A DNA stretch of 64,000 nt from Glycine soja (Eukaryota > Streptophyta > Magnoliopsida > Fabales > Fabaceae), in contig NC_041003.1 of assembly GCF_004193775.1 (NCBI RefSeq), positions 42,289,611-42,353,610 on the forward strand. Direction: 5' to 3'. Below, piece after piece: positions 1-64,000 of this stretch (positions within the stretch are counted from its first letter, which is position 1; every line of letters begins with the position of its first letter). Below the pieces are notes generated by a model that was not told the DNA's origin, searched no databases, and saw only the letters and a list, made by a program, of their open reading frames with translations. The position numbers and the translations under genes are program-made.

Positions 1-1511
1 GCATTTGGCTATAAGGTTTCGTACAAAAAAGCATGGATGACGAAGCAGAAAGCTATTTCAATTGAATATGGCGATTGGGAAGAGTCATATGCCAAACTTT
101 CATCGTGGCTAAAACACATGCAAAATAATTCTCCTGGATCATATTTTCAAATACTGCATGATGATTTTATTGTTGGGAATAAGGTGAGTCGTGAACACCA
201 TCAATTTCATAGAGTATTTTGAACTTCCGGTCAATGTAAAGAGACTTTTAATTATTGTAAGCCAATCATACAAGTTGACGACACACATTTATACGGGAAA
301 TACTGTGGGACCCTGTTAATGGTCACATCACAAGATGGAAATGGTGGTGTTCTTCCTCTAGCATTCGCCGTAGTCGAAGGTGAAACGTTAACAGCGTGGT
401 CATGGTTTTTGGCACATTTGCGTGAACACATGACATATAAAAATGATATTTGTCTTATATCTGATCATCATGCGAGTATAAAGTCTGTTGTTGCTAACGA
501 AACACTTGGTTGGCAACCTCCCCATGCTTATCATGTTTACTGCGTCGACACATAGCAAACAATTTCAATCGCATATTCAACAATGTCAAACAAAAAGAAA
601 TGTTGAAGAAATTGGGTAAGATTTAATTTATAATATGATGTTAATTTAAGTATCAGAAATACTTAAAATTGTTGTTGCTAACTAATTTTATGCAGGCTAC
701 ACTCCTTGCAAGCATACATTTGATCAAAATTTAGAAAAATTTCGTCAATTGAGTCCAGCCATAGCAACATGGATTGATCGTATTTCAAAGGAAAAATGGA
801 CCATGACTTATGATAAAGAAGGACATTGATATGGTCACATGACAACCAACCTCTCAGAATGTGTAAATAAGGTATTAAAGGATTGTCGCAACATACCGAT
901 AACATCTTTGGTGAAATCAACATATAGTAGGTGCCGAAAGTACTTTGTTGATCGTGGTCGCAAAGCGCAAAGACAATTAAATGCAAGACAACTATATTGT
1001 TCTAGGGTTGTTAAAGAACTTCGAAAAAAATGAAGAACAAGCTTGTTCGCACATCGTCCGCATCTATGATATCCACTCCATAAGATTTGAAGAAGAGGAG
1101 ACCTTCAATTCTATAACGCAACATGACGGATAAAAGTGGGCAGTTAACTTGAATGACCATTATTGTCAATGTGGAAAATATTCTGCACTTCACTATCCAT
1201 GTTCACACATTATTACTGCTTGTGGTTACGTCAGGATCAACTACTTCCAATATGTAGATGTTGTTTACACAAATAAGTACATCTTAAAAGCGTACTCCGC
1301 ACAATGGTGGCCCCTTGGGAATGAAGCGACAATTCCTCCTTTTGATGACTCATGGACACTTATACCTGATCCAACTACAATTCGTGCGAAATGTTGGCCA
1401 AAATCAACAAGGATAAGGAATAAGATGGATTGACTTGAACCATCTCAACACCGATACAAATGTAGTAGATGTGAAAGAGAAGGACACAACAGGCGTCGAT
1501 GTCCAATGTAA
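1..1511 (+). pseudogene. Mutator-like (MULE/MuDR) transposase pseudogene, 5' end outside window
   Basis: Joined translation gives a MULE transposase core. It contains a VDDTHLYGKY block (first catalytic Asp region) at about 270-300, SDHHASI (second Asp region) near 465-485, a SWIM zinc finger (CQCGKY...YPCSHI) at 1165-1210, and a C-terminal CX2CX4HX4C zinc knuckle just before the stop at 1509-1511. A GT-AG intron fits 616-695. The frame is broken by in-frame TGA at 220-222, 827-829 and 1431-1433, a 1-nt loss near 547, a 1-nt gain in the A-run near 1025, and a TAA near 1130. All three TGA codons stand where the family has Trp. The protein would cut and move the element in the nucleus, but this copy cannot encode it. 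Confidence 0.88.
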
Positions 1512-1682
1512 TCTGAATGTTGAAGTTGTTAAATTAATTGATTTATGTATTTTGTTTGTCTACTCCAATTAAATGGTAGCTATCCATTACTAAATATTCA
1601 TCAATGAAATGATAGTACAAGTCTACAATTTAAATTCAAAACATACAATAAGCAATTTAAATAGCAATTTGAATAGTAATCT

Positions 1683-2820
1683 TCAATGTCCACGATGACG
1701 TGAAGATGTGATGCATGAGTATTCCCATCTTCGTGCTTGTTTATCAGGATTTCTTCTGGCATAATTTTTCCCTTCTTCAACTTGGTCAACCTCAGTAGAA
1801 AATTGGTGACATAAATCAACACCTAATAATTTATTCACATCAGGTATTGCTCCGAGTACATTCCATTAAGTACCTAATGGGACATTAGGTGTTGGAATTT
1901 GTGTATCAGGTTGCTGTGAATGAGTCATTGTAGGCCATAAAAAATTGTGATATGTCTCCGCAACACCACCTAATGAATGTTCGGTTGCAGAAGTATCACT
2001 TTGATGACATTCGAATGGATACTGATACATCTGTGTTGGGTACAAAGAAAATGTTAGTGGTGTATAATACATTCCATGGGCACGCTCTATCATCTGTGGG
2101 TACAAATATGATTATGCTTCAACAACCTCCCTTCGTCTGGCTATGCCTTGAGTTTCAACACTTGATTGGAGAATATTAAAGTCTTACGATGCAAACTCAT
2201 GTTCTATTGCTGGACCATGTAACACAGGTTTAGTGATTCTCTCTTGCTCTTCAGATAAAATGTTTATTTTCTCCACATTCGACACTAGATCATCCACTGT
2301 CCATGTGTTTCTCCCTTGTGGAGACACCATGTACTATAATATCTCTGCAATTTCAGCCTGTAATTATTGTTAGAAAATATTAAAATACTAATATTTCATA
2401 AATAATTTGAACGTTAATATTCCAAAAAAATAAAAATACCAATGGACTAACATCTTTATTTTTCGCCTATACCACACCATATAGTCGGAGTTAAAACTCA
2501 ATATGCCTTCTTGTCAAGGATAAACGTCGACCCTAAAATCAATCCGATTGTTTCATTGATTGATCAATGGAGCTAACAGTTGCCCCCAATTTTCATCATG
2601 TTTTCCTTTCAATGTTATGACATGAATATTAAAGGATTGCGAAGGACATTGCAGAATTGGTTGTTGCATTCCAAATTGTCTCAACACTCTATCAGGTTGG
2701 TATCACTCAATAACTTGGAAACAAATTAGTGGCACCACCACGCACCACGCTACATTTCCAACTAAACAAATTGGAGGCAACACTGACATAACATTTGCTG
2801 TGTAAGATTCCCACCTAAAC
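1683..2820 (-). pseudogene. C-terminal part of plant mobile domain (PMD) protein, MULE companion
   Basis: Read on the minus strand, 2820 to 1683 gives the second half of a transposon-borne PMD protein of the kind often labelled 'serine/threonine phosphatase 7 long form homolog'. Recognisable blocks are VVPLICFQVIE, DRVLRQFGMQQPI, HVITLKGKHDENW, FRVDVYP, FNSDYMVWY, and a basic tail ARRNPDKQARRW before the stop at 1683-1685. Premature stops include TGA at 2703-2705 and 2553-2555 (both at expected Trp) and a TAA at 1866-1868. An intron acceptor (ATATGCAG) lies at about 2820; the upstream exon is at 5742-6727, beyond the inserted LINE. It converges with the transposase. The family function is unproven. 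Confidence 0.8.
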
Positions 2821-2829
2821 TGCATATAA

Positions 2830-5681
2830 TTCCAATTACTGGAAAATCTATGGAAATAGTGGATGTTATGGTGAGGAGGAAGATCAATTTTATGTGCCTA
2901 CAAGAAACTAAGTGGACAGGTGAAAAAGCGAAAGAATTAGACAACTCGGGATTTAAGCTGTGGTATACGGGAAAAATCAGATCAAGAAATGGGGTAGGGA
3001 TTATTGTGGACAAGGAGTGGAAGAAGGATGTCGTGGATGTAAGAAGAGTAGGAGATCGTATCATAGCCTTAAAATTGGTTGTGGGACAGGACACCTTTAA
3101 TGTTATTAGTGGGTACGCACCTCAGGTTGGGTTAGCAGAACACTTTAAGGTAAAATTTTGAGAGGATCTAGAAGGGGTACTTCAGGATATACCCCAAGGA
3201 GAGAAAGTTTTCCTAGGAGGGGATCTCAATGGACATGTAGGTAGCGTGGCTAGAGATTTTGAGGGGGTGCATGGGGGTTTTGGCCTAGGGAAGATGAATG
3301 GGGAGGGTAAATCCATATTGGAATTTTCAGAGGCTTTGGATCTTTCTATAGCCAATACATGGTTTAAGAAAAGAGAGGAACATCTTATCACTTACAAAAG
3401 TGGAGGGACATGTTCTCAGATAGATTTCTTCCTTATCAGGAAGTCTGATAGGAAGTATTGCTTGAACTGTAAAGTTATCCCGGGAGAGAGCTTGACTACC
3501 CAACATAGAGTTTTGGTTATGGATGTAAGAATTAGAGATAGGGCAAAGAGAAGAAGTCCTATGGTAGCACCAAGGATCAAATGGTGGCACTTGAAGGGTG
3601 AGAAACAAGGAATCTTCCAACAAAAGATATGGGAGGGATGGTGTGGACAATCACAAGGAAGTGCAAATGATCTGTGGAACAAGATGTCCCAAGAGATTAT
3701 TAAAGTGGCTAAAGAGACGTTGGGTGAATCTAGAGGTTTTGGACCTAGGGGTAAAGAATCGTGGTGGTGGAATGAAAGTGTTCAGAGCAAAGTTAGAGTA
3801 AAAAAGGAGTGTTTCAAGGAGTGGTCTAGGTGTAGAAATTCTGAAACTTGGGATAAGTATAAGATAGCTAGAAATGAAACCAAAAAGGCGGTGAGTGAGG
3901 CAAGAGCCCAAGCTTTTGACGGACTATACCAAGCTCTAGGAACCAGGGACGGAGAAAGATCTATATATAGGCTTGCTAAGGGTAGAGAGAGGAAGACTAG
4001 AGATCTGGATCAAGTAAAGTGTGTTAAGGATGAAGAAGGCAAAGTCTTAGTGCATGAAAAAGATATCAAGGAAAGGTGGAAGGCGTATTTCCACAACTTA
4101 TTTAATGATGGATATGGATATGACTCTAGCAGTCTAGACACAAGAGAAGAGGACCGGAACTATAAGTACTATCATCGGGTTCAGAAACAGGAAGTAAAGG
4201 AAGCGTTGAAAAGAATGAGTAACGGTAAGGCGGTGGGGCCAGACAACATACCTATTGAAGTGTGGAAAACTCTTGGAGATAGAGGTCTTGAGTGGCTCAC
4301 CAAACTCTTTAATGAAATTATGAGGTCAAAACGCATGCCGGAGGAATGGAGGAGAAGCACGTTAGTGCCAATCTATAAGAACAAGGGGGATATACAAAAT
4401 TGTGCAAATTATAAGGGAATCAAGCTCATGAGTCATACCATGAAATTATGGGAAAGAGTGATCGAACGGAGATTAAGAAAGGAGACTCAAGTTACTGAGA
4501 ATCAATTTGGTTTCATGCCGGGAAGGTTGACCATGGAAGCGATTTATTTATTACGGTGGGTGATGGAGCAATATCGCATGGACCAACAAGACTCGCACTT
4601 GATTTTTATTGATTTGGAGAAAGCGTATGATAGAGTGCCTAGAGAGATTTTGTGGAAAGCTCTAGAGAAGAAAGGGGTTAGGGTTGCATATATTCGAGCT
4701 ATCCAAGATATGTATGATAGGGTATCGACTAGTGTTAGGACACAGGGTGGAGAGTCAGACGATTTTCCCATCACAATTGGTTTGCATCAAGGGTCAACCC
4801 TTAGCCCCTACCTTTTTACCTTAATTCTGGATGTCCTCACGGAACAAATCCAAGAGATAGCGCCGAGATGCATGCTTTTTGCAGATGACATAGTCCTCCT
4901 TGGAGAGTCGAGGGAGGAGTTGAATGAGAGGTTGGAAACTTGGAGACGAGCTCTAGAAACACATGGCTTTCGCCTAAGCAGAAGCAAATCGGAGTATATG
5001 GAATGTAAGTTCAACAAAAGAAGGAGGGTTTCTAACTCAGAGGTGAAAATAGGAGACCATATTATCCCTCAAGTCACACGGTTTAAATATCTTGGGTCTG
5101 TAATACAGGATGATGGAGAAATTGAAGGGGATGTGAATCATCGCATTCAAGCAGGATGGATGAAATGGAGAAAAGCATCGGGGGTGTTATGTGATGCAAA
5201 GGTACCGATCAAGCTAAAGGGAAAGTTTTATCGGACTGCGGTAAGACCGGCGATTTTGTACGGAACAGAATGTTGGGCGGTCAAGAGCCAACATGAGAAT
5301 AAAGTAGGTGTAGCGGAGATGAGGATGTTGTGGTGGATGTGTGGTAAGACTCGACAGGATAAAATTAGAAACGAAGCTATTAGAGAGAGGGTTGGAGTAG
5401 CGCCTATTGTAGAGAAGATGGTGGAAAATAGACTTAGGTGGTTTGGGCATGTAGAGAGAAGACCGGTAGACTCTGTGGTGAGGAGAGTAGACCAGATGGA
5501 GAGAAGGCAAACAATTCGAGACAGAGGAAGACCCAAAAAGACTATAAGAGAGGTTATAAAAAAGGATCTCGAACTTAATGATTTGGATAGAAGTATGGTA
5601 CTTGATAGAACATTACGGCGGAAGTTGATCCATGTAGCCGACCCCACCTAGTGGGATAAGGCGTTGTTGTTGTTGTTGTTT
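2830..5681 (+). mobile_element. RTE-type non-LTR retrotransposon (LINE) inserted in a PMD intron
   Basis: One open frame runs from an AP endonuclease to a reverse transcriptase. It is followed within a few bases by a GTT-repeat tail (5663-5681), the short microsatellite-type 3' end typical of RTE elements rather than a poly(A). The 5' edge is near 2830, just before the TGKS block of the endonuclease, so the element is 5' truncated. Both sides of the insertion are intron of the minus-strand PMD gene (donor at 5741/5742, acceptor at about 2820). I could not find a convincing target-site duplication. Confidence 0.85.
2841..5651 (+). pseudogene. RTE endonuclease-reverse transcriptase ORF with one in-frame stop
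   Basis: The frame reads continuously from 2841 to the stop at 5649-5651 except for one TGA at 3159-3161 (TGG expected: Trp before EDLEG). N-terminal part: endonuclease with LQETKW, GDLNGHVG and the SQIDFFLIR block near 3410-3440. C-terminal part: reverse transcriptase with NGKAVGPDNIP near 4220, IFIDLEKAYDRVP near 4600-4640, GLHQGSTLSPYLF near 4780-4810 and the catalytic FADD box at 4878-4889. A thumb/C-terminal region with YLGSVIQ and RWFGHVERR follows. The protein would nick target DNA and prime reverse transcription of its RNA. The 3'-terminal 801 codons after the stop are open, so this is a young copy compared with the host MULE. Confidence 0.88.
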
Positions 5682-5741
5682 ATTGTAAGTGAAATATGAC
5701 ATATTATTTATTATTTAATCAATACATTTAAATGTTATTAC

Positions 5742-6727
5742 CTCATGTCGTTTCATAATATCTAATTTGTGATGAAAAAGTCTCAAATCATCATTGCCGA
5801 TATATTGATTTTCTCGTCGCAGTCACCTAAAAAAAATTATAAATTAATATAACTTACGTTATTACTTAATTTGAAATAAAATATTGAAAGGATAAACGAC
5901 TAACCTGTGTCCAACTGGTTTATTTTCTATTAGCGGAGGAGTCCTCTTTGGAGCCAAAGTTATACATCGCTCCCATGTCCACATTTGTATTAAGATGCAC
6001 TACCTCTGATTGGTATTTTATAATCGGTGACGTTGCACATTTCTCTGTATAAATAAGTAAGTACGGCAGCTCCCCATGAATACGTGCTGCACTCTCTAAA
6101 GTCCCGTAAAAATCACAAGTACCTTAGCGAAACTTTGCTACTGCCTTTGTTAATAAATAAGACACCTCCAATGAATCTTAGGATCCATGCAAGTGTAAGC
6201 CTTTCTACTTGTTATAAGTTGCCGTCATGGTTATTTACGTATGAAAAATGTTGAGCCAGCTACCTTGAAGTTCACCTTCTTTCGGTCTGACCCCTGACAA
6301 TTCTCCACATAAATCAGCCTAATTAAGGTTTGTTGGACCAATTAATGGTGACCCATCCACACGGAGACCTGATAAAGCGGATACATCTTGAAGAGTAATA
6401 GTGCACTCTCCGCATCTCATGTGAAAAGTATGTATTTTCGGCCTCCATCTTTCTATTAAGGCGCTAATTAATGCAACATTTATTTTTAAAATATCTCATT
6501 TTCATAATCTAGTAAAGACCAAATTTTCGAATTTGAGGAATAATTTCTTTTGGTATTTGTTCTTGACCTTGATATGTGGGGACAACTCGTCTAATGTGTA
6601 ATTTTCTATCTTCTTCCCCATTCCAAATATGTTCTTAAACATGTTTATCTTGCATCCATAACACATCTCCATCAACTTGACGAGATTTAATTTTTATATT
6701 TGATGAATATGATGAAGAAGATGTCAT
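5742..6727 (-). pseudogene. N-terminal part of plant mobile domain (PMD) protein
   Basis: Minus-strand reading from an ATG at 6725-6727. It contains LHIRRVVPTYQGQEQIP, then the PMD hallmark [17 protein letters not shown] with [13 protein letters not shown] and ADLCGELSGVRP, and ends near ENQYIGNDDLRLFHHKL at a GT donor (5741/5742). Breaks include a TAA around 6640 and TAG at 6319-6321, where NWADL is expected. Together with 1683-2820 this forms one companion gene, convergent with the MULE transposase and split by the LINE. PMD genes are known both as host genes (MAIN/MAIL type) and as passengers of MULEs and Ty3 elements; the neighbour here indicates the MULE type. Confidence 0.82.
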
Positions 6728-6975
6728 TAATACTGCAAAATACAATATAATATAATAAGTGACAAAAATATTTCTAAAATTTTTGTACATAATATAATAA
6801 AATTAAGTATATTTATAAAAATTAAATTAAATATATATAAAAAATATTAGCGATACAATAAATATATTATACAAAATAAATTAAAATACATGCAAAGAAA
6901 CTAAACAAATAATAACACAATAAACATTATAAAAGCTAAATTCAATATATACACAAAATTAATAAAAAAATAACA

Positions 6976-7036
<61 letters not shown>

Positions 7037-9150
7037 CTAATAACTTAGCATAAATATTTTTATAGTATTAACATATTAATAATAAAATAATACCAAATAT
7101 TCTTAGTTTATTTATATATAATTTCTATCACATTATAATATTTTTATACAATAAATATTAACATATTTTTATAATATTTTTATACAATAAATATAATTTC
7201 TATCATATTATAACAAATTCATATTCTTAGTATTGAATAAAAAAAATCATACTCTCATCCTTATTTTATGTAAATAAAATCAATCAATATAAATTCATTA
7301 CAAACACGAGAATTTCATTTTCCTAGAAATAAAAAATATTTTAAGCATATCTTACTAAATTATGATTTAGCCGTCCAAAATAGATGTACTTGATAAATAA
7401 ACATATCTTACTAAATTATGTTTTTTTTTCGGATGTTACTTAATGTTCTAAGCATTTCTCATGTTTTAATTTATAACTTACAATTTATTATTATTTTTAA
7501 AATACCCTCAATACTCAAATAAATTTTCTTCGTTACCTCTTAAAATTTATAGTTTATAATACTTGAATATGATTTATAGTTGTACACCATTTTAAATAAT
7601 AAAATATTTTATCTTTAAAAATTATAAGAATTTAAAAACAGTAAAAAGTAAAAATTAACTAATCAACTTTAAATTATAATTGCCTAAAAAAATATTTTTA
7701 TCTACGAAATAAAATTATAGAAAAATATATTAATATATTATCATTTTTACTTTATTGATTAAATCAACTAATTTTATTAAATATTCTAATACAGTAAGTT
7801 ACCCATCTTTTTAAACTTTCAATCATACTAAAAGACAAACAAATAAGAAACAAAAAATAATTATATACCATGCCATACATAATTCATGTTATAATAATGT
7901 AACTACTCTATCACTAGCCAGGCCTGAAAAAAACCTAAATATGCCCATATCGAACAAAATAAAAAAATATTTTTTAATTATCTTTTAACGAAAATTGAAA
8001 TATATATTCTCATTTTCTTGTTGCAAATATTCAACAAAAAAATTCACATCTGTGATACAAATACTCTTATAATACACATACATATCTATATTAATATTTT
8101 ACCTAGTAGAAGCGTTTTGCCGCCACCACCACAAGCAGAACCACCACTACAAAAATTCGCCAAAAACAGAAAAAATAGAATAATTTTGAAATGCAGTGTG
8201 TTATATAAAGGAGGAAAGGGTATTATATAAAGGGGGAGAGGCGGAGCTTGGATTAATTTCCCTCCCACATCATGCTTCAGAACCTCTCAAAGCCTACATC
8301 CTAAACGTTATGAACGTAGCCTGCAGCCTGCATGCAGCAAGGTTCACATGAAAGCTGGTCAATTCCATGCTGGTTTTGCAGGCTCTATTGGCGAAATCCA
8401 TGCTGGTTTCATAGCCTCTATTGGCGATATCCGTGCTACGTGGACGAGGGTACTGCTGTCCCGGTCTCGCCAACAGCAATGGCGAAATGCCATGGTCCCT
8501 GTTTAGCTAACCTAAATGGCAAAATGCATGCCATGCTATCTCTGTTTTGCCAATAGCAATGGCGAAATGCACTTCTTGATGCCACATGGATGGATTCGCT
8601 TATAATAATGACGAAATGTTTATCAAAACAGACCCCTCATGAATTTGTTTCAAAACCAACCCTTATTAGAAAATAGTTTGTAAAAAAAACCTAATTTGAT
8701 CAATTTGCCACATAACTCTTTTTGAATGTGTATTTAGTTTTAAGTTGGAAAATTGATTCTGAGTTTAAATTGATTTTCAATAAATTTTCATATGTTTGAT
8801 TTCACATAACATATTGATTTTGAGTAGAAATAACTTTAAATAACTTTTATGTTATAAGAAAATTTATACTAAATTTTAGTTCTATAACTTAATTTTATAA
8901 TAAAATATCAAAACATAAATCATATTATTTTAAAATCAATTTTCTCATCTCTTATCTTGCACTCGATGATCCTACTAAACCTCTATTGAATTCACTACCA
9001 CACACTAAATGTGTCTTATTTAGTAATTGGAGACAAACCCCACATATACTAAATGTTAGATTCACTTTAAAGTAAGTCTTGTATAAAAATTGACGAATTG
9101 CATATGTCTATCATGAATCGAGCATGTATCCACACCTGTAGGCAAATTAC
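6728..9150. other. AT-rich intergenic DNA with a small GC-richer repeat block
   Basis: No gene recognised. 6,740-7,950 is nearly pure A/T. At about 8,330-8,640 the composition shifts and imperfect copies of a roughly 45-60 bp motif recur (TATTGGCGAAATCCATGCTG, TATTGGCGATATCCGTGCT, AGCAATGGCGAAATGCC, AGCAATGGCGAAATGCA). The small ORFs over this block only translate the repeat. It may be a remnant of a retrotransposon non-coding region; the family was not identified. Confidence 0.6.
6978..7032. repeat. (TA)n microsatellite
   Basis: Uninterrupted AT dinucleotide tract of about 54 bp inside a very AT-rich stretch (6,740-7,900). Its length is likely polymorphic. Confidence 0.95.
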
Positions 9151-9159
9151 CTGACAGAA

Positions 9160-9880
9160 ACTAGTATGAGGAAGCAAGTCAAGTGGCGAATGATAGCTGT
9201 AGGGAGTATAAGAACACTTGCTTCTTTCTGTGCTGAAGGTGATAAAATTATCTATGCATGGGATTATTATTGGTGGAATTAGTTGTTATGGTGTATCATT
9301 CTTCATGCTCATGCTATGCAGTTCTTATATATGCATGGAAAACAAAACAATTTCAGATGTTTTCCGTGTAAGTTACTCAACTTCCAAATTAAAATTTCCA
9401 CCACTTTCCTTTCTTATTGTCATATTTTTTTTATCGGTAAATATTAATTTGTTAGTTTTATTAGAAATATCAATCGGAAGAATTTGAGTCTAGGATCTTT
9501 TTCTACTTCTTTTTCCCTTCATCCTTTTTCAACTCCTGGACTAAACGTTGTATCTTTTTCTCATTGTCATAGTTATTGCTGAGCTATTATTCGTTGAGAT
9601 ATATAAGGTGGCCCTGTGCACAAGGTTTCACTTTTTTTCTTGTATTAATGATATTTGATTTCATGGTCTTTTTGGCTCTCAGCATAGCAGCTATGGGAAT
9701 CTCTCAATCTGGCACTTTGTCCCTGATTCAGCTAATTCAAAATGTGCTGAAGCTTCTGTATTTGCTATTCTTGATTGAAAGTCACAAATAGACCCAAGTG
9801 ATGACTCTGGATTGACATTGGAAAAAGTCAAGGCAGAGATAGAATTTAATCATGTCAGTTTCAAGAGAGTATTACCGGAC
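9160..9880 (+). pseudogene. ABCB-type (MDR/PGP) ABC transporter fragment
   Basis: Broken pieces of the second half of a plant ABC transporter B protein. EEASQVAND followed by an IRT.ASFCAE-like stretch lies near 9165-9235. LYMHGIIIGGIS and a YGVSFFML membrane segment lie near 9240-9310, and SDVFRV near 9353. AAMGISQSGTL is near 9690-9720, a frameshifted SANSKCAEASVFAILD region follows, and QIDPSDDSGLTLEKVKAEIEFNHVSF lies near 9785-9875. Exon-like pieces are separated by intronic sequence, so the copy came from genomic DNA. Several frame changes rule out function. Full ABCB proteins are about 1,250 residues and export auxin or other small molecules; this keeps about 150. It lies outside the CACTA element, which carries another ABCB piece. 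Confidence 0.82.
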
Positions 9881-9899
9881 TTGATGTTCAAATATTCAG

Positions 9900-9916
9900 A
9901 AATCTTTGCTTGACCA

Positions 9917-9963
<47 letters not shown>

Positions 9964-12080
9964 TGGCAATGTAACTTTAATTTCTAATTTGTGCATCTTG
10001 TCTTACAGGGTGTTGACTACCCTAATAATTTAATATGCTAATAATCATGTGTTGTACTTAGGGAGAGATCAATATTTTCTCATGATCAATTATACATAGT
10101 TTCACAAGTGAAAAGTAAGTTAAGTTTAAAACTTTTGATTTGTGATAAAGAAAATTAAAAAAAAAACTCAACTACTAAAATTCTTGTATATAATTTTTTT
10201 TCCAAAAGATATAAAATATTTTAAATTAGTAATTTTGTAAATAAGTTTACTTTAATTTTATTTATTCTTAATTTCATCTTAATTCATTTTTTTATTTCAC
10301 ACTAATACCAAACAATTGTTTTTATAATTAGTACTCCCTCCATCCTTTTCTATAAGATTTTTTCATAAAATTATCTGTTTTTTTATATAAGACACTTTTT
10401 CTAATTATTAGTTGTATTACTATTTTTTTCTGTCTAAAGTACCTTTAAATAATTAAGAATGTTACTCTGCCTTAGTTTAGAGTTGCTTAAATTATTATTT
10501 TTAGTATTTTTTCTAATTAATCACCTTGTAAGTATTTTTAGTACTAAGTTTAGAGTTGCTTAAATTATTATTTTTATTGAGTTTAGAATGTTACTCTGCC
10601 TTAGTTTGATTTTCGATATTAATATTTGATAAAATCCGAATGTCAAAGGAATCTTAAACTTCCATTAAATTGCCTTGCCTTACTTGTCTTTTTATTTTCC
10701 TTTTAAAATCAAAACCCTTAAATTAATCTCACAGCTCATACTATAGCTGGAGACGATCCAGATCCAACGCTCCCATACTGGTGCAACTCTTTCAAAACAA
10801 AAGTGAAATATATATCCTTTCGTCATGCTTTCAGTGTTCTCTGGCTTCTTTAGTCGGTGTTGGTTAATTTTCTTCATACTAGTACACCACCACCATCTAT
10901 ATTTCCTTAATTATAATTAGCATTTGCTGATCTATTATTCATCACATTCAGTTGATTGCTTACGATTTGGATCGAGTAGTGACAAGTAAAGACAAATCAC
11001 AACTTACGGTCATCCAATTTCAAAGAACAAATCGATCAGGTTAATTTGTTTCCTTTGTATATTATAGCTTAGATTTTAAGAAATTTCACTAATACAAAGA
11101 TGAATAGATACCGTGCATGTTTGGATCTTTCAAGTTTCGACTGTCATGACTTTACAAATATTACGAAGTTACCAAAAAATAATACTGTATATTATAATTT
11201 AAGCCACAATTTCTAGAAATGCATTTAATCCAATAATGAGTTTTACATGGCAGCATCTTCAAAAAGAGGGGAATATTTAGAAGGGGGAAGAAAATACGAG
11301 GTGGGACGTACAGATGCAAATCATACAAGGAGGAAAAAGAAATGAAAAAGTGGAGTAGTTGCTGCTGGCGAAGAATAAGGGCTCATTGATTTCTTAGTAA
11401 ATTTGTCTCACTGAAGGTAAAATCCTTATTACACCCTTGCTCATCTTCAATTATGTTTACAAGTCAAACTAAGTTTGTTATTTGGCATAATTAATTGGGT
11501 CATTTTGGATCAATTGGGTTAAAAAATAATTGAAGATTTGCTTAGGCATTCATTAAAAAACCAACAAATTCTTCAACCTAATAATTTCATGTGAAACTAA
11601 TTATGTCCAAGGGTTAATTAATTGCTTGCGGTGTTTTAATGGATCCATTTATGAAATAATTTAATTTTCTTTTGAACTAAGGGGAGGAAGGGATCAGATC
11701 TATATCTATAAGGAAAGGGTGTCTTAGGAAATAAAATTTACTAAAAGTCATGTGAGTTACACATGATATGGACTGTCAACATTTTTAACAGTGTTAATTT
11801 GTGAGGGAGCAAAGTGTAAGGATTGTTTAACATTTAGGGAGGATTTTATAGGGGTTCAAAATAGAGAAGAAATGTGTATAATTTCATAAAAATTTGTGTA
11901 ACTTACTTCTTTTTTTTTTTTTTTTTTTTTAACAATTGCACATGCATTTTCGGCTAATAGGTTCTCCAACGTACTATTAGGATCCATGTTAGTTTTAGAA
12001 ATTTTTTATCATTGTATTTAATAACTAATCAAATTTTCATTTTATTTTGTTAATTAGAAAATTTAAAATCAACAAAAAAG

Positions 12081-12131
<51 letters not shown>

Positions 12132-13600
12132 TTATTGACTTTTGAATTTTCCTTTTTAAAACTATTCTATAAAATCATATAAAAAAAATTAAAAAGGAAC
12201 TAATGTTATTTTTGCATTGATGACCTAAGCTGGAAGTTTATTTTTTTTTTTTGTAATTGTTATTATAATTCTCAACTTAATTAATATTATTTTATCCCAT
12301 GTAATATTATACTGTCATATAGCATCTATATGTTTTATAAACAACAATAATATTTAGAAATAAGAACATGCATTATACTACTATAATTTGAAATTTTCTA
12401 TATTAAAATATATTTAATAAACTATTTTAAAAATAATAAAAATGATGATGTTGTTTTTGCATTGACACTTAAGTTGGGAATTTTTTCTTAAATTGTTATT
12501 ATAATTAAAAACTTAATTACTATTGTTTTTTTCTTATATTATATTATATTGTCATATAATATCTATATGTAATAAGCTATTATATTATATACTTTGTATT
12601 AGTTTCATGATTATTTAACTAAATTACATGGAAAAAATAACAGTAATAATTTTTTTAAAATAATATTTGCAACTGATATTTGATTTCAATATTTTGGTTT
12701 TAATCTAATTACTCTTTATATTTTAAATTATTCAAAGTATTATTTATAAATCCAATTATTTTTTATGATTTATTTCCCTGTAGTGCAAGGTTGGAAATCT
12801 AATCATAAATTTAATAAACATCATTGTATATATATAAGGGTAATTTTGATAAAATAATATAAATTTTTAATAAATTTAATATTATTAACTATATTAATCA
12901 ATTTTCTTAAAAAAATACAAATTAGTTAAGAGTCTTATATTTATGGATGGGGTGGGAATATAAATGTCTCATGTGTGCTCCCTAGTTAGTGATAGCAAAG
13001 TATCGGAAAGTATTACATGCTATACAATGAGCAGTAACTCCATTGAAAGAATAACTCCAAATCATGGTACAAGACTATCTTACAGTAACTTTATTTATTG
13101 TATAAAAACATTAAATGCTTCTAATGTTTCCATAAATATTAATCAATTAATTTTTATTTGATACTTTCTTCGTAAAATATTAGAAAGATTTGGTAGATAA
13201 CTTGTAAAAAGACATACATTACTCTAATGATTTAAAATTTGAAATAAATAATAAGGGTTTTTAAATTGTCAAAATTACATTTTAATATTTTTAATTATTA
13301 CCTTATCATTTAATTGACGACAAAGATAAAAAAACAAAATTTTTAATATATCAAGAATTTAACATAATTTATTTTATTAGAGATCTAAAATAAAATTTGA
13401 TAATTTATTAATAACTTAAAACATATTTTAGTGTACAATTTATATATTTAGATAAGTATTTATTATAAATTTTAGTTTTATAAAATAAAAATGTGTATAA
13501 GATATTAAGCAGGAAGATTTTCCGCCCCTTTCCGTCATTGTTGATTTTATTATAATAAATGTACTTGTGATTTTTTATTGATGAAATATCATTTATTTTT
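9900..13600. other. AT-rich intergenic region with simple and local repeats
   Basis: No gene supported. Contents: (TA)n at about 9921-9958; a possible Stowaway end (TACTCCCTCCATCC) at about 10,331 with no matching partner found; a nested local repeat at 10,461-10,610 in which TTAGAGTTGCTTAAATTATT and AATGTTACTCTGCCTTAG each occur twice; a T-run near 11,910; (AT)n followed by (AC)n at about 12,090-12,130; and two diverged copies of a roughly 130-bp segment (12,198-12,325 and 12,443-12,573) sharing TTTTTGCATTGA and GTCATAT-AGCATCTATATG-like blocks. Confidence 0.6.
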
Positions 13601-13659
13601 CTTAATTAGTTGTTGGGGGAAGAGATGTAGTCGTAATATCACAAGAAAAAGCTTGAAGA

Positions 13660-14009
13660 ATGGAGTCTGCTTTGTCCACAGTAGTGGAACGGGTGATGAA
13701 TTTTGTGTTGGACCAAAGTGTTCGGCACGTGGCTTACATTGTACGTTACGGGCAAAACGTTGATGAACTATACCATAATGTTAAGGATCTTGGACTTGAA
13801 AAAGAGAGGATAGACCATCAACGTGACGAAGCGGAAAAAAATCTACACAGAACTGAAGGCACGGTTAAAGAATGGTTTCAGAAAGTGGATGAGTTTGAGA
13901 CTACGGTGGAGAAGTTTAGGAATGACGAGGCTCACTGTTATGGAGGCAGTAACACTAAGCAAGTTCCACCACTAGCCTTGTCTGCCATTTGCTTGTGTGT
14001 TTTCAATCC
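13660..14009 (+). pseudogene. CC-NBS-LRR resistance gene: coiled-coil N-terminal fragment
   Basis: An ATG at 13660, just after a probable 5'UTR splice acceptor (TTAATTAG at 13,609), opens a reading frame of about 115 codons. It matches the coiled-coil start of soybean At4g27190/RPS2-like NLR proteins: MESALSTVVERVMNF, then a heptad-rich VDELYHNVKDLGLEKERI and VKEWFQKVDEFE. The frame stops making sense at 14,010, where an LTR begins. Matching LRR exons resume at about 27,772 on the same strand, so these are the two ends of one disrupted gene. The NB-ARC nucleotide switch (normally about 300 residues) is absent from the window. Confidence 0.8.
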
Positions 14010-14094
14010 TGTTAGGATATGTTAGAACAGAATTACAAATTCTGTTATTTCAATTATCAGTATAAATATAGCAGCGGTGTAATAAGGTAGGATA
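14010..14094 (+). mobile_element. 5' half of a short LTR (retrotransposon interrupted by CACTA)
   Basis: It begins TGTTAGGATATG and includes a TATAAATA box at about 14,061. It is split by the CACTA element and continues at 27,184-27,266, where it ends TATAACA. Without the insertion the LTR is about 168 bp and starts TGTTA and ends TAACA, as expected for LTR termini. It abuts the NLR coiled-coil fragment. Confidence 0.6.
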
Positions 14095-14127
14095 CACTAC
14101 TACAAAAGCAGCTTACTACGTCAGCAA

Positions 14128-14775
14128 TTCAACGACGGTTTCAAAGAAACGTCGTAGAAGCTCAACCGGTGGCATATCCGTAATTAAGGACTTCAGAACG
14201 ACGACGTTTGCCGCTACCCGTCGTAGACATCCAGCTGTTGTGGCGATTCGTATTTAGCTGGGTAAGTTACAAAGACGGTTTTTGTGGAAAAAACCGTCTT
14301 TGTATCGTAAATGGTAGCACGTGGCAAGCATTTGAGTGGGCCGACGAGTATACAAAGACGGTTCACTGGCGAGACCGTCGTTGTTTTTAAAGTACTTTCA
14401 CGTGGCAGCCACGTGATTTGAGGATTTAAAATCCAAAGACGGTTTTATCCAAATACCCGTCTTTGGATTGTTGGTGGTTTCACGTGTAGGCCACGTGATT
14501 GGAGGCGTTAAAATACAAAGACGGTTTTTGGCTAACACCCGTCTTTGTATGGTTACAGTATAAACACGTCATCAAAGACGGTCCTACCGCAACACCCGTC
14601 TTCGTATTGTTTGTGGTACACGTGGATTGCACGTGATTTAATGCGTTAACATACAAAGACGGGTTTACCCAAAGAGCCGTCGTTGTATGTTTAGTATAGA
14701 CACGTGGCGGCCCCCTGGTGGTTGTTGTTGTTGTCATTCAAAGACGGTCTTTGGTAGGACCCGTCGTTGTATCCT
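14128..14775. repeat. Left subterminal hairpin array of the CACTA element
   Basis: One terminal hairpin (AACGACGGTTTC...AAACGTCGTAG) is followed by seven inverted-repeat units of the form CAAAGACGG-N(10-16)-CCGTCTTTG or close variants. These start near 14,271, 14,351, 14,433, 14,516, 14,574, 14,653 and 14,738. Between them lie repeated CACGTG palindromes (for example 14,400-14,420 and 14,480-14,500). In En/Spm elements the subterminal repeats bind the TNPA-type protein; that role is inferred here. Confidence 0.85.
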
Positions 14776-14819
14776 AAATTGTATCACGTTTACGACACGT
14801 GCTTCTTACTATCTCTTAC

Positions 14820-15700
14820 GTTGGCGCGCCGTATCACTTCTTTTCTCCATTTTTTCGACTACTCATTATTGCTTTGGCGCCCTAGCTACACAGAGCATCT
14901 TCTCCGACAAAGACCATCGTCTCCGACAACCACCATCTCGTGTCCGTTGCGTCTCGTTCCGTTTGAAGCCGCCGCCGACAAAGGTATGGGTGCATTTAGC
15001 TCTTCTTTGTGTATCCCTTCATTTGCATGTGTTATATTCCTTCATTCATGTTATGATTCTGCTTCGTTTTCGTCTCAGGCCCTTGGTTGTTGTTGGTTGT
15101 CTTCATCGTGGTCTACATTGTATTGTTTAAGGAAGATAAGCTGGTTCCATAAGGTAAGATACATTGTGTGTTTTGTGAGAGAAAGTACGATTTTTGTCTA
15201 CCTTCTTATGTAATCTGCAGCTATGGGTTGTAAATTTTTTTTTTTTTTTGCGTTTCAGTGGGGTTTATGTGGGGCTCGTTGATGAAGCTGACTTGCGGGC
15301 AGTGAGTGAACGACTTTCGGGAACAGCCTGCTGCCATCCTTCATCAGTGGTGTGTCATCCTGTGCCACATTATCAGTTTCGTTGAGCGTTTGGTTTAAGT
15401 TAGTACACTGAACTTGATGAAACCCATGATATTTAATTTGAGCTTCAGATTTACTGTCTTCATGTTTAGTTGTGTCTGTAATTGAATAAACTGGAGAATA
15501 AATTATATATAAGTATGTTGTTTGTAAAAGTTTTATTTGATGAATTACATAAGTAAATTGATTTATTTTATAATTGCCGTTAAGATGAAACATTTTGGTA
15601 GTTGCAGTAGCTTGTATGAAATGTTATGAGTACTGATGGAAAGAGTTGAATCTCCCTCTGAACCCCTTTTCAACTCATCCCCTAACTAACTCTCTAATTA
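14820..15700 (+). other. Probable 5' leader region of the CACTA gene; no ORF assigned
   Basis: GC-richer than its surroundings. The stretch near 14,880-14,982 ends GCCGACAAAG before GTATGGGT, a plausible splice donor, and TTTTTGCGTTTCAG at about 15,259 is a plausible acceptor. The downstream transposase-like gene starts immediately after an acceptor at 22,037, so its untranslated first exon may lie here, with the captured fragments in its intron. Short overlapping ORFs here match nothing I recognise. Confidence 0.4.
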
Positions 15701-15718
15701 TTCAACTAACTATGGGGG

Positions 15719-17072
15719 TTACATATTAATACTGGTGATTTCTGATTCTGATCCTGGAAAGGTACTTGAGCCACTTCTAGAAGTCCTAGAATTAAAACTG
15801 AACATCTTAACTTCATCAAAAGAAGGGTAACCACTGTATGGTAAAGCACATTCAGCTCTAGACCACGTAGTAGCTGATCTTATTTTTCCAAGCAAACTCA
15901 TTTCCATGTTATCTTCATCAGACTCAATGCTGTCAATTTCCACCTCCAAAATTTTCACAACCTGCCTCATTGTTGGTCTAATACTAGGGTCTGTATGTGA
16001 ACACAACAAACCCAAATGAAGCAATCTCTCACCTTCCTCTATGGTGTATCCCCCTTTAGCCTTCAACCTTTCATCAACTGCACTGTGCAATTGGCCTTGC
16101 ACCATTAAGGACATCAGCCATTCAATTAGCCCCGGCTTATGTTCTTCAATAGGTCTTCGTCCGCAAATTACTTCCAACACCAATATTCCAAAACCAAACA
16201 CATCAGACAAAGTTCACGTTGTTCCTCTTTGAATCACTTCAGGAGCAATGTATCCTAGTGTCCCTATTACTCTTGTTGTGCTGACCACTTGTCCCTGATG
16301 ATCATGCATACGAGCCAATCCGAAATCTCCCAGCCTTGCATTCATGTCCTTATGAAGAAGAACATTGTTTGCTTGAATGTCCCTATGCAAGACCTTAACT
16401 TCCCAACCCTCATGCAGGTATAGAATCCCTGTGGCTACATTTTTCAAAACTTGAATCCTCTCTTCCCATGTTAGCATCATTCCCTCTTCACACTCAAATA
16501 TCCATTTGTCTAAACTTCCATTTCTCATGAAGTCATAAACTAGAATCAAATTTCCCTTTTCTTTTTTGCACCAGCCTCTTAATCCTACTAAATTTCTGTG
16601 CTTCATTCTGCCAAGGCTTGAAACCTCGGCCAAAAACTGTCTCATCCCTTCTTCCCTTTCTTGAGGAATTCTCTTGACTGCAACTTCTACCCCATGCAAA
16701 ACCCCTTTATATACCTTCCTGGTCCCTCCTACAGCAACCACATTCTCTTCAGAAAACCCCGTTGTTGCTGCATCGATCTCATGGAAACCTATCCTGTGAG
16801 GCCAATACTCCAGTTCCCAATCTTCAACTTCTTCTTGTGTCTTTCTTCTGCGAAGAACGAAAAATGCGACATAACCAAAACCAATGATTAACACAAACAC
16901 AATACTGGTGACACCTACCGCGAAAGCTTGTGCTCCAGGAAACCACTTTTTATGATGAACAAATGAAGGCAAATTTTCTGTCACTAATGCATCACCAATT
17001 GAAAAATTTGAATCACTAAAACTCCAAGCAAGAATCTTAGCACTGTCTATTATCCTCCCTGTTGAATAATTA
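15719..17072 (-). pseudogene. Captured L-type lectin receptor kinase (LecRK-VII-like) fragment
   Basis: The minus strand encodes the end of a legume-lectin domain (ILAWSFSDSNFSIGDALVTENLPSF), a transmembrane segment near 16,870-16,930, a basic juxtamembrane RRRK, and an almost complete Ser/Thr kinase. The kinase retains VAVGGTRKVYKG (P-loop), AVKR, HRDIQANNVLL, DFGLAR, an APEV region and VFGFGILVLEVICGRRP, with the C-terminus at 15,719. One in-frame TGA at 16,211-16,213 interrupts the C-lobe. The catalytic-loop Lys (HRDIK) is Gln here, and the lectin domain is mostly missing. Full-length members are about 650-700 residues and sit in the plasma membrane. The C-terminal coding part looks continuous, so its age of capture is low to moderate. 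Confidence 0.88.
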
Positions 17073-17165
17073 TTTGATATCAGTAGTGATGTTTTTGTTC
17101 TTCAACTGGGTGTTGACATCAGCCACAAACAGTTCACTTTTCCTGGTTCCTGATGCTGTAGTAGT
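17073..17165 (-). pseudogene. Captured VDAC (mitochondrial porin) exon fragment
   Basis: On the minus strand about 30 codons read [20 protein letters not shown] and then NKNITTDIK. This is the N-terminal beta-strand region of plant VDAC (family form: [20 protein letters not shown]). The match ends abruptly at 17,073, where LecRK lectin-domain sequence begins on the same strand, and it starts near 17,165 beside the ABCB piece. VDAC forms the outer mitochondrial membrane channel; only a small part of its roughly 276 residues is present. Confidence 0.75.
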
Positions 17166-17244
17166 CTTCGTATTGTGAAATTTGAAATTAATATTGTTGC
17201 AAAGGCAGAACAATGGAAATTTCAAAATATGAAAGTGCGAACTC

Positions 17245-18130
17245 ACATGTGGAAATCTATCAATGAATTTTGCTGCATTAGCAACTTCAGTGGCAGCTCT
17301 GATTTCTTCATTTGTTGCCCCATCCTTACCATAGGCAATGTTTTCTTTGATGCTGCAACTGAAGAGTATTGGTTCCTGACTGACAAGGCCTATAAGCTTT
17401 GGTTAAGGATTGACCCTAGGCCTAAACCAGCAACCACTCCATCTTGCATTGCAGTCCTGTAAGCTTTGGTTAAGGATTGATTGTATTGAGCTATAGCTTG
17501 ACTCTCGCCTGTAAATGATGCAACCTGCATTGGAGGAATGTGTATCTTTTATATTCTACTGTCTACAAACATGTAAAAGAACAAGATTGACAAGTTCCAT
17601 TATGAAGATTGGCATACTTGTCGAATTGAATCAATTGTGCGCTCTACTACAGTTGCTGCTTCAGAATAAGCTGCTTGTCCATGGGATGGCAACTTTGCAA
17701 AAGTAAAGCTCATCATGGAACCAGAGATTACAAGAGGTGGAATACAACATAGAAGGACAAGGGTTAGAAGCCAACCCTTGATGAATGCTATGACTAAACG
17801 TCCTAAAAAACATGCCACACACTATATGAATTTTCCTACTTGGTATTATCACACAAAGGATAAAGAAAAAGTTAATTTTTATTTTTATTTTAATTTTGTT
17901 GTAGAGGAAATAGTGATGATTTGGTAGTTGTAGCTTTTCATTAATACCTTCTCTCCCAGGGCTTCTTGAATAAGAAGTGTGTCACCTGACATCCTTCCAA
18001 CAACCTCACCAGTATTGGTTTCCTTGTCAAAGAAGCTGATATCTTGCCATAAAATTGCTCTGAGGTATAAGCCTCTTATTCTTGCTGCTTGTCTCTCCTC
18101 GGTGGACACCCAACAAGCAACCTCTGAGTA
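17245..18130 (-). pseudogene. Captured ABCB transporter fragment with internal deletion
   Basis: Minus-strand exons in order. 18,130-17,947 carries [35 protein letters not shown] and an EALGEK donor. About 17,818-17,620 carries FIKGWLLTLVLL and AAYSEAATVVERTIDSIRQ. 17,522-17,250 carries VASFTGESQAIAQYNQSL, GVVAGLGLGSIL, then directly [20 protein letters not shown] and [20 protein letters not shown]. Introns with GT-AG ends are kept, so genomic DNA was captured. About 200 residues, including the Walker A motif, are deleted between GLGLGS and LVSQEP. The piece belongs to the first half of an ABCB protein, whereas the fragment at 9.2 kb matches the second half. Confidence 0.88.
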
Positions 18131-18139
18131 ATCGTTTAC

Positions 18140-19900
18140 CCAACATATCCAACCATGAACACTCCTTCATACTTGATTCACTTCTTGTTTGTTCTTTTAA
18201 TTGGTTACTTTCATCCGATAGTCTTCATGATGCAAACCATTTACCTTTCAAAATTTAACCTATACCTCAATTTTTTTCTTGTGTTTTTCGTGTAATTATA
18301 TAATGAAAAGAGAATTTATCTCTAACTTAGAGATTTTTCATTTGTTGTTTGTATAAATGCTGTTAATAAAAATACAGAATATATATCCCTAACTTTTGGC
18401 TTGTTGTTTACATAAATGCTGTTACGAATCGAACGTGATTGAAATGAAGACAGTAAGACACAAAAATACTTTGTATAAATACTGAGGCTTGAAATACTCC
18501 TTGTGATTATTATTAAGAGAGTGCAAACTAAAGAAAATATTACTGAACTGAAATGGAACAAAACACTTTGGTTAAAAAACCTTAGACTTGATTTCAGCTG
18601 CTAGCCCTTATGGGTAATCCATTATTCATTATAGTAAATGTTAGTTAGTATCTTATCACATCATGCTAAAAATGATTAGGTTGCTCTAGATCAGTATTTG
18701 TCTATGATCTATGGTTCCGATTTATTTTATATGCAACTTATGAAATTATAAGACTGACTTGGTAGGGTTGAATTGTCGATCTAAATAAAAAGAATTTTGT
18801 TTCAACTTGAATCTAATTTAGGAACATCTCTAATAAATTATAAGGTTGTATAAATGAATTAAAATTTATATATTCTCTTTTATGATCTCTAATTAAACTA
18901 TGAAAAATTAATAAAATAACAACTAAGAAGCTGTCTATACTAGTATATTCAATTTTTTTCTTCCTACCCTTAAAAGTAAGAATCTGTCTTAATTTATTTT
19001 GCTTTTCTCAATACATCACAGGACCTATTTTTATTCATTATACCATGTGTTTTTTTATACATGTGTGTGACTTGCTTGGTCGGCTTTTCACTCAATGAAC
19101 AATACTAGTGGCACTGTTTTTTTAACAGTATTTTTATCATTGATTGAAAAGGTTTAAAATTTATTAGGTGATGAGTACTACTTCTAAATATATATACAAA
19201 AAGAGTTATTATATATACAAAAAGAGTTATTAAATGGCCTGTGTGATCCATCAAAATTCAAGATTTTTAATAATAATATATTTGAACCAATCATATAGAT
19301 AATGTTGAAGAAAAAGATCCAGATAAATACAGTGTTACTAAAATGATCTTCATTCCTATTAATTATTTAAGAACTTCAGTTTAATTCTAAACCATCATTT
19401 TGTTGAAGTTAGCAAGAGAAACAGAAGGGTACAGCAGAGGGGGCTTGGTGGGGGCTTGTTGTCTATTGTAGGGCAGGGTGGGGGCTTGTTGTCTATTGTT
19501 TGTTTTTGTTCCTGCTAGTACATGATTCCTTCTATGTATATCTTGAAGTACCTCTGGTACTTTTTATTAATATAAATTATCTTTGCATTTCAAAAAAAAA
19601 AATTTACTATTTAATACCTTCAACAACTAGAAAGAGTAAAAAAAAATAATAAGAACAGAAATACCAAGATATTAATGGATGTATAAAATTATGAATGATT
19701 CATATATTACTAGGATGTTCTTATATGATAGTATTGATATACTGTTATACAATGTACAAGATTTATTTGTTTAATCATAATAAGTGCAAATTATTGTGAT
19801 TGCTTTACTTAATGGATGTCTTACGATTGAATTTCATTGTGACACACAATATGTTATGCTTAATTTTGGACACCTTGTGGATTTTGCATTAATTTGTTGG
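18140..19900. other. Captured or filler DNA of unknown origin; possible LINE 3' end
   Basis: No coding match. At 19,400-19,606 a GC-richer stretch ends TTTGCATTTC followed by about 11 A, resembling a 5'-truncated LINE 3' end. Inside it GGGGGCTTGTTGTCTATTGT is present twice (near 19,450 and 19,480). Two copies of a TATATATACAAAAAGAGTTAT-type segment lie near 19,188-19,230. Confidence 0.35.
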
Positions 19901-19913
19901 ATATTTTGTGCAG

Positions 19914-20022
19914 TCTGGATGCTGTAAACCTGCAGAAGAATGCTAGTTTAGCTATGTGAATCCAACGACATGGACAAAGCCCACAAATGTGACTAATCAG
20001 AGCAATCCAATTGACTCTTGAA
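19914..20022 (+). pseudogene. Captured tetraspanin (TET8-like) exon fragment
   Basis: After an intron-like acceptor (TTTTGTGCAG, ending at 19,913) the plus strand reads SGCCKPAEEC, one in-frame TAG, then FSYVNPTTWTKPTNVTNQSNP. This matches the large extracellular loop of plant tetraspanins, with the conserved GCC(K/R)P motif. The similarity stops abruptly after SNP. The retained splice site shows genomic capture. Tetraspanins are four-pass membrane organisers of about 270 residues; this is about 35 residues. It is oriented opposite to the neighbouring captured kinase and transporter pieces. Confidence 0.8.
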
Positions 20023-20552
20023 TTTGATATTGAGTATTGAGGTGATTATTACATAACTCTCCTCATTAACCCGTGCTTAGGACAAGCTATATATAAGACC
20101 ATATAGGTATATACAGTTCGCTAAATATCTAAACATAGCAAATGATTACTACCTTTTTAATAAGTTGCTTTTTGACAATATTTTAGCTTTTTTTTTCTTG
20201 TTATATATGCTCTGATCTAATATGAAGTGGAAATTGAACTCCTGGTCCCAGAAAATCCTGTATTTAATCATCATAATAGTATTGTCTATGAACAAGCTGT
20301 TTTGCTTTATTTTTTTCTGGGTTGATTCTGATATGAAAGCATTGACTTGAACCTACTGATTTCAAAGTATATTATGTGCTTAAGTATAGTTCATGTGATA
20401 TTGAAAAATAATAAATTTGGTAGCTTTGTGTTTAATTTTCTTATAATCAGCAGTATGCAACTTGGATTAAAAAATTAAATTTCAATTTATTGTTGGTTGT
20501 AATTGATATGGTTAAGGACACTAGCATAACTCCTATCTTATAACTGTGAATT

Positions 20553-20890
20553 CAAGTATCCAAAGCTACCTTCCTCAAATAAAGTGCCTCAGATAAAACA
20601 ACCCCAAATGAGTACACATCTGATTTCTTGGTCAATTGATGCCTCCTGAAATATTCAGGATCCAAGTATCCAAAGCTACCTTTCAAGGGTGTACTAACAT
20701 GACCTTGATTGCGGATTTGATCTTTTGATAGCCACTTTGAACCCATTATCAATAACACCCTTGTAAACCTTTCCAAACCCTCCTACCCCTATCACATTTG
20801 GCTCATCAAAATTGTTGGTCGCTTGTTTCATCTCTTTTAAGGACAAATAACAGCACAATCCTTGAGCCATGGCTGATATGTTGGCACTAC
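20553..20890 (-). pseudogene. Captured CrRLK1L (FERONIA/HERK family) kinase fragments, rearranged
   Basis: On the minus strand 20,880-20,717 encodes the start of a CrRLK1L kinase ([50 protein letters not shown]). From about 20,716 it jumps to the activation-segment region ([39 protein letters not shown]). About 110 residues, including HRD and DFG, are missing at the junction. The sequence after SEAL is unrelated. CrRLK1L proteins are plasma-membrane sensors of about 850 residues. The N-lobe part is also duplicated immediately downstream (20,892-21,007). Confidence 0.85.
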
Positions 20891-21007
20891 CAACCCTCCT
20901 ACCCCTATCACATTTGGCTCATCAAAATTGTTGGTCGCTTGTTTCATCTCTTTTAAGGACAAATAACAGCACAATCCTTGAGCCATGGTTGATATGTTGG
21001 CACTACC
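20776..21007. repeat. 116-bp tandem duplication of the CrRLK1L N-lobe sequence
   Basis: Copy 1 (20,776-20,891) and copy 2 (20,892-21,007) start AACCCTCCTACCCCTATCAC and end TTGGCACTACC. They differ at very few positions (for example ATGGCTG versus ATGGTTG). The near identity indicates a recent event inside the CACTA element. Confidence 0.92.
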
Positions 21008-21039
21008 AACTAACTAAAAAAGGTGATTTTTCCTTAATT

Positions 21040-22036
21040 CATTCAGAATAATCGAATCATTCATTTTTAATAGGATTTTGATCGAAAACCAAACCAATTT
21101 ACCAATAGGTTCAGCAAAAGAACCTACTGAAGTCAACATTCATGCTCATCTAAACAACTACTTTCCAGCTTTGCCAAATACTTTACAACTCCTACGCAGA
21201 GGATTCAGGATGGCATTTATTGACAGAACATGACCAATATGAGATTATCTTATATGAGATTATCTTATATATAATTGAAACATATTATTCCTATGACATG
21301 AAGGACCAAATGCCTTAGCCAAACCATATACTTCAAGACTGCTAGTCACTTCAATAGACGATAGCAATATATCAACATAATTAATATTCATGGAGTCTAT
21401 GATGCCAATTTTAGATTTCAGTTTAAAAAAACTAATTGACACTAGATAAAGTAGCTCAATAGATATATAAGTTAAACTCAAAGAATTGGAATAATCTATG
21501 TCGGACTTTTTAACAACCAAGATATGATTGATACCAGAAAATACATGTCTTTCAAGTTTCACCATGATCCATATTATACTCAAGTTTAGAAAATAAAATA
21601 TATGTTTCATATATGCATAAATGTTATGCAACCACAGTTTTTCAATTTCAGGGTTAGGTTCATTCTTATATACCAAAAATTTGTAGATGATTAATAAAGA
21701 ATTCATCTCGTAGAGGCAACCACAGTTTTCTCATTACATGATGAATAAAGAAATAATCTCATAGAGGAAATCACACTTTTTCGATTTCAGGGTCAAGGCC
21801 ATTCTTGTATATTGGAATTTTGCAGATTATGTGTGTTTCTGTTTGAGAAACATGCTTTTCAATTTCAGAATAGGTTTCATTTTACTCTCTGAATGCAACA
21901 ATGTGTGTGTTTCTGTTTATGTGTATCATATATAAGTGCTGCATAACCACTGAATGCATAGAGAAACAATGCTAACAATTTGTGTGCAGTAATCGTTACT
22001 TGGTGACTACTTAAGACTGCATGTATTTTTTTTCAG
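21040..22036. other. AT-rich segment upstream of the CACTA gene with a diverged repeat
   Basis: No recognised gene. A 148-codon minus-strand ORF (21,260-21,706) has low-complexity, membrane-like composition and no family I know. A roughly 140-bp period repeat is visible: CAACCACAGTTTTTCAATTT...CATTCTTATAT at about 21,630-21,690 recurs as AATCACACTTTTTCGATTT...CATTCTTGTAT at about 21,768-21,820. A splice acceptor TTTTTTTCAGCAG precedes the downstream start codon. Confidence 0.45.
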
Positions 22037-22049
22037 CAGGGTCATTCGA

Positions 22050-25000
22050 ATGACGACACCCCCTCCATCTCCCACACAGTCCGAGATTCCTTCTGATGGG
22101 ACGTCTAGGAAAACTAGACAAGCCACTCGGCTAAGAAGGTTGACAGCAAGAACATTGGAGCAAGCAAGGGCAACAGTCAGTGTGAATCCAACGACTGGTA
22201 GAGGATCCGGACCTCACAAGGATCAGTTTCACAGTTACCTTGGAGTTGTGGCACGAGACAAGATTCCAATTGTTCACGCTAGCTGGAATGATGTACCTGA
22301 AACACTGAAGAACATGATATGGGATGACATATTGGTAAGTCCCTCATGCTGGTCATTTAATATTTGTTACACACATTCATGTTTATGCTTTTTTGTTTGA
22401 CACACATGTTTTGTAGGTAAAATTCGACATCCCCGAGGGTGATAATGCCAAAAAGCAGGTGATGTCAACTGTGGCAACGCGTTGGAGGCAATTTAAGTCG
22501 GCGTTGACAACTAAATATGTGTATGGTAACACTGACGGCCAAGCAAAAGATGATCCTTTGGTTAAATATGGCATTAATGAAAAAGATTGGGCCGAGTTTG
22601 CAAAAATGAGGCAAACCCCTACCTGGCAGGTTATTTCCAATTTTAATGTTTTGATTATGTTACAAACTGTTAATGCTTTTCCTTGGAATAAATGTTTTGC
22701 ATCATAGTTGACAAATGCTTATTTTTTGATTTCAAGGGGATACGGAAAAAGGCACAAGAAATTCAAAAGTATAATGACTCTCCGCACCTGTTGTCTAGGG
22801 GAGGCTATGAGCTGCTAGAAAAAAAATTAATGGCTGAAAAAAGGAAGATACGAGAAGAACAAGCCGCATTTACCGAGGACCCTTCATTGTACCTCCCACC
22901 ATCACCAATTTCTAGACACGAGAAATGGAAGAGTGCACGCACAAAACAATATGGCCAGATGACATCTCAAGCCGCCAAAGAAATTGCTGACAAAATTGTA
23001 AGCAACTCTTATCATTAATTGTTACTGACAAACAAATCAAAGTTTTAAATGACAACTTCCTTTATGCCTTGATCTTGTTTTGTGTTATATGAACAGGACT
23101 CTTTGGAAGAGCAAAGCAGGCAGGGCAGCATTGTGCCTTCCGGACGTGACGATATTTTGAACATGGCTATTGGAAGACCGGAGCATCCTGGTCGTGTACG
23201 TGGGGCTGGGACAGGGGTTACAGTTACGCAGTACTTTGGTCCATCATCGCGTCGGTCTACCAGTTCATCAAACATCACTGTAGAACAGTTGGCTAATATA
23301 ATTGGTAACCTAAAAGAAGAATGGCAAAGACAGGCTGAACAAGAAAACATTAAAAGAGAGGAGGTGTGGATGAGGAGGGTTGAAGAGGAAAAACAGCGCA
23401 CTATGGACACATTTAAAGGACAAATACAAGAAGCTATCAAGTTGGAGTTGTCACAAATTGTATCACAACATTCAGCCCCACTTCAGCCAAATGATATACA
23501 AGTATTAGCAGCAAGGGTAAGCACGAAGGGAAGCTGTGCAGCAGCAGAGACAAATGCATTAGCTAAAAAACCCTCTTTGTTGAATGGTGACAATGTCAGC
23601 CTGCATGTAACCGTTGAGAACTCCAACAAATTAGTGGCAGTGGGCAAACGGTGCGACAGTTTTGGCACCATCCACAACGTGCCCTATGCTGATGATGTTG
23701 TTCGCGTGAGTGTGGTGGAAGTTATTTTCGGTGATGCGGAGGTTCCAATCCCTACATCAGAAATAAAGTTTGTCAAAGAAGCTTTAGGTAGTTTTGTTCC
23801 ATGGCCAACACATTTGGTCAAACCCATCTTGCCTGAGGTACGTAATAACATTAATTCCTATAATTTAAAATGGTTACTTACGTAAGTCTTTTTTAAATGT
23901 TTTGTACTCCTGTAGGAAGCAGAGAAGGATGTGAGCTCACCATTGAAGACTGTTGAGGAGGAAAAGGCAGCTGAGGTTATTGATCCATTGGGAGAGTTGG
24001 TGAAGAACTTGTTCGACATTTACCAAAGGCCTGTTGAGGTGTCATGGGATGGTGCTAAATTTGGGATCAATAATGTCAAAGATGGCTTCTTCATCACACA
24101 CGCTGATGTGAGCGAGATAATATTAGGAGACAAGTGTTTAAACATCTCCATTCTACAGCTATGGCTTATGTAAGTGTATACCCATATTAGCTCAAACATT
24201 TGTACACTGTAGAATTGAGTTAGCTACCTTAAATAACCTATTAACTGTATTTTATGACACCATGAATTTTACATAGGTTTATTCATGATTGGAGTGCGAG
24301 CATTGGTTATGGACCATTGTATGGGTTCCTTGAACCTCAGTGTATCCACAATGCAAGCAGTAGACGTCAAGAGTGTGAAAATTACATTGGAAGGTGGTTG
24401 AAGGAAGCAGGAAAACAAATTTACATAGCACCTTATTTAAACCAGTAAGTTGAGCAAATAATGTTGGTCGAGTACGGTAATGTTTAACATATTGACTTAA
24501 TGAAGTATCTTTACCTGTTCAGGGCCCATTGGCAGCTCGTTGTATTGTGCCCAGGCGACAATGTAGTGGTTTGGTTTTGTTCTTTGAAGAAGAAGCCGGA
24601 TGCTGCCATCAAGGGTGCAGTAAACAGGTTAGTGCTGCCTCTACCGTGCCTCAATACTCCTACAGCAAACCACCAATGATCGTAATGCTTTGTTTCTATT
24701 TTGAAATTAGTGCAATGAAATCAGTCACCAAAACTGCAGAGGGAAAGCCACCTCAGCATGGGCCTCAGTGGATTGAAGCAAAGGTACATGTTTATTTAAA
24801 TTCCAAATGCCATATGGATGTCATTTCTGTTTGCGTTGACTGAATTCACAACGTAATGTGTGTGCGTATGTCGTGTAGAGTCATGTTCAAACAGGAAATT
24901 ACGAGTGTGGATACTATGTTATGCAATGGATATGGTGCATCGTAAGTGGTGGATTGAAGGATGACTGGATTCACGTATGTTTCTGATTATTGATTTACTT

Positions 25001-25193
25001 GTTAATGTAATTAGACGTCATTACTTTTTACCTGATGCTATGTCATTTACTAATAAATTCATATATACATGTGCAGTGGTTTTCTGATCGATCACCGCTA
25101 ACAGAAGAGACCATGACCACACTCCGGCATAAATGGGCGGCCTATTTTATCCAAATAAAGAAATGCGAACCAAGAAAAAATTTGATAACTTAG
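22050..25193 (+). CDS. CACTA-encoded TNP1/Transposase_24-DUF8039-Ulp1-like protein, intact
   Basis: Ten exons with GT-AG borders join in frame: 22050-22334, 22417-22629, 22737-22997, 23097-23837, 23916-24169, 24277-24444, 24523-24627, 24711-24783, 24879-24974, 25077-25193. They give 770 residues and a TAG stop. Residues about 45-255 resemble the plant Transposase_24 (Ptta/En/Spm) DNA-binding region ([29 protein letters not shown]). About 290-410 contains a charged, coiled-coil-like stretch. About 430-500 matches DUF8039 ([27 protein letters not shown]). About 580-740 is a C48 Ulp1-like cysteine protease fold with His643 ([10 protein letters not shown]) and Cys710 ([10 protein letters not shown]). 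The usual Asp after His is not obvious (VWFCSL where WFDSL is typical). The role is probably binding subterminal repeats and/or SUMO-related processing; this is inference. An upstream 5' exon is likely. Confidence 0.85.
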
Positions 25194-25199
25194 GAACAA

Positions 25200-26520
25200 T
25201 TTTCGTGTAGGCCAGAATTTTATTTGTCTGCTGAGAACAGTACATTGTTTAGATAACTTGAGTTGTATATTTAATTTAATTTTCTCTCAGCTTGAACAAT
25301 TTCCTATCCAACCCTTCAATGTGGCCGTGTGCCTTGAACAGTATATTGTTTCAGTTAATGCTTGAGTTGTATACTGAATTTAATTTTCTCTCTGCTTTTT
25401 GTTTCACTTAACATTTGATAACTAACTTTTTTGCTTGTACTTAATTGTCTATCATAATATTGTCGTGTCATTAACTTTTACTGCTACAATTGCTGACTTT
25501 AAACCCAGCTAGGTAACTTACACTCAGGGTGGTGCTGACAAGGACTACAAGGAGTGTTATGAATGTGGCTGATTTAGAGGTTCAGCTCCTCCAGAGCAAG
25601 AAAGGAAGACCAAGAGAAGAAGATCTAAGATAAGGAATTCCCAGCTTTTTCATTATTAATCCTTCTGTTATTTACATAGTATTTATAGATCCTAGGAAGG
25701 AATAATTTGCTTCTAGAATTGGTATAATCCTAGGAATATTACATAACTAATTCTGTTATGGCTGCTTCCCCTCAGATATGCAGCATCAGCAGGAGGATTG
25801 TGGAAGATTGCGTGAGCTGCAAAATTCTCACTAGATTCCTTCAGACGAAATCCTTCAAATAGGTGGGCTTTTTGACCTTTCTTTTGAGTATTATTTCCTT
25901 CTGCACCCCTGTGTTTGTGAGTTCACCCTCTGTCATTGCTGTTATGTCTCTGCTGCCCTCCATTGAAGCTTCTCTGTTCATAACAAGGAGGTACCCCCAT
26001 GCCACCTCCTTTGTTTAAACCTGCAGGTGACCTGAAATTACCATCAGGGTGGTGGTCACTTTGTTGTTCCTCTAAATTACCATATTTAAGTCTATGATCT
26101 ATTGGGTTTGTTTGTTCTTGTTGTTGCTACAGGGGGACACATCAACCAAGCTGTGACCTTCAACAGATCTTATTACAAGGTAATCACTTCAATGAACAAA
26201 TGGTTGAGTCACTAGGGATCCTTAATTAAGCTCTGTGTCTTAATTTAATGACTTTAAAATCAACAGACATTATATATCATGCATGTATCCTTCTAAGAAG
26301 CATTTTCATCTGCTTTTACGATTTTCAAAGTGCTTATATCATCTTTTTATTCCTTAATTATGTGCTCTTATCATTAAATTTGACTAATTAAATGTATATT
26401 TCTCCCGATTATTATGATCAGGTTCAAATTATAGGACAATTGTGCACGTACTATAACCTGAACAGCCATCCACAAGGCTTGGGTTAAAAATAAAACCGTG
26501 GAACCAGCACATTATTACTG
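25200..26520. other. CACTA interior 3' of its gene; unassigned captured-looking DNA
   Basis: No intact ORF. A GC-richer block at 25,520-26,060 looks like retroelement or exon sequence but gives no family I can name. The segment near 26,133-26,178 is described separately. The rest is AT-rich. Confidence 0.4.
26133..26178 (+). pseudogene. Possible captured aquaporin (MIP family) exon scrap
   Basis: After GTTGCTACAG the plus strand reads GGHINQAVTFNRSYYK before a GT. GGHINPAVTF is the first NPA loop of PIP aquaporins; here Pro is Gln (CCA to CAA). Only ten residues match, so chance or another origin cannot be excluded. It fits the pattern of captured exons in this element. Confidence 0.4.
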
Positions 26521-26547
26521 CACAATTTGCTGTTAAAAAAAAAAAAA

Positions 26548-27165
26548 AACATTCCACGACGGTTCTAAGGAAACTACCGTCGTAGAAACGTGATGTTTCT
26601 AAGACGGACCTACAAAGCAAACCGTAGTAGTATTAATACAAGTCTACGACGGTCCATGTCATACAACCGTCGTAGAACACGTTTATCTCAACGACGGTGT
26701 TGTTACGTGACCGTAGTAGTATTAACACCGTCTCTTACGACGGTCGTCCGCAACAAAACACCGTTGTAGTGATAGGACCCTTCTACGACGGTTCTGGGAA
26801 GACAACCGTCGTAGTCTGTTGTTACTTCTACGACGGTGGGGTCCCCATGCCCGTCGTAGTCTGTTGTTACTTCTACGACGGGGCTGTTGACAGCCGTGTT
26901 TGAATTGTGGACCTTACTACGACGGTCCTTTGGAAACAACCGTCGTAGAACAAGATTATGTCTACGACGGTGTTGTCCTTATGGCCGTCGTAGTCTCTAG
27001 TAAGTTCTAAAGATGGGGCTGACCGACAGCCCGTCTTAGAATTCTGTAATATCTATGACGGTTTTCTATAACCGTCTTTGAAAGCCATCGAATTTATTAC
27101 GTCGTCGCAGACAACGACGGTCTTCAACCGACGTAGTATACCCATTTAAACCGACGTTGAATTCT
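26548..27165. repeat. Right subterminal hairpin array of the CACTA element
   Basis: About thirteen inverted-repeat units, mostly CTACGACGG-N(8-16)-CCGTCGTAG, are spaced about 40-60 bp apart. The last few toward the end shift to other spellings (AAAGATGG...CCGTCTTA, TGACGGTT...AACCGTCTTTG, CAACGACGG...). The stems differ from the CAAAGACGG type that dominates the left end. Confidence 0.85.
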
Positions 27166-27180
27166 GCTTTTGTAGTAGTG

Positions 27181-27772
27181 ATATGAATGAAAATTTTCTT
27201 GAGTTTTCCCTTCTTGTCTCTAGAGGTACCGGTCCTCGAAGCCAGCTTCTTTTCCATCGTATAACAATTTGGTGCTTTCATTGAGCTCTAATGACTGCCT
27301 TCCATGGCTGCCATGCCAGTGCAAACCATCTCTTTTCACGACATCCTCTCCACACAGCCATCCATCAGCAACTACTTCTGCCGGAACTTCTACCTCTACC
27401 CCTGCCATCAACCATGTCCTCTCATTCTAGCCACCAAACCACCATGGACCGCCTTGAAGAGGCTGTGTACCACCTCACCCAGAACCTATCCACCATGACC
27501 ACCAAGATTTTGGAGATGAATGCCAAGCTCGATGTCATCCTTGACCGCCTATCCGCTTTCACACCCACTCCATTCCCTCCCAAATCACCCCCACCTGTGG
27601 AGACCATAATAATGGAACCACAGAACATAGACATCAACCTCTCCCGTCTTAGCTTCGATTTCACCACCACCACGTTCCACGTTGACAACACATCTTTGCA
27701 ACCAGTGGACACCATGAAGTCACCGCCAACAGATGATTCGCGAAGGTCACCTAAGGCTTCCGCAACACCAAC
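27181..27772 (+). mobile_element. 3' half of LTR, primer site and gag-like start of a truncated LTR retrotransposon
   Basis: 27,184-27,266 completes the LTR begun at 14,010 and ends TATAACA. Then TTTGGTGCTTTCATTGAG, a common legume LTR-element primer-site context, is followed by a coding stretch (27,411-27,772). That stretch starts MSSHSSHQTTMDRLEEAVYH and contains a coiled-coil-like LTQNLSTMTTKILEMNAKLD and a Pro-rich segment, typical of a gag N-terminus. The frame then runs into NLR leucine-rich sequence, so the rest of the element and its 3' LTR are deleted. Confidence 0.55.
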
Positions 27773-30700
27773 GGCAAGTTTTTGCAGCTATGGGAACTGT
27801 AAACTTAAATTCCCATAATTGGAAATATTGATTGTGAAAGAATGCCCCAAGATAGAAACATTCAGAGAGTCGCATAACAACTCCAAGGTTACAACATATA
27901 CTTAAAACTGATAAAGGAGAAAAGGATGTGAGATGGCAGTTGGAAGGTGACTTGAATGCCACCATACAAAATGTTTTCCAATACAAGGTACTTAATTTTG
28001 TTCATTCTTTCAAGAGTAAAGTATGTTTTTGTTCCATATAAAATGTTTCGTCCCATTTCAGTTCCTAAAAAAATTCTAGTTGTTGCTATTCATTTTCATT
28101 CAGTATGTTAACTCTGTTAGTGAATCTGCTTAATAGCAGACATGGTTGAACATGAAAGTTAACAGTTCAAACAAATTTGGATGTTATGAAAAATTAAATA
28201 AAATTCTAAATATCAATCCTTACCGACCCTCATAAATAATTAATTTCATATCTTTATTTATTATTTTGCGAGTGCAGATTTCGGCAAATGCAAGTTGTGT
28301 ATCAAGACTTGAACTTGACTGTGACCCACTACTACAAAGGATATGGCACGGCTCACTGTCGATCCCAGACTTGTGCTTCAGTAACTTGACACCTTGAATA
28401 TGTATGGGTTGGGTTTCTTATCAGATGTATTGCAGTTCGATTTACTTACTCTGTTACCTAAATTGGAAACATTGGATGTTCGAAGATGCGATCGTGTGAA
28501 AACCATATTTGATGTGAAATGTACCACCCAAGACAGAAAAATGAAAACAATGGAACCAGCAGCCCTCTTCCCCCTCCCTTTTCACCTGAAGATATTGACT
28601 TTTAAGTGGCTGCCTAATCTGGAGAATGTCTGGAATGAAGATCCTCATGGAATTCTAGGAATGCAACTTCTACAAGAAGTGCATATAGAGAAATGTGAAA
28701 GCCTTACCAGTTTGTTTCCTGCGTCAGTCGCCAAAGATCTTGTGAAACTTGAGGTGCAAGACTGCAAGGAATTGATGGAAATTGTTGCAGAGGATGATAA
28801 TGTGGATCCAAATGGAACAAATCTAGAGCTTACGTTGCCCTGTCCCTGTGTGAGGTCATTAAAGCTAAAGGGCTTGCCAAAGTTCAAGTATTTTTGCTAC
28901 TGCTCTCTGTGGTGTGACATTTTGAAGACATATACACTTCTAGAACCGCACACTGAGGATCAAGTCTGTATTGAAAAGGTACTATTGTTTTGCTAATTTG
29001 TCTTTGCCTGCAAATTGAATTTAATTGCACTACTTTTATGTGAATTGAATTGGCATCATTATGTTCAATATCAATGGTACGAACATGCTGTTGGTACACG
29101 TTGCAACAATAATATTTGAGGTTTGAGTTTTATTCTCATTAATACAGTCAATTACATAGATTCTCACACACACCATTGTACTTCATCATATATCATGTAT
29201 TAATGGTTCTCAAATAGTCAACTCTTTTTAATCAATCTCCTACCATCTAAAGGATTTTTTAATTATGATCTTCTCCATACGAACCACTACAACCTTCCTA
29301 ACGGTCTCATTTATCACTTTTTCCATCTTAAAAGTTTTAAACTCAATAATTTTTTTAGGCATATATGATATCAAATTGATTTGTTTGCACCTATGCATTG
29401 AAATAGTTAATTTGTTACGAATTATCAGGCATATGTTAGCTTGAAAGTTTCGTTATTTCATTGTATATAAAAGAGCTGGATCTTTAACTTCCCTAATTAA
29501 CCAGCTTTTGCTTGTGCTTTTTTCTTGGTTATTGCTTTCTCTTCGAAGCCTACTCCCAACTTACAGTGCCTGTCACTCAGGGAAAATGGACTGAAGATGA
29601 TTCGTCATGGAGAATTTCAGAGAAACCACTTACACAAGTTAAAAGTTCTTACTCTGTGCTTTCATATAGAGTTGGATACTGTATTTCCATATGAAATTCT
29701 ACAAGAGGTGCCAAATATAGAGAAGCTTGGGGTGTCTTGAAGTTCCTTCAAGGAGATTTTCTGCTGTCGAAGTCCTAATAATGTGGATTATACTGGACTC
29801 CTATTACAGCTAAAAGCATTACACTTGGAGTCCCTTGAGGATCTCGTTTCCATTGGGCTTGATAACTCTTGGATTGAGCCCTTTCTCAGAAATCTAGAAA
29901 CCTTGGAAGTAATGAGTTGTTCTGGTTTAAGAAACTTGACATCATCGCAGTTATGTTTCTCCAATCTGAATAGTTTGATTGTAACTGGATGCCATGGATT
30001 GATAAACTTGTTCAAGTCCTCAACGGCCAAAAGTTTGGCTCGACTCAAAACAATGAAAGTAGAAAAGTGAGTCAATTCAAGAGATAGTGTCTAAGGAGAG
30101 GGGTGAATCTGATGATGAGGATGAACAAATAATAAAATTTGATAAGCTCCAGTTTTTGTTTCTTGAAGAATTGGATCAGCTACGGTGCTTTTACCCTGGG
30201 AATTTTACTTTACACTTTCCATCCTTGAGGGAGTGTACTTAATCAACTGCCCCAGGATGAAAACTTTCAGTCCAATCAACAAAATAAATTCAACTGAGTG
30301 GTTTTTTTGACATATACGACACCCAAACAGGAATGCGATCTTAATCTTGCTGTGCGCAGGACGTTTGACGAAAAGGTACGTATCAGATCATTATCATTCA
30401 TTTTGTTTGTGTGAATTCGTATTTCGTGAAGCACCTAGACAGACAATTGCTCCTGATTTCTGTCAAAGCTCTAGTTTTTAATTTTCTTTTAAGAAAATTA
30501 ATATCTGTCGAATGATTTTAAAACAAGTGGATTCATTCTAGCTTCTTGCAACAACTTAGTTGTTTTATTTATTCTTCTGCATGTGCAGATTTCAGCGCAT
30601 GCAGGATTTGTATCTTGTCTTATACTCAGAGATAATCCGCTACTACAAGAGATATGGCATGACTCACTGCCTATCCCTGACTTGTGCTTCAGATACTTGC

Positions 30701-32336
30701 ACTCCTTGATAGTGGACGGGTGCCAATTTTTATCAGAGGTACTACCGTTCAATTTGCTTCCGCTCTTACCAAAATTGGAAACATTGGAAGTTCGAAAATG
30801 TGATTCTGTGAAAATCATATTTGATGTGAAATGCACTATAACACTAGACAGAATAGTGACAACTATGGGACCAGCTTCCTTCCCTCTCCCTTTTCCCCTG
30901 AAGAAATTGACTTTATCTGAGCTTCCAAATGTGGAGAATGTCTGGAATGAAGATCCTCGTAGAATTCTAAGGATTCAACTTCTACAAGAAGTGCATGTTG
31001 ACAAATGTGAATGCCTTGCTAGTGTGTTTCCCGCATCAGTAGCCCAAGATCTTGTGAAACTTGAAACTCTAGTTGTGCAACACTGTGAAGAATTAATGGC
31101 AATTGTTGCAGATCCAAGAGGAACAAATCCAGAGATTAAGTTCCCCTGCCTGAAATCATTGATGCTATTGGATTTGCCGAAGTTCAAGTATAATGGTATT
31201 TGTTGCATTCGTGACGCCACAATGACATTTGAGGTTTGGGCTTTACTCTCATTAATACAGTTAATTACATAGATTATTACACACACCATTGTACTTTATA
31301 ATATATCATGATCCGTACGAATTGAAGACTGGTATTAGGATTTATAATAACTCAAGCACCTTGTTCAACAACAGAGACCTCCTTAGTGCATAGGGTTCTC
31401 AACATTGTTTTCACATATTTTTGTTGAAAAAGTTGACTTCGTTAATTATTGGACATCTTTTAGCACCAAAGTTCATTGTTTCAATTATATATAAAAGAGC
31501 TGGATCTATATAGCTGCTCTAACCTGCTTTTGCGTGACTATTGGTTTCTCTGTGCAGCTTATGCCAAACTTGCCGCATCTGACACTCGTGAAAATGAACA
31601 ATAGATGATTTTACCTAGAAAATTTCAGGGAAACCTCTTCCACAAGTTAAAGGTTCTTACTCTGTTCTTTCATATTGAGTCCAATGTATTTCTAGAACAT
31701 GTGCCCAATATAGAGAAGCTTGTGGTGCACGATGGTTCCTTCAAGGAGATCTTCTGCCTTCCAAAGCTGAAAGTATTATGCTTGGAACCCCTTGGAGAAC
31801 TCATTTCCATTGGATTAGAGAACTCTTGGATTGAGCCCTTCCTAAGAAATCTAGAAACCTTGGAAGTAATGAGTTCTTTTAGTTCCATAAACTTGGTACC
31901 ACACACAGTGTCTTTCTCCAATATGACGTATTTGGAAATAAGCAGTTGCAATAGCCTGTTATATTTGTTCACATCCTCAACAGCCACAAGTTTGGTTCAA
32001 CTCAAAAGAATGGAGATAAAATGCTGCAATTCAATTGAAGAGATAGTGTCTAAGGAGGGGGGTGAATCACATGAGGATGAGATAGTATTTCAGCAGCTAA
32101 ATTGTTTGAATCTTTGCTAATTACAAAACCTCAAAAGTTTCTACATAGGGAGTTTAAGTTTCCCATCCTTGGAACAATTGTCAATAACCGGTTGCAATAG
32201 GATGGAAACTTTATGTCCAGGTACAGTAAAAACGGACAATTTGTTTGAAGTTAAACTTCAGAAGGAGACAATGGCTATCACATTGGAAATTGATCTCAAC
32301 ACGACGATGCGGAAGGAATTTCAGACAAGGGTATGT
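27772..32336 (+). pseudogene. LRR exons of the disrupted CC-NBS-LRR gene
   Basis: It begins SFCSYGNCKLKFP...LEILIVKECPKIETF, then EGDLNATIQNVFQYK before a GT at 27,988. Further exons carry irregular LRRs typical of At4g27190-like NLRs: 28,278-28,980 (FDLLTLLPKLETLDVRRCD, PNLENVWNEDPHGIL), 29,560-30,370 (LETLEVMSCSGLRNL), 30,589-31,220 (PKLETLEVRKCDSVKIIF) and 31,560-32,335 (NSWIEPFLRNLETLEV, ISSCNSLLYLFTSSTA). Stops and frameshifts are frequent: TAA near 27,812, TGA near 29,738, a 2-nt loss near 30,071, TAA at 32,118-32,120. The family recognises pathogen effectors in the cytoplasm; this copy lacks NB-ARC and is not functional. Confidence 0.85.
28278..32336 (+). repeat. Tandem duplication of an LRR exon pair (unit about 2.3 kb)
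   Basis: Block A (28,278-28,980) matches 30,589-31,220, sharing for example ATTTGATGTGAAATG and GAATGTCTGGAATGAAGATC. Block B (29,560-30,370) matches 31,555-32,335, sharing TCTTGGATTGAGCCCTT and AATCTAGAAACCTTGGAAGT. Order and spacing are kept, with an offset of about 2,310 bp (about 2,000 bp at the 3' end). Divergence is moderate, so the duplication predates the decay. Confidence 0.85.
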
Positions 32337-32339
32337 GTT

Positions 32340-35300
32340 TAATTAGTTTTTTATATTGAACATTATTTTTTTATATTGTTGTCATAATACACCATGGTCG
32401 GTAAGTCAATCTTTTGGATTGAAATATAGGATGTGTTTGGTAGACAGGAAAGAAATTGGTGAGAGCTGAGAAATAGAGTGGATCGAAATAGAGAAGAGAG
32501 AAAAGGAAAATGGAAATAGCTAAAAAATAAGATGGAAATAGAGGTATTTGATATGAGAGAAATAAAGAAGAAATGGGAGAGAGAGATAAATAGTATCACT
32601 AAAATTGAACTTGGCACACAGCAATTGACTATTGCATATTATTACATTTTATGGCAGTTTTTAACTGCCAAAAAACACTAAAAGCTCACCACAAAATTTC
32701 ACTTTCTGGTTGTTAAAACCATCAGAACAAAAACTGCCGCAAAATGCGAAAATCAGCGCCTCACCTCCCAATTTCTGTGCTGAACTGCATGACAAAAAGT
32801 AACGCGCTTTTCTCCATTTACTATCAAACAACCCTACCTTCTAATTTCTCACCTCTCACCCCTATTCCCTATCAAATTGATCTCTGCCAAATGAGCTGAT
32901 AAGTTTTTGACGAGGAAAGGCCACTGAATCTATGAGTTTGCCTCTTATATAATTCCTAAATATATTGTGACTAAGAAGTATGTTAAATTAAGGTTAAAAA
33001 AATTACTAAATCAAGTTTTGATTCATGAGAAAGTTTCGTGGAAATCAGATTTTTTTTCTTCATTATTTTATAAAACTGACACAGTTGTTATTACAATTTG
33101 TGTAGGCTTAAGACCACATTATTGCCGTAACAGGAGATTGGTGGCAAAGAGAGTTTGATGAAGACAACTAGACAAAGTGGCCTTGTTTTACACTTTTATT
33201 AAGTTTGTTTGCGTGAAAAAAAATATTCTTGTGGTTTTTTGTGTGTAAAAAAAAAGTTATGTGTGTGGTTCTGTGAAGTTGATGATGAAATACATTGTTC
33301 TATTCTATATATTAGGTTAGGTGTGAGAATATAAGTGATAAGCGTTCATGAAGAACAAGGATGAAATGATGAACTGTATCGCTGAGTATTGACTGTATTG
33401 TTTAATACACAAATCAAAATACAAAAATAAAAGAGTGTTGGAAGTTATATTTGTTTCCCTTATTGATTCAAAAATTACAAGGAATATTCAAATTCATTCA
33501 AGTAATTTGCAGCATGAGATCGCATCAGGTTACATCAGGCATCCAATATTTCGAAGAAATACATACATACATATATATATATATATCACTGGTGTAATTT
33601 GATCCTCTATATATCTCTGATAGTTAGATGATTCATTATTACCAAAATTATAGGTTTGATTTATAAAAAGAAGAAACATGTGCCTTTACAATTGACAGTT
33701 TCTGTCACCGGTATACTTTTCCAGATTGTGCATCAAAATAGTATTCTGCACTAATTCTATTAGAATACTGACTCATAATTATTAGAACTTGCAACCAATA
33801 GCATGACAAACAAAAGAAACCACAGGAGGGTTCCAGTGAAATGTAGATAAAGCACACAGATTATTTTTAGTAATGAGACCAGCAAGGTGATAATTTTGTT
33901 TTGGCCTTCCACGGTTCAATTAAATATACACATATATGGGCTTGATATGTACTAGAAAGAATGGCCTCCAAGGAAAGGACAAGATACAGCTGAATCGCCA
34001 GCAGCCAATTCCTTTATCCTGTCATGGAAACATATGTGCATTTTGAAGAAAGACAAACAGGTAATAAGAAATATGGAAAATTTAAATTTGGAGTTTCTAA
34101 ATCCAGATGTGTAGTAGAAAGCAAATGCAATCAGCACAATATCTTCCCACTTCAAAAGCGTCATGTTTTACTTCTCCACAAGGGACACAAAATTAGTGCA
34201 GTCCTTTTGAAACGCTGAAGCTCTCTGGGTCCGCAAATTCACAATCCTCTTCATAAGCATTTAATTTCAGATTTCCTGATGGTTAAGAAGAATAGCTTAA
34301 CCATGTGAACCATCTGATATATAATCAAATTACTACCTAGAAAATACCAAGGGATATTAGTTTTATTTTATGTCAGTCATTATATGGAAAGCAATCATTT
34401 GGAGGTTATCAAGTATGAAAGAACAAACTATGGTACTGGAAGTACACTTCAGGCATGCCCTTTCTAGTTTCTTCTGAGTGCAGTAATTCCTATCCCCTAA
34501 ACATCCACACTCACCGATATGTTTTGGGTGCAGTAAATATAAAATTGCATACATGATAGTATAAGACTAGCAGTGTTTTGTACCAAGACAGTTGCATCAG
34601 GGGAGCTAGCAACAGATTATACGAGGGAAAATGCTACTTGTTATGAAAATGTTTTTGTAAATCAATATATGACGGAGCTGATTGGTTTTTTTTTTGAAAT
34701 TATAGTGTGCCTTGATTTCTGTTGGTTGTAATCATATGCATGCTATTAACATGTATGTGTTCGTGCAATTCATGCGTGAAAACTTTCGTACGCAATAGCA
34801 ATGCTCTTGTACAAGTCATCAAACCCTGAAGATGATGAGGAACTCAGGATGCTTAATATGCACTTCATCGATCCCAATCAAGTTGATTAAAAGAAGCAAA
34901 GGTTGCATAGTAGAGTTTAAATTTCATAAGGAGGGATTTAGTACACACTCATAACATTGAAGAACACTTGCCGTAAAAGAAAATTTGGGACTTCGCCTCT
35001 AGGCCTCTACACAAATGGGCATACAGCTCTCTGACAGAATGTAACCTTGACTTCCTTCAAAACAAAAACAAAAAAAAAATTAATTTACATGTCAACATAT
35101 TAATATGTATGTGTGTGTAGATTATTCCGATCACCGTCTAAAGAAAATGGCAAGGGCGATTTTATCCTGTTAGTAGTTGGATTATGGGTTTAATGGGATA
35201 CGGCTTGCTTAAAGAAATATCATTCTCTTCACCGTCTAAAGTTTCTTCCAATAATGGGTACCTCATTTCCAAGCCATTTTGATTTTTGATCAAATATTAC
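32340..35300. other. Intergenic DNA; possible MITE and one copy of a dispersed direct repeat
   Basis: No gene supported. 32,427-32,900 may be a MITE: the left edge GGATGTGTTTGGTAGACAGG and the reverse of the right edge CTCATTTGGCAGAGATCAA share TTTGG(T/C)AGA and a later GAG.TGAGAAAT; termini are uncertain. (TA)n occurs near 33,570-33,588. 33,789-33,935 is copy 1 of a direct repeat. Small ORFs here have no recognisable domain. Confidence 0.45.
33789..33935 (+). repeat. Direct repeat, copy 1 (partner at 35,891-36,045)
   Basis: About 150 bp shared with 35,891-36,045: both begin CTTGCAACCAATAG.ATGACA, include GTGAAATGTAGATAAAGCAC and end GTTCAATTAAATATACACAT, with small indels. The spacing is about 2.1 kb. 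It may be an old segmental or LTR-related duplication. Confidence 0.85.
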
Positions 35301-35379
35301 AACCTGAAACAGTGACTTCTCACATATTTGGACACCAATAGTTGGTTTGATCAAAGAATAAATTTTTGCTAATCTCTTC

Positions 35380-35885
35380 CATTGATTGATGAACCAAACG
35401 TCAACATAAACTTTTTTCCAATTCACTTCTCATTTAGGACTGCTAGGATTGGAAAAAATCTAAGTTTCATATTGGCTAAAGATAAAACCAAGTTAGAGTA
35501 TATAAGTGAGAGACAATCCTTATCCCTTGAGTTAGCTTTTGGGGTTGAGTTAGATCTAAACTCACTTTCTAAAGATTCTTAGATGGTATCAGAACATATC
35601 TTTGTGAATAAGACTATGTTACCAATTCCTTATTTCAAATGATGTCTTCCTCAATCTTATTAAAAAAATGAATCTCACTGCCTTGAGAAGACATTGGTTA
35701 ACGATGAACAGAGTTCGGCGCCTCAAAGGTATAGTGTTCCAGCTTCAAGACTGTGCCGATCTTTAAGTCCAAAAACAAATTAGTGCTTATTTCGTTATGA
35801 ATAAATTAAAAGAATACTTGAAAACGGAGGTGAAGAAGTCAAATGATGACCCAATTAATGCTTATATGGCATTTGTCCACCTTGT
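35380..35885 (+). mobile_element. Decayed Ty1/copia-like LTR end, primer site and gag remnant
   Basis: A stretch ending in TGGTATCAGAAC at 35,584-35,595 fits the plant copia primer-binding site (TGGTATCAGAGC, complementary to initiator tRNA-Met). It is preceded by an LTR-like region (CCTTGAGTTAGCTTTTGGGG near 35,525) and followed by gag-like coding with stops (YFVMNKLKEYLKTEVKKSND... near 35,790-35,880). It is truncated by the second copy of the direct repeat. Confidence 0.5.
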
Positions 35886-36079
35886 TAGATCACCTTGCAA
35901 CCAATAGTATGACAAACAAAAGAAACCTGCAGGAGGTTCTAGTGAAATGTAGATAAAGCACACAAATTATTTTTAGTCATATGAGACATGCAGCAAGGTA
36001 AGAAATTTGTTTTGACCTTCCACTGTTCAATTAAATATACACATCTGTGGTTTATCCGGTGTGCTCGAAATGAAGTTAT

Positions 36080-36420
36080 CTTAAATGACTACAACTGGTT
36101 CGAGATGAGTTTGGTAATTGGATTATGGGTTTCATGGGATACTGCAGCTTTACTACTAACATGACAGCGGAGTTGTTTGGCATCTTCAATGGTCTTAAGA
36201 TTGCAAAGTCTGCTGATTTTTGCACTGTTATTTATGAGACAGATTCTCAAATTGCCTTGCAAATCAACATGCACCAATCATCTCTTCTATTCAGTCCTTT
36301 CCTGACCACGACTGGGATTTAACTTTCAAGCACCCTCTATGGGAAGGAAATGCTTGCGTCGATTGGTTGCCTAAATCTGGAGCCAATTCTCAAGATCATT
36401 TTCAATTGTTCAAAATTTTG
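36080..36420 (+). pseudogene. RNase H-like domain fragment of a non-LTR retroelement type
   Basis: The plus strand reads DEFGNWIMGFMGYCSFTTNM, AELFGIFNGLKIAKS and YETDSQIALQI, then after a frame change HPLWEGNACVDWLPKSGAN. This is the plant RVT_3/RNase H-like domain seen at the end of LINE and LINE-derived genes. The conserved Glu (AELF.GL) and Asp (ETDS) are visible. A related short string (GNWIMGLMGYG) is near 35,170-35,210. It is isolated, with no reverse transcriptase beside it. Confidence 0.72.
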
Positions 36421-37224
36421 TCCCACACCCATGTATCACTAGTTAATTACTGATGTCATGGGTTCTGTTTGCGTTAGAGTTTAGCTGCTGTTGTTCGTTT
36501 ACTTTCATACTCAAAAATAAAAAATAAAAAAAATCACCTTGATCAATTTTTAAGCTGAATCACTGGCTAGCTAGGTTTCTTTTAGGCTGAGATTAGGCCA
36601 TCCAAACTACTTAGGGAATTTTGATATGTTTTGTAACCTTTTATAAGTTTTATTCAAATGCTAATTCCAACACAACAAACAAGGAAATCATACATTAATA
36701 GATTTGTATTCTACATTATAATTAAATAATAAATTTGGTTTCAAACTAATAAAACTATCCAGTATATTAATATTAATATTTATATTGTTGCAACAGTTAT
36801 TGTTCCATATATAAAAAAAAATTGCGTCTTGCACGGTGACAAAACTAGTGCAAGTAATCTTTTAGCTTGTGCAATGCACAGAATTCACTACTACAAATGT
36901 GATGTTTTATGACACTGGTTCTAAGGTGGTTCTATGAGAACCGTCTTAGAAAGTATTACAGTGGCAAATTTTTAATTAATGAAATGAGAAAAACTTTTTA
37001 CGACTGACATTCTAAGGCGGTTATTAAAAACCGCCTTAGAATGTATGTTAGTGGCGATCCTGTGCTTTTGTGAAATGAAATTACGACGGATTTTACTTAA
37101 AACTCGTCTTCCTTCACATTCCCAACATTAAAGTCCTACATACCTCTCTCCACCTGTTTGTTTTCGCATTTTCGCATTAATTCTCTCATATCTCAATCTC
37201 TTCTCTATACTTCAATTCCCCCTC

Positions 37225-37362
37225 ATGTCTCCACTGCAGCCCAACCGCGTCGACCCCAAAATCTGGTGGGCATGTGTCGGCGCCGCTGTCCACATGGAGC
37301 ATGCCTCTCCCTCGCATCACCTCAGCCCTCTCATCCGCAGCGCGACGGGGAGAGTGACCGCG
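37225..37362 (+). pseudogene. Captured ARF (auxin response factor)-like N-terminal fragment
   Basis: The plus strand reads MSPLQPNRVDPKIWWACVGA, AVHMEHASPSHHLSPLIRS. This resembles the start of ARF10/16/17-type proteins (VDP.IWRACAGAAVQI...VYYFPQGH.EHASP). The HSRVYYFPQG core is absent, as if deleted between two His codons. ARFs bind auxin-response elements through the following B3 domain, which is not present. The match is short. Confidence 0.5.
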
Positions 37363-37747
37363 GAGGCCGTGGCTAGAGCTTCTACAGTACAGACTAGCTT
37401 GAGCTCAGTGACTGGAGTTCTCTTTCACTAGCTCGCCCAATTTCTCTCTCGTTGGTTCGTTTCTCTCATCTCTACAATTCCTCTTTAATCCGTAATCTAG
37501 GGTTTATTGATTCACGCATTTTTTTATTTTGTTAACAGAAAATAATAAAGTTGCAAATAACTCTCTCCCTATCCTTGGTTCGTCTCTCTCTCATCTCTGC
37601 ATTTCTTCTCTAATCTAGGGTTTAGTACGGTTTTCATGGTGCACAAAAGATTTCATATGTTTATCTTGACCCACTGCATTTAAATAAGTATTTTATTAAG
37701 TCTGTATCTTTTACTTGTGACCTACTGTATTTGTTGATATTATACAG

Positions 37748-38235
37748 GTCATGATTCTATGATATATTTTGTTGATGATGTTGGTCCTTCTCCTTTGGCC
37801 CAAAACGTTGTGCTCCATGATGTGGGTTAGCATTCACTCTGGCTAACCATTTTTAATTTCCCATGGCCTTTTCACGGATAATTTACTGATATTTATGGAA
37901 CTGGTGGATCATTGTATTACATGTTTTCAGGTATTATTTGTTTCGGATATTTGACTGTAACCCAATGGTTTTTGCCACAGATGAAAGGGGAATTTGGTAT
38001 GTTCAAATTCACATTTTGGTTTTCTAAGATTGGCGTTATCGATGTGACTTGTCGAATTTGTGTGCAATATCTAAATAATTGTGCTTTTAATTATCTTTCT
38101 AGGTGGAAGAAAAGCGATTATTTTGGTTCCTCATTTATTTTTCCTTCTCTTTTGATGTGTTTTTTTTAGGAGTTTTGTCAGATATTTGGGAGAACGAAAA
38201 GCAGCATCTTCTAGACCAAGATACGGCTCACAGGT
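37748..38235 (+). other. Exon-like captured pieces of unidentified genes
   Basis: Three stretches have coding character bounded by splice-like signals: after CAG at 37,747 (DSMIYFVDDVGPSPLAQNV then a stop); after TTTTCAG at 37,930 (YYLFRIFDCNPMVFATDERG, before GGTATGTT); and 38,165-38,235 (VLSDIWENEKQHLLDQDTAH before a GTAACT donor). I cannot assign any of them to a family. Confidence 0.4.
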
Positions 38236-38592
38236 AACTGAATTTCATGCAAAAGATTCTTTAATATTGAGCTATGAGAAACATGAATTTCCAGCTCGAA
38301 ATCAATTTCATTAATCTTAATGCCTGACATGGAAATAATCATGGAGTTGTAGCATGGGTAGCTTGATATAGAGAGAGTTCTTGATCTCCGTAACTCCTTA
38401 ATACATTTAGATTTGACAAATTAGAAAGATCAAAGAGAAATATCAGGGAAAAATAATTCTGCTAGCTCAAGGGGACTATAACTTCCATTTTGATGTCTAA
38501 TGAATATACTCTTGTCATGACAACATTTAGTAGAACCCCACTAACCATGAATTTTTTTTAAAGAATGTACATGGATAGGTATCTATAGTTGA

Positions 38593-38880
38593 GATTTGCT
38601 GATTTGGCTTCTAGTTGTCCTACTCCCTACACAAGGCCTGACATCACTTCATTGGTACTTAATTTGTTGTTTTCACAATTACTACATTCTTTTCTTCTCG
38701 CATTTACCTTCCTTCTCTATTTATCCCCTGTTTTGGTTGGAGGGATCTTTTTAGGAATAGCATTTAGCATTGTCATTTTGATTTTAATAGGATGAAGGAG
38801 ATACTATTTTAGAAGGTTGCAGACACCCTTGTGTAGAGCCACAAGACTGGGTGAATTTTATACCAAATGATTGCAAGCTT
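38593..38880 (+). pseudogene. MSH2: Captured MSH2 exons with intron retained
   Basis: The exon ending at 38,654 reads FADLASSCPTPYTRPDITS. After a GT-AG intron (38,655-38,790) the next exon (38,791-38,880) reads DEGDTILEGCRHPCVEPQDW then VNFIPNDCKL, ending at a GTAAGT donor. This is the region just before the ATPase Walker A of the plant mismatch-repair protein MSH2 (family form: SRHPCVEAQDWVNFIPNDC). No stop is seen in the two exons. MSH2 is about 940 residues; only about 50 are here. The intron shows capture at the DNA level. Confidence 0.85.
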
Positions 38881-39502
38881 GTAAGTATTCGTGACTCATG
38901 AGATTCATGGAAAGTAAGCATTTGTTCTTACCCAAGTATGTAGAATTATTAATTTTTGTTGTTATCCTGACTCTGGAGATCTGCAGTTTAACCATATGTT
39001 TTATGGAATTGTTCAATTACAACATAGTTCACTTTTTAGTAAATATTAAAATGAAAGTCTACTTGTTTTACAGAGATAAATAGATGTTTTGCATGGTTGA
39101 ATTTTGTTAATTAGTGTGAGCTTGAAGATGTATGCTAAAATGACTCTGTTACTAGTTAAATTTGGCAAAAAATAAAAATAAAAATCAGCATTCTACATCT
39201 ACATCGGTTGTAGACCAAAAAAATGTAGAAACTCTACATTCTACATCGGCTGGATCTCATAACGATGTAGAAACTTCACAATTCTACATCGGTTGCACCT
39301 CAGAACCGATGTAGAAACCTCAAGATTCTAAAACGGGTCTCACATCATGCTTGTTTTCGTAACCATGCCCTTTTAAGACGGTTTTTCAACCGATGCTGTA
39401 GGGCCTAGCATTTTCAATGACTCCTATCTACGACCACGCGTTAAAACCGATGTAGAAAGACTCTCAAAACCGATGTAGAATACCTATTTTCTAGTAGTGA
39501 TT

Positions 39503-40410
39503 GTACGAGTTTATTTAATTTTTCACTACTTTACTTTTATAGTCAACAAAAAGGAATTTGAAAAAAAAAATAGATAATAATATATCTCATGAAATTATAG
39601 ATTATATTTTTTAAAAAAAGAAAGAAAATATGGATAAATTATACAAAGTATTAAAGAAGAAAAGAAGCAGAAATAATGGATCGAAAAAAGGAAACTGTAT
39701 ATGTGGATTAATATTTGTTACTTAATTATTTAATTTCAACATGTATACTGTTGGAGTTAGAAAAAATATTCAAAGAATGAAATTAGTAATTAAATAATTA
39801 AATTTATATTTACTAATTTTAATTATTTAAAACATTTTATAATTGAGTAGTTCTTGATATTTTAAAAATACTATAAATACTTTTAAAACTGAAAATAGTT
39901 GAAGTTAAATTAGTAATTATAAGATCTTATTATTAATAAGCAATTTTGATTCATATATCCAATATTTTTTTCTGATAATTTATATCCAATATTTTTAAAC
40001 TGACTAAATCATTTTGTTTATATATTGTTACATATGAATTCAAAAATGTATTTCATATTTCCCAAAATAAAAACCCGTCATGCATCTCACGGAATACACA
40101 AGACAATAAATTTCGGAGTTAAAAAATAGAATTGCAAAAATTGACAAAAAAAGAAAACATAATATAAGATGTGTAAGTTTCACAGTTTAACAAAAAAAAT
40201 GAGAGGAGGTGGAAGAGTGTGTGGAGTGGAGCAATGAAAACACAAATAGACTTATTCATTTATATATCAATTAGTACATTAATATATATAAAAGGAGATT
40301 TCAACAACAAATGGCATGAGAAATTCAAAATAATGATATGCTTAACAAGCTTTTACATATTAAAACTATTTAAACAAGGGCTAAGATGGAGAAGACATCT
40401 TTTCCCCTGT
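39503..40410. other. AT-rich DNA, no feature recognised
   Basis: Low-complexity A/T-rich sequence with no coding signal. It is the 3' flank of the SUFB pseudogene. Confidence 0.6.
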
Positions 40411-40923
40411 TTAACCTACTGACCACACCAACTTGGACTTCACGATTTTTGCGGTCTCAGATTTAAGTTTGTTATGAAGTTCGTCTAAGACAGCATGACA
40501 AAATCCTTTGATCACAACAGTCAATCCTGCTTCAGAGTCTATCCCCCTTTGTTGAAAGTAAAATAATTGATCTTGTCCAAGTTTGGATGTAGTAGTATCA
40601 TGCATATGTTCAATTCTTGCTGTTGGATTTTTCACCTGCAAAATATATAGTTTGTGATTTCATGATCAAATTAAACAAAAGTATCATGGCAATTTTTCTG
40701 GATAATAGGGGAAGCAGGGAGAAAATAAAGAAAAAGTGAAGAAAATTGGGGTTAAAACTGCACAATTTCTTATCCTCTTGCATGCATTCGCACCTTCCTA
40801 TACATTTTTTTTGTTTGTCAAACAACAAATGCCAACAAAAGTCACTTTTTGAGTTTTGAGCATATAAATGATATAAATAAGAGTTGGTTGAAACTTATAC
40901 TATTACTATTATTTTTATTTTTA

Positions 40924-41130
40924 CTGTCTCCGTCCCTTTTTTTTAATAAGAAATAAGTTTTAATATAATAGTACTAAAACTTGTTTCTTAGAAGAAATAT
41001 CATAGGCACAACCAAAAATTCTTTTAATCTTAATTCAAACTTAAGGAGACAAGCAATCATGTAGCTCATACATTAGCAAGAGCTTTACGATTCAAAGTTG
41101 GGTCTCTTAAAAAAGAAAAAAAAGAGGGAG
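40924..41130. mobile_element. Stowaway-like MITE inside the SUFB pseudogene
   Basis: A 207-bp AT-rich insert. The left end CTGTCTCCGTCCCTTTTTTT and right end AAAAAAGAGGGAG are imperfect inverted repeats of the Stowaway/Tc1-mariner type (CTCCCTC...), flanked by TA on both sides (40,922-40,923 and 41,131-41,132). It lies between SUFB coding blocks, probably in an intron. Confidence 0.55.
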
Positions 41131-42198
41131 TATTATTTTACCACGAGACTCCTCTCCTCTTAAAATTATACATATATCCCACACACATAAACACAAGAAA
41201 AGAAAATGCAAAACCTGGATGTAAGGATAGGTATTGGCAGTTGCATTGTCCCCAATAAGCATAGAGTCACATTGCGAGGAGTTAGTTAAATTCTTGACTA
41301 TAGAGTGAACCTGAACAAGCCCTTTGTAATAGTTCTTAGAACTCCCAGCACAAATACCCTTTGCCACAGTCCTACTCCTGGTGTTGTTCCCTTTATGCAT
41401 AATTTTTGTCCCCATATCCACTTGCTAGTGGTTATCCATCGCCGCCACGGAATAAAAGTCCCCAACACTCCCATCCCCTTCCAGAACCATGCTCTGGGTA
41501 CTTCCACGTGATTGTCTACCCAACCTCCGCCTGCACCTACAATATCCTTGACCCTGCCCCGCCGCACACCCCTCTCTTTGTCACAAAGTTGTACACTTGC
41601 CCTTTCCACTCCCATCCCAGGGGTAACAATTCTGCATCGTCGAGTACTTAATCTCCGCCCCCTCCCCGCAATAATACATCTCCACCATCGCCACATGAAG
41701 CGGGTTAATGTCGTGAGAAGTCGTCGTGCAACTCTCGTAATACTCCACTGAGCTCTTGTCGTCAGCAACAACCAGTGTATGGTCAAACTGCCCGGTGTCC
41801 CATGAGTTGGTCCTGAAGTAGTTCATGAGCTTCATGGGGCACCTGGTGAGAGATATAATGTTGGTTTGATAATAAAGGGTGAAGGAATTGAGAGATACGT
41901 CACTGCTCATGGGTTCAAATTTCTCACTAAAAAAAACTAACAGACTAACTAACATTGGTTGATAAAAAATAAATAGGACACCTGGTGTCCTTGGGCAAGA
42001 CTACAGAGTTCAACGTGACGAAGTAGTTGTCGCTGTTGGGCATGACCTTAGCTATGTACTTCCTAACCAAGTTGGGGTACAGTTTGATAGCCTCGGAGAT
42101 GGAGCAAAAGATGACCCCGACCTTTTTAAGGGTTTCTTTAAAGGTGGTGGCGATGGAGACGCTGTGGAAGACGCAGCTTACGGCAAAGTTGGTGTCGC

Positions 42199-42582
42199 TG
42201 TTGAAATTACTAAAAATTTCTAGAATATTCTTAAATATAATATGTATGAAAATGGTAGAATATCCTAGAACTATAGTGTGTATGAATATAGTAGAACAAT
42301 CTAAAACTATAATGTGTATGAATATGGTAAAACAATCTAGAACTATAAGTGTATGTATAAGATAGAAGAACCTAGAACTATCATGATACTAATCTATCAT
42401 GAAAACTCTAGAAAGACCTAAAGTAATGTAGAAACATTCACCACTATTGAGAGGTTGGTGACTTGAGCCTATAAATAGGCAATTGGTATGTTGTAATTGA
42501 TCATCTAAGAAATCAATGACATAGCCTTCTTTCTAAAACAATTCTCTAAAACTATCAACTATCATCTAATCAACTACCAACA
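42199..42582. mobile_element. Solo LTR (384 bp) with perfect 5-bp target duplication
   Basis: It begins TGTTGAAATT and ends ACTACCAACA (TG...CA with TGTTG/CAACA inverted tips), flanked on both sides by GTCGC (42,194-42,198 and 42,583-42,587). Removing it and one GTCGC joins SUFB coding (LDCD to TNFAVS) in a sensible frame. It contains about four diverged copies of a roughly 40-bp motif (CTAGAACTATA.TGTGTATGA). A size of about 0.4 kb suggests a copia-type element; the internal part was lost by LTR-LTR recombination. Confidence 0.93.
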
Positions 42583-42999
42583 GTCGCAGTCGAGTGGGAC
42601 GCCGAGGTTTTCAAAGGCTTTGCGGATTTTGGGGTTGGTAGATTGGTTCTCGTTTTGGTTCTTGGGCGTGGTGTAGTAGCACAAATCTTGGAAGTCGATG
42701 GGGGGAAGGTGTTGTTGGACCAAATGGGGGGTTTCATGGCGAGGAAGTGGTCCAAGGCTTTGAGGCAAAACTCGAGCATCCAGTGAGGTTCATCTTTGAG
42801 TTTCGAGGTGATGAGGTGGATTGTGTCTCTATAGAGGCCTTTGGGGATCAAGAAAGAGTCGATGTTGATGGTGAAGCCAAACTTCTTGTCGTAGTCACGG
42901 TGATTGCGATGGAGGCTTTCGCCGATGTCATCATCGCTTGAACCTCGATGCCATCTTTCGAACCGTTACAAGGCGACGTGAGGGTTTTTTGGGGTTAGG

Positions 43000-43227
43000 G
43001 TTTGGGAAACTAGGTGGAGAGAGAAGGAGTTTGGAGGAATCGCGAGTGGGTTGTAGAGGAGGTAATGATAATGAGCATACCCCGTTGCAAATATCGAAAG
43101 TTAAAATATGAAAACATGAAAAAAAAGTTAAAATATTCCAAATTTAAATTTAAAATATCATGTAATAACTATTAAATCTAAGATTTATCAAATAAAGATT
43201 AGTTTATAAAAAAAACTTTTTTAAAGG

Positions 43228-43270
<43 letters not shown>

Positions 43271-43920
43271 CTTAACTATTATGTTAGAGAATATCACAAT
43301 TGAAAAAAAGTGGTCTGATGATTTAGATATTTTAAGATATCGTTGTTGAGATCTTTTAAAATGAATATAATTTGAATAATTTTTAAAATTATTTATTGTA
43401 CTTCTCAAAATAAAACAACAAATCTTTTTGGATATTTAATTTATTTACTATTGCTGCATTTTTTTAAATATGAGAATTCTTATTAAAAATAAGTTCATTA
43501 TTATGAAAAAGTATTTTTTTTATCTTTTCATTTTATATATTCTTATCTGTTTAGTTCAACTGAAATCTCTTAAAAAAAAAAGAAAAGGTTAAAAAAAAAT
43601 AATCATTTATTCCTAGGTATCATCTTCAACGGCTGTTTTTAAAAAAAATCAGCGAAAAATATATTGATAAAATAGGTACCAGTAGTACCAAATAAAATTT
43701 TTTTAAACATCCAAAGATTATCAAATATTGTATAACCGAATGAATTCTAAACAACATTGAATCACATTGTTTCTAGTACCCCACCACTCACTAAACTATC
43801 CCAACTTCAGTTATTGACAAAACAGAAACAACAAAGCACCTAATACCAAAGTCAATCTAGCATCATTATTCTACACCAAAGCATGCCATAAGATTGTGTG
43901 CCCAGAGCGCAAAGGAACTG
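43000..43920. other. SUFB pseudogene 5' flank, AT-rich, with (TA)n
   Basis: Contains a (TA)n tract at about 43,230-43,267 and otherwise low-complexity AT-rich sequence. No gene or promoter element could be assigned. Confidence 0.6.
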
Positions 43921-43929
43921 TTAAAATAT

Positions 43930-44254
43930 GAAAAAAAATACCGATGTAGAGTTTAGGTTAAAATTGATGTGGTATATGACTTTCAACATTAATTTTGGCA
44001 AAAATCGATGTTGTATATGACTTTTAACATTGGTTTTTAGGAATCGATGTAGAAAGCGCTTCAGAATACACAATTTTGGTCATATTTCTACATCAATTTC
44101 AGCCAGAACCAATGTAGATAATAATTTTTAACATCAGTTTTAAAACCGATATTGAAAAATGTCTAGTTTTAATGGCGGTCAATTCAACATCAATTTTAAC
44201 ACCGATGTTGAAACTCCTCTAGAACCGATGTTAAAGTCCTTTTATGTAGTAATG
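43930..44254. mobile_element. CACTA right-end remnant (third element)
   Basis: Repeated subterminal hairpin halves (ACCGATGTAGA, AACATTGGTTTTTAGGAATC, CTACATCAATTTCAGCC, AACATCAGTTTTAAAACCGA, CAACATCAATTTTAACACCG) run toward CCTTTTATGTAGTAATG. The reverse of that end, CATTACTACATAAAAGG, is a one-base variant of CACTACTAC. The motifs resemble the right arm of the element at 36.9-39.5 kb. No matching left end is found upstream, so this is a decayed fragment. Confidence 0.6.
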
Positions 44255-44269
44255 ATGAAGGGGGTGAAA

Positions 44270-44765
44270 ATAGGTGTTTTGTCCATGTTCTTTGTCTTCA
44301 CATTTTTTCTTCTTTCTTCTTCTTTTATAGGTACATATTAGTGGGCTTCTTGGACTAAGTCCGTCTTTACTCTCCTTAATTAGTTAAGTTTTCCTTAATT
44401 ATTATGTTTTCCTTAATTATTCTTCTTTCCTTAGTTAGTCTTGCTTTCCTCAATTAGTTTTTTTTCCTTACTTAGTCTTGCTCTCCTCAATTAGTCTTCT
44501 TTCCTTAATTAGCCCTACTTACTCATTTAACTGTTTTCCTTAATTAGCTCGCTTTCTTGGGCTTTATTTTACTCGCTAAGCATCATAAATTCATCACTTT
44601 TAATATTCTTTGCACAAAAACTGATGTTAATTTAACAATTATTTGCTCAAAAAGAAAAAATTAGGAGAAAAAAATTACAAATTCCTATATAATTTAACCA
44701 CAAAATATACTCATAATTGACAATTATCAAAAATCAATCAATAAAAGTTTTTTTATCCTAATTTC
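44270..44765 (-). mobile_element. LTR-like repeat, inverted relative to the copy at 59.7-60.1 kb
   Basis: The minus strand matches 59,735-60,125 over about 400 bp: a short-period TTTTCCTTAATTAG array, TTGGGCTTTATTTTACT, GCATCATAAATT, AATTATTTGCTCAAAA and CAAAATATACTCATAATT. The array here holds about ten diverged units. It is interpreted as LTR or internal sequence of the same retrotransposon family. Confidence 0.7.
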
Positions 44766-44769
44766 TTAG

Positions 44770-47700
44770 ATAGAAACAGCCTTAGATAACTCCTCTAACC
44801 AAGATCCCTCAAAGACTCGAGGAAGGCCCTAATTGTAAGCTTTCTAACCATAAGATTACCAAAAAACTTAGTTTCATTCCTAGACACTAAGCCTTGTGGA
44901 TATTTTGTTCAATTCAAGATAATAAAAGTGCTTCCCAGCATCATTCACATCCCAAAATCGTGCCCTTACTGACCACTCCACAACAAGCATTAAGAAAAGA
45001 CAAAATGCAAACATGGAACATAAATATGTGAAACATATATATCATTTATATCAAAAGATACATGAGAGTTCAAAACTGTCTACATCTACCCCTTACAACA
45101 ATGGAAATCATGGAGGTTAGTAGCTCGAATTTACACATGAAAATGTGAGAAATGGATGAAGAACACATGAACACTTAAGAGTTTTTCTCCCCCAATAGAA
45201 TATTACGAAAAACTCCAACCGATACAGTAATGATACAAAGAGAGAGAGGAAATTAGAACATATTCACAAGTCAGGCTTAAAAATACAAAAAAAGCAGTAT
45301 TTTCATTTTGAGTGCAAACTTGCTCAGCCATGGATCCTGGCTTGACCAAATGTCAATTTTCATTCCTCTTGAATTTTTTGTTGTCCAAGTTGATCATATT
45401 GGAGCTTCTATACTCCAAACTTGCTCTTTGAGAGGATTCTTCCATTTCAAACTCTTTATCTACACAAGGATGAGATAAGTCACTACAAAGTAGCCAAGAA
45501 ATCAAAATATTAAACTAGAATTCATAAACTAATAAAAACAACACAATTAGAGTCAAACCAATGCTCTAAGTCTAAGAAAAGTAAAAAAAAAATGGCTTAA
45601 ATAATATCTTAAGAGTACGTGCATTCATCACTTAATAATTCTTAATTTAGCAAACCAGATCATACTAATTGCTCTAAACTATCCACTTTAATAGAAATAA
45701 GTGTCTTACACAAAAGATATAGTATTTATAGACTTGAGAGAAATTGAATCTCTACTTGTTTCATTATCATTTTTTGTTCCATAGACCCAAGTTAGTAAAC
45801 CTCTTTTAAAGTTCAAGATAAACATAAAAAAGGTTATCCTCATTCAAAAAGTGGATCATTTAGTTTGAGGAGATTCTTTTATTTTGATCTACAATCCAAA
45901 CCTATACCTTTTTTTTTTCAATTCCATATTTTCTTGACAAATTAGATTTACCTTCTTATGCAATTCCACATTTTCTTGGTGTATGAGGTTTCCCTACATA
46001 AAATAAAAACAATATTTCATTCATAAATATTAAGATTATTAGTTTTTTTTTGTTTAAAGATTGTCCTTTCAATTTAGCTCTTGTATTTCATCAATTAAGA
46101 GTTGATCATGCATATCATATTCCAATACCATGTTAAATATTATGTCTTTATCTTCAAACTTGAGCATTGCATTTTTGGAAGAAAATACAAACCTTTTTTC
46201 ATAAAAACAATCCTTAATTATGGTAACTATTGACTATATGAATCCATTGATTGATGAACAAGTTATTTATTTGTTTTATCCAGGCTTGATATTGTTGTTG
46301 GTATATTTTTTGCTTGCATTGACGTTTAAATTCATGTCACAATAGTATTTATTTTGCTCACATGTTACTTTAAGTGTCTGCTCTCACACATTTGAAGCCC
46401 AGTAATAAATTTTTGAGTTATTTTTTTTATCCTTTGGTTATGAGGTTTATAAAAAAAAGCTAACAAATTTCTTGAGGAAACTTGAGAAATGCTGAAACAA
46501 CGTAGCATTACGAAAGAAAAAGTTTTTGCATTGCTACGTATACAAAGTGCATTGTTGCAGTAATATTTCTTATCCTAGATTGTATATTTTGTAGTTTAGG
46601 AGAAGCATTCTTCTTTAATGGCGTGTTGCATTGCTATGTATATTATTATTTCAGTCACAAATTACATGATAATGTGTCCAGTCGCTAGTTTGATGATGAC
46701 ATCTTTTATAAAAGTTACTTACTACTTAATTTGTAAGGGGATAATTTTGTCCCAATGATATAATTCATCTATCCCAAATTACAAAGGATTAAGTGTGACA
46801 AACCTATATGTGATAGAAACAATTCTTCACAATTTGTGAGGGATGACACTTCACAAACAACAAGGATTAGTTGTGATGAACTTATAACTTCTTGCTATCT
46901 AGTATTTGCAACGCCAAATAATTCATCACAATTTCATCACAAAAATTCTTCACAATTTGCGAGATTTTTTGTTTGTCACAAAAATTCTTCACAAAGTCTC
47001 GCTATCTAATATGTGTAAAGTTGTTCATTAACTCCATGAAGATTTGCACTGTGTGAGCAATTAATATAGGCCCATCTCTTAACATAGTATTTACTTAGGC
47101 CATTGAGGAAGTCCTATAGTTGATGTTGTAGATGAAGGGTTATTTTATCGAAAATAAATGAGTGTGAGTATTAACTTATCTCGATAATTAAGGCTTGTAG
47201 GTACCATAACCTCAATAGGAATTCAATCATCTTAATTTCTATAGGAGTTTGCTCACTCATCTATTCTATAGGTCTATTCAATGTTAGTCACCACAAATTC
47301 ACCCAGCACAAGGTTGAAGGTCCACCAACACCCTCAAGTTACATACTTGTTCACAAACACCAATAGCTAAATGCCATACTTGGATTCCCTATGGTCCTAG
47401 ATATAACACCTTCATGCTTACCATCTCCAATGGCCTAATTAAGGAACCAAGTTTCACTAATAACAACTATGCACCATATAGCACTTGGATTCCCTTGCAG
47501 TCCTAGAAATGGCACCTCTATATACTCTCCATTTTCAATGGCATGACTTTAGGATCCAAGTTTCACCACCAACAACAAGAATCATCCCTTATACATTTAA
47601 ATGAGTCAACTTCAATATTTATGAAATATTTCACCACTTTAGAAAGCCATTAAAGTCTAAAACGTTGATACTTAGGAAGATGTCTGCTAAGTGAGACCCT

Positions 47701-49080
47701 TAGGTCTCTTAGTGGATCAAATTTCTGGCGCCCAATGAAATTCTTCTTCCCTTGGTAGCTATTTCTAAATTTTTATCATAAAAGATTTATTCACAATAAC
47801 ACATTTCCTCACCTCAACAACAATAAATTCACCTCATCAATATACAAGTACTGAACAACAACATAATCACTTCGTTAACAACATGTAGTCATCCAAACAT
47901 TAATACAATCACCTCATCAAGGATATGATCTTCTCAACAACAAATAATGTTCTCAACAAATAATATAAACATTTCACAACTTTAAAATAACACATGGATA
48001 TTGGAAACAACAAGTGCAATTTTTTTTAATATATATATATATATATATACAACATCAAGCTCAAATCGTGCTTTTAATTATTTTAGCTAACCTTCAAAGC
48101 CTTAGAAACCTCTTATAAGTTCATATTAAAACTCTCTAATGCAAGAAAAGACAATATAGGCTAATACTCAATTGAACACTTCTCCTTGCTTAAGTGAACA
48201 CTAATTTTTTTATTAGGTATATGTTTTTCCTAGCTTAAGTGAGATGAAACTCGCTTAAGCAAAAACTAGATAGAGACTCACCAAGTCCCAATATCCTTCC
48301 CCTCACTTAAGCAACAAACCAAACTTGCTTAAACACCTTTCTTTGCTTAAGCAAAAATCAACCTCGCTTAAGTAGAAACTGAATAGAGATTGACATTTTC
48401 TTGCTTAAGAAAAAACCAATTTTGCTTAAGTGCCCCCCCTCCCCTTTGCTTAAGCAAAAACTGGACAAAGGCTCACTCTCCCTTTGCTTAAGCAAGAATC
48501 ATCTCTTGCTTAAGCGAGTGAGCAATTCAATTTTGTAAATGCTGCGTAATCGCTATCCCAAACCACATGACTTCCCAACATGCCCAAACCCTCAAAGAAA
48601 CATGTACATACAAGATTTTAATCAACCAACAAATTCACAAACATTTTAAGATCTCAAACACAAATCAAAGTTAGGTAGAACTTCTCTTACCTATGGATTT
48701 CCAAGCTTAGGTCTTTGAGGAAAAGAGAGAAAGGACAAATTGAGCTTAACAAAAGAGGGTTTTCTTCAACAACAACACCACCTCACCTAAACTCACGAAG
48801 AACAAAAACATCCAACAAAAGAGTCACAAGCTCAAGAAAATGACGAAAAACAACTCGTCTTAAAGGGAGATTAAGTTCCATTCTTGAGATAGCTTCTTGT
48901 GGGTGGACGAGAACTTGAGAGAAGAGAAAACCTTGAGAGAAAGAAGGAAGTAGAGCACCAGGGATCATGAAATGAAAGTATCTCATAAAAAAGATAATGA
49001 AAAGGGGGAAGTGAACCTTTCTCACTAAAGTCCAACCCAAAGCCAAAACACACCTTTCTCTCACAAACATTATAAACTAT
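44770..49080. other. Gene-poor DNA, probably retroelement-derived
   Basis: No coding region supported. Visible structure: two diverged copies of a roughly 120-bp segment at 47,375-47,460 and 47,495-47,580 (both with ACTTGGATTCCCT, GTCCTAGA.AT and CCAAGTTTCAC); a CAACAA-rich stretch at 47,780-47,950; (AT)n near 48,030; and a cluster of CTTAAG palindromes at 48,180-48,520. The 95-codon minus ORF at 48,783-49,070 has no recognisable domain. Confidence 0.5.
48180..48525. repeat. Cluster of GCTTAAGC-type palindromic motifs
   Basis: About fifteen occurrences of (C/T)GCTTAAG(C/T) variants lie within about 350 bp, such as CTCGCTTAAGCAAAAACT and TTGCTTAAGCAAGAATC, often with the same AAAAACT.GA following. 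A related GCTAAGCGAG/CGCTTAGCGAG cluster lies at 60,665-60,890. This looks like a rapidly diverging LTR-internal repeat. Confidence 0.75.
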
Positions 49081-49099
49081 AATTCATTAGATTTCTCTT

Positions 49100-51550
49100 T
49101 TTTTTTCACTGATTCTATCTTATTTTTTAACAACAAAAAATAAATTTAATTCCCCTTGTGATTTAATTGAAATCACTTAATTGTGCATTAAGAAAATTAC
49201 AACATTAAAGAAAATGTTTGTTCGAATTTGCACAAAAAAAACTTTAACCAATACAAAAATAGCATTGATCAATCAAGGTAAGAGTTAGACTTAATGAGCA
49301 AGAGAGACAATTAAAACATCAATTTTATCTTACAAATTTTGTGTTTGTAATATTTAGCATATATATTTTTTATTAATCCTGCCAACCGCATAGGTAACTA
49401 TTAAAGGATCATCTAGCTCAATTAACTGAGTATTATGTGAGTTATTATAAACTCTGTAATACTTATTTTTGATTCATATGGATATAAAATAAATTCACTT
49501 AAGTATCTATGATTGTATGGCTATAATGAACAAAGGCATAAAGCTATAGTATCTTTATTATATTTCATTGTGTTACTTTCTGGGTTTGTCATTAATATCA
49601 GTTCTTTTCTTTATATTTAGTAAAATTACAAGTTATTTTATGATATTTATTATGTTTACTTTAGTTGATAATAAAATGACATTATTAACATTCATCAAAA
49701 GTTTTTGGATTTTTCTTTTTAAATATTTTTTATTTAGAAATTACATTAATTTTCAATTAATGCACCTTAAGTTAGGTAAATTAATTACTCAATGATGTTT
49801 CGAAAAAAAAAAAGTTCACAAAGTTTAAGTCTGGATTAAATTGAAGTTTGTAAAAACAACTCAAATCTTATTTTTATAAAACTAAATTTTCAGACAATTT
49901 TTTATGGTCATTCCATCTTGATAGGTGATGGATTATGGACTATGATTCCTAATCATTAGATTAATCTTTGTATTGTAGGTAATCTCACACCAAATTCCCA
50001 CCCTTGCCAGCAATCGTCATTTGTGGCGATGAAGACGTTTTTTAATTCAGCCACTGCACACCCAATCCCCACTCCCTCTCAACAATTCTCGAATAAACTA
50101 GGTCATATGAACCATTCCCCTCCCTCCGCAATGTCTCCCTAATTAACGGTGTTTCTGTCCAAGGCAAATGGGTATGGATTTGAGTGACAAACAAGTTCTT
50201 CAATGAAGGAAGCTCTATCTCTATTGAACATGAACGTGCCATCGGAGCTCAGGATCCTAATGTGGTCTGTGCGACGCTTTCAAGGACTCCATCAATGAAA
50301 ACTGAAAAGCGATGTTGGCTCCAATGACAAAGATATGTTATGTTGTTATGAAAGCAATAAAGCAACAACAATGAACTTAACAATCGAATAATACTAAAAC
50401 AAAAATTGCTAAAGGCAGATACAAGGGAGACAAGCACAAACCAGAGGTTAGAAGGAAAATCATCAATCCTTAGCATTTGAGGGATTTTTATAACTAATTC
50501 GACAAGGAGCTGAGCTGACAGAACTTAATTGGCCAAAGGAGCATGTGTTGTCTGTCATTTATGCTTTTTCTGTTATTTGCCAAATTCTGTTAGTGTTGTT
50601 TGTTAGAATTTGCTAGAATGGGATAACAACCTTTAGTATTTGATACTTATATATATGAATGAATCATGTAATAGAATCAAGCAGAAAATAATACAAGTCT
50701 TCCCTTCCTTCACCTTTCTCTTAGGAGGTTTCTAGGCCTTGAACACTAGGAAAATTCACTGAGTTGATCTCAGCTCATAACATATGTCGTCAACGATGTG
50801 AAGGGTCCATCGCTACTACCATCTCTTAGTTGGCGGCCACCGTAGAAAGAAGAAGTCCACCAATGATGAGAAAGTGATGAAGGCTTTTAGGAGAGAAGAG
50901 CGGTGATAGGCAGGGAGAAAGAAAGAGTGCACAAAGAAGTTGGAGAAGAAATGCATGACTAAGTTGTTCTCTCATTCTCTTTCTCACCAGAGAAGAAGGT
51001 GGAGGGTTAATGCTGTTGCCAAGGTGATTTCCAACAATTGTTGGGAGGGGTAAGGATTTGATGTGAAGTAACCTACAATTCAGAGATTAATGTAATGATT
51101 TAAAATGAACCACCTATCAAAATGCTCCACCAAAACAATGACATTTTTTTTTATATGCAAACATATTCTTGAAGGTAATCAAATAAGTCAAAAATTAAGT
51201 TTATTCTCTAAACTCAGTTTGGATCACCCAAAAAGAAAAATCATGTATAGCCCTACATTGACAATTTTTTTTCAACGTTTAGATTTTTATATACCAAATT
51301 CGAATATAGAACTTCCTTTTTTAAAAATATTAAACTCGTTATCACTTACATTTGGTTTGTATAGTAACTTACATTGAAACTTTAAATACTACATTACATT
51401 AAAAAAGTAGAGAACGTAAAGAGAGTTTTTTTTTTTTTCAGTTAACATAGAGTTAATAGTAATGTATTGTAGGGTGAATAAACAAATAAAATAAACCATG
51501 TTGCTTTTTGGTCAAAGATTGGAACATTAAAGTGGTTATTAAACATCAAA
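49100..51550. other. Intergenic region upstream of the GATA gene; LTR-like remnant
   Basis: AT-rich. 50,601-50,782 starts TGTTAGAATTTGCTAG, contains TATATATATGAATG and ends CTCATAACA, similar in size and ends to the short LTR at 14,010/27,266, but no target duplication is seen. Minus-strand ORFs at 50,042-50,242 and 50,249-50,476 show no domain I recognise. Confidence 0.4.
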
Positions 51551-51564
51551 TCCCATGGGGCATG

Positions 51565-51814
51565 CTTATTGGGCCTGGAGTGGGCAAGCCTCGTAAATAT
51601 CACCATCAACCTGGTCACTTTTCAATTTTCCCTTTTCCTGAATCAAATTGCTGTCTTGTCCTTCTCCTTCCCTCAGCTCCTCTTCACTCCCTTTCATTTT
51701 CCCTCACACTCATCATTCTCAAAAAACACGCCCAAATTCTAATCAAATTAGGGTTAGGGTTTTCAACTCCCCTCGAATTATCCCTGTAATGCAGTGCGAT
51801 TCCCGGGTCCTACC
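51565..51814 (+). promoter_or_regulatory. GATA gene 5' region: site II, telo-box, CT-rich leader, overlapping uORF
   Basis: TGGGCC (site II/TCP-type) at about 51,570, a pyrimidine-rich leader (51,650-51,720) and a tandem telo-box-like TTAGGGTTAGGGTTTT at about 51,749-51,764 precede the start codon. No TATA box is obvious, so this is probably a TATA-less broad promoter. An out-of-frame ATG at 51,789 opens a 21-codon uORF ending at 51,854, overlapping the main start at 51,815; it could reduce translation. Confidence 0.55.
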
Positions 51815-54800
51815 ATGGAGCCATCAGCAATGTACGGACCCTCCCAGCCCCTGAACATCCCCTCGCGGATCGGCGCTGGCGAAAGAGACGACGGCTCCGG
51901 CAACGAGCCCGCCGTCGACGGCCACCACCACCACATTCAGTACGAAACGCACGCGCTCGATGACGGTGCCGCCGGTGGCGCCGTGGTTGTCGAGGATGTT
52001 ACGTCGGACGCGGTCTATGTCTCCGGCGGTGGAGGCCCCGAGGAGTCCAGCCAGCTTACGCTGTCGTTTCGTGGCCAAGTTTACGTCTTCGATGCCGTTA
52101 CGCCTGATAAGGTACCGTTTCCCCCTTTTCAAATTTATTATTATTCAATTTTCTCTTATTTTTCGTTGTTTAGGCGTTGCAATTGGATGAATACATTGAA
52201 GATAACGTGAATTATTTTTTTCGAAAGTGTTTATTAATCTGTGTTTGGCTTCACGTGACAGGTTCAAGCGGTGTTGTTACTTTTGGGTGGATGTGAACTA
52301 TCTTCGGGTGGTTCGCCATGTGTGGATCCTGGGGCTCAACAGAATCAAAGGGTATTTTCTGATAGTATAAGGATGTAATATTAATGTTATTCATACACAT
52401 TTGCACTTGCATCTCTTTACCATTTATTTATTAGTATCACCTGATGCAGGGTACTTTACCCCACCACCAGACATAATAAAGTGAGAGTTTGTAATTTTTA
52501 TATTCATCAATTGGAGTTAGGTAGTAAATACTAAATAGTAACTTTGGTGTTGAGTGATAATTAACATCAAGCTATGTGGTGAGCATACCTAGTTTTTTTT
52601 TTTAACACCCTTCACCCTTCCCTGACCATTGGACCAACCTTATATCTCCTGCGAACAGACCTAGGTAATACATGCTTTCCCAACTTTAAGGCTTGCTAGC
52701 ATTGGTTGACAAAGTTTGTTAATGTTTGGTCGCTGGTAGTAGATGTATCATCAGGTGAATCATGATTATTATGTTAAAGCTACTTAGCCAATGATAAAGT
52801 GACGTGAGTGGAAGTAGTTGTGAATAGCATTATTCATGGTAGAACTTTATTAATGTTCAACTGTTGTGTGTTGAGTGGTATTTTCTAATTCTTTGGGTCT
52901 TGTTGCAGGGTTCAATGGAATTTCCTAAATGTAGTCTACCACAACGAGCTGCCTCATTAGATAGGTTCAGGCAGAAGAGGAAAGAGCGATGCTTTGATAA
53001 AAAAGTGAGATATAGCGTACGGCAAGAAGTTGCGCTCAGGTTTGATAATTAGCATCTGTAATAGAAACTTATGGGGATTTTTACTTGTTCATTGTGGAGG
53101 AATCTCTAACCGACACTGTACTGAAGCATGTCCTTTTTGGGTTGTGGAAGAACTGAATTTAATGTCTAATCTTGTCAAGCTATGTTTACATATTAATGAA
53201 AATCAATGTCTAATAAACTTTTCAATCTCAGAATATAATTTAAACACTTAAATGTAATAATAAATAGTGTGATTTTTTTCCCTTCATGTCATTTATTTTG
53301 AATATTACTATGAACATATTTATTTCCTTGAAATTATTTTCCTTTCAGATTTTCAAATTTTAGAAAGTGTAGTTGGTTGATGGGGGAAAAGAGGATTACT
53401 TTAGTACCCCATGTTTCTTTACAAGGGTATTGGTGTTCAGGTTGATTGTCAAACATTTATTGTCTGTTTTGTTGTTGATTATATGGTTTTTGTCAATGTG
53501 AAACCACTAACCAGCAATTGTCTGGTGATTCACTTTGGGTGTGGTACCCTTATGGGTACTAATACTGTCCCTTGGCTCATTGTTTTTATTATGATTATGA
53601 AGTTGTTTGTGTTTTCAATTTCCTGTTTCCAGAAACTATGAAAACTTCCTTTTTAAAAAATGTTTCATAAGCATTTTCATTAAAAACTGAGGCAAACACA
53701 TTTTTGAGCCTGTTTTCTATTTTTATTGAAAATGAAAGATTTATATATACAGCAAAAATTTTAAAAGCTACTTCATGGTGTCTCTTGTAAATGACTGATT
53801 TTCATGTAGAGATTTGAAATTCGGATGAAGGATTATTTTAATCTTATGTTTGTATTGTTGTGAGACAAATATTGCATAGTACAGTTAACGAGAAACTACG
53901 GCCAGGGCATTAATGTTCTCCACTGTAACAGCATCATCCATCAGTACATTGGAAATATTGGATAGATCATACATTGATAGTTTAAATCTGCTAGAGTGAA
54001 GGCTGAATAGTTCCTTGTGATTTGCTAGGTATATTGGTATGTATAGTTGCATGCATTGTTTTAACAAATGCCTTGAATTCAAATTTAACATATATTAACT
54101 GTCTTAGTGTGAACTTTTCTCAATAATTGCTTCCATTCCATATGTACCTAAAAGGAGTCTTTTCATAATCTCATTAATTTTTCAATGTTGTCTATGTTTC
54201 ACTTTTTTCTTGTTGCTCATCGTTTTAGCTGTTATATTTTTTTGTGTCAGTGCCTATTTGTTACTTATTTGATGAATATATGTAGGATGCATCGTAACAA
54301 GGGTCAGTTTACTTCATCTAAGAAACAAGATGGAGCTAATAGTTATGGTACTGACCAAGATTCAGGACAGGATGATAGTCAATCTGAAACCTCGTGAGTT
54401 TTGTGTTGCATTTTCTTTTAGCTAAATGATTTGTTTCTTTCTGAAATTTTGTAACTTATTTGTGAGTTTCTAGTGTTTCCTTTTTAGTTGCCATCTATTC
54501 TAGCTTAGGGTTTATTTAATACAGTTTTATAGTATTTCACCTTATCAGAGACTTGCATTATGAAGTTATTACTCGATGAATCTAATTTCCCTTGGCTAGG
54601 AGGTCTCTAACTGGATGTTTTATCATCCTCTTTTTTATTGCATGTTTCTATAGATGTAAACATTGTGGCACTAGTTCAAAATCCACCCCAATGATGCGGC
54701 GAGGGCCATCTGGTCCAAGGTCACTTTGCAATGCTTGTGGGCTTTTTTGGGCAAATAGGGTATGTATTTTCATCAAATGGCTTTTGTTTTTGGGAAAATA

Positions 54801-55870
54801 TTTATGTGAGTTTTAATTCATTTTTTAGATGTATATATTCCTATAACTAAATTTATATATATGACTGACTAATGAGTAATGACTAATATATATACTTTTC
54901 TTAAACATGCCATTTGTATTGCAATTTGGAAGGAGTTGGTTTATAAAAAAGCTACAATTTCAATTTGTTTCTTGTTTGTGTATGCCATAAGGTTTTTAAA
55001 ACCTATTTTAGCTTTAATGTCCATATTGGAGTGTTTAGTTTTATCTGCATAGAAGTATTTATGAGTTATGTCTGTTGGTTTATTATAGATGTTCTAATAT
55101 GTACTGTAGTTACATGCATGAATGATCCAATAACCATGCTGGATATGATGTGAAATACATATGACCTGAAGCTGTGCCTTTTGTGTTCTTGATTCTATTT
55201 CCTCTCCCTGCTGCATTGTGGACTTGACAGTGTGGGGGGGGGGGGGGGGGGGGGGTGGTTGATACATAATATCTGGAGTTTCACTAGAAAGTGAGGGAAA
55301 TATTGTGTGTGGTCTTTTCTGGCAGTATTTGTGAATACCAAATTCTTGGGAAGTCTTGTTGAAATTTCTTCTAAACTCATTTTGAACTGTTTTATATTAA
55401 AAGTCATGGGGTGTAATTTAATTTTTTCCCCCTTTATCTTCAAGGTGTGTTATCTTGCCCAGAGGGAGGCGCAAATATATTCTTCATTAGCATGAATTCA
55501 AATTTGCTCAATTGTGAATTTGCAATTTCTTTTTTGCTGATTGCCGAGTTGTTAGTGTTCCACCTTTTGACAATGGTATTCTGCAGGGTGCTTTGAGAGA
55601 CCTTTCTAAGAGAAATCAGGAACACTCTCTTCCACCAGTTGAACAGGTATGCTTTCATTTACTATCTTAATCAAAATGGTAATATGTGCATCCTTTTAAC
55701 CTTATTTTTTTTTTGCACCTGATAACCAGGTTGATGGAGGTAATGACCCAGACTGTCGGACTGCCGCTGCCGACCCTGCACAAAACAATCTTGCTGCTTT
55801 CTCAGAGCCTGTTAATCCAGCTTTGGTAGCTGATCGTAAGGTTTTCCAATCTCAGAAAATGTTGGAGTAG
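51815..55870 (+). CDS. GATA transcription factor with TIFY and CCT domains (GATA24/25/28, ZML type)
   Basis: Seven exons with clean GT-AG borders and matching phases: 51815-52111, 52262-52351, 52909-53039, 54286-54393, 54654-54759, 55587-55646, 55730-55870. They give 310 residues, close to the usual 300-350. Domains: TIFY variant [15 protein letters not shown] at about 80-95; CCT domain about 140-175 ([20 protein letters not shown] then [10 protein letters not shown]); and a class-III GATA zinc finger at about 210-245 (CKHC, then 20 residues, CNAC). The start at 51,815 ([12 protein letters not shown]) is preferred because the upstream ATG is out of frame; a second in-frame ATG lies five codons on. 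The protein is nuclear; family members bind GATA motifs and act in light, stress and growth control. Intron 5 carries a G22 tract. This is the only apparently intact host gene in the window. Confidence 0.93.
55234..55255 (+). repeat. G22 homopolymer in GATA intron 5
   Basis: Twenty-two consecutive G on the coding strand, 332 bp upstream of exon 6. It could form a G-quadruplex and is prone to length error in sequencing or replication. Confidence 0.97.
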
Positions 55871-55874
55871 TTGA

Positions 55875-57490
55875 CTCTGGCATAAGTAGGTCTATAGTTA
55901 TTCCATTCAGATTGACCAATAGGAATGTACAGATATAACAATACTCCCATCAATGCAAGAACTTTGTTTTTATATGGTTGGATCAGTGGCATTAACCATT
56001 GATCTCTGGATGTATCACCTGAAACTTAAATGATGACTTGGTGATGGTCTCACCCAATACCTTGAATTTAATTTTACATGTAGATTTTTTGTTCACTGGG
56101 TTTCTGTGGGTTGCCACAATTAGGACATTTGGCAACACGAGTTTTACAGATGCTAAGCAAAACCCAACAATTTCGATTCCTTAATTTTACAACTGTCTGA
56201 GGCTATATGCAATCTATAGGGTACATATGATGTCCGAATCGTAGACGATAGATATCATGGTTGTTGGAGAAGTTGCTGCAAAATGTTAACGATGGAAGAC
56301 AGCCCTTGAAGTATTTTTTTTATATTACGCAGGGTAATAAGTTACGCTGTGTTAGTCATGCTAGTTATTTGACAATCTTACAAAAAACAAATTCTCTCCC
56401 AAATTATTTTCATCTTTCCTTTACAACACATCCTTAGTAGTGTACAAGGCTGAAGTTAAGTACCCAATCTTTATCTTACCCAGGTAAGACCCCTAGGAAA
56501 GAGGAAAATATATTTTATTTTAGTTTTCTTTTAATCTTTTAATTTTTGTTTTCATTTGTCATTAGTCAAGTTACAACATCAATTGATGGCGGACCAACAA
56601 TGATATCATGTAGGAGTCTAACAAGGTAATCATATATAATTGTTTTGCTAAATTTTATTTTTGATTTTCTAGTTAATTAGTATGATGTATCAACTGTTTT
56701 GAATAGATGAAGATTTAAAAATATAATTTATTGAGTTATATGTAATTATTTTATTAAACTTCTTGATTATATATAAATCAATGGATTGTCAACGTCATTA
56801 TTACGTTAGGTATAATCAATACAACAATCTTTAAAGGATTATTTAAGTCTATAAAATATGTACTTTATAAATAAAGTTGAAGAATATTGTAGCAGTATTT
56901 AGAATTATTCTTTAGGAAAAAGAGAATAAATTGCTCTAAGTTCTTTTTATTTTGCATTTTTATTCAAAACTCTTTTAAAAAAATTATAATCTCACAAAAA
57001 AAGATATATAATTTTAAATATAAATATGATGCACTTAAATTAAATTTTTTATAATATAAAAAAGAACCGTTTGTCAATATTTAGCATAAAAATATTTCAG
57101 TGGATAAAAACGTTCGAAGATAACTTAATCAATCCGCAGGTAATTGTTATAGAGAAAAAAAAAGTTTAAAGAACAGAAGGATTATATTACTAATCCACAG
57201 ATAAGCTCTTATTTGTTTTGGATTTTACCCTTATTTTCTCAAATATCATTTGGCCTAGACCTTAGTGTGTAATTTATCTTGTGCTTAATCAAGATAGTGT
57301 GACATAATTAATAAATAATAATATGTTTTTAAGCTTTTAATTAATGTTTTAAAGTACATTATTATAAAAATATCTTAAAAGACATCAACTTCTTAAAAGA
57401 ATGTTACATTTTGAGAAAATAATTTTTAATTTCTAGTAGAAGGATACCTCGAATCTAAAAATAAAAAAAAAAGTTGTCTTGCATTTTGCA
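55875..57490. other. GATA gene 3' flank and AT-rich intergenic DNA
   Basis: The 3'UTR probably occupies the first few hundred bases, but no clear polyadenylation signal could be fixed. No other gene or repeat was recognised up to the MITE at 57.5 kb. Confidence 0.5.
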
Positions 57491-57495
57491 TTGTG

Positions 57496-58099
57496 CTAGG
57501 GGTGGAAATGGGATGGGTTAGGCCAAGCCCCACCTAAGCCTGGCTTTCATATTTTTATAGTCCAAGCCGTTATCCATCACCCACCTATCTTTAGGTCCAT
57601 TTAAATGCATGTTTCATAAAGTAATTTTTAAACAAAACAAAAAATTATCATTAAAAAATAATAAGACAATTTTAAATCACAAGATATTGACAAAATTTAC
57701 TTACAAACCATACATGTGATATATTAGCAAAGTCTTTTAAGTTTAGCTAAAAGCAAAGAGTCTATATTCATTGCTACTCATTTATATTAAATTAACTAAA
57801 ATTATTCAAATTGTTAAACTATTAAAATAATTTGATAATTTAAATAAAATAATTATAATATTATATATCACATTAATAATAATATTTTTATTATAATATA
57901 TTATTGTTAAACAGGTTAGCCTGTCAGACATAATAAATTTTTCTTAAGGTATGTGGCTTGACTTATTTAACTAAATAGATTTTTAAAAAAAAACTTACAC
58001 TTGACTTATTTTCTAAATGAGTTGAACTAGACCAAACTTTACCTTAAATGAGACAAGCCATAGAATCCCAAAGGACCACTTGATCTACTTCCACCCTTG
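57496..58099. mobile_element. hAT-like MITE (about 600 bp)
   Basis: The left end CTAGGGGTGGAAATGGGAT and the reverse of the right end, CAAGGGTGGAAGTAGATCAAG, form imperfect inverted repeats of the common plant hAT type (C(A/T)(A/G)GGGTGGAA). The interior is AT-rich and non-coding. The flanks (GCATTGTG / TGGTGCAT) do not give a clear 8-bp duplication. Confidence 0.5.
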
Positions 58100-58400
58100 T
58101 GGTGCATAATACTTTGTGGACTTCAGGACATGTAGAACAAAAGGAGAAATATAAAGAATAGAAAAGAAAAAAACTAACTTCTGCCTATTGTCTCCATTAG
58201 GCATTTCATTGAAATGTTTGTTATATTTTTTTTATGCATGAGAATCGAGTGAGAGAATTTATAATATTGTACACATTTTTTTTCCGTCAATTGAGCTAGA
58301 TTCTATTTTGTCATTTTTAAAGCAATATTGATAATTTAATCAGGTTAAAATAATCACTACATTTGTGACATAATTATTATACAGAATATTTTCTTGAAAT

Positions 58401-58984
58401 ACATTATGCATAAGTAACAATATATGGTATGCACAATGTTATACCAGCTATTTTGTAAAAAAATAAAATGTGTCCTGTACCTATATATTTTATTCGGTTT
58501 TCTTGGAGCAAGACATATTTATTTGATATCAAACAGATTTTAAAACATTTAATTTATTAGTGCACTTGCTTTTGCATATTTGTTTTGGTAACTTTGGCTA
58601 GCAAAAGGAGATGATAAGATTAATTGCAAATGGCTTATAAAAAAAGATTAATTATATATCTGGCATCTAGTATCTTATTTGCAATTTTTTATTATATATT
58701 CTAATATATTTTGAAATTTAATGTTTGCACTGCATATTAAACAGAGATTGGTTTGGAAATTTGGAGTTAATGGACTTCGGTATATTTTTCTCATTCGTTG
58801 GCATTGTGTGCTTCGAAAAGGCAATGATATATAACGTCACCTCATGCAAGACACTGATGACGTTGAAAGAAATAAATGCATGACGCGTACAAACACAATT
58901 ATCGAAATAAATGAAAGGAGGACGAATTTTTGCTGAATATTTTGAAGCCACTTAATGGATATTTATATATATTAATTAAATATT
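58401..58984. repeat. Direct repeat copy 1 (partner 63,411 to window end)
   Basis: Nearly identical to 63,411-64,000, from ACATTATGCATAAGTAACAA to TATATATATTAATTAAAT. Differences: an 18-bp segment near 58,820 absent in copy 2, an AT(G) difference near 58,934, and a changed A-rich stretch near 58,460 versus 63,470. A short coding-like run (RDWFGNLELMDFG, FFSFVGIVCFEK) occurs in both, of unknown family. The copies are 5.01 kb apart. Confidence 0.92.
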
Positions 58985-58989
58985 TATAA

Positions 58990-59730
58990 ATTCTAATTTT
59001 TAGTCTCTTAAGATTTTGTTGATAATTTTTAATTTTCCATTAATATTTTTAATACTTTTAGTCTTTTTTTTAAAAAAAATTTCTCCATTTTCACCTTTAT
59101 TTATTTTTATTGTTTAAAATTAGTTTACATTTTATCTATTTTTAGTCTCTCATTTATTTTATATTTAAAACTAATTTTGATCAATAAAAATAAATAAAAA
59201 ACTAAAAATAAACACAAAATTTTATAGGAACTAAAAATATATATAGAAAAAATTAATGAAAGAATAAAAATTGTCAGCTTTTTTAAAAAAGATTAAAAAT
59301 TAACCCTTATGTCTATTTTAAAAATAAACAAGGAATCGGAATGGAAGGAGGAGGTTTCATGCAACATTAGGTAGTGATATAGAGACAAACTTGAGAAGCA
59401 CACACTTGAATATATCTCTCCTTGACCGCTATCTTGGTAATTACATTTATCACTTCACTTTCATATACAAAATTTTTGGAAGCTATTTAAGAAAGACTAT
59501 GACTCTTAAAGAGATGGATCACTCATTTTAAAATGAAAAAATATTTTTTCACACACTCTTGAATAACATATATAGGATCTTGTTTTGAGTCGAAAATATT
59601 TCTGACAAGTTTTATTTGGTAACAGTGAATTAAATGTGGACCTTTTATCAACGTGAATTTGCTTATGATTTTATTGAATAAAATAGTTTAAATTAGATTT
59701 CGTATTTTATATGTTTTTCTCATTTATATG
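58990..59730. other. AT-rich DNA, no feature recognised
   Basis: A/T-rich sequence with several TTTTAGTCTCT/ACTAAAAAT runs that could be old repeat arms (59,000-59,300). No coding signal. Confidence 0.55.
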
Positions 59731-59734
59731 TGAT

Positions 59735-60530
59735 AACTACTAATTATGAGTATATTTTGGGGTTAAACTATAGAGAAATTTATAATTTTTCTCTCTTAAT
59801 TTTTCCCTTTTGAGCAAATAATTATTAAACTAATATCATTTAAGTTTTTGTGCAGAGAATATTAAAATTTATAAATTTATGATGCTTAGTAAGTAAAATA
59901 AAGCCCAAAAAATAAAGATAATTCAGGAAGGCATGAATAATTAAGGAAAACAGAGCTAATTAAGGAAAACATGACTAATTAACGAAATTAGGCTAATTGA
60001 GGAAAATAGACTAATTCAAGAAAGTAAAGATGAACTTAGTGCAAGAAACTCATGACTAATCTCCACATATAAAAGAAGAAGAGAAAAGAAGGAAAAAACA
60101 CACACAAGTTCAAAGAGAATACAATTCCTTATTAAAGACAAATGCTAGAAGTAGCAAACATTATGAGTCATTCATTCCCTCCATTCCCTTTCTTGTCTTT
60201 TCTCCCTTTACTAAATATTCTCCTCTTGCAATTATAAAGTCTCTCTTACAATGAGAGGCTAAACCCCATTTGCTGGGATTTGACAGCCAACTACTATTGA
60301 TGTAATTTCTCTTCCTATCTATTTATGAATATTACATTCGTATTATCTTTTCCTATGATTAATATTATTATTTGTGACTTAATCATCCATTTGCATGGTA
60401 AGTTTTAGAGGTAGTGTTGGGAAATGTTATTTTCTAATAGAACCTGGAAAGGATATTGTTAGTCATTATTTACGACTAACTTTTGTATTAAATAACTTCA
60501 TTAAATTAACATCTTTTTTTTCCAATTTAT
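59735..60530 (+). mobile_element. LTR-like repeat, partner of the 44.3-kb copy
   Basis: 59,735-60,125 is the reverse-complement homologue of 44,270-44,765. The following part (AATGAGAGGCTAAACCCCAT, CTACTATTGATGTAATTTCT, GTGACTTAATCATCCATTTG) is the usual phrase set of a legume LTR family. Exact ends are not resolved. Confidence 0.55.
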
Positions 60531-60609
60531 GGTTCTTTTTGTAGGAGTTGTACATATTTTTATGTTTAGTTTGGTTTTACTCAGCAGATACTCCAATTTT
60601 GTGAATTAA

Positions 60610-61822
60610 TGTTAATATCACTTTAGTTTCAAGCCAAAAGAAGAGAAGGTCTAGCAGTTGGTGTCTTGCTAAGCGAGGCATATGCGCTTAGCGAGTGATA
60701 TCCGCTAAGCAAGGTACTCAGCTTGCTTAACACATTGGGGAATCCTAGAAGAAGATCAGTCTTAGATGCCCACGCCCAGTGCACCATCAGTTCGCCCAGC
60801 GAGTCATTTGTCCCTTCTCGCGCTTAGCGCGCCCAGCTCGTTAAGCCAAAATTCACTTACTCTTGCTTAGCGAGCCAATCTCGCTAAGCGAGCCTTCAGA
60901 AGCTGAAATATCCAAGTAGCCTTTAAAACACTGAAGTTGACGAAAATCAAAAGAGGAGTCAAAAAATAGAGCCAAAGGAGAAGCTAGAGCGACAGAAATG
61001 AAGCCACCAAGAGAGTTTAGGTTATATGAGTGAGATTAGGGTTCTAGAGGTTGAAGGAGACATTCTTAACCCTTCTTTGCCATTTTTCTTCACTCAAAAT
61101 TTGTTCTTCTTTGTATTAAAAGCTCATTACTTGTAATGGAAAGCTAAACCTCTTGGTTGGGGAGTTCTGCTGAACCTTTGATGTAATATTCTTTTACTAT
61201 CTATTTAATGTTATTTTTATGTGTTCATTGCTTCTATCCATGCTTATTTTTACATGCTTGTGGCTTGATCACCCATTTGTATGTATAGTTAGAATTTTTA
61301 GCATTGGAAAGCACTTTAAAGCCTTAGAACTTGATAGAACAAGCTAGAAAACTATATGTCTAGGAATGGAGTGCAGCGATCTAGTCCATATTATGCTGTA
61401 GACTTAATGTAACTCTTTTAGACTAAGTTTGTTGAGGGATCAATGACAAGATTTAAAGAGAGTTAGGCCCATTCACTCGAGGGATCTTGATTTGGGTAAT
61501 TTCTCAGCATAAGAACACTAGTATAACATTAAATAGAGAAAAATATTTAACAACATCAAGGTAGAGTCAGTAGAACAACCCAACGTTTTTCACTTGACTG
61601 TTTTTACTTCTCAAACCGCATATATTAAGTTTATAGTTAACTAGATTTCCACACAAAAACCCAACTTGATATTTACTTGCTTTCGTTATACACAAAATGT
61701 TTGCTCAATGAATATACATTTTCTGAGTGAAACAAATTCCCTATGGACTCGACACTCGGTCTTACCGTTTTATATATTACTTGTGAACTCAGTACACTTG
61801 CCAAATAGCAGAGAGCGTAACA
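60610..61822 (+). mobile_element. Probable Ty3/Athila-type solo LTR remnant
   Basis: It starts near TGTTAATATCAC and ends GAGCGTAACA. It contains the GCTAAGCGAG motif cluster (60,665-60,890), GGAAAGCTAAACCTCTTGGT and TTGATGTAATATTC. Near the end are GGACTCGACACTCGGTCTTA and GAACTCAGTACACTTGCC, the sequence normally found just before the 3' end of Athila-like LTRs. The usual primer-site sequence does not follow, so a solo or truncated LTR is likely. No target duplication was detected. Confidence 0.55.
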
Positions 61823-61829
61823 GATATCT

Positions 61830-63405
61830 AAATAAAATCATCACTAGGGATAGGTTGATATTTGTTTAGTCTTCTATACATCTTTATACTCTTAATGTAA
61901 TTTATTATTTTAGCTCTACAAAGGGATTTGACAGAGAAAATAGATAAATTAAGCTCTTTGATGTGGGGGACCAAAGTTAGAGTATACTAGTAAATGCATG
62001 CGTAAAGTAAAATAATTATAAATAGAGAAAAAAATATTAGCATTACATAAAAAGTAACTCTGGTAAGCTAAGTTTCCAACATTCTCATCTTTTGGATTTC
62101 CTTCTACAATAATATTGGATTTTCTCATCTTTTATGTCTTTAATTAATTAATTTAAATTCTTTTTTAATTTCTTCTCTTATTTGATTTAATTTTCTATCA
62201 ATTTAAATTACTGTTTTACTATAATCTTTCCAAATATTTTTCTTAATCAAATATTCATCATAAGTACAAACAAAGTCTCTGTGAATACAATACTCGAACT
62301 TCTATTTTAATTTTACTGCTTGAGATAAATTGATACACTTGTCAATCCATCAACTATATGCACGTTGGGGTAGAGGGTGTCACACTCTCCGTAATATTTT
62401 TTTTGTTAATTACAAAGGTAACAATACACTATTTAAAAAATAAAAAAATAAAGCTATTTTTTATTTTTTTTTATATTAATATAAGTTTACTATAGTTTAG
62501 ATGCATCCCAATGTAATTAATTTCTAATAAAAAACTATGATGCTTCATGGGTGGAGGCTTCATTTCCACCTTTCTTCATTCCTTATATTTTTTTATGTTA
62601 ATGTTTTTAGATCACTTTTAGTTTTATTATTATTATTTGATAAAACTAAATGTAGATTTCGACCTATTTCGTGTCAATTAGAATTAGGTTACCCTTATTT
62701 TTCTTTAGTTATCATTTAGAACTCTTGATGTTCTTTTGTGCGGTTTTAGACTTAAAGGAGGTTTGAAACTCGGTATATCTTGCTTTAAACAACTTGAAAG
62801 ATGAAGGCTTTGAGTGATTAAGAGTCAAGAAGTCAATTAGGACCTTGTTTGGAGCTTTGATCAAGTAAAGGGAGTGGCCATCGCCTTGTAAGCATGAGCA
62901 CACCTTTTAAGAAATTAGTTTTTTTTTTCAAGTTGCCTTCATGTTAGAAATTGGAGTTCTCATAAAAATCATGTTTTGTATTTACTACCAATTAAAATGG
63001 AATCTCATCGATCGTTTTTCTTTTACTTTTCTTTGAGATAAGTTAGCGACCCGAAACCACAAAGTTGTTAGTTCCTTGTCACATAATAATGACATGATTA
63101 AACTAAATTGATACTGACAAAACACACAAACATACAAAACAATAATGATAAGTATATAGCACAAATGGTTACACTACATACATTTCTTTCTCCTCTTAAA
63201 AAAAAAAACATTTCTTCCTCTTCCCGTCACCTCTCATTCACATTACATGATAACGTTCTAATTCCTTTCTATTTATTTACTTTCATAATAATTGTTATTG
63301 CCAATGTAATCCGTTTGTCTATAGTAAATTTAAGAGCCTAAAACGTAAATTTAAGAACACATAAATTCACAAAAAGAAAAGACGACATTCTTAAATCTCA
63401 TGAAA
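61830..63405. other. AT-rich intergenic DNA, no gene recognised
   Basis: Low-complexity A/T-rich sequence. Small ORFs (61,666-61,869; 62,537-62,719; 62,712-62,903; 63,108-63,341) show no family features. Confidence 0.55.
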
Positions 63406-63410
63406 AGACG

Positions 63411-64000
63411 ACATTATGCATAAGTAACAATATATGGTATGCACAATGCTATAGCAGCTATTCCGTAAAAAAAAAAAAAAATGTTATAGCGCAGCTATCC
63501 GGTGTCCTGCACCTATTTTCTTCGGTTTTCTTGGAGCAAGACATATTTTTTGATATCAAACAGATTTTAAAACATTTAATTTATTGTGCGCTTGCTTTTT
63601 GCATATTTGTTTTGGTAACTTTGGCTAGCAAAAGGAGATGATAAGATTAATTGCAAATGGCTTATAAAAAAAGATTAATTATATATCTGGCATCTAGTAT
63701 CTTATTTGCAATTTTTTTATTATATATTCTAATATATCTTGAAATTTAATGTGTGCACTGTATATTAAACAGAGATTGGTTTGGAAATTTGGAGTTAATG
63801 GACTTCGGTATATTTTTCTCATTCGTTGGCATTGTGTGCTTCGAAAAGGACCTCATGCAAGACACTGATGACGTTGAAAGAAATAAATGCATGACGCGTA
63901 CAAACACAATTATCGAAATAAATGAAAGGAGGACGAATTTTTGCTATGAATATTTTGAAGCCACTTAATGGATATTTATATATATTAATTAAATTTTTAT
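63411..64000. repeat. Direct repeat copy 2 (partner 58,401-58,984), cut by window end
   Basis: See copy 1. Copy 2 has an open reading frame of 71 codons (63,753-63,968) across the region where copy 1 carries the extra 18 bp and a different frame. Whether either copy belongs to a real gene is unknown. Confidence 0.9.

What the first reader, a model, noticed from the sequence alone, without database searches (positions are those of the whole stretch)
14095..27180. 13-kb CACTA element carrying fragments of at least five unrelated host genes
Perfect 17-bp inverted ends and an ATA target duplication enclose pieces of LecRK-VII, VDAC, ABCB, tetraspanin, CrRLK1L and perhaps an aquaporin. Retained splice sites in the ABCB and tetraspanin pieces show capture from genomic DNA. 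Gene capture by CACTA elements is known (Tgm-Express1 in soybean), but this particular set and its order may be undescribed. Antisense or chimeric transcripts from the element could produce small RNAs against the five parent genes.
Basis: partly seen in the sequence, partly recalled or inferred. Interest (0 to 1): 0.88.

Follow-up and report, generated by a model that had tools for sequence, protein, structure and literature searches.

The report
Soybean CACTA transposon with captured genes
This is a 13-kb soybean-lineage jumping gene that carries broken pieces of about six unrelated plant genes next to an intact gene of its own, and closely similar pieces are annotated elsewhere in soybean genomes, so it shows a known way of shuffling genes at work in a little-studied transposon family.

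Summary
14095-27180 is one CACTA element: perfect 17-bp inverted ends, ATA duplication, and subterminal repeats at its ends (21 of the window's 23 ACGACGG motifs). It holds fragments of a LecRK VII.2, an ABCB transporter, a CrRLK1L kinase and, in short pieces, VDAC, tetraspanin and a PIP aquaporin. Introns kept in the ABCB piece show capture from genomic DNA. CrRLK1L-ABCB-VDAC-LecRK in this order is one predicted G. soja gene (P0132), possibly this same locus. P0121, P0123 and P0170 are further LecRK versions sharing derived residues: one capture, then multiplication. Of 120 listed relatives of the 770-aa gene, 22 bear names of 12 host genes; LPA3 and PANK2 fusions occur on two chromosomes of one assembly, so capture looks habitual, though these are gene models. 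Precedents exist: Tgm-Express1, wheat 3B CACTAs, grapevine CACTA-ULP. I file it as a new member of a known kind. Small-RNA effects are untested; the whole-genome search did not complete.

The parts
14092..14094 (.). target site duplication ATA, left
14095..14111 (+). left terminal inverted repeat CACTACTACAAAAGCAG
14130..14800 (.). left subterminal repeats (ACGACGG / AAAGACGG, paired as short inverted repeats)
15722..17065 (-). captured LecRK VII.2 fragment (end of lectin domain, TM, kinase, 3' end), one in-frame stop, catalytic-loop K to Q
17073..17165 (-). captured VDAC fragment
   Evidence: recalled reference; present in G. soja gene model P0132
17247..18124 (-). captured ABCB transporter fragment, exons with introns kept, internal deletion with a 21-bp local duplication (17393 / 17460)
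19914..20018 (+). captured tetraspanin exon start, preceded by an AG acceptor (GTGCAG, by eye)
   Evidence: recalled reference
20564..20962 (-). captured CrRLK1L kinase fragment, middle missing; 116-bp tandem duplication 20776-20891 / 20892-21007
22050..25193 (+). intact 10-exon gene, 770 aa: C-terminal Ulp1 (C48, SENP-like) domain, weak Transposase_24 match; many relatives carry PF26133 (DUF8039)
25528..26179 (+). captured PIP aquaporin pieces (25528-25554, 26002-26028, 26132-26179)
   Evidence: recalled reference
26554..27126 (.). right subterminal repeats (CTACGACGG in both orientations)
27164..27180 (-). right terminal inverted repeat
27181..27183 (.). target site duplication ATA, right

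Best explanation
A non-autonomous CACTA element of a Glycine CACTA-ULP family. It keeps its ends and an intact TNPA/ULP-type gene, but no TNP2 transposase was seen in it; much of its length is host DNA captured piecewise from genomic copies of about six genes. After capture the array, or parts of it, was multiplied. Shown: ends, TSD, intact gene, introns in the ABCB piece, residues shared by several versions of the LecRK piece against donor and outgroups. Inferred: that the 770-aa protein binds the subterminal repeats, that TNP2 acts in trans from a related element, that the multiplication was by transposition, and that capture happened during repair of breaks left by transposition (template switching, or fusion of neighbouring elements). 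The captured kinase is not a working gene: it has a stop and has lost the catalytic-loop lysine.
For: Ends, TSD and repeats. Intact gene; Ulp1 domain by Pfam (21.4 bits, cutoff 20.7); all 9 Foldseek PDB hits with E up to 0.001 are SENP1 or SENP2 (TM-score by target 0.46-0.53, model weak, mean pLDDT 61). Relatives P0084 and P0105 carry PF13963 and P0099 PF13952, domains that I recall as parts of CACTA TNP2 proteins. ABCB exons and introns against P0241. P0132 with CrRLK1L-ABCB-VDAC-LecRK in the order of the window's minus strand. LecRK versions: L282 in all 5 that cover it (window, P0132, P0121, P0123, P0170) and G357 in all 4 that cover it, against P0122, P0124, Spatholobus and Phaseolus; the changed 3' end (S, I, M at 457, 458, 460) in the window, P0132, P0121 and P0123. 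The window and P0121 share the VDAC/LecRK junction. P0004 and P0006 end in the aquaporin piece followed by translated subterminal repeats like those within 26676-27007.
Against: No DNA of a second copy could be read, so other copies are seen only through translated gene models. P0132 may be this same locus in another accession (349 of 351 LecRK residues equal). P0123 and P0170 come from short unnamed contigs (2318 and 1583 bases). Sites 155, 193 and 295 conflict among the LecRK versions. Short direct repeats, read as repair scars, are not clearly more frequent in the element than elsewhere in the window (7 against 4, 4, 10 and 1 in four control stretches; a Markov control gave 0.175 on average); only their position at breakpoints speaks for repair. 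TNP2 absence rests on Pfam scans of 16 of the 19 stop-to-stop ORFs of at least 90 aa in the element and on tblastn with family tails, not on a profile search of all six frames. The Transposase_24 match is below cutoff.
Confidence: 0.85

Rival explanations
1. Composite: several nested or adjacent insertions (CACTA, retrotransposons, segmental duplications), the fragments having arrived by ordinary duplication rather than by capture.
For: The element lies beside a cluster of RPS2-like LRR genes with tandem duplications.
Against: One TSD and one pair of perfect ends enclose everything; the CrRLK1L-ABCB-VDAC-LecRK order recurs in P0132, and P0121 shares the VDAC/LecRK junction and the changed 3' end while being a distinct version.
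Confidence: 0.08
2. The array is an expressed chimeric gene: the minus-strand CrRLK1L-ABCB-VDAC-LecRK reading frame of P0132 is a real transcript and perhaps a protein, or a source of small RNAs against the parents.
For: A genome annotation joins the pieces (P0132). Tgm-Express1 pieces are spliced as exons (PMC1947982, abstract and passages).
Against: P0132 is a gene model; the stretch with the window's in-frame stop is missing from it. Kinase residues are lost (G128R and K243Q against the donor). No RNA data seen.
Confidence: 0.15
3. The host-gene names on relatives of the 770-aa gene are annotation mergers of an element with neighbouring genes, and the family is not specially prone to capture.
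For: All are gene models. SCPL26 fusions lie on chromosome 10 and KIN-14Q fusions on chromosome 17 in both G. soja and G. max, as a merger with one neighbour would; the two ornithine aminotransferase fusions may be one locus in two G. soja assemblies.
Against: LPA3 fusions lie on chromosomes 15 and 17 of one G. soja assembly and PANK2 fusions on chromosomes 7 and 9 of one G. max assembly; WDR91 fusions on G. soja chromosome 3, G. max chromosome 17 and a further G. soja contig (chromosomes read from locus tags and contig lengths). The LPA3 and WDR91 fusions run from family into host part in the same way in each copy printed.
Confidence: 0.25

Closest known systems
Tgm-Express1 (soybean CACTA in the wp allele; PMC1947982, abstract and passages)
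   Same: Glycine CACTA carrying five unrelated host gene fragments with introns and exons.
   Different: 5.7 kb with other genes (unknown protein, CDC2, fructose-6-phosphate 2-kinase, malate dehydrogenase, cysteine synthase); the word Ulp1 does not occur in that text. Its subterminal motif is that of the Tgmt* family (TTGGCAG / AATCTTACAG in Tgmt*, PMC2613891 passages); neither occurs in the ends of this element.
Grapevine CACTA-ULP families (Cactavine-2, -3, -4, -5, -13; PMC2528002, passages)
   Same: CACTA with an ULP domain; two Cactavine-5 copies also hold part of a captured PPR gene downstream of the transposase ORF.
   Different: The paper describes rice proteins with both Tnp2 and ULP1 domains; here no TNP2 was seen and about six host genes are represented.
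Wheat chromosome 3B CACTA families (PMC4290129, passages)
   Same: One family makes most captures (104 of 140), and one captured gene recurs in several copies.
   Different: Monocot families; candidates there were genes flanked by two elements of one family, checked for target site duplications.
Pack-CACTA of Arabidopsis, rice and maize (PMC8903248 and PMC13317346, passages)
   Same: Non-autonomous TIR elements holding gene pieces; [quoted passage not shown]
   Different: The Pack-TYPE class is defined without a transposase match; this element keeps an intact transposon gene of another kind.
Kaonashi / VANDAL MULEs with ULP1 (PMC13317346, passages)
   Same: Transposon gene with a Ulp1 domain of unknown role.
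   Different: Mutator superfamily, not CACTA.

Membership tests
CACTA (En/Spm) superfamily | Terminal inverted repeats beginning CACTA | tested here: met
   17 of 17 bases
CACTA (En/Spm) superfamily | 3-bp target site duplication | tested here: met
   ATA / ATA
CACTA (En/Spm) superfamily | Subterminal repeats in both orientations | tested here: met
   21 of 23 ACGACGG at the ends, 11 and 10 on the two strands
CACTA (En/Spm) superfamily | TNP2-type transposase gene (autonomous members only) | tested here: inconclusive
   none in 16 of 19 stop-to-stop ORFs of 90 aa or more nor by tblastn with tails of P0084, P0105, P0099; no six-frame profile search
CACTA-ULP | Ulp1 (C48) domain in a transposon gene | tested here: met
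   PF02902 21.4 bits against cutoff 20.7; SENP1/2 by Foldseek on relative P0001
CACTA-ULP | Protease activity | not testable with these tools
   of 120 relatives the recalled motifs could be read in part: nucleophile Cys in 65 of 65, Gln in 48 of 49, expected acid position Cys in 47 of 48
Pack-CACTA (gene-capturing CACTA) | Host coding DNA between the ends | tested here: met
Pack-CACTA (gene-capturing CACTA) | Moved together to more than one place | tested here: inconclusive
   several LecRK versions share derived residues, but their DNA surroundings were not read
Pack-CACTA (gene-capturing CACTA) | No match to a transposase | tested here: inconclusive
   weak Transposase_24 match, E 0.017, below cutoff
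Tgmt* family of soybean Tgm elements (with Tgm-Express1) | Tgmt* subterminal motif (TTGGCAG with AATCTTACAG) | tested here: not met
   0 of 6 TTGGCAG in the window lie in the ends, AATCTTACAG absent from the window (motif from PMC2613891); the divergent Tgm1 motif was not tested

The most novel reading that the evidence does not exclude
A Glycine CACTA-ULP family is a habitual gene-shuffling platform: copies lack the transposase gene, keep an intact DNA-binding/SUMO-protease-like gene, take up host DNA again and again on both sides of it, and lend that gene's exons to new transposon-host fusion proteins. In the predicted fusions with LPA3 and ornithine aminotransferase (and by eye KIN-14Q and one SCPL26 model) the join falls at the end of the second-last exon, as if its splice donor were reused; in WDR91, PANK2 and proteasome fusions it falls elsewhere. 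Such fusions then spread to several chromosomes.
Probability: 0.3. Interest if true: 0.68.

Novelty: new member of a known kind. Interest (0 to 1): 0.47.

Why it matters
It gives a readable case of repeated gene capture with probable donors and several daughter versions recognisable, so the order and mechanism of capture can be tested by comparing breakpoints. It also warns that a sizeable share of predicted Glycine proteins of this family (22 of 120 listed) carry host gene names that may come from transposon capture, which pollutes gene catalogues. SoyTEdb lists 65 CACTA elements with clear boundaries (PMC2830986, passages), while 493 of the 7980 database candidates scored match the 770-aa gene (the best 120 were listed, and one protein is not one element).

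Tried and rejected
Whole-genome search for other copies: nine requests, none answered. Viral contigs: one scan with P0001; one stretch matched a pattern but encodes no relative. Rfam on 13000-28500 at gathering thresholds: nothing. Pfam on the VDAC, tetraspanin and aquaporin pieces and PDB on the VDAC and aquaporin pieces: no hit. Pfam on nine further ORFs of the element: one weak match, NAD_binding_6 at E 0.053, taken as chance. Short-repeat enrichment as proof of template switching: rejected as proof, since control stretches of the window have 4, 4, 10 and 1 against 7. Papers: DUF8039 in none; CACTA with SUMO protease and transposon in none; Glycine soja with transposon and gene capture in none.
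Full report
What is there. The stretch 14095-27180 begins and ends with the same 17 bases in inverted orientation and is flanked by ATA on both sides. The motif ACGACGG occurs 23 times on both strands of the 64-kb window, 21 of them within the two ends of the element. The left end also holds seven short inverted pairs of the form AGACGG...CCGTC; the same strict pattern finds none in the right end. These are the marks of a CACTA transposon.

Host. The 770-aa protein encoded at 22050-25193 matches 493 of 7980 scored candidates at E up to 0.001; each of the 120 listed rows is named Glycine soja or Glycine max, the best at 97% over the full length. The window is therefore most likely from Glycine; which of the two species I cannot say.

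The gene that was missed. Ten exons with GT-AG introns give an uninterrupted 770-aa reading frame. Pfam finds a Ulp1 protease domain at its end (21.4 bits, cutoff 20.7) and a weak Transposase_24 match below the cutoff. A model of the near relative P0001, built with 48 further sequences, is weak overall (mean pLDDT 61), but its nine PDB matches with E up to 0.001 are all SENP1 or SENP2, human SUMO proteases. Where motifs that I recall could be read among 120 relatives, the nucleophile is Cys in 65 of 65, the Gln is kept in 48 of 49, and the place where I expect the acidic residue is Cys in 47 of 48. This is a lead only. Some relatives carry PF13963 (P0084, P0105) or PF13952 (P0099), which I recall as domains of CACTA TNP2 proteins.

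Captured pieces. LecRK: 430 of 442 residues identical to P0122, a G. max protein with lectin-exon sequence before the shared part, and 395 of 442 to P0125, a full-length LecRK with a G. max chromosome 13 locus tag. ABCB: 158 of 177 and 48 of 49 residues identical to G. max P0241; intron sequence stands between the exons, about 124 codons are missing, and at that deletion 21 bases are duplicated. CrRLK1L: two pieces, best PDB match FERONIA, with a 116-bp tandem duplication. VDAC, tetraspanin and aquaporin: short pieces, scored only against reference segments from memory (scores 120, 142 and 68 against the highest of 2000 shuffles, 55, 56 and 44). They reached no Pfam match, and the VDAC and aquaporin pieces no PDB match.

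The array is not alone. P0132, a G. soja gene model of 583 aa, joins CrRLK1L, ABCB, VDAC and LecRK in the order of the window's minus strand. It equals the window at 349 of 351 LecRK residues, so it may be the same locus in another accession. P0121, P0123 and P0170 are other versions; the last two come from short unnamed contigs. Against the donor candidate P0122, P0124 and proteins of Spatholobus and Phaseolus, the versions that cover the sites share L282 (5 of 5) and G357 (4 of 4), and the window, P0132, P0121 and P0123 share a changed 3' end; the window, P0132, P0123 and P0170 further share T114, R128, Q243 and H250. Sites 155, 193 and 295 conflict, so the branching below that is not settled. 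The window and P0121 also share the VDAC/LecRK junction. The simplest reading is one capture followed by multiplication. R128 and Q243 hit the glycine loop and the catalytic loop of the kinase (motifs recalled), and the window copy has a stop, so the piece is not a working kinase.

A habit of the family. Of the 120 listed relatives of the 770-aa gene, 22 bear the name of a host gene, 12 different names in all; 21 of these 22 have a stretch of at least 40 residues outside the family, the exception being P0112. P0002, P0004 and P0006, close relatives, share the aquaporin piece of the window; in P0004 and P0006 it is followed by translated subterminal repeats, and in P0002 by a proteasome piece (Pfam E 1.2e-9). 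LPA3 fusions lie on chromosomes 15 and 17 of one G. soja assembly; PANK2 fusions on chromosomes 7 and 9 of one G. max assembly; WDR91 fusions on G. soja chromosome 3, on another G. soja contig of unknown assembly and on G. max chromosome 17 (chromosomes read from locus tags and contig lengths). The three WDR91 models printed run alike from family into host part, and so do the two LPA3 models and the two ornithine aminotransferase models printed. These are gene models, and mergers with neighbours remain possible, above all for those seen on one chromosome only (SCPL26, KIN-14Q, perhaps ornithine aminotransferase).

Mechanism. Shown: CACTA ends, capture from genomic DNA, several related versions of one captured piece. 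Inferred: the 770-aa protein acts on the subterminal repeats as TNPA does in En/Spm; TNP2 comes from another element; capture arises in repair. The review PMC13317346 (passages) describes another path, in which neighbouring Pack-CACTAs lose facing ends and form a hybrid; nothing here separates the two. Short direct repeats are not in clear excess over control stretches of the window (7 against 4, 4, 10, 1).

Known or new. Gene capture by CACTA is known in soybean (PMC1947982), in wheat (PMC4290129, 140 events on one chromosome) and in a grapevine CACTA-ULP family (PMC2528002); all seen as abstracts or passages. The listings of my searches and the parts read of eight papers (passages of seven; abstract and outline of PMC4938662) showed no description of this array or of this Glycine family; I did not read the papers whole, and most subscription papers are not in the library. 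I therefore file it as a new member of a known kind.

Changes after checking. Counts and wording were mended: 124 for 125 codons, ORFs scanned 16 of 19, the splice-donor claim narrowed to the fusions that show it, chromosome claims limited to what locus tags give, and the Tgmt* motif searched. No probability needed changing.

Noticed in passing
9165-9921 (+): Remnants of an ABCB-type transporter with a stop, of another subtype than the captured piece (about 60% to P0241 over 48 residues), 4 kb left of the element.
   Followed up: partly
13657-14094 and 27184-27818: The element seems to sit in an LTR-retrotransposon-like sequence next to a CC-NBS-LRR N-terminal piece (both recognised by eye, from recall; no Pfam support); no partner repeat of the flanks in the window.
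   Followed up: partly
28253-32120: Tandem copies, about 2.0-2.3 kb apart, of RPS2-like LRR sequence (PF23247).
   Followed up: partly
3162-5651 (+): 829-aa open frame with a reverse transcriptase domain (RVT_1), a non-LTR-type candidate.
   Followed up: no
58401-58987 and 63411-64000: Direct repeat of about 590 bases in pieces that are 93-100% identical, about 5.01-5.03 kb apart, like an LTR pair cut by the window's end.
   Followed up: no
41948-42388 (-) and 51758-52207 (+): ORFs matching SufBD_N (just below cutoff) and tify domains.
   Followed up: no
22050-25193, whole family: The expected acidic residue of the Ulp1 active site reads Cys in 47 of 48 relatives where the recalled motif was found.
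   Followed up: partly
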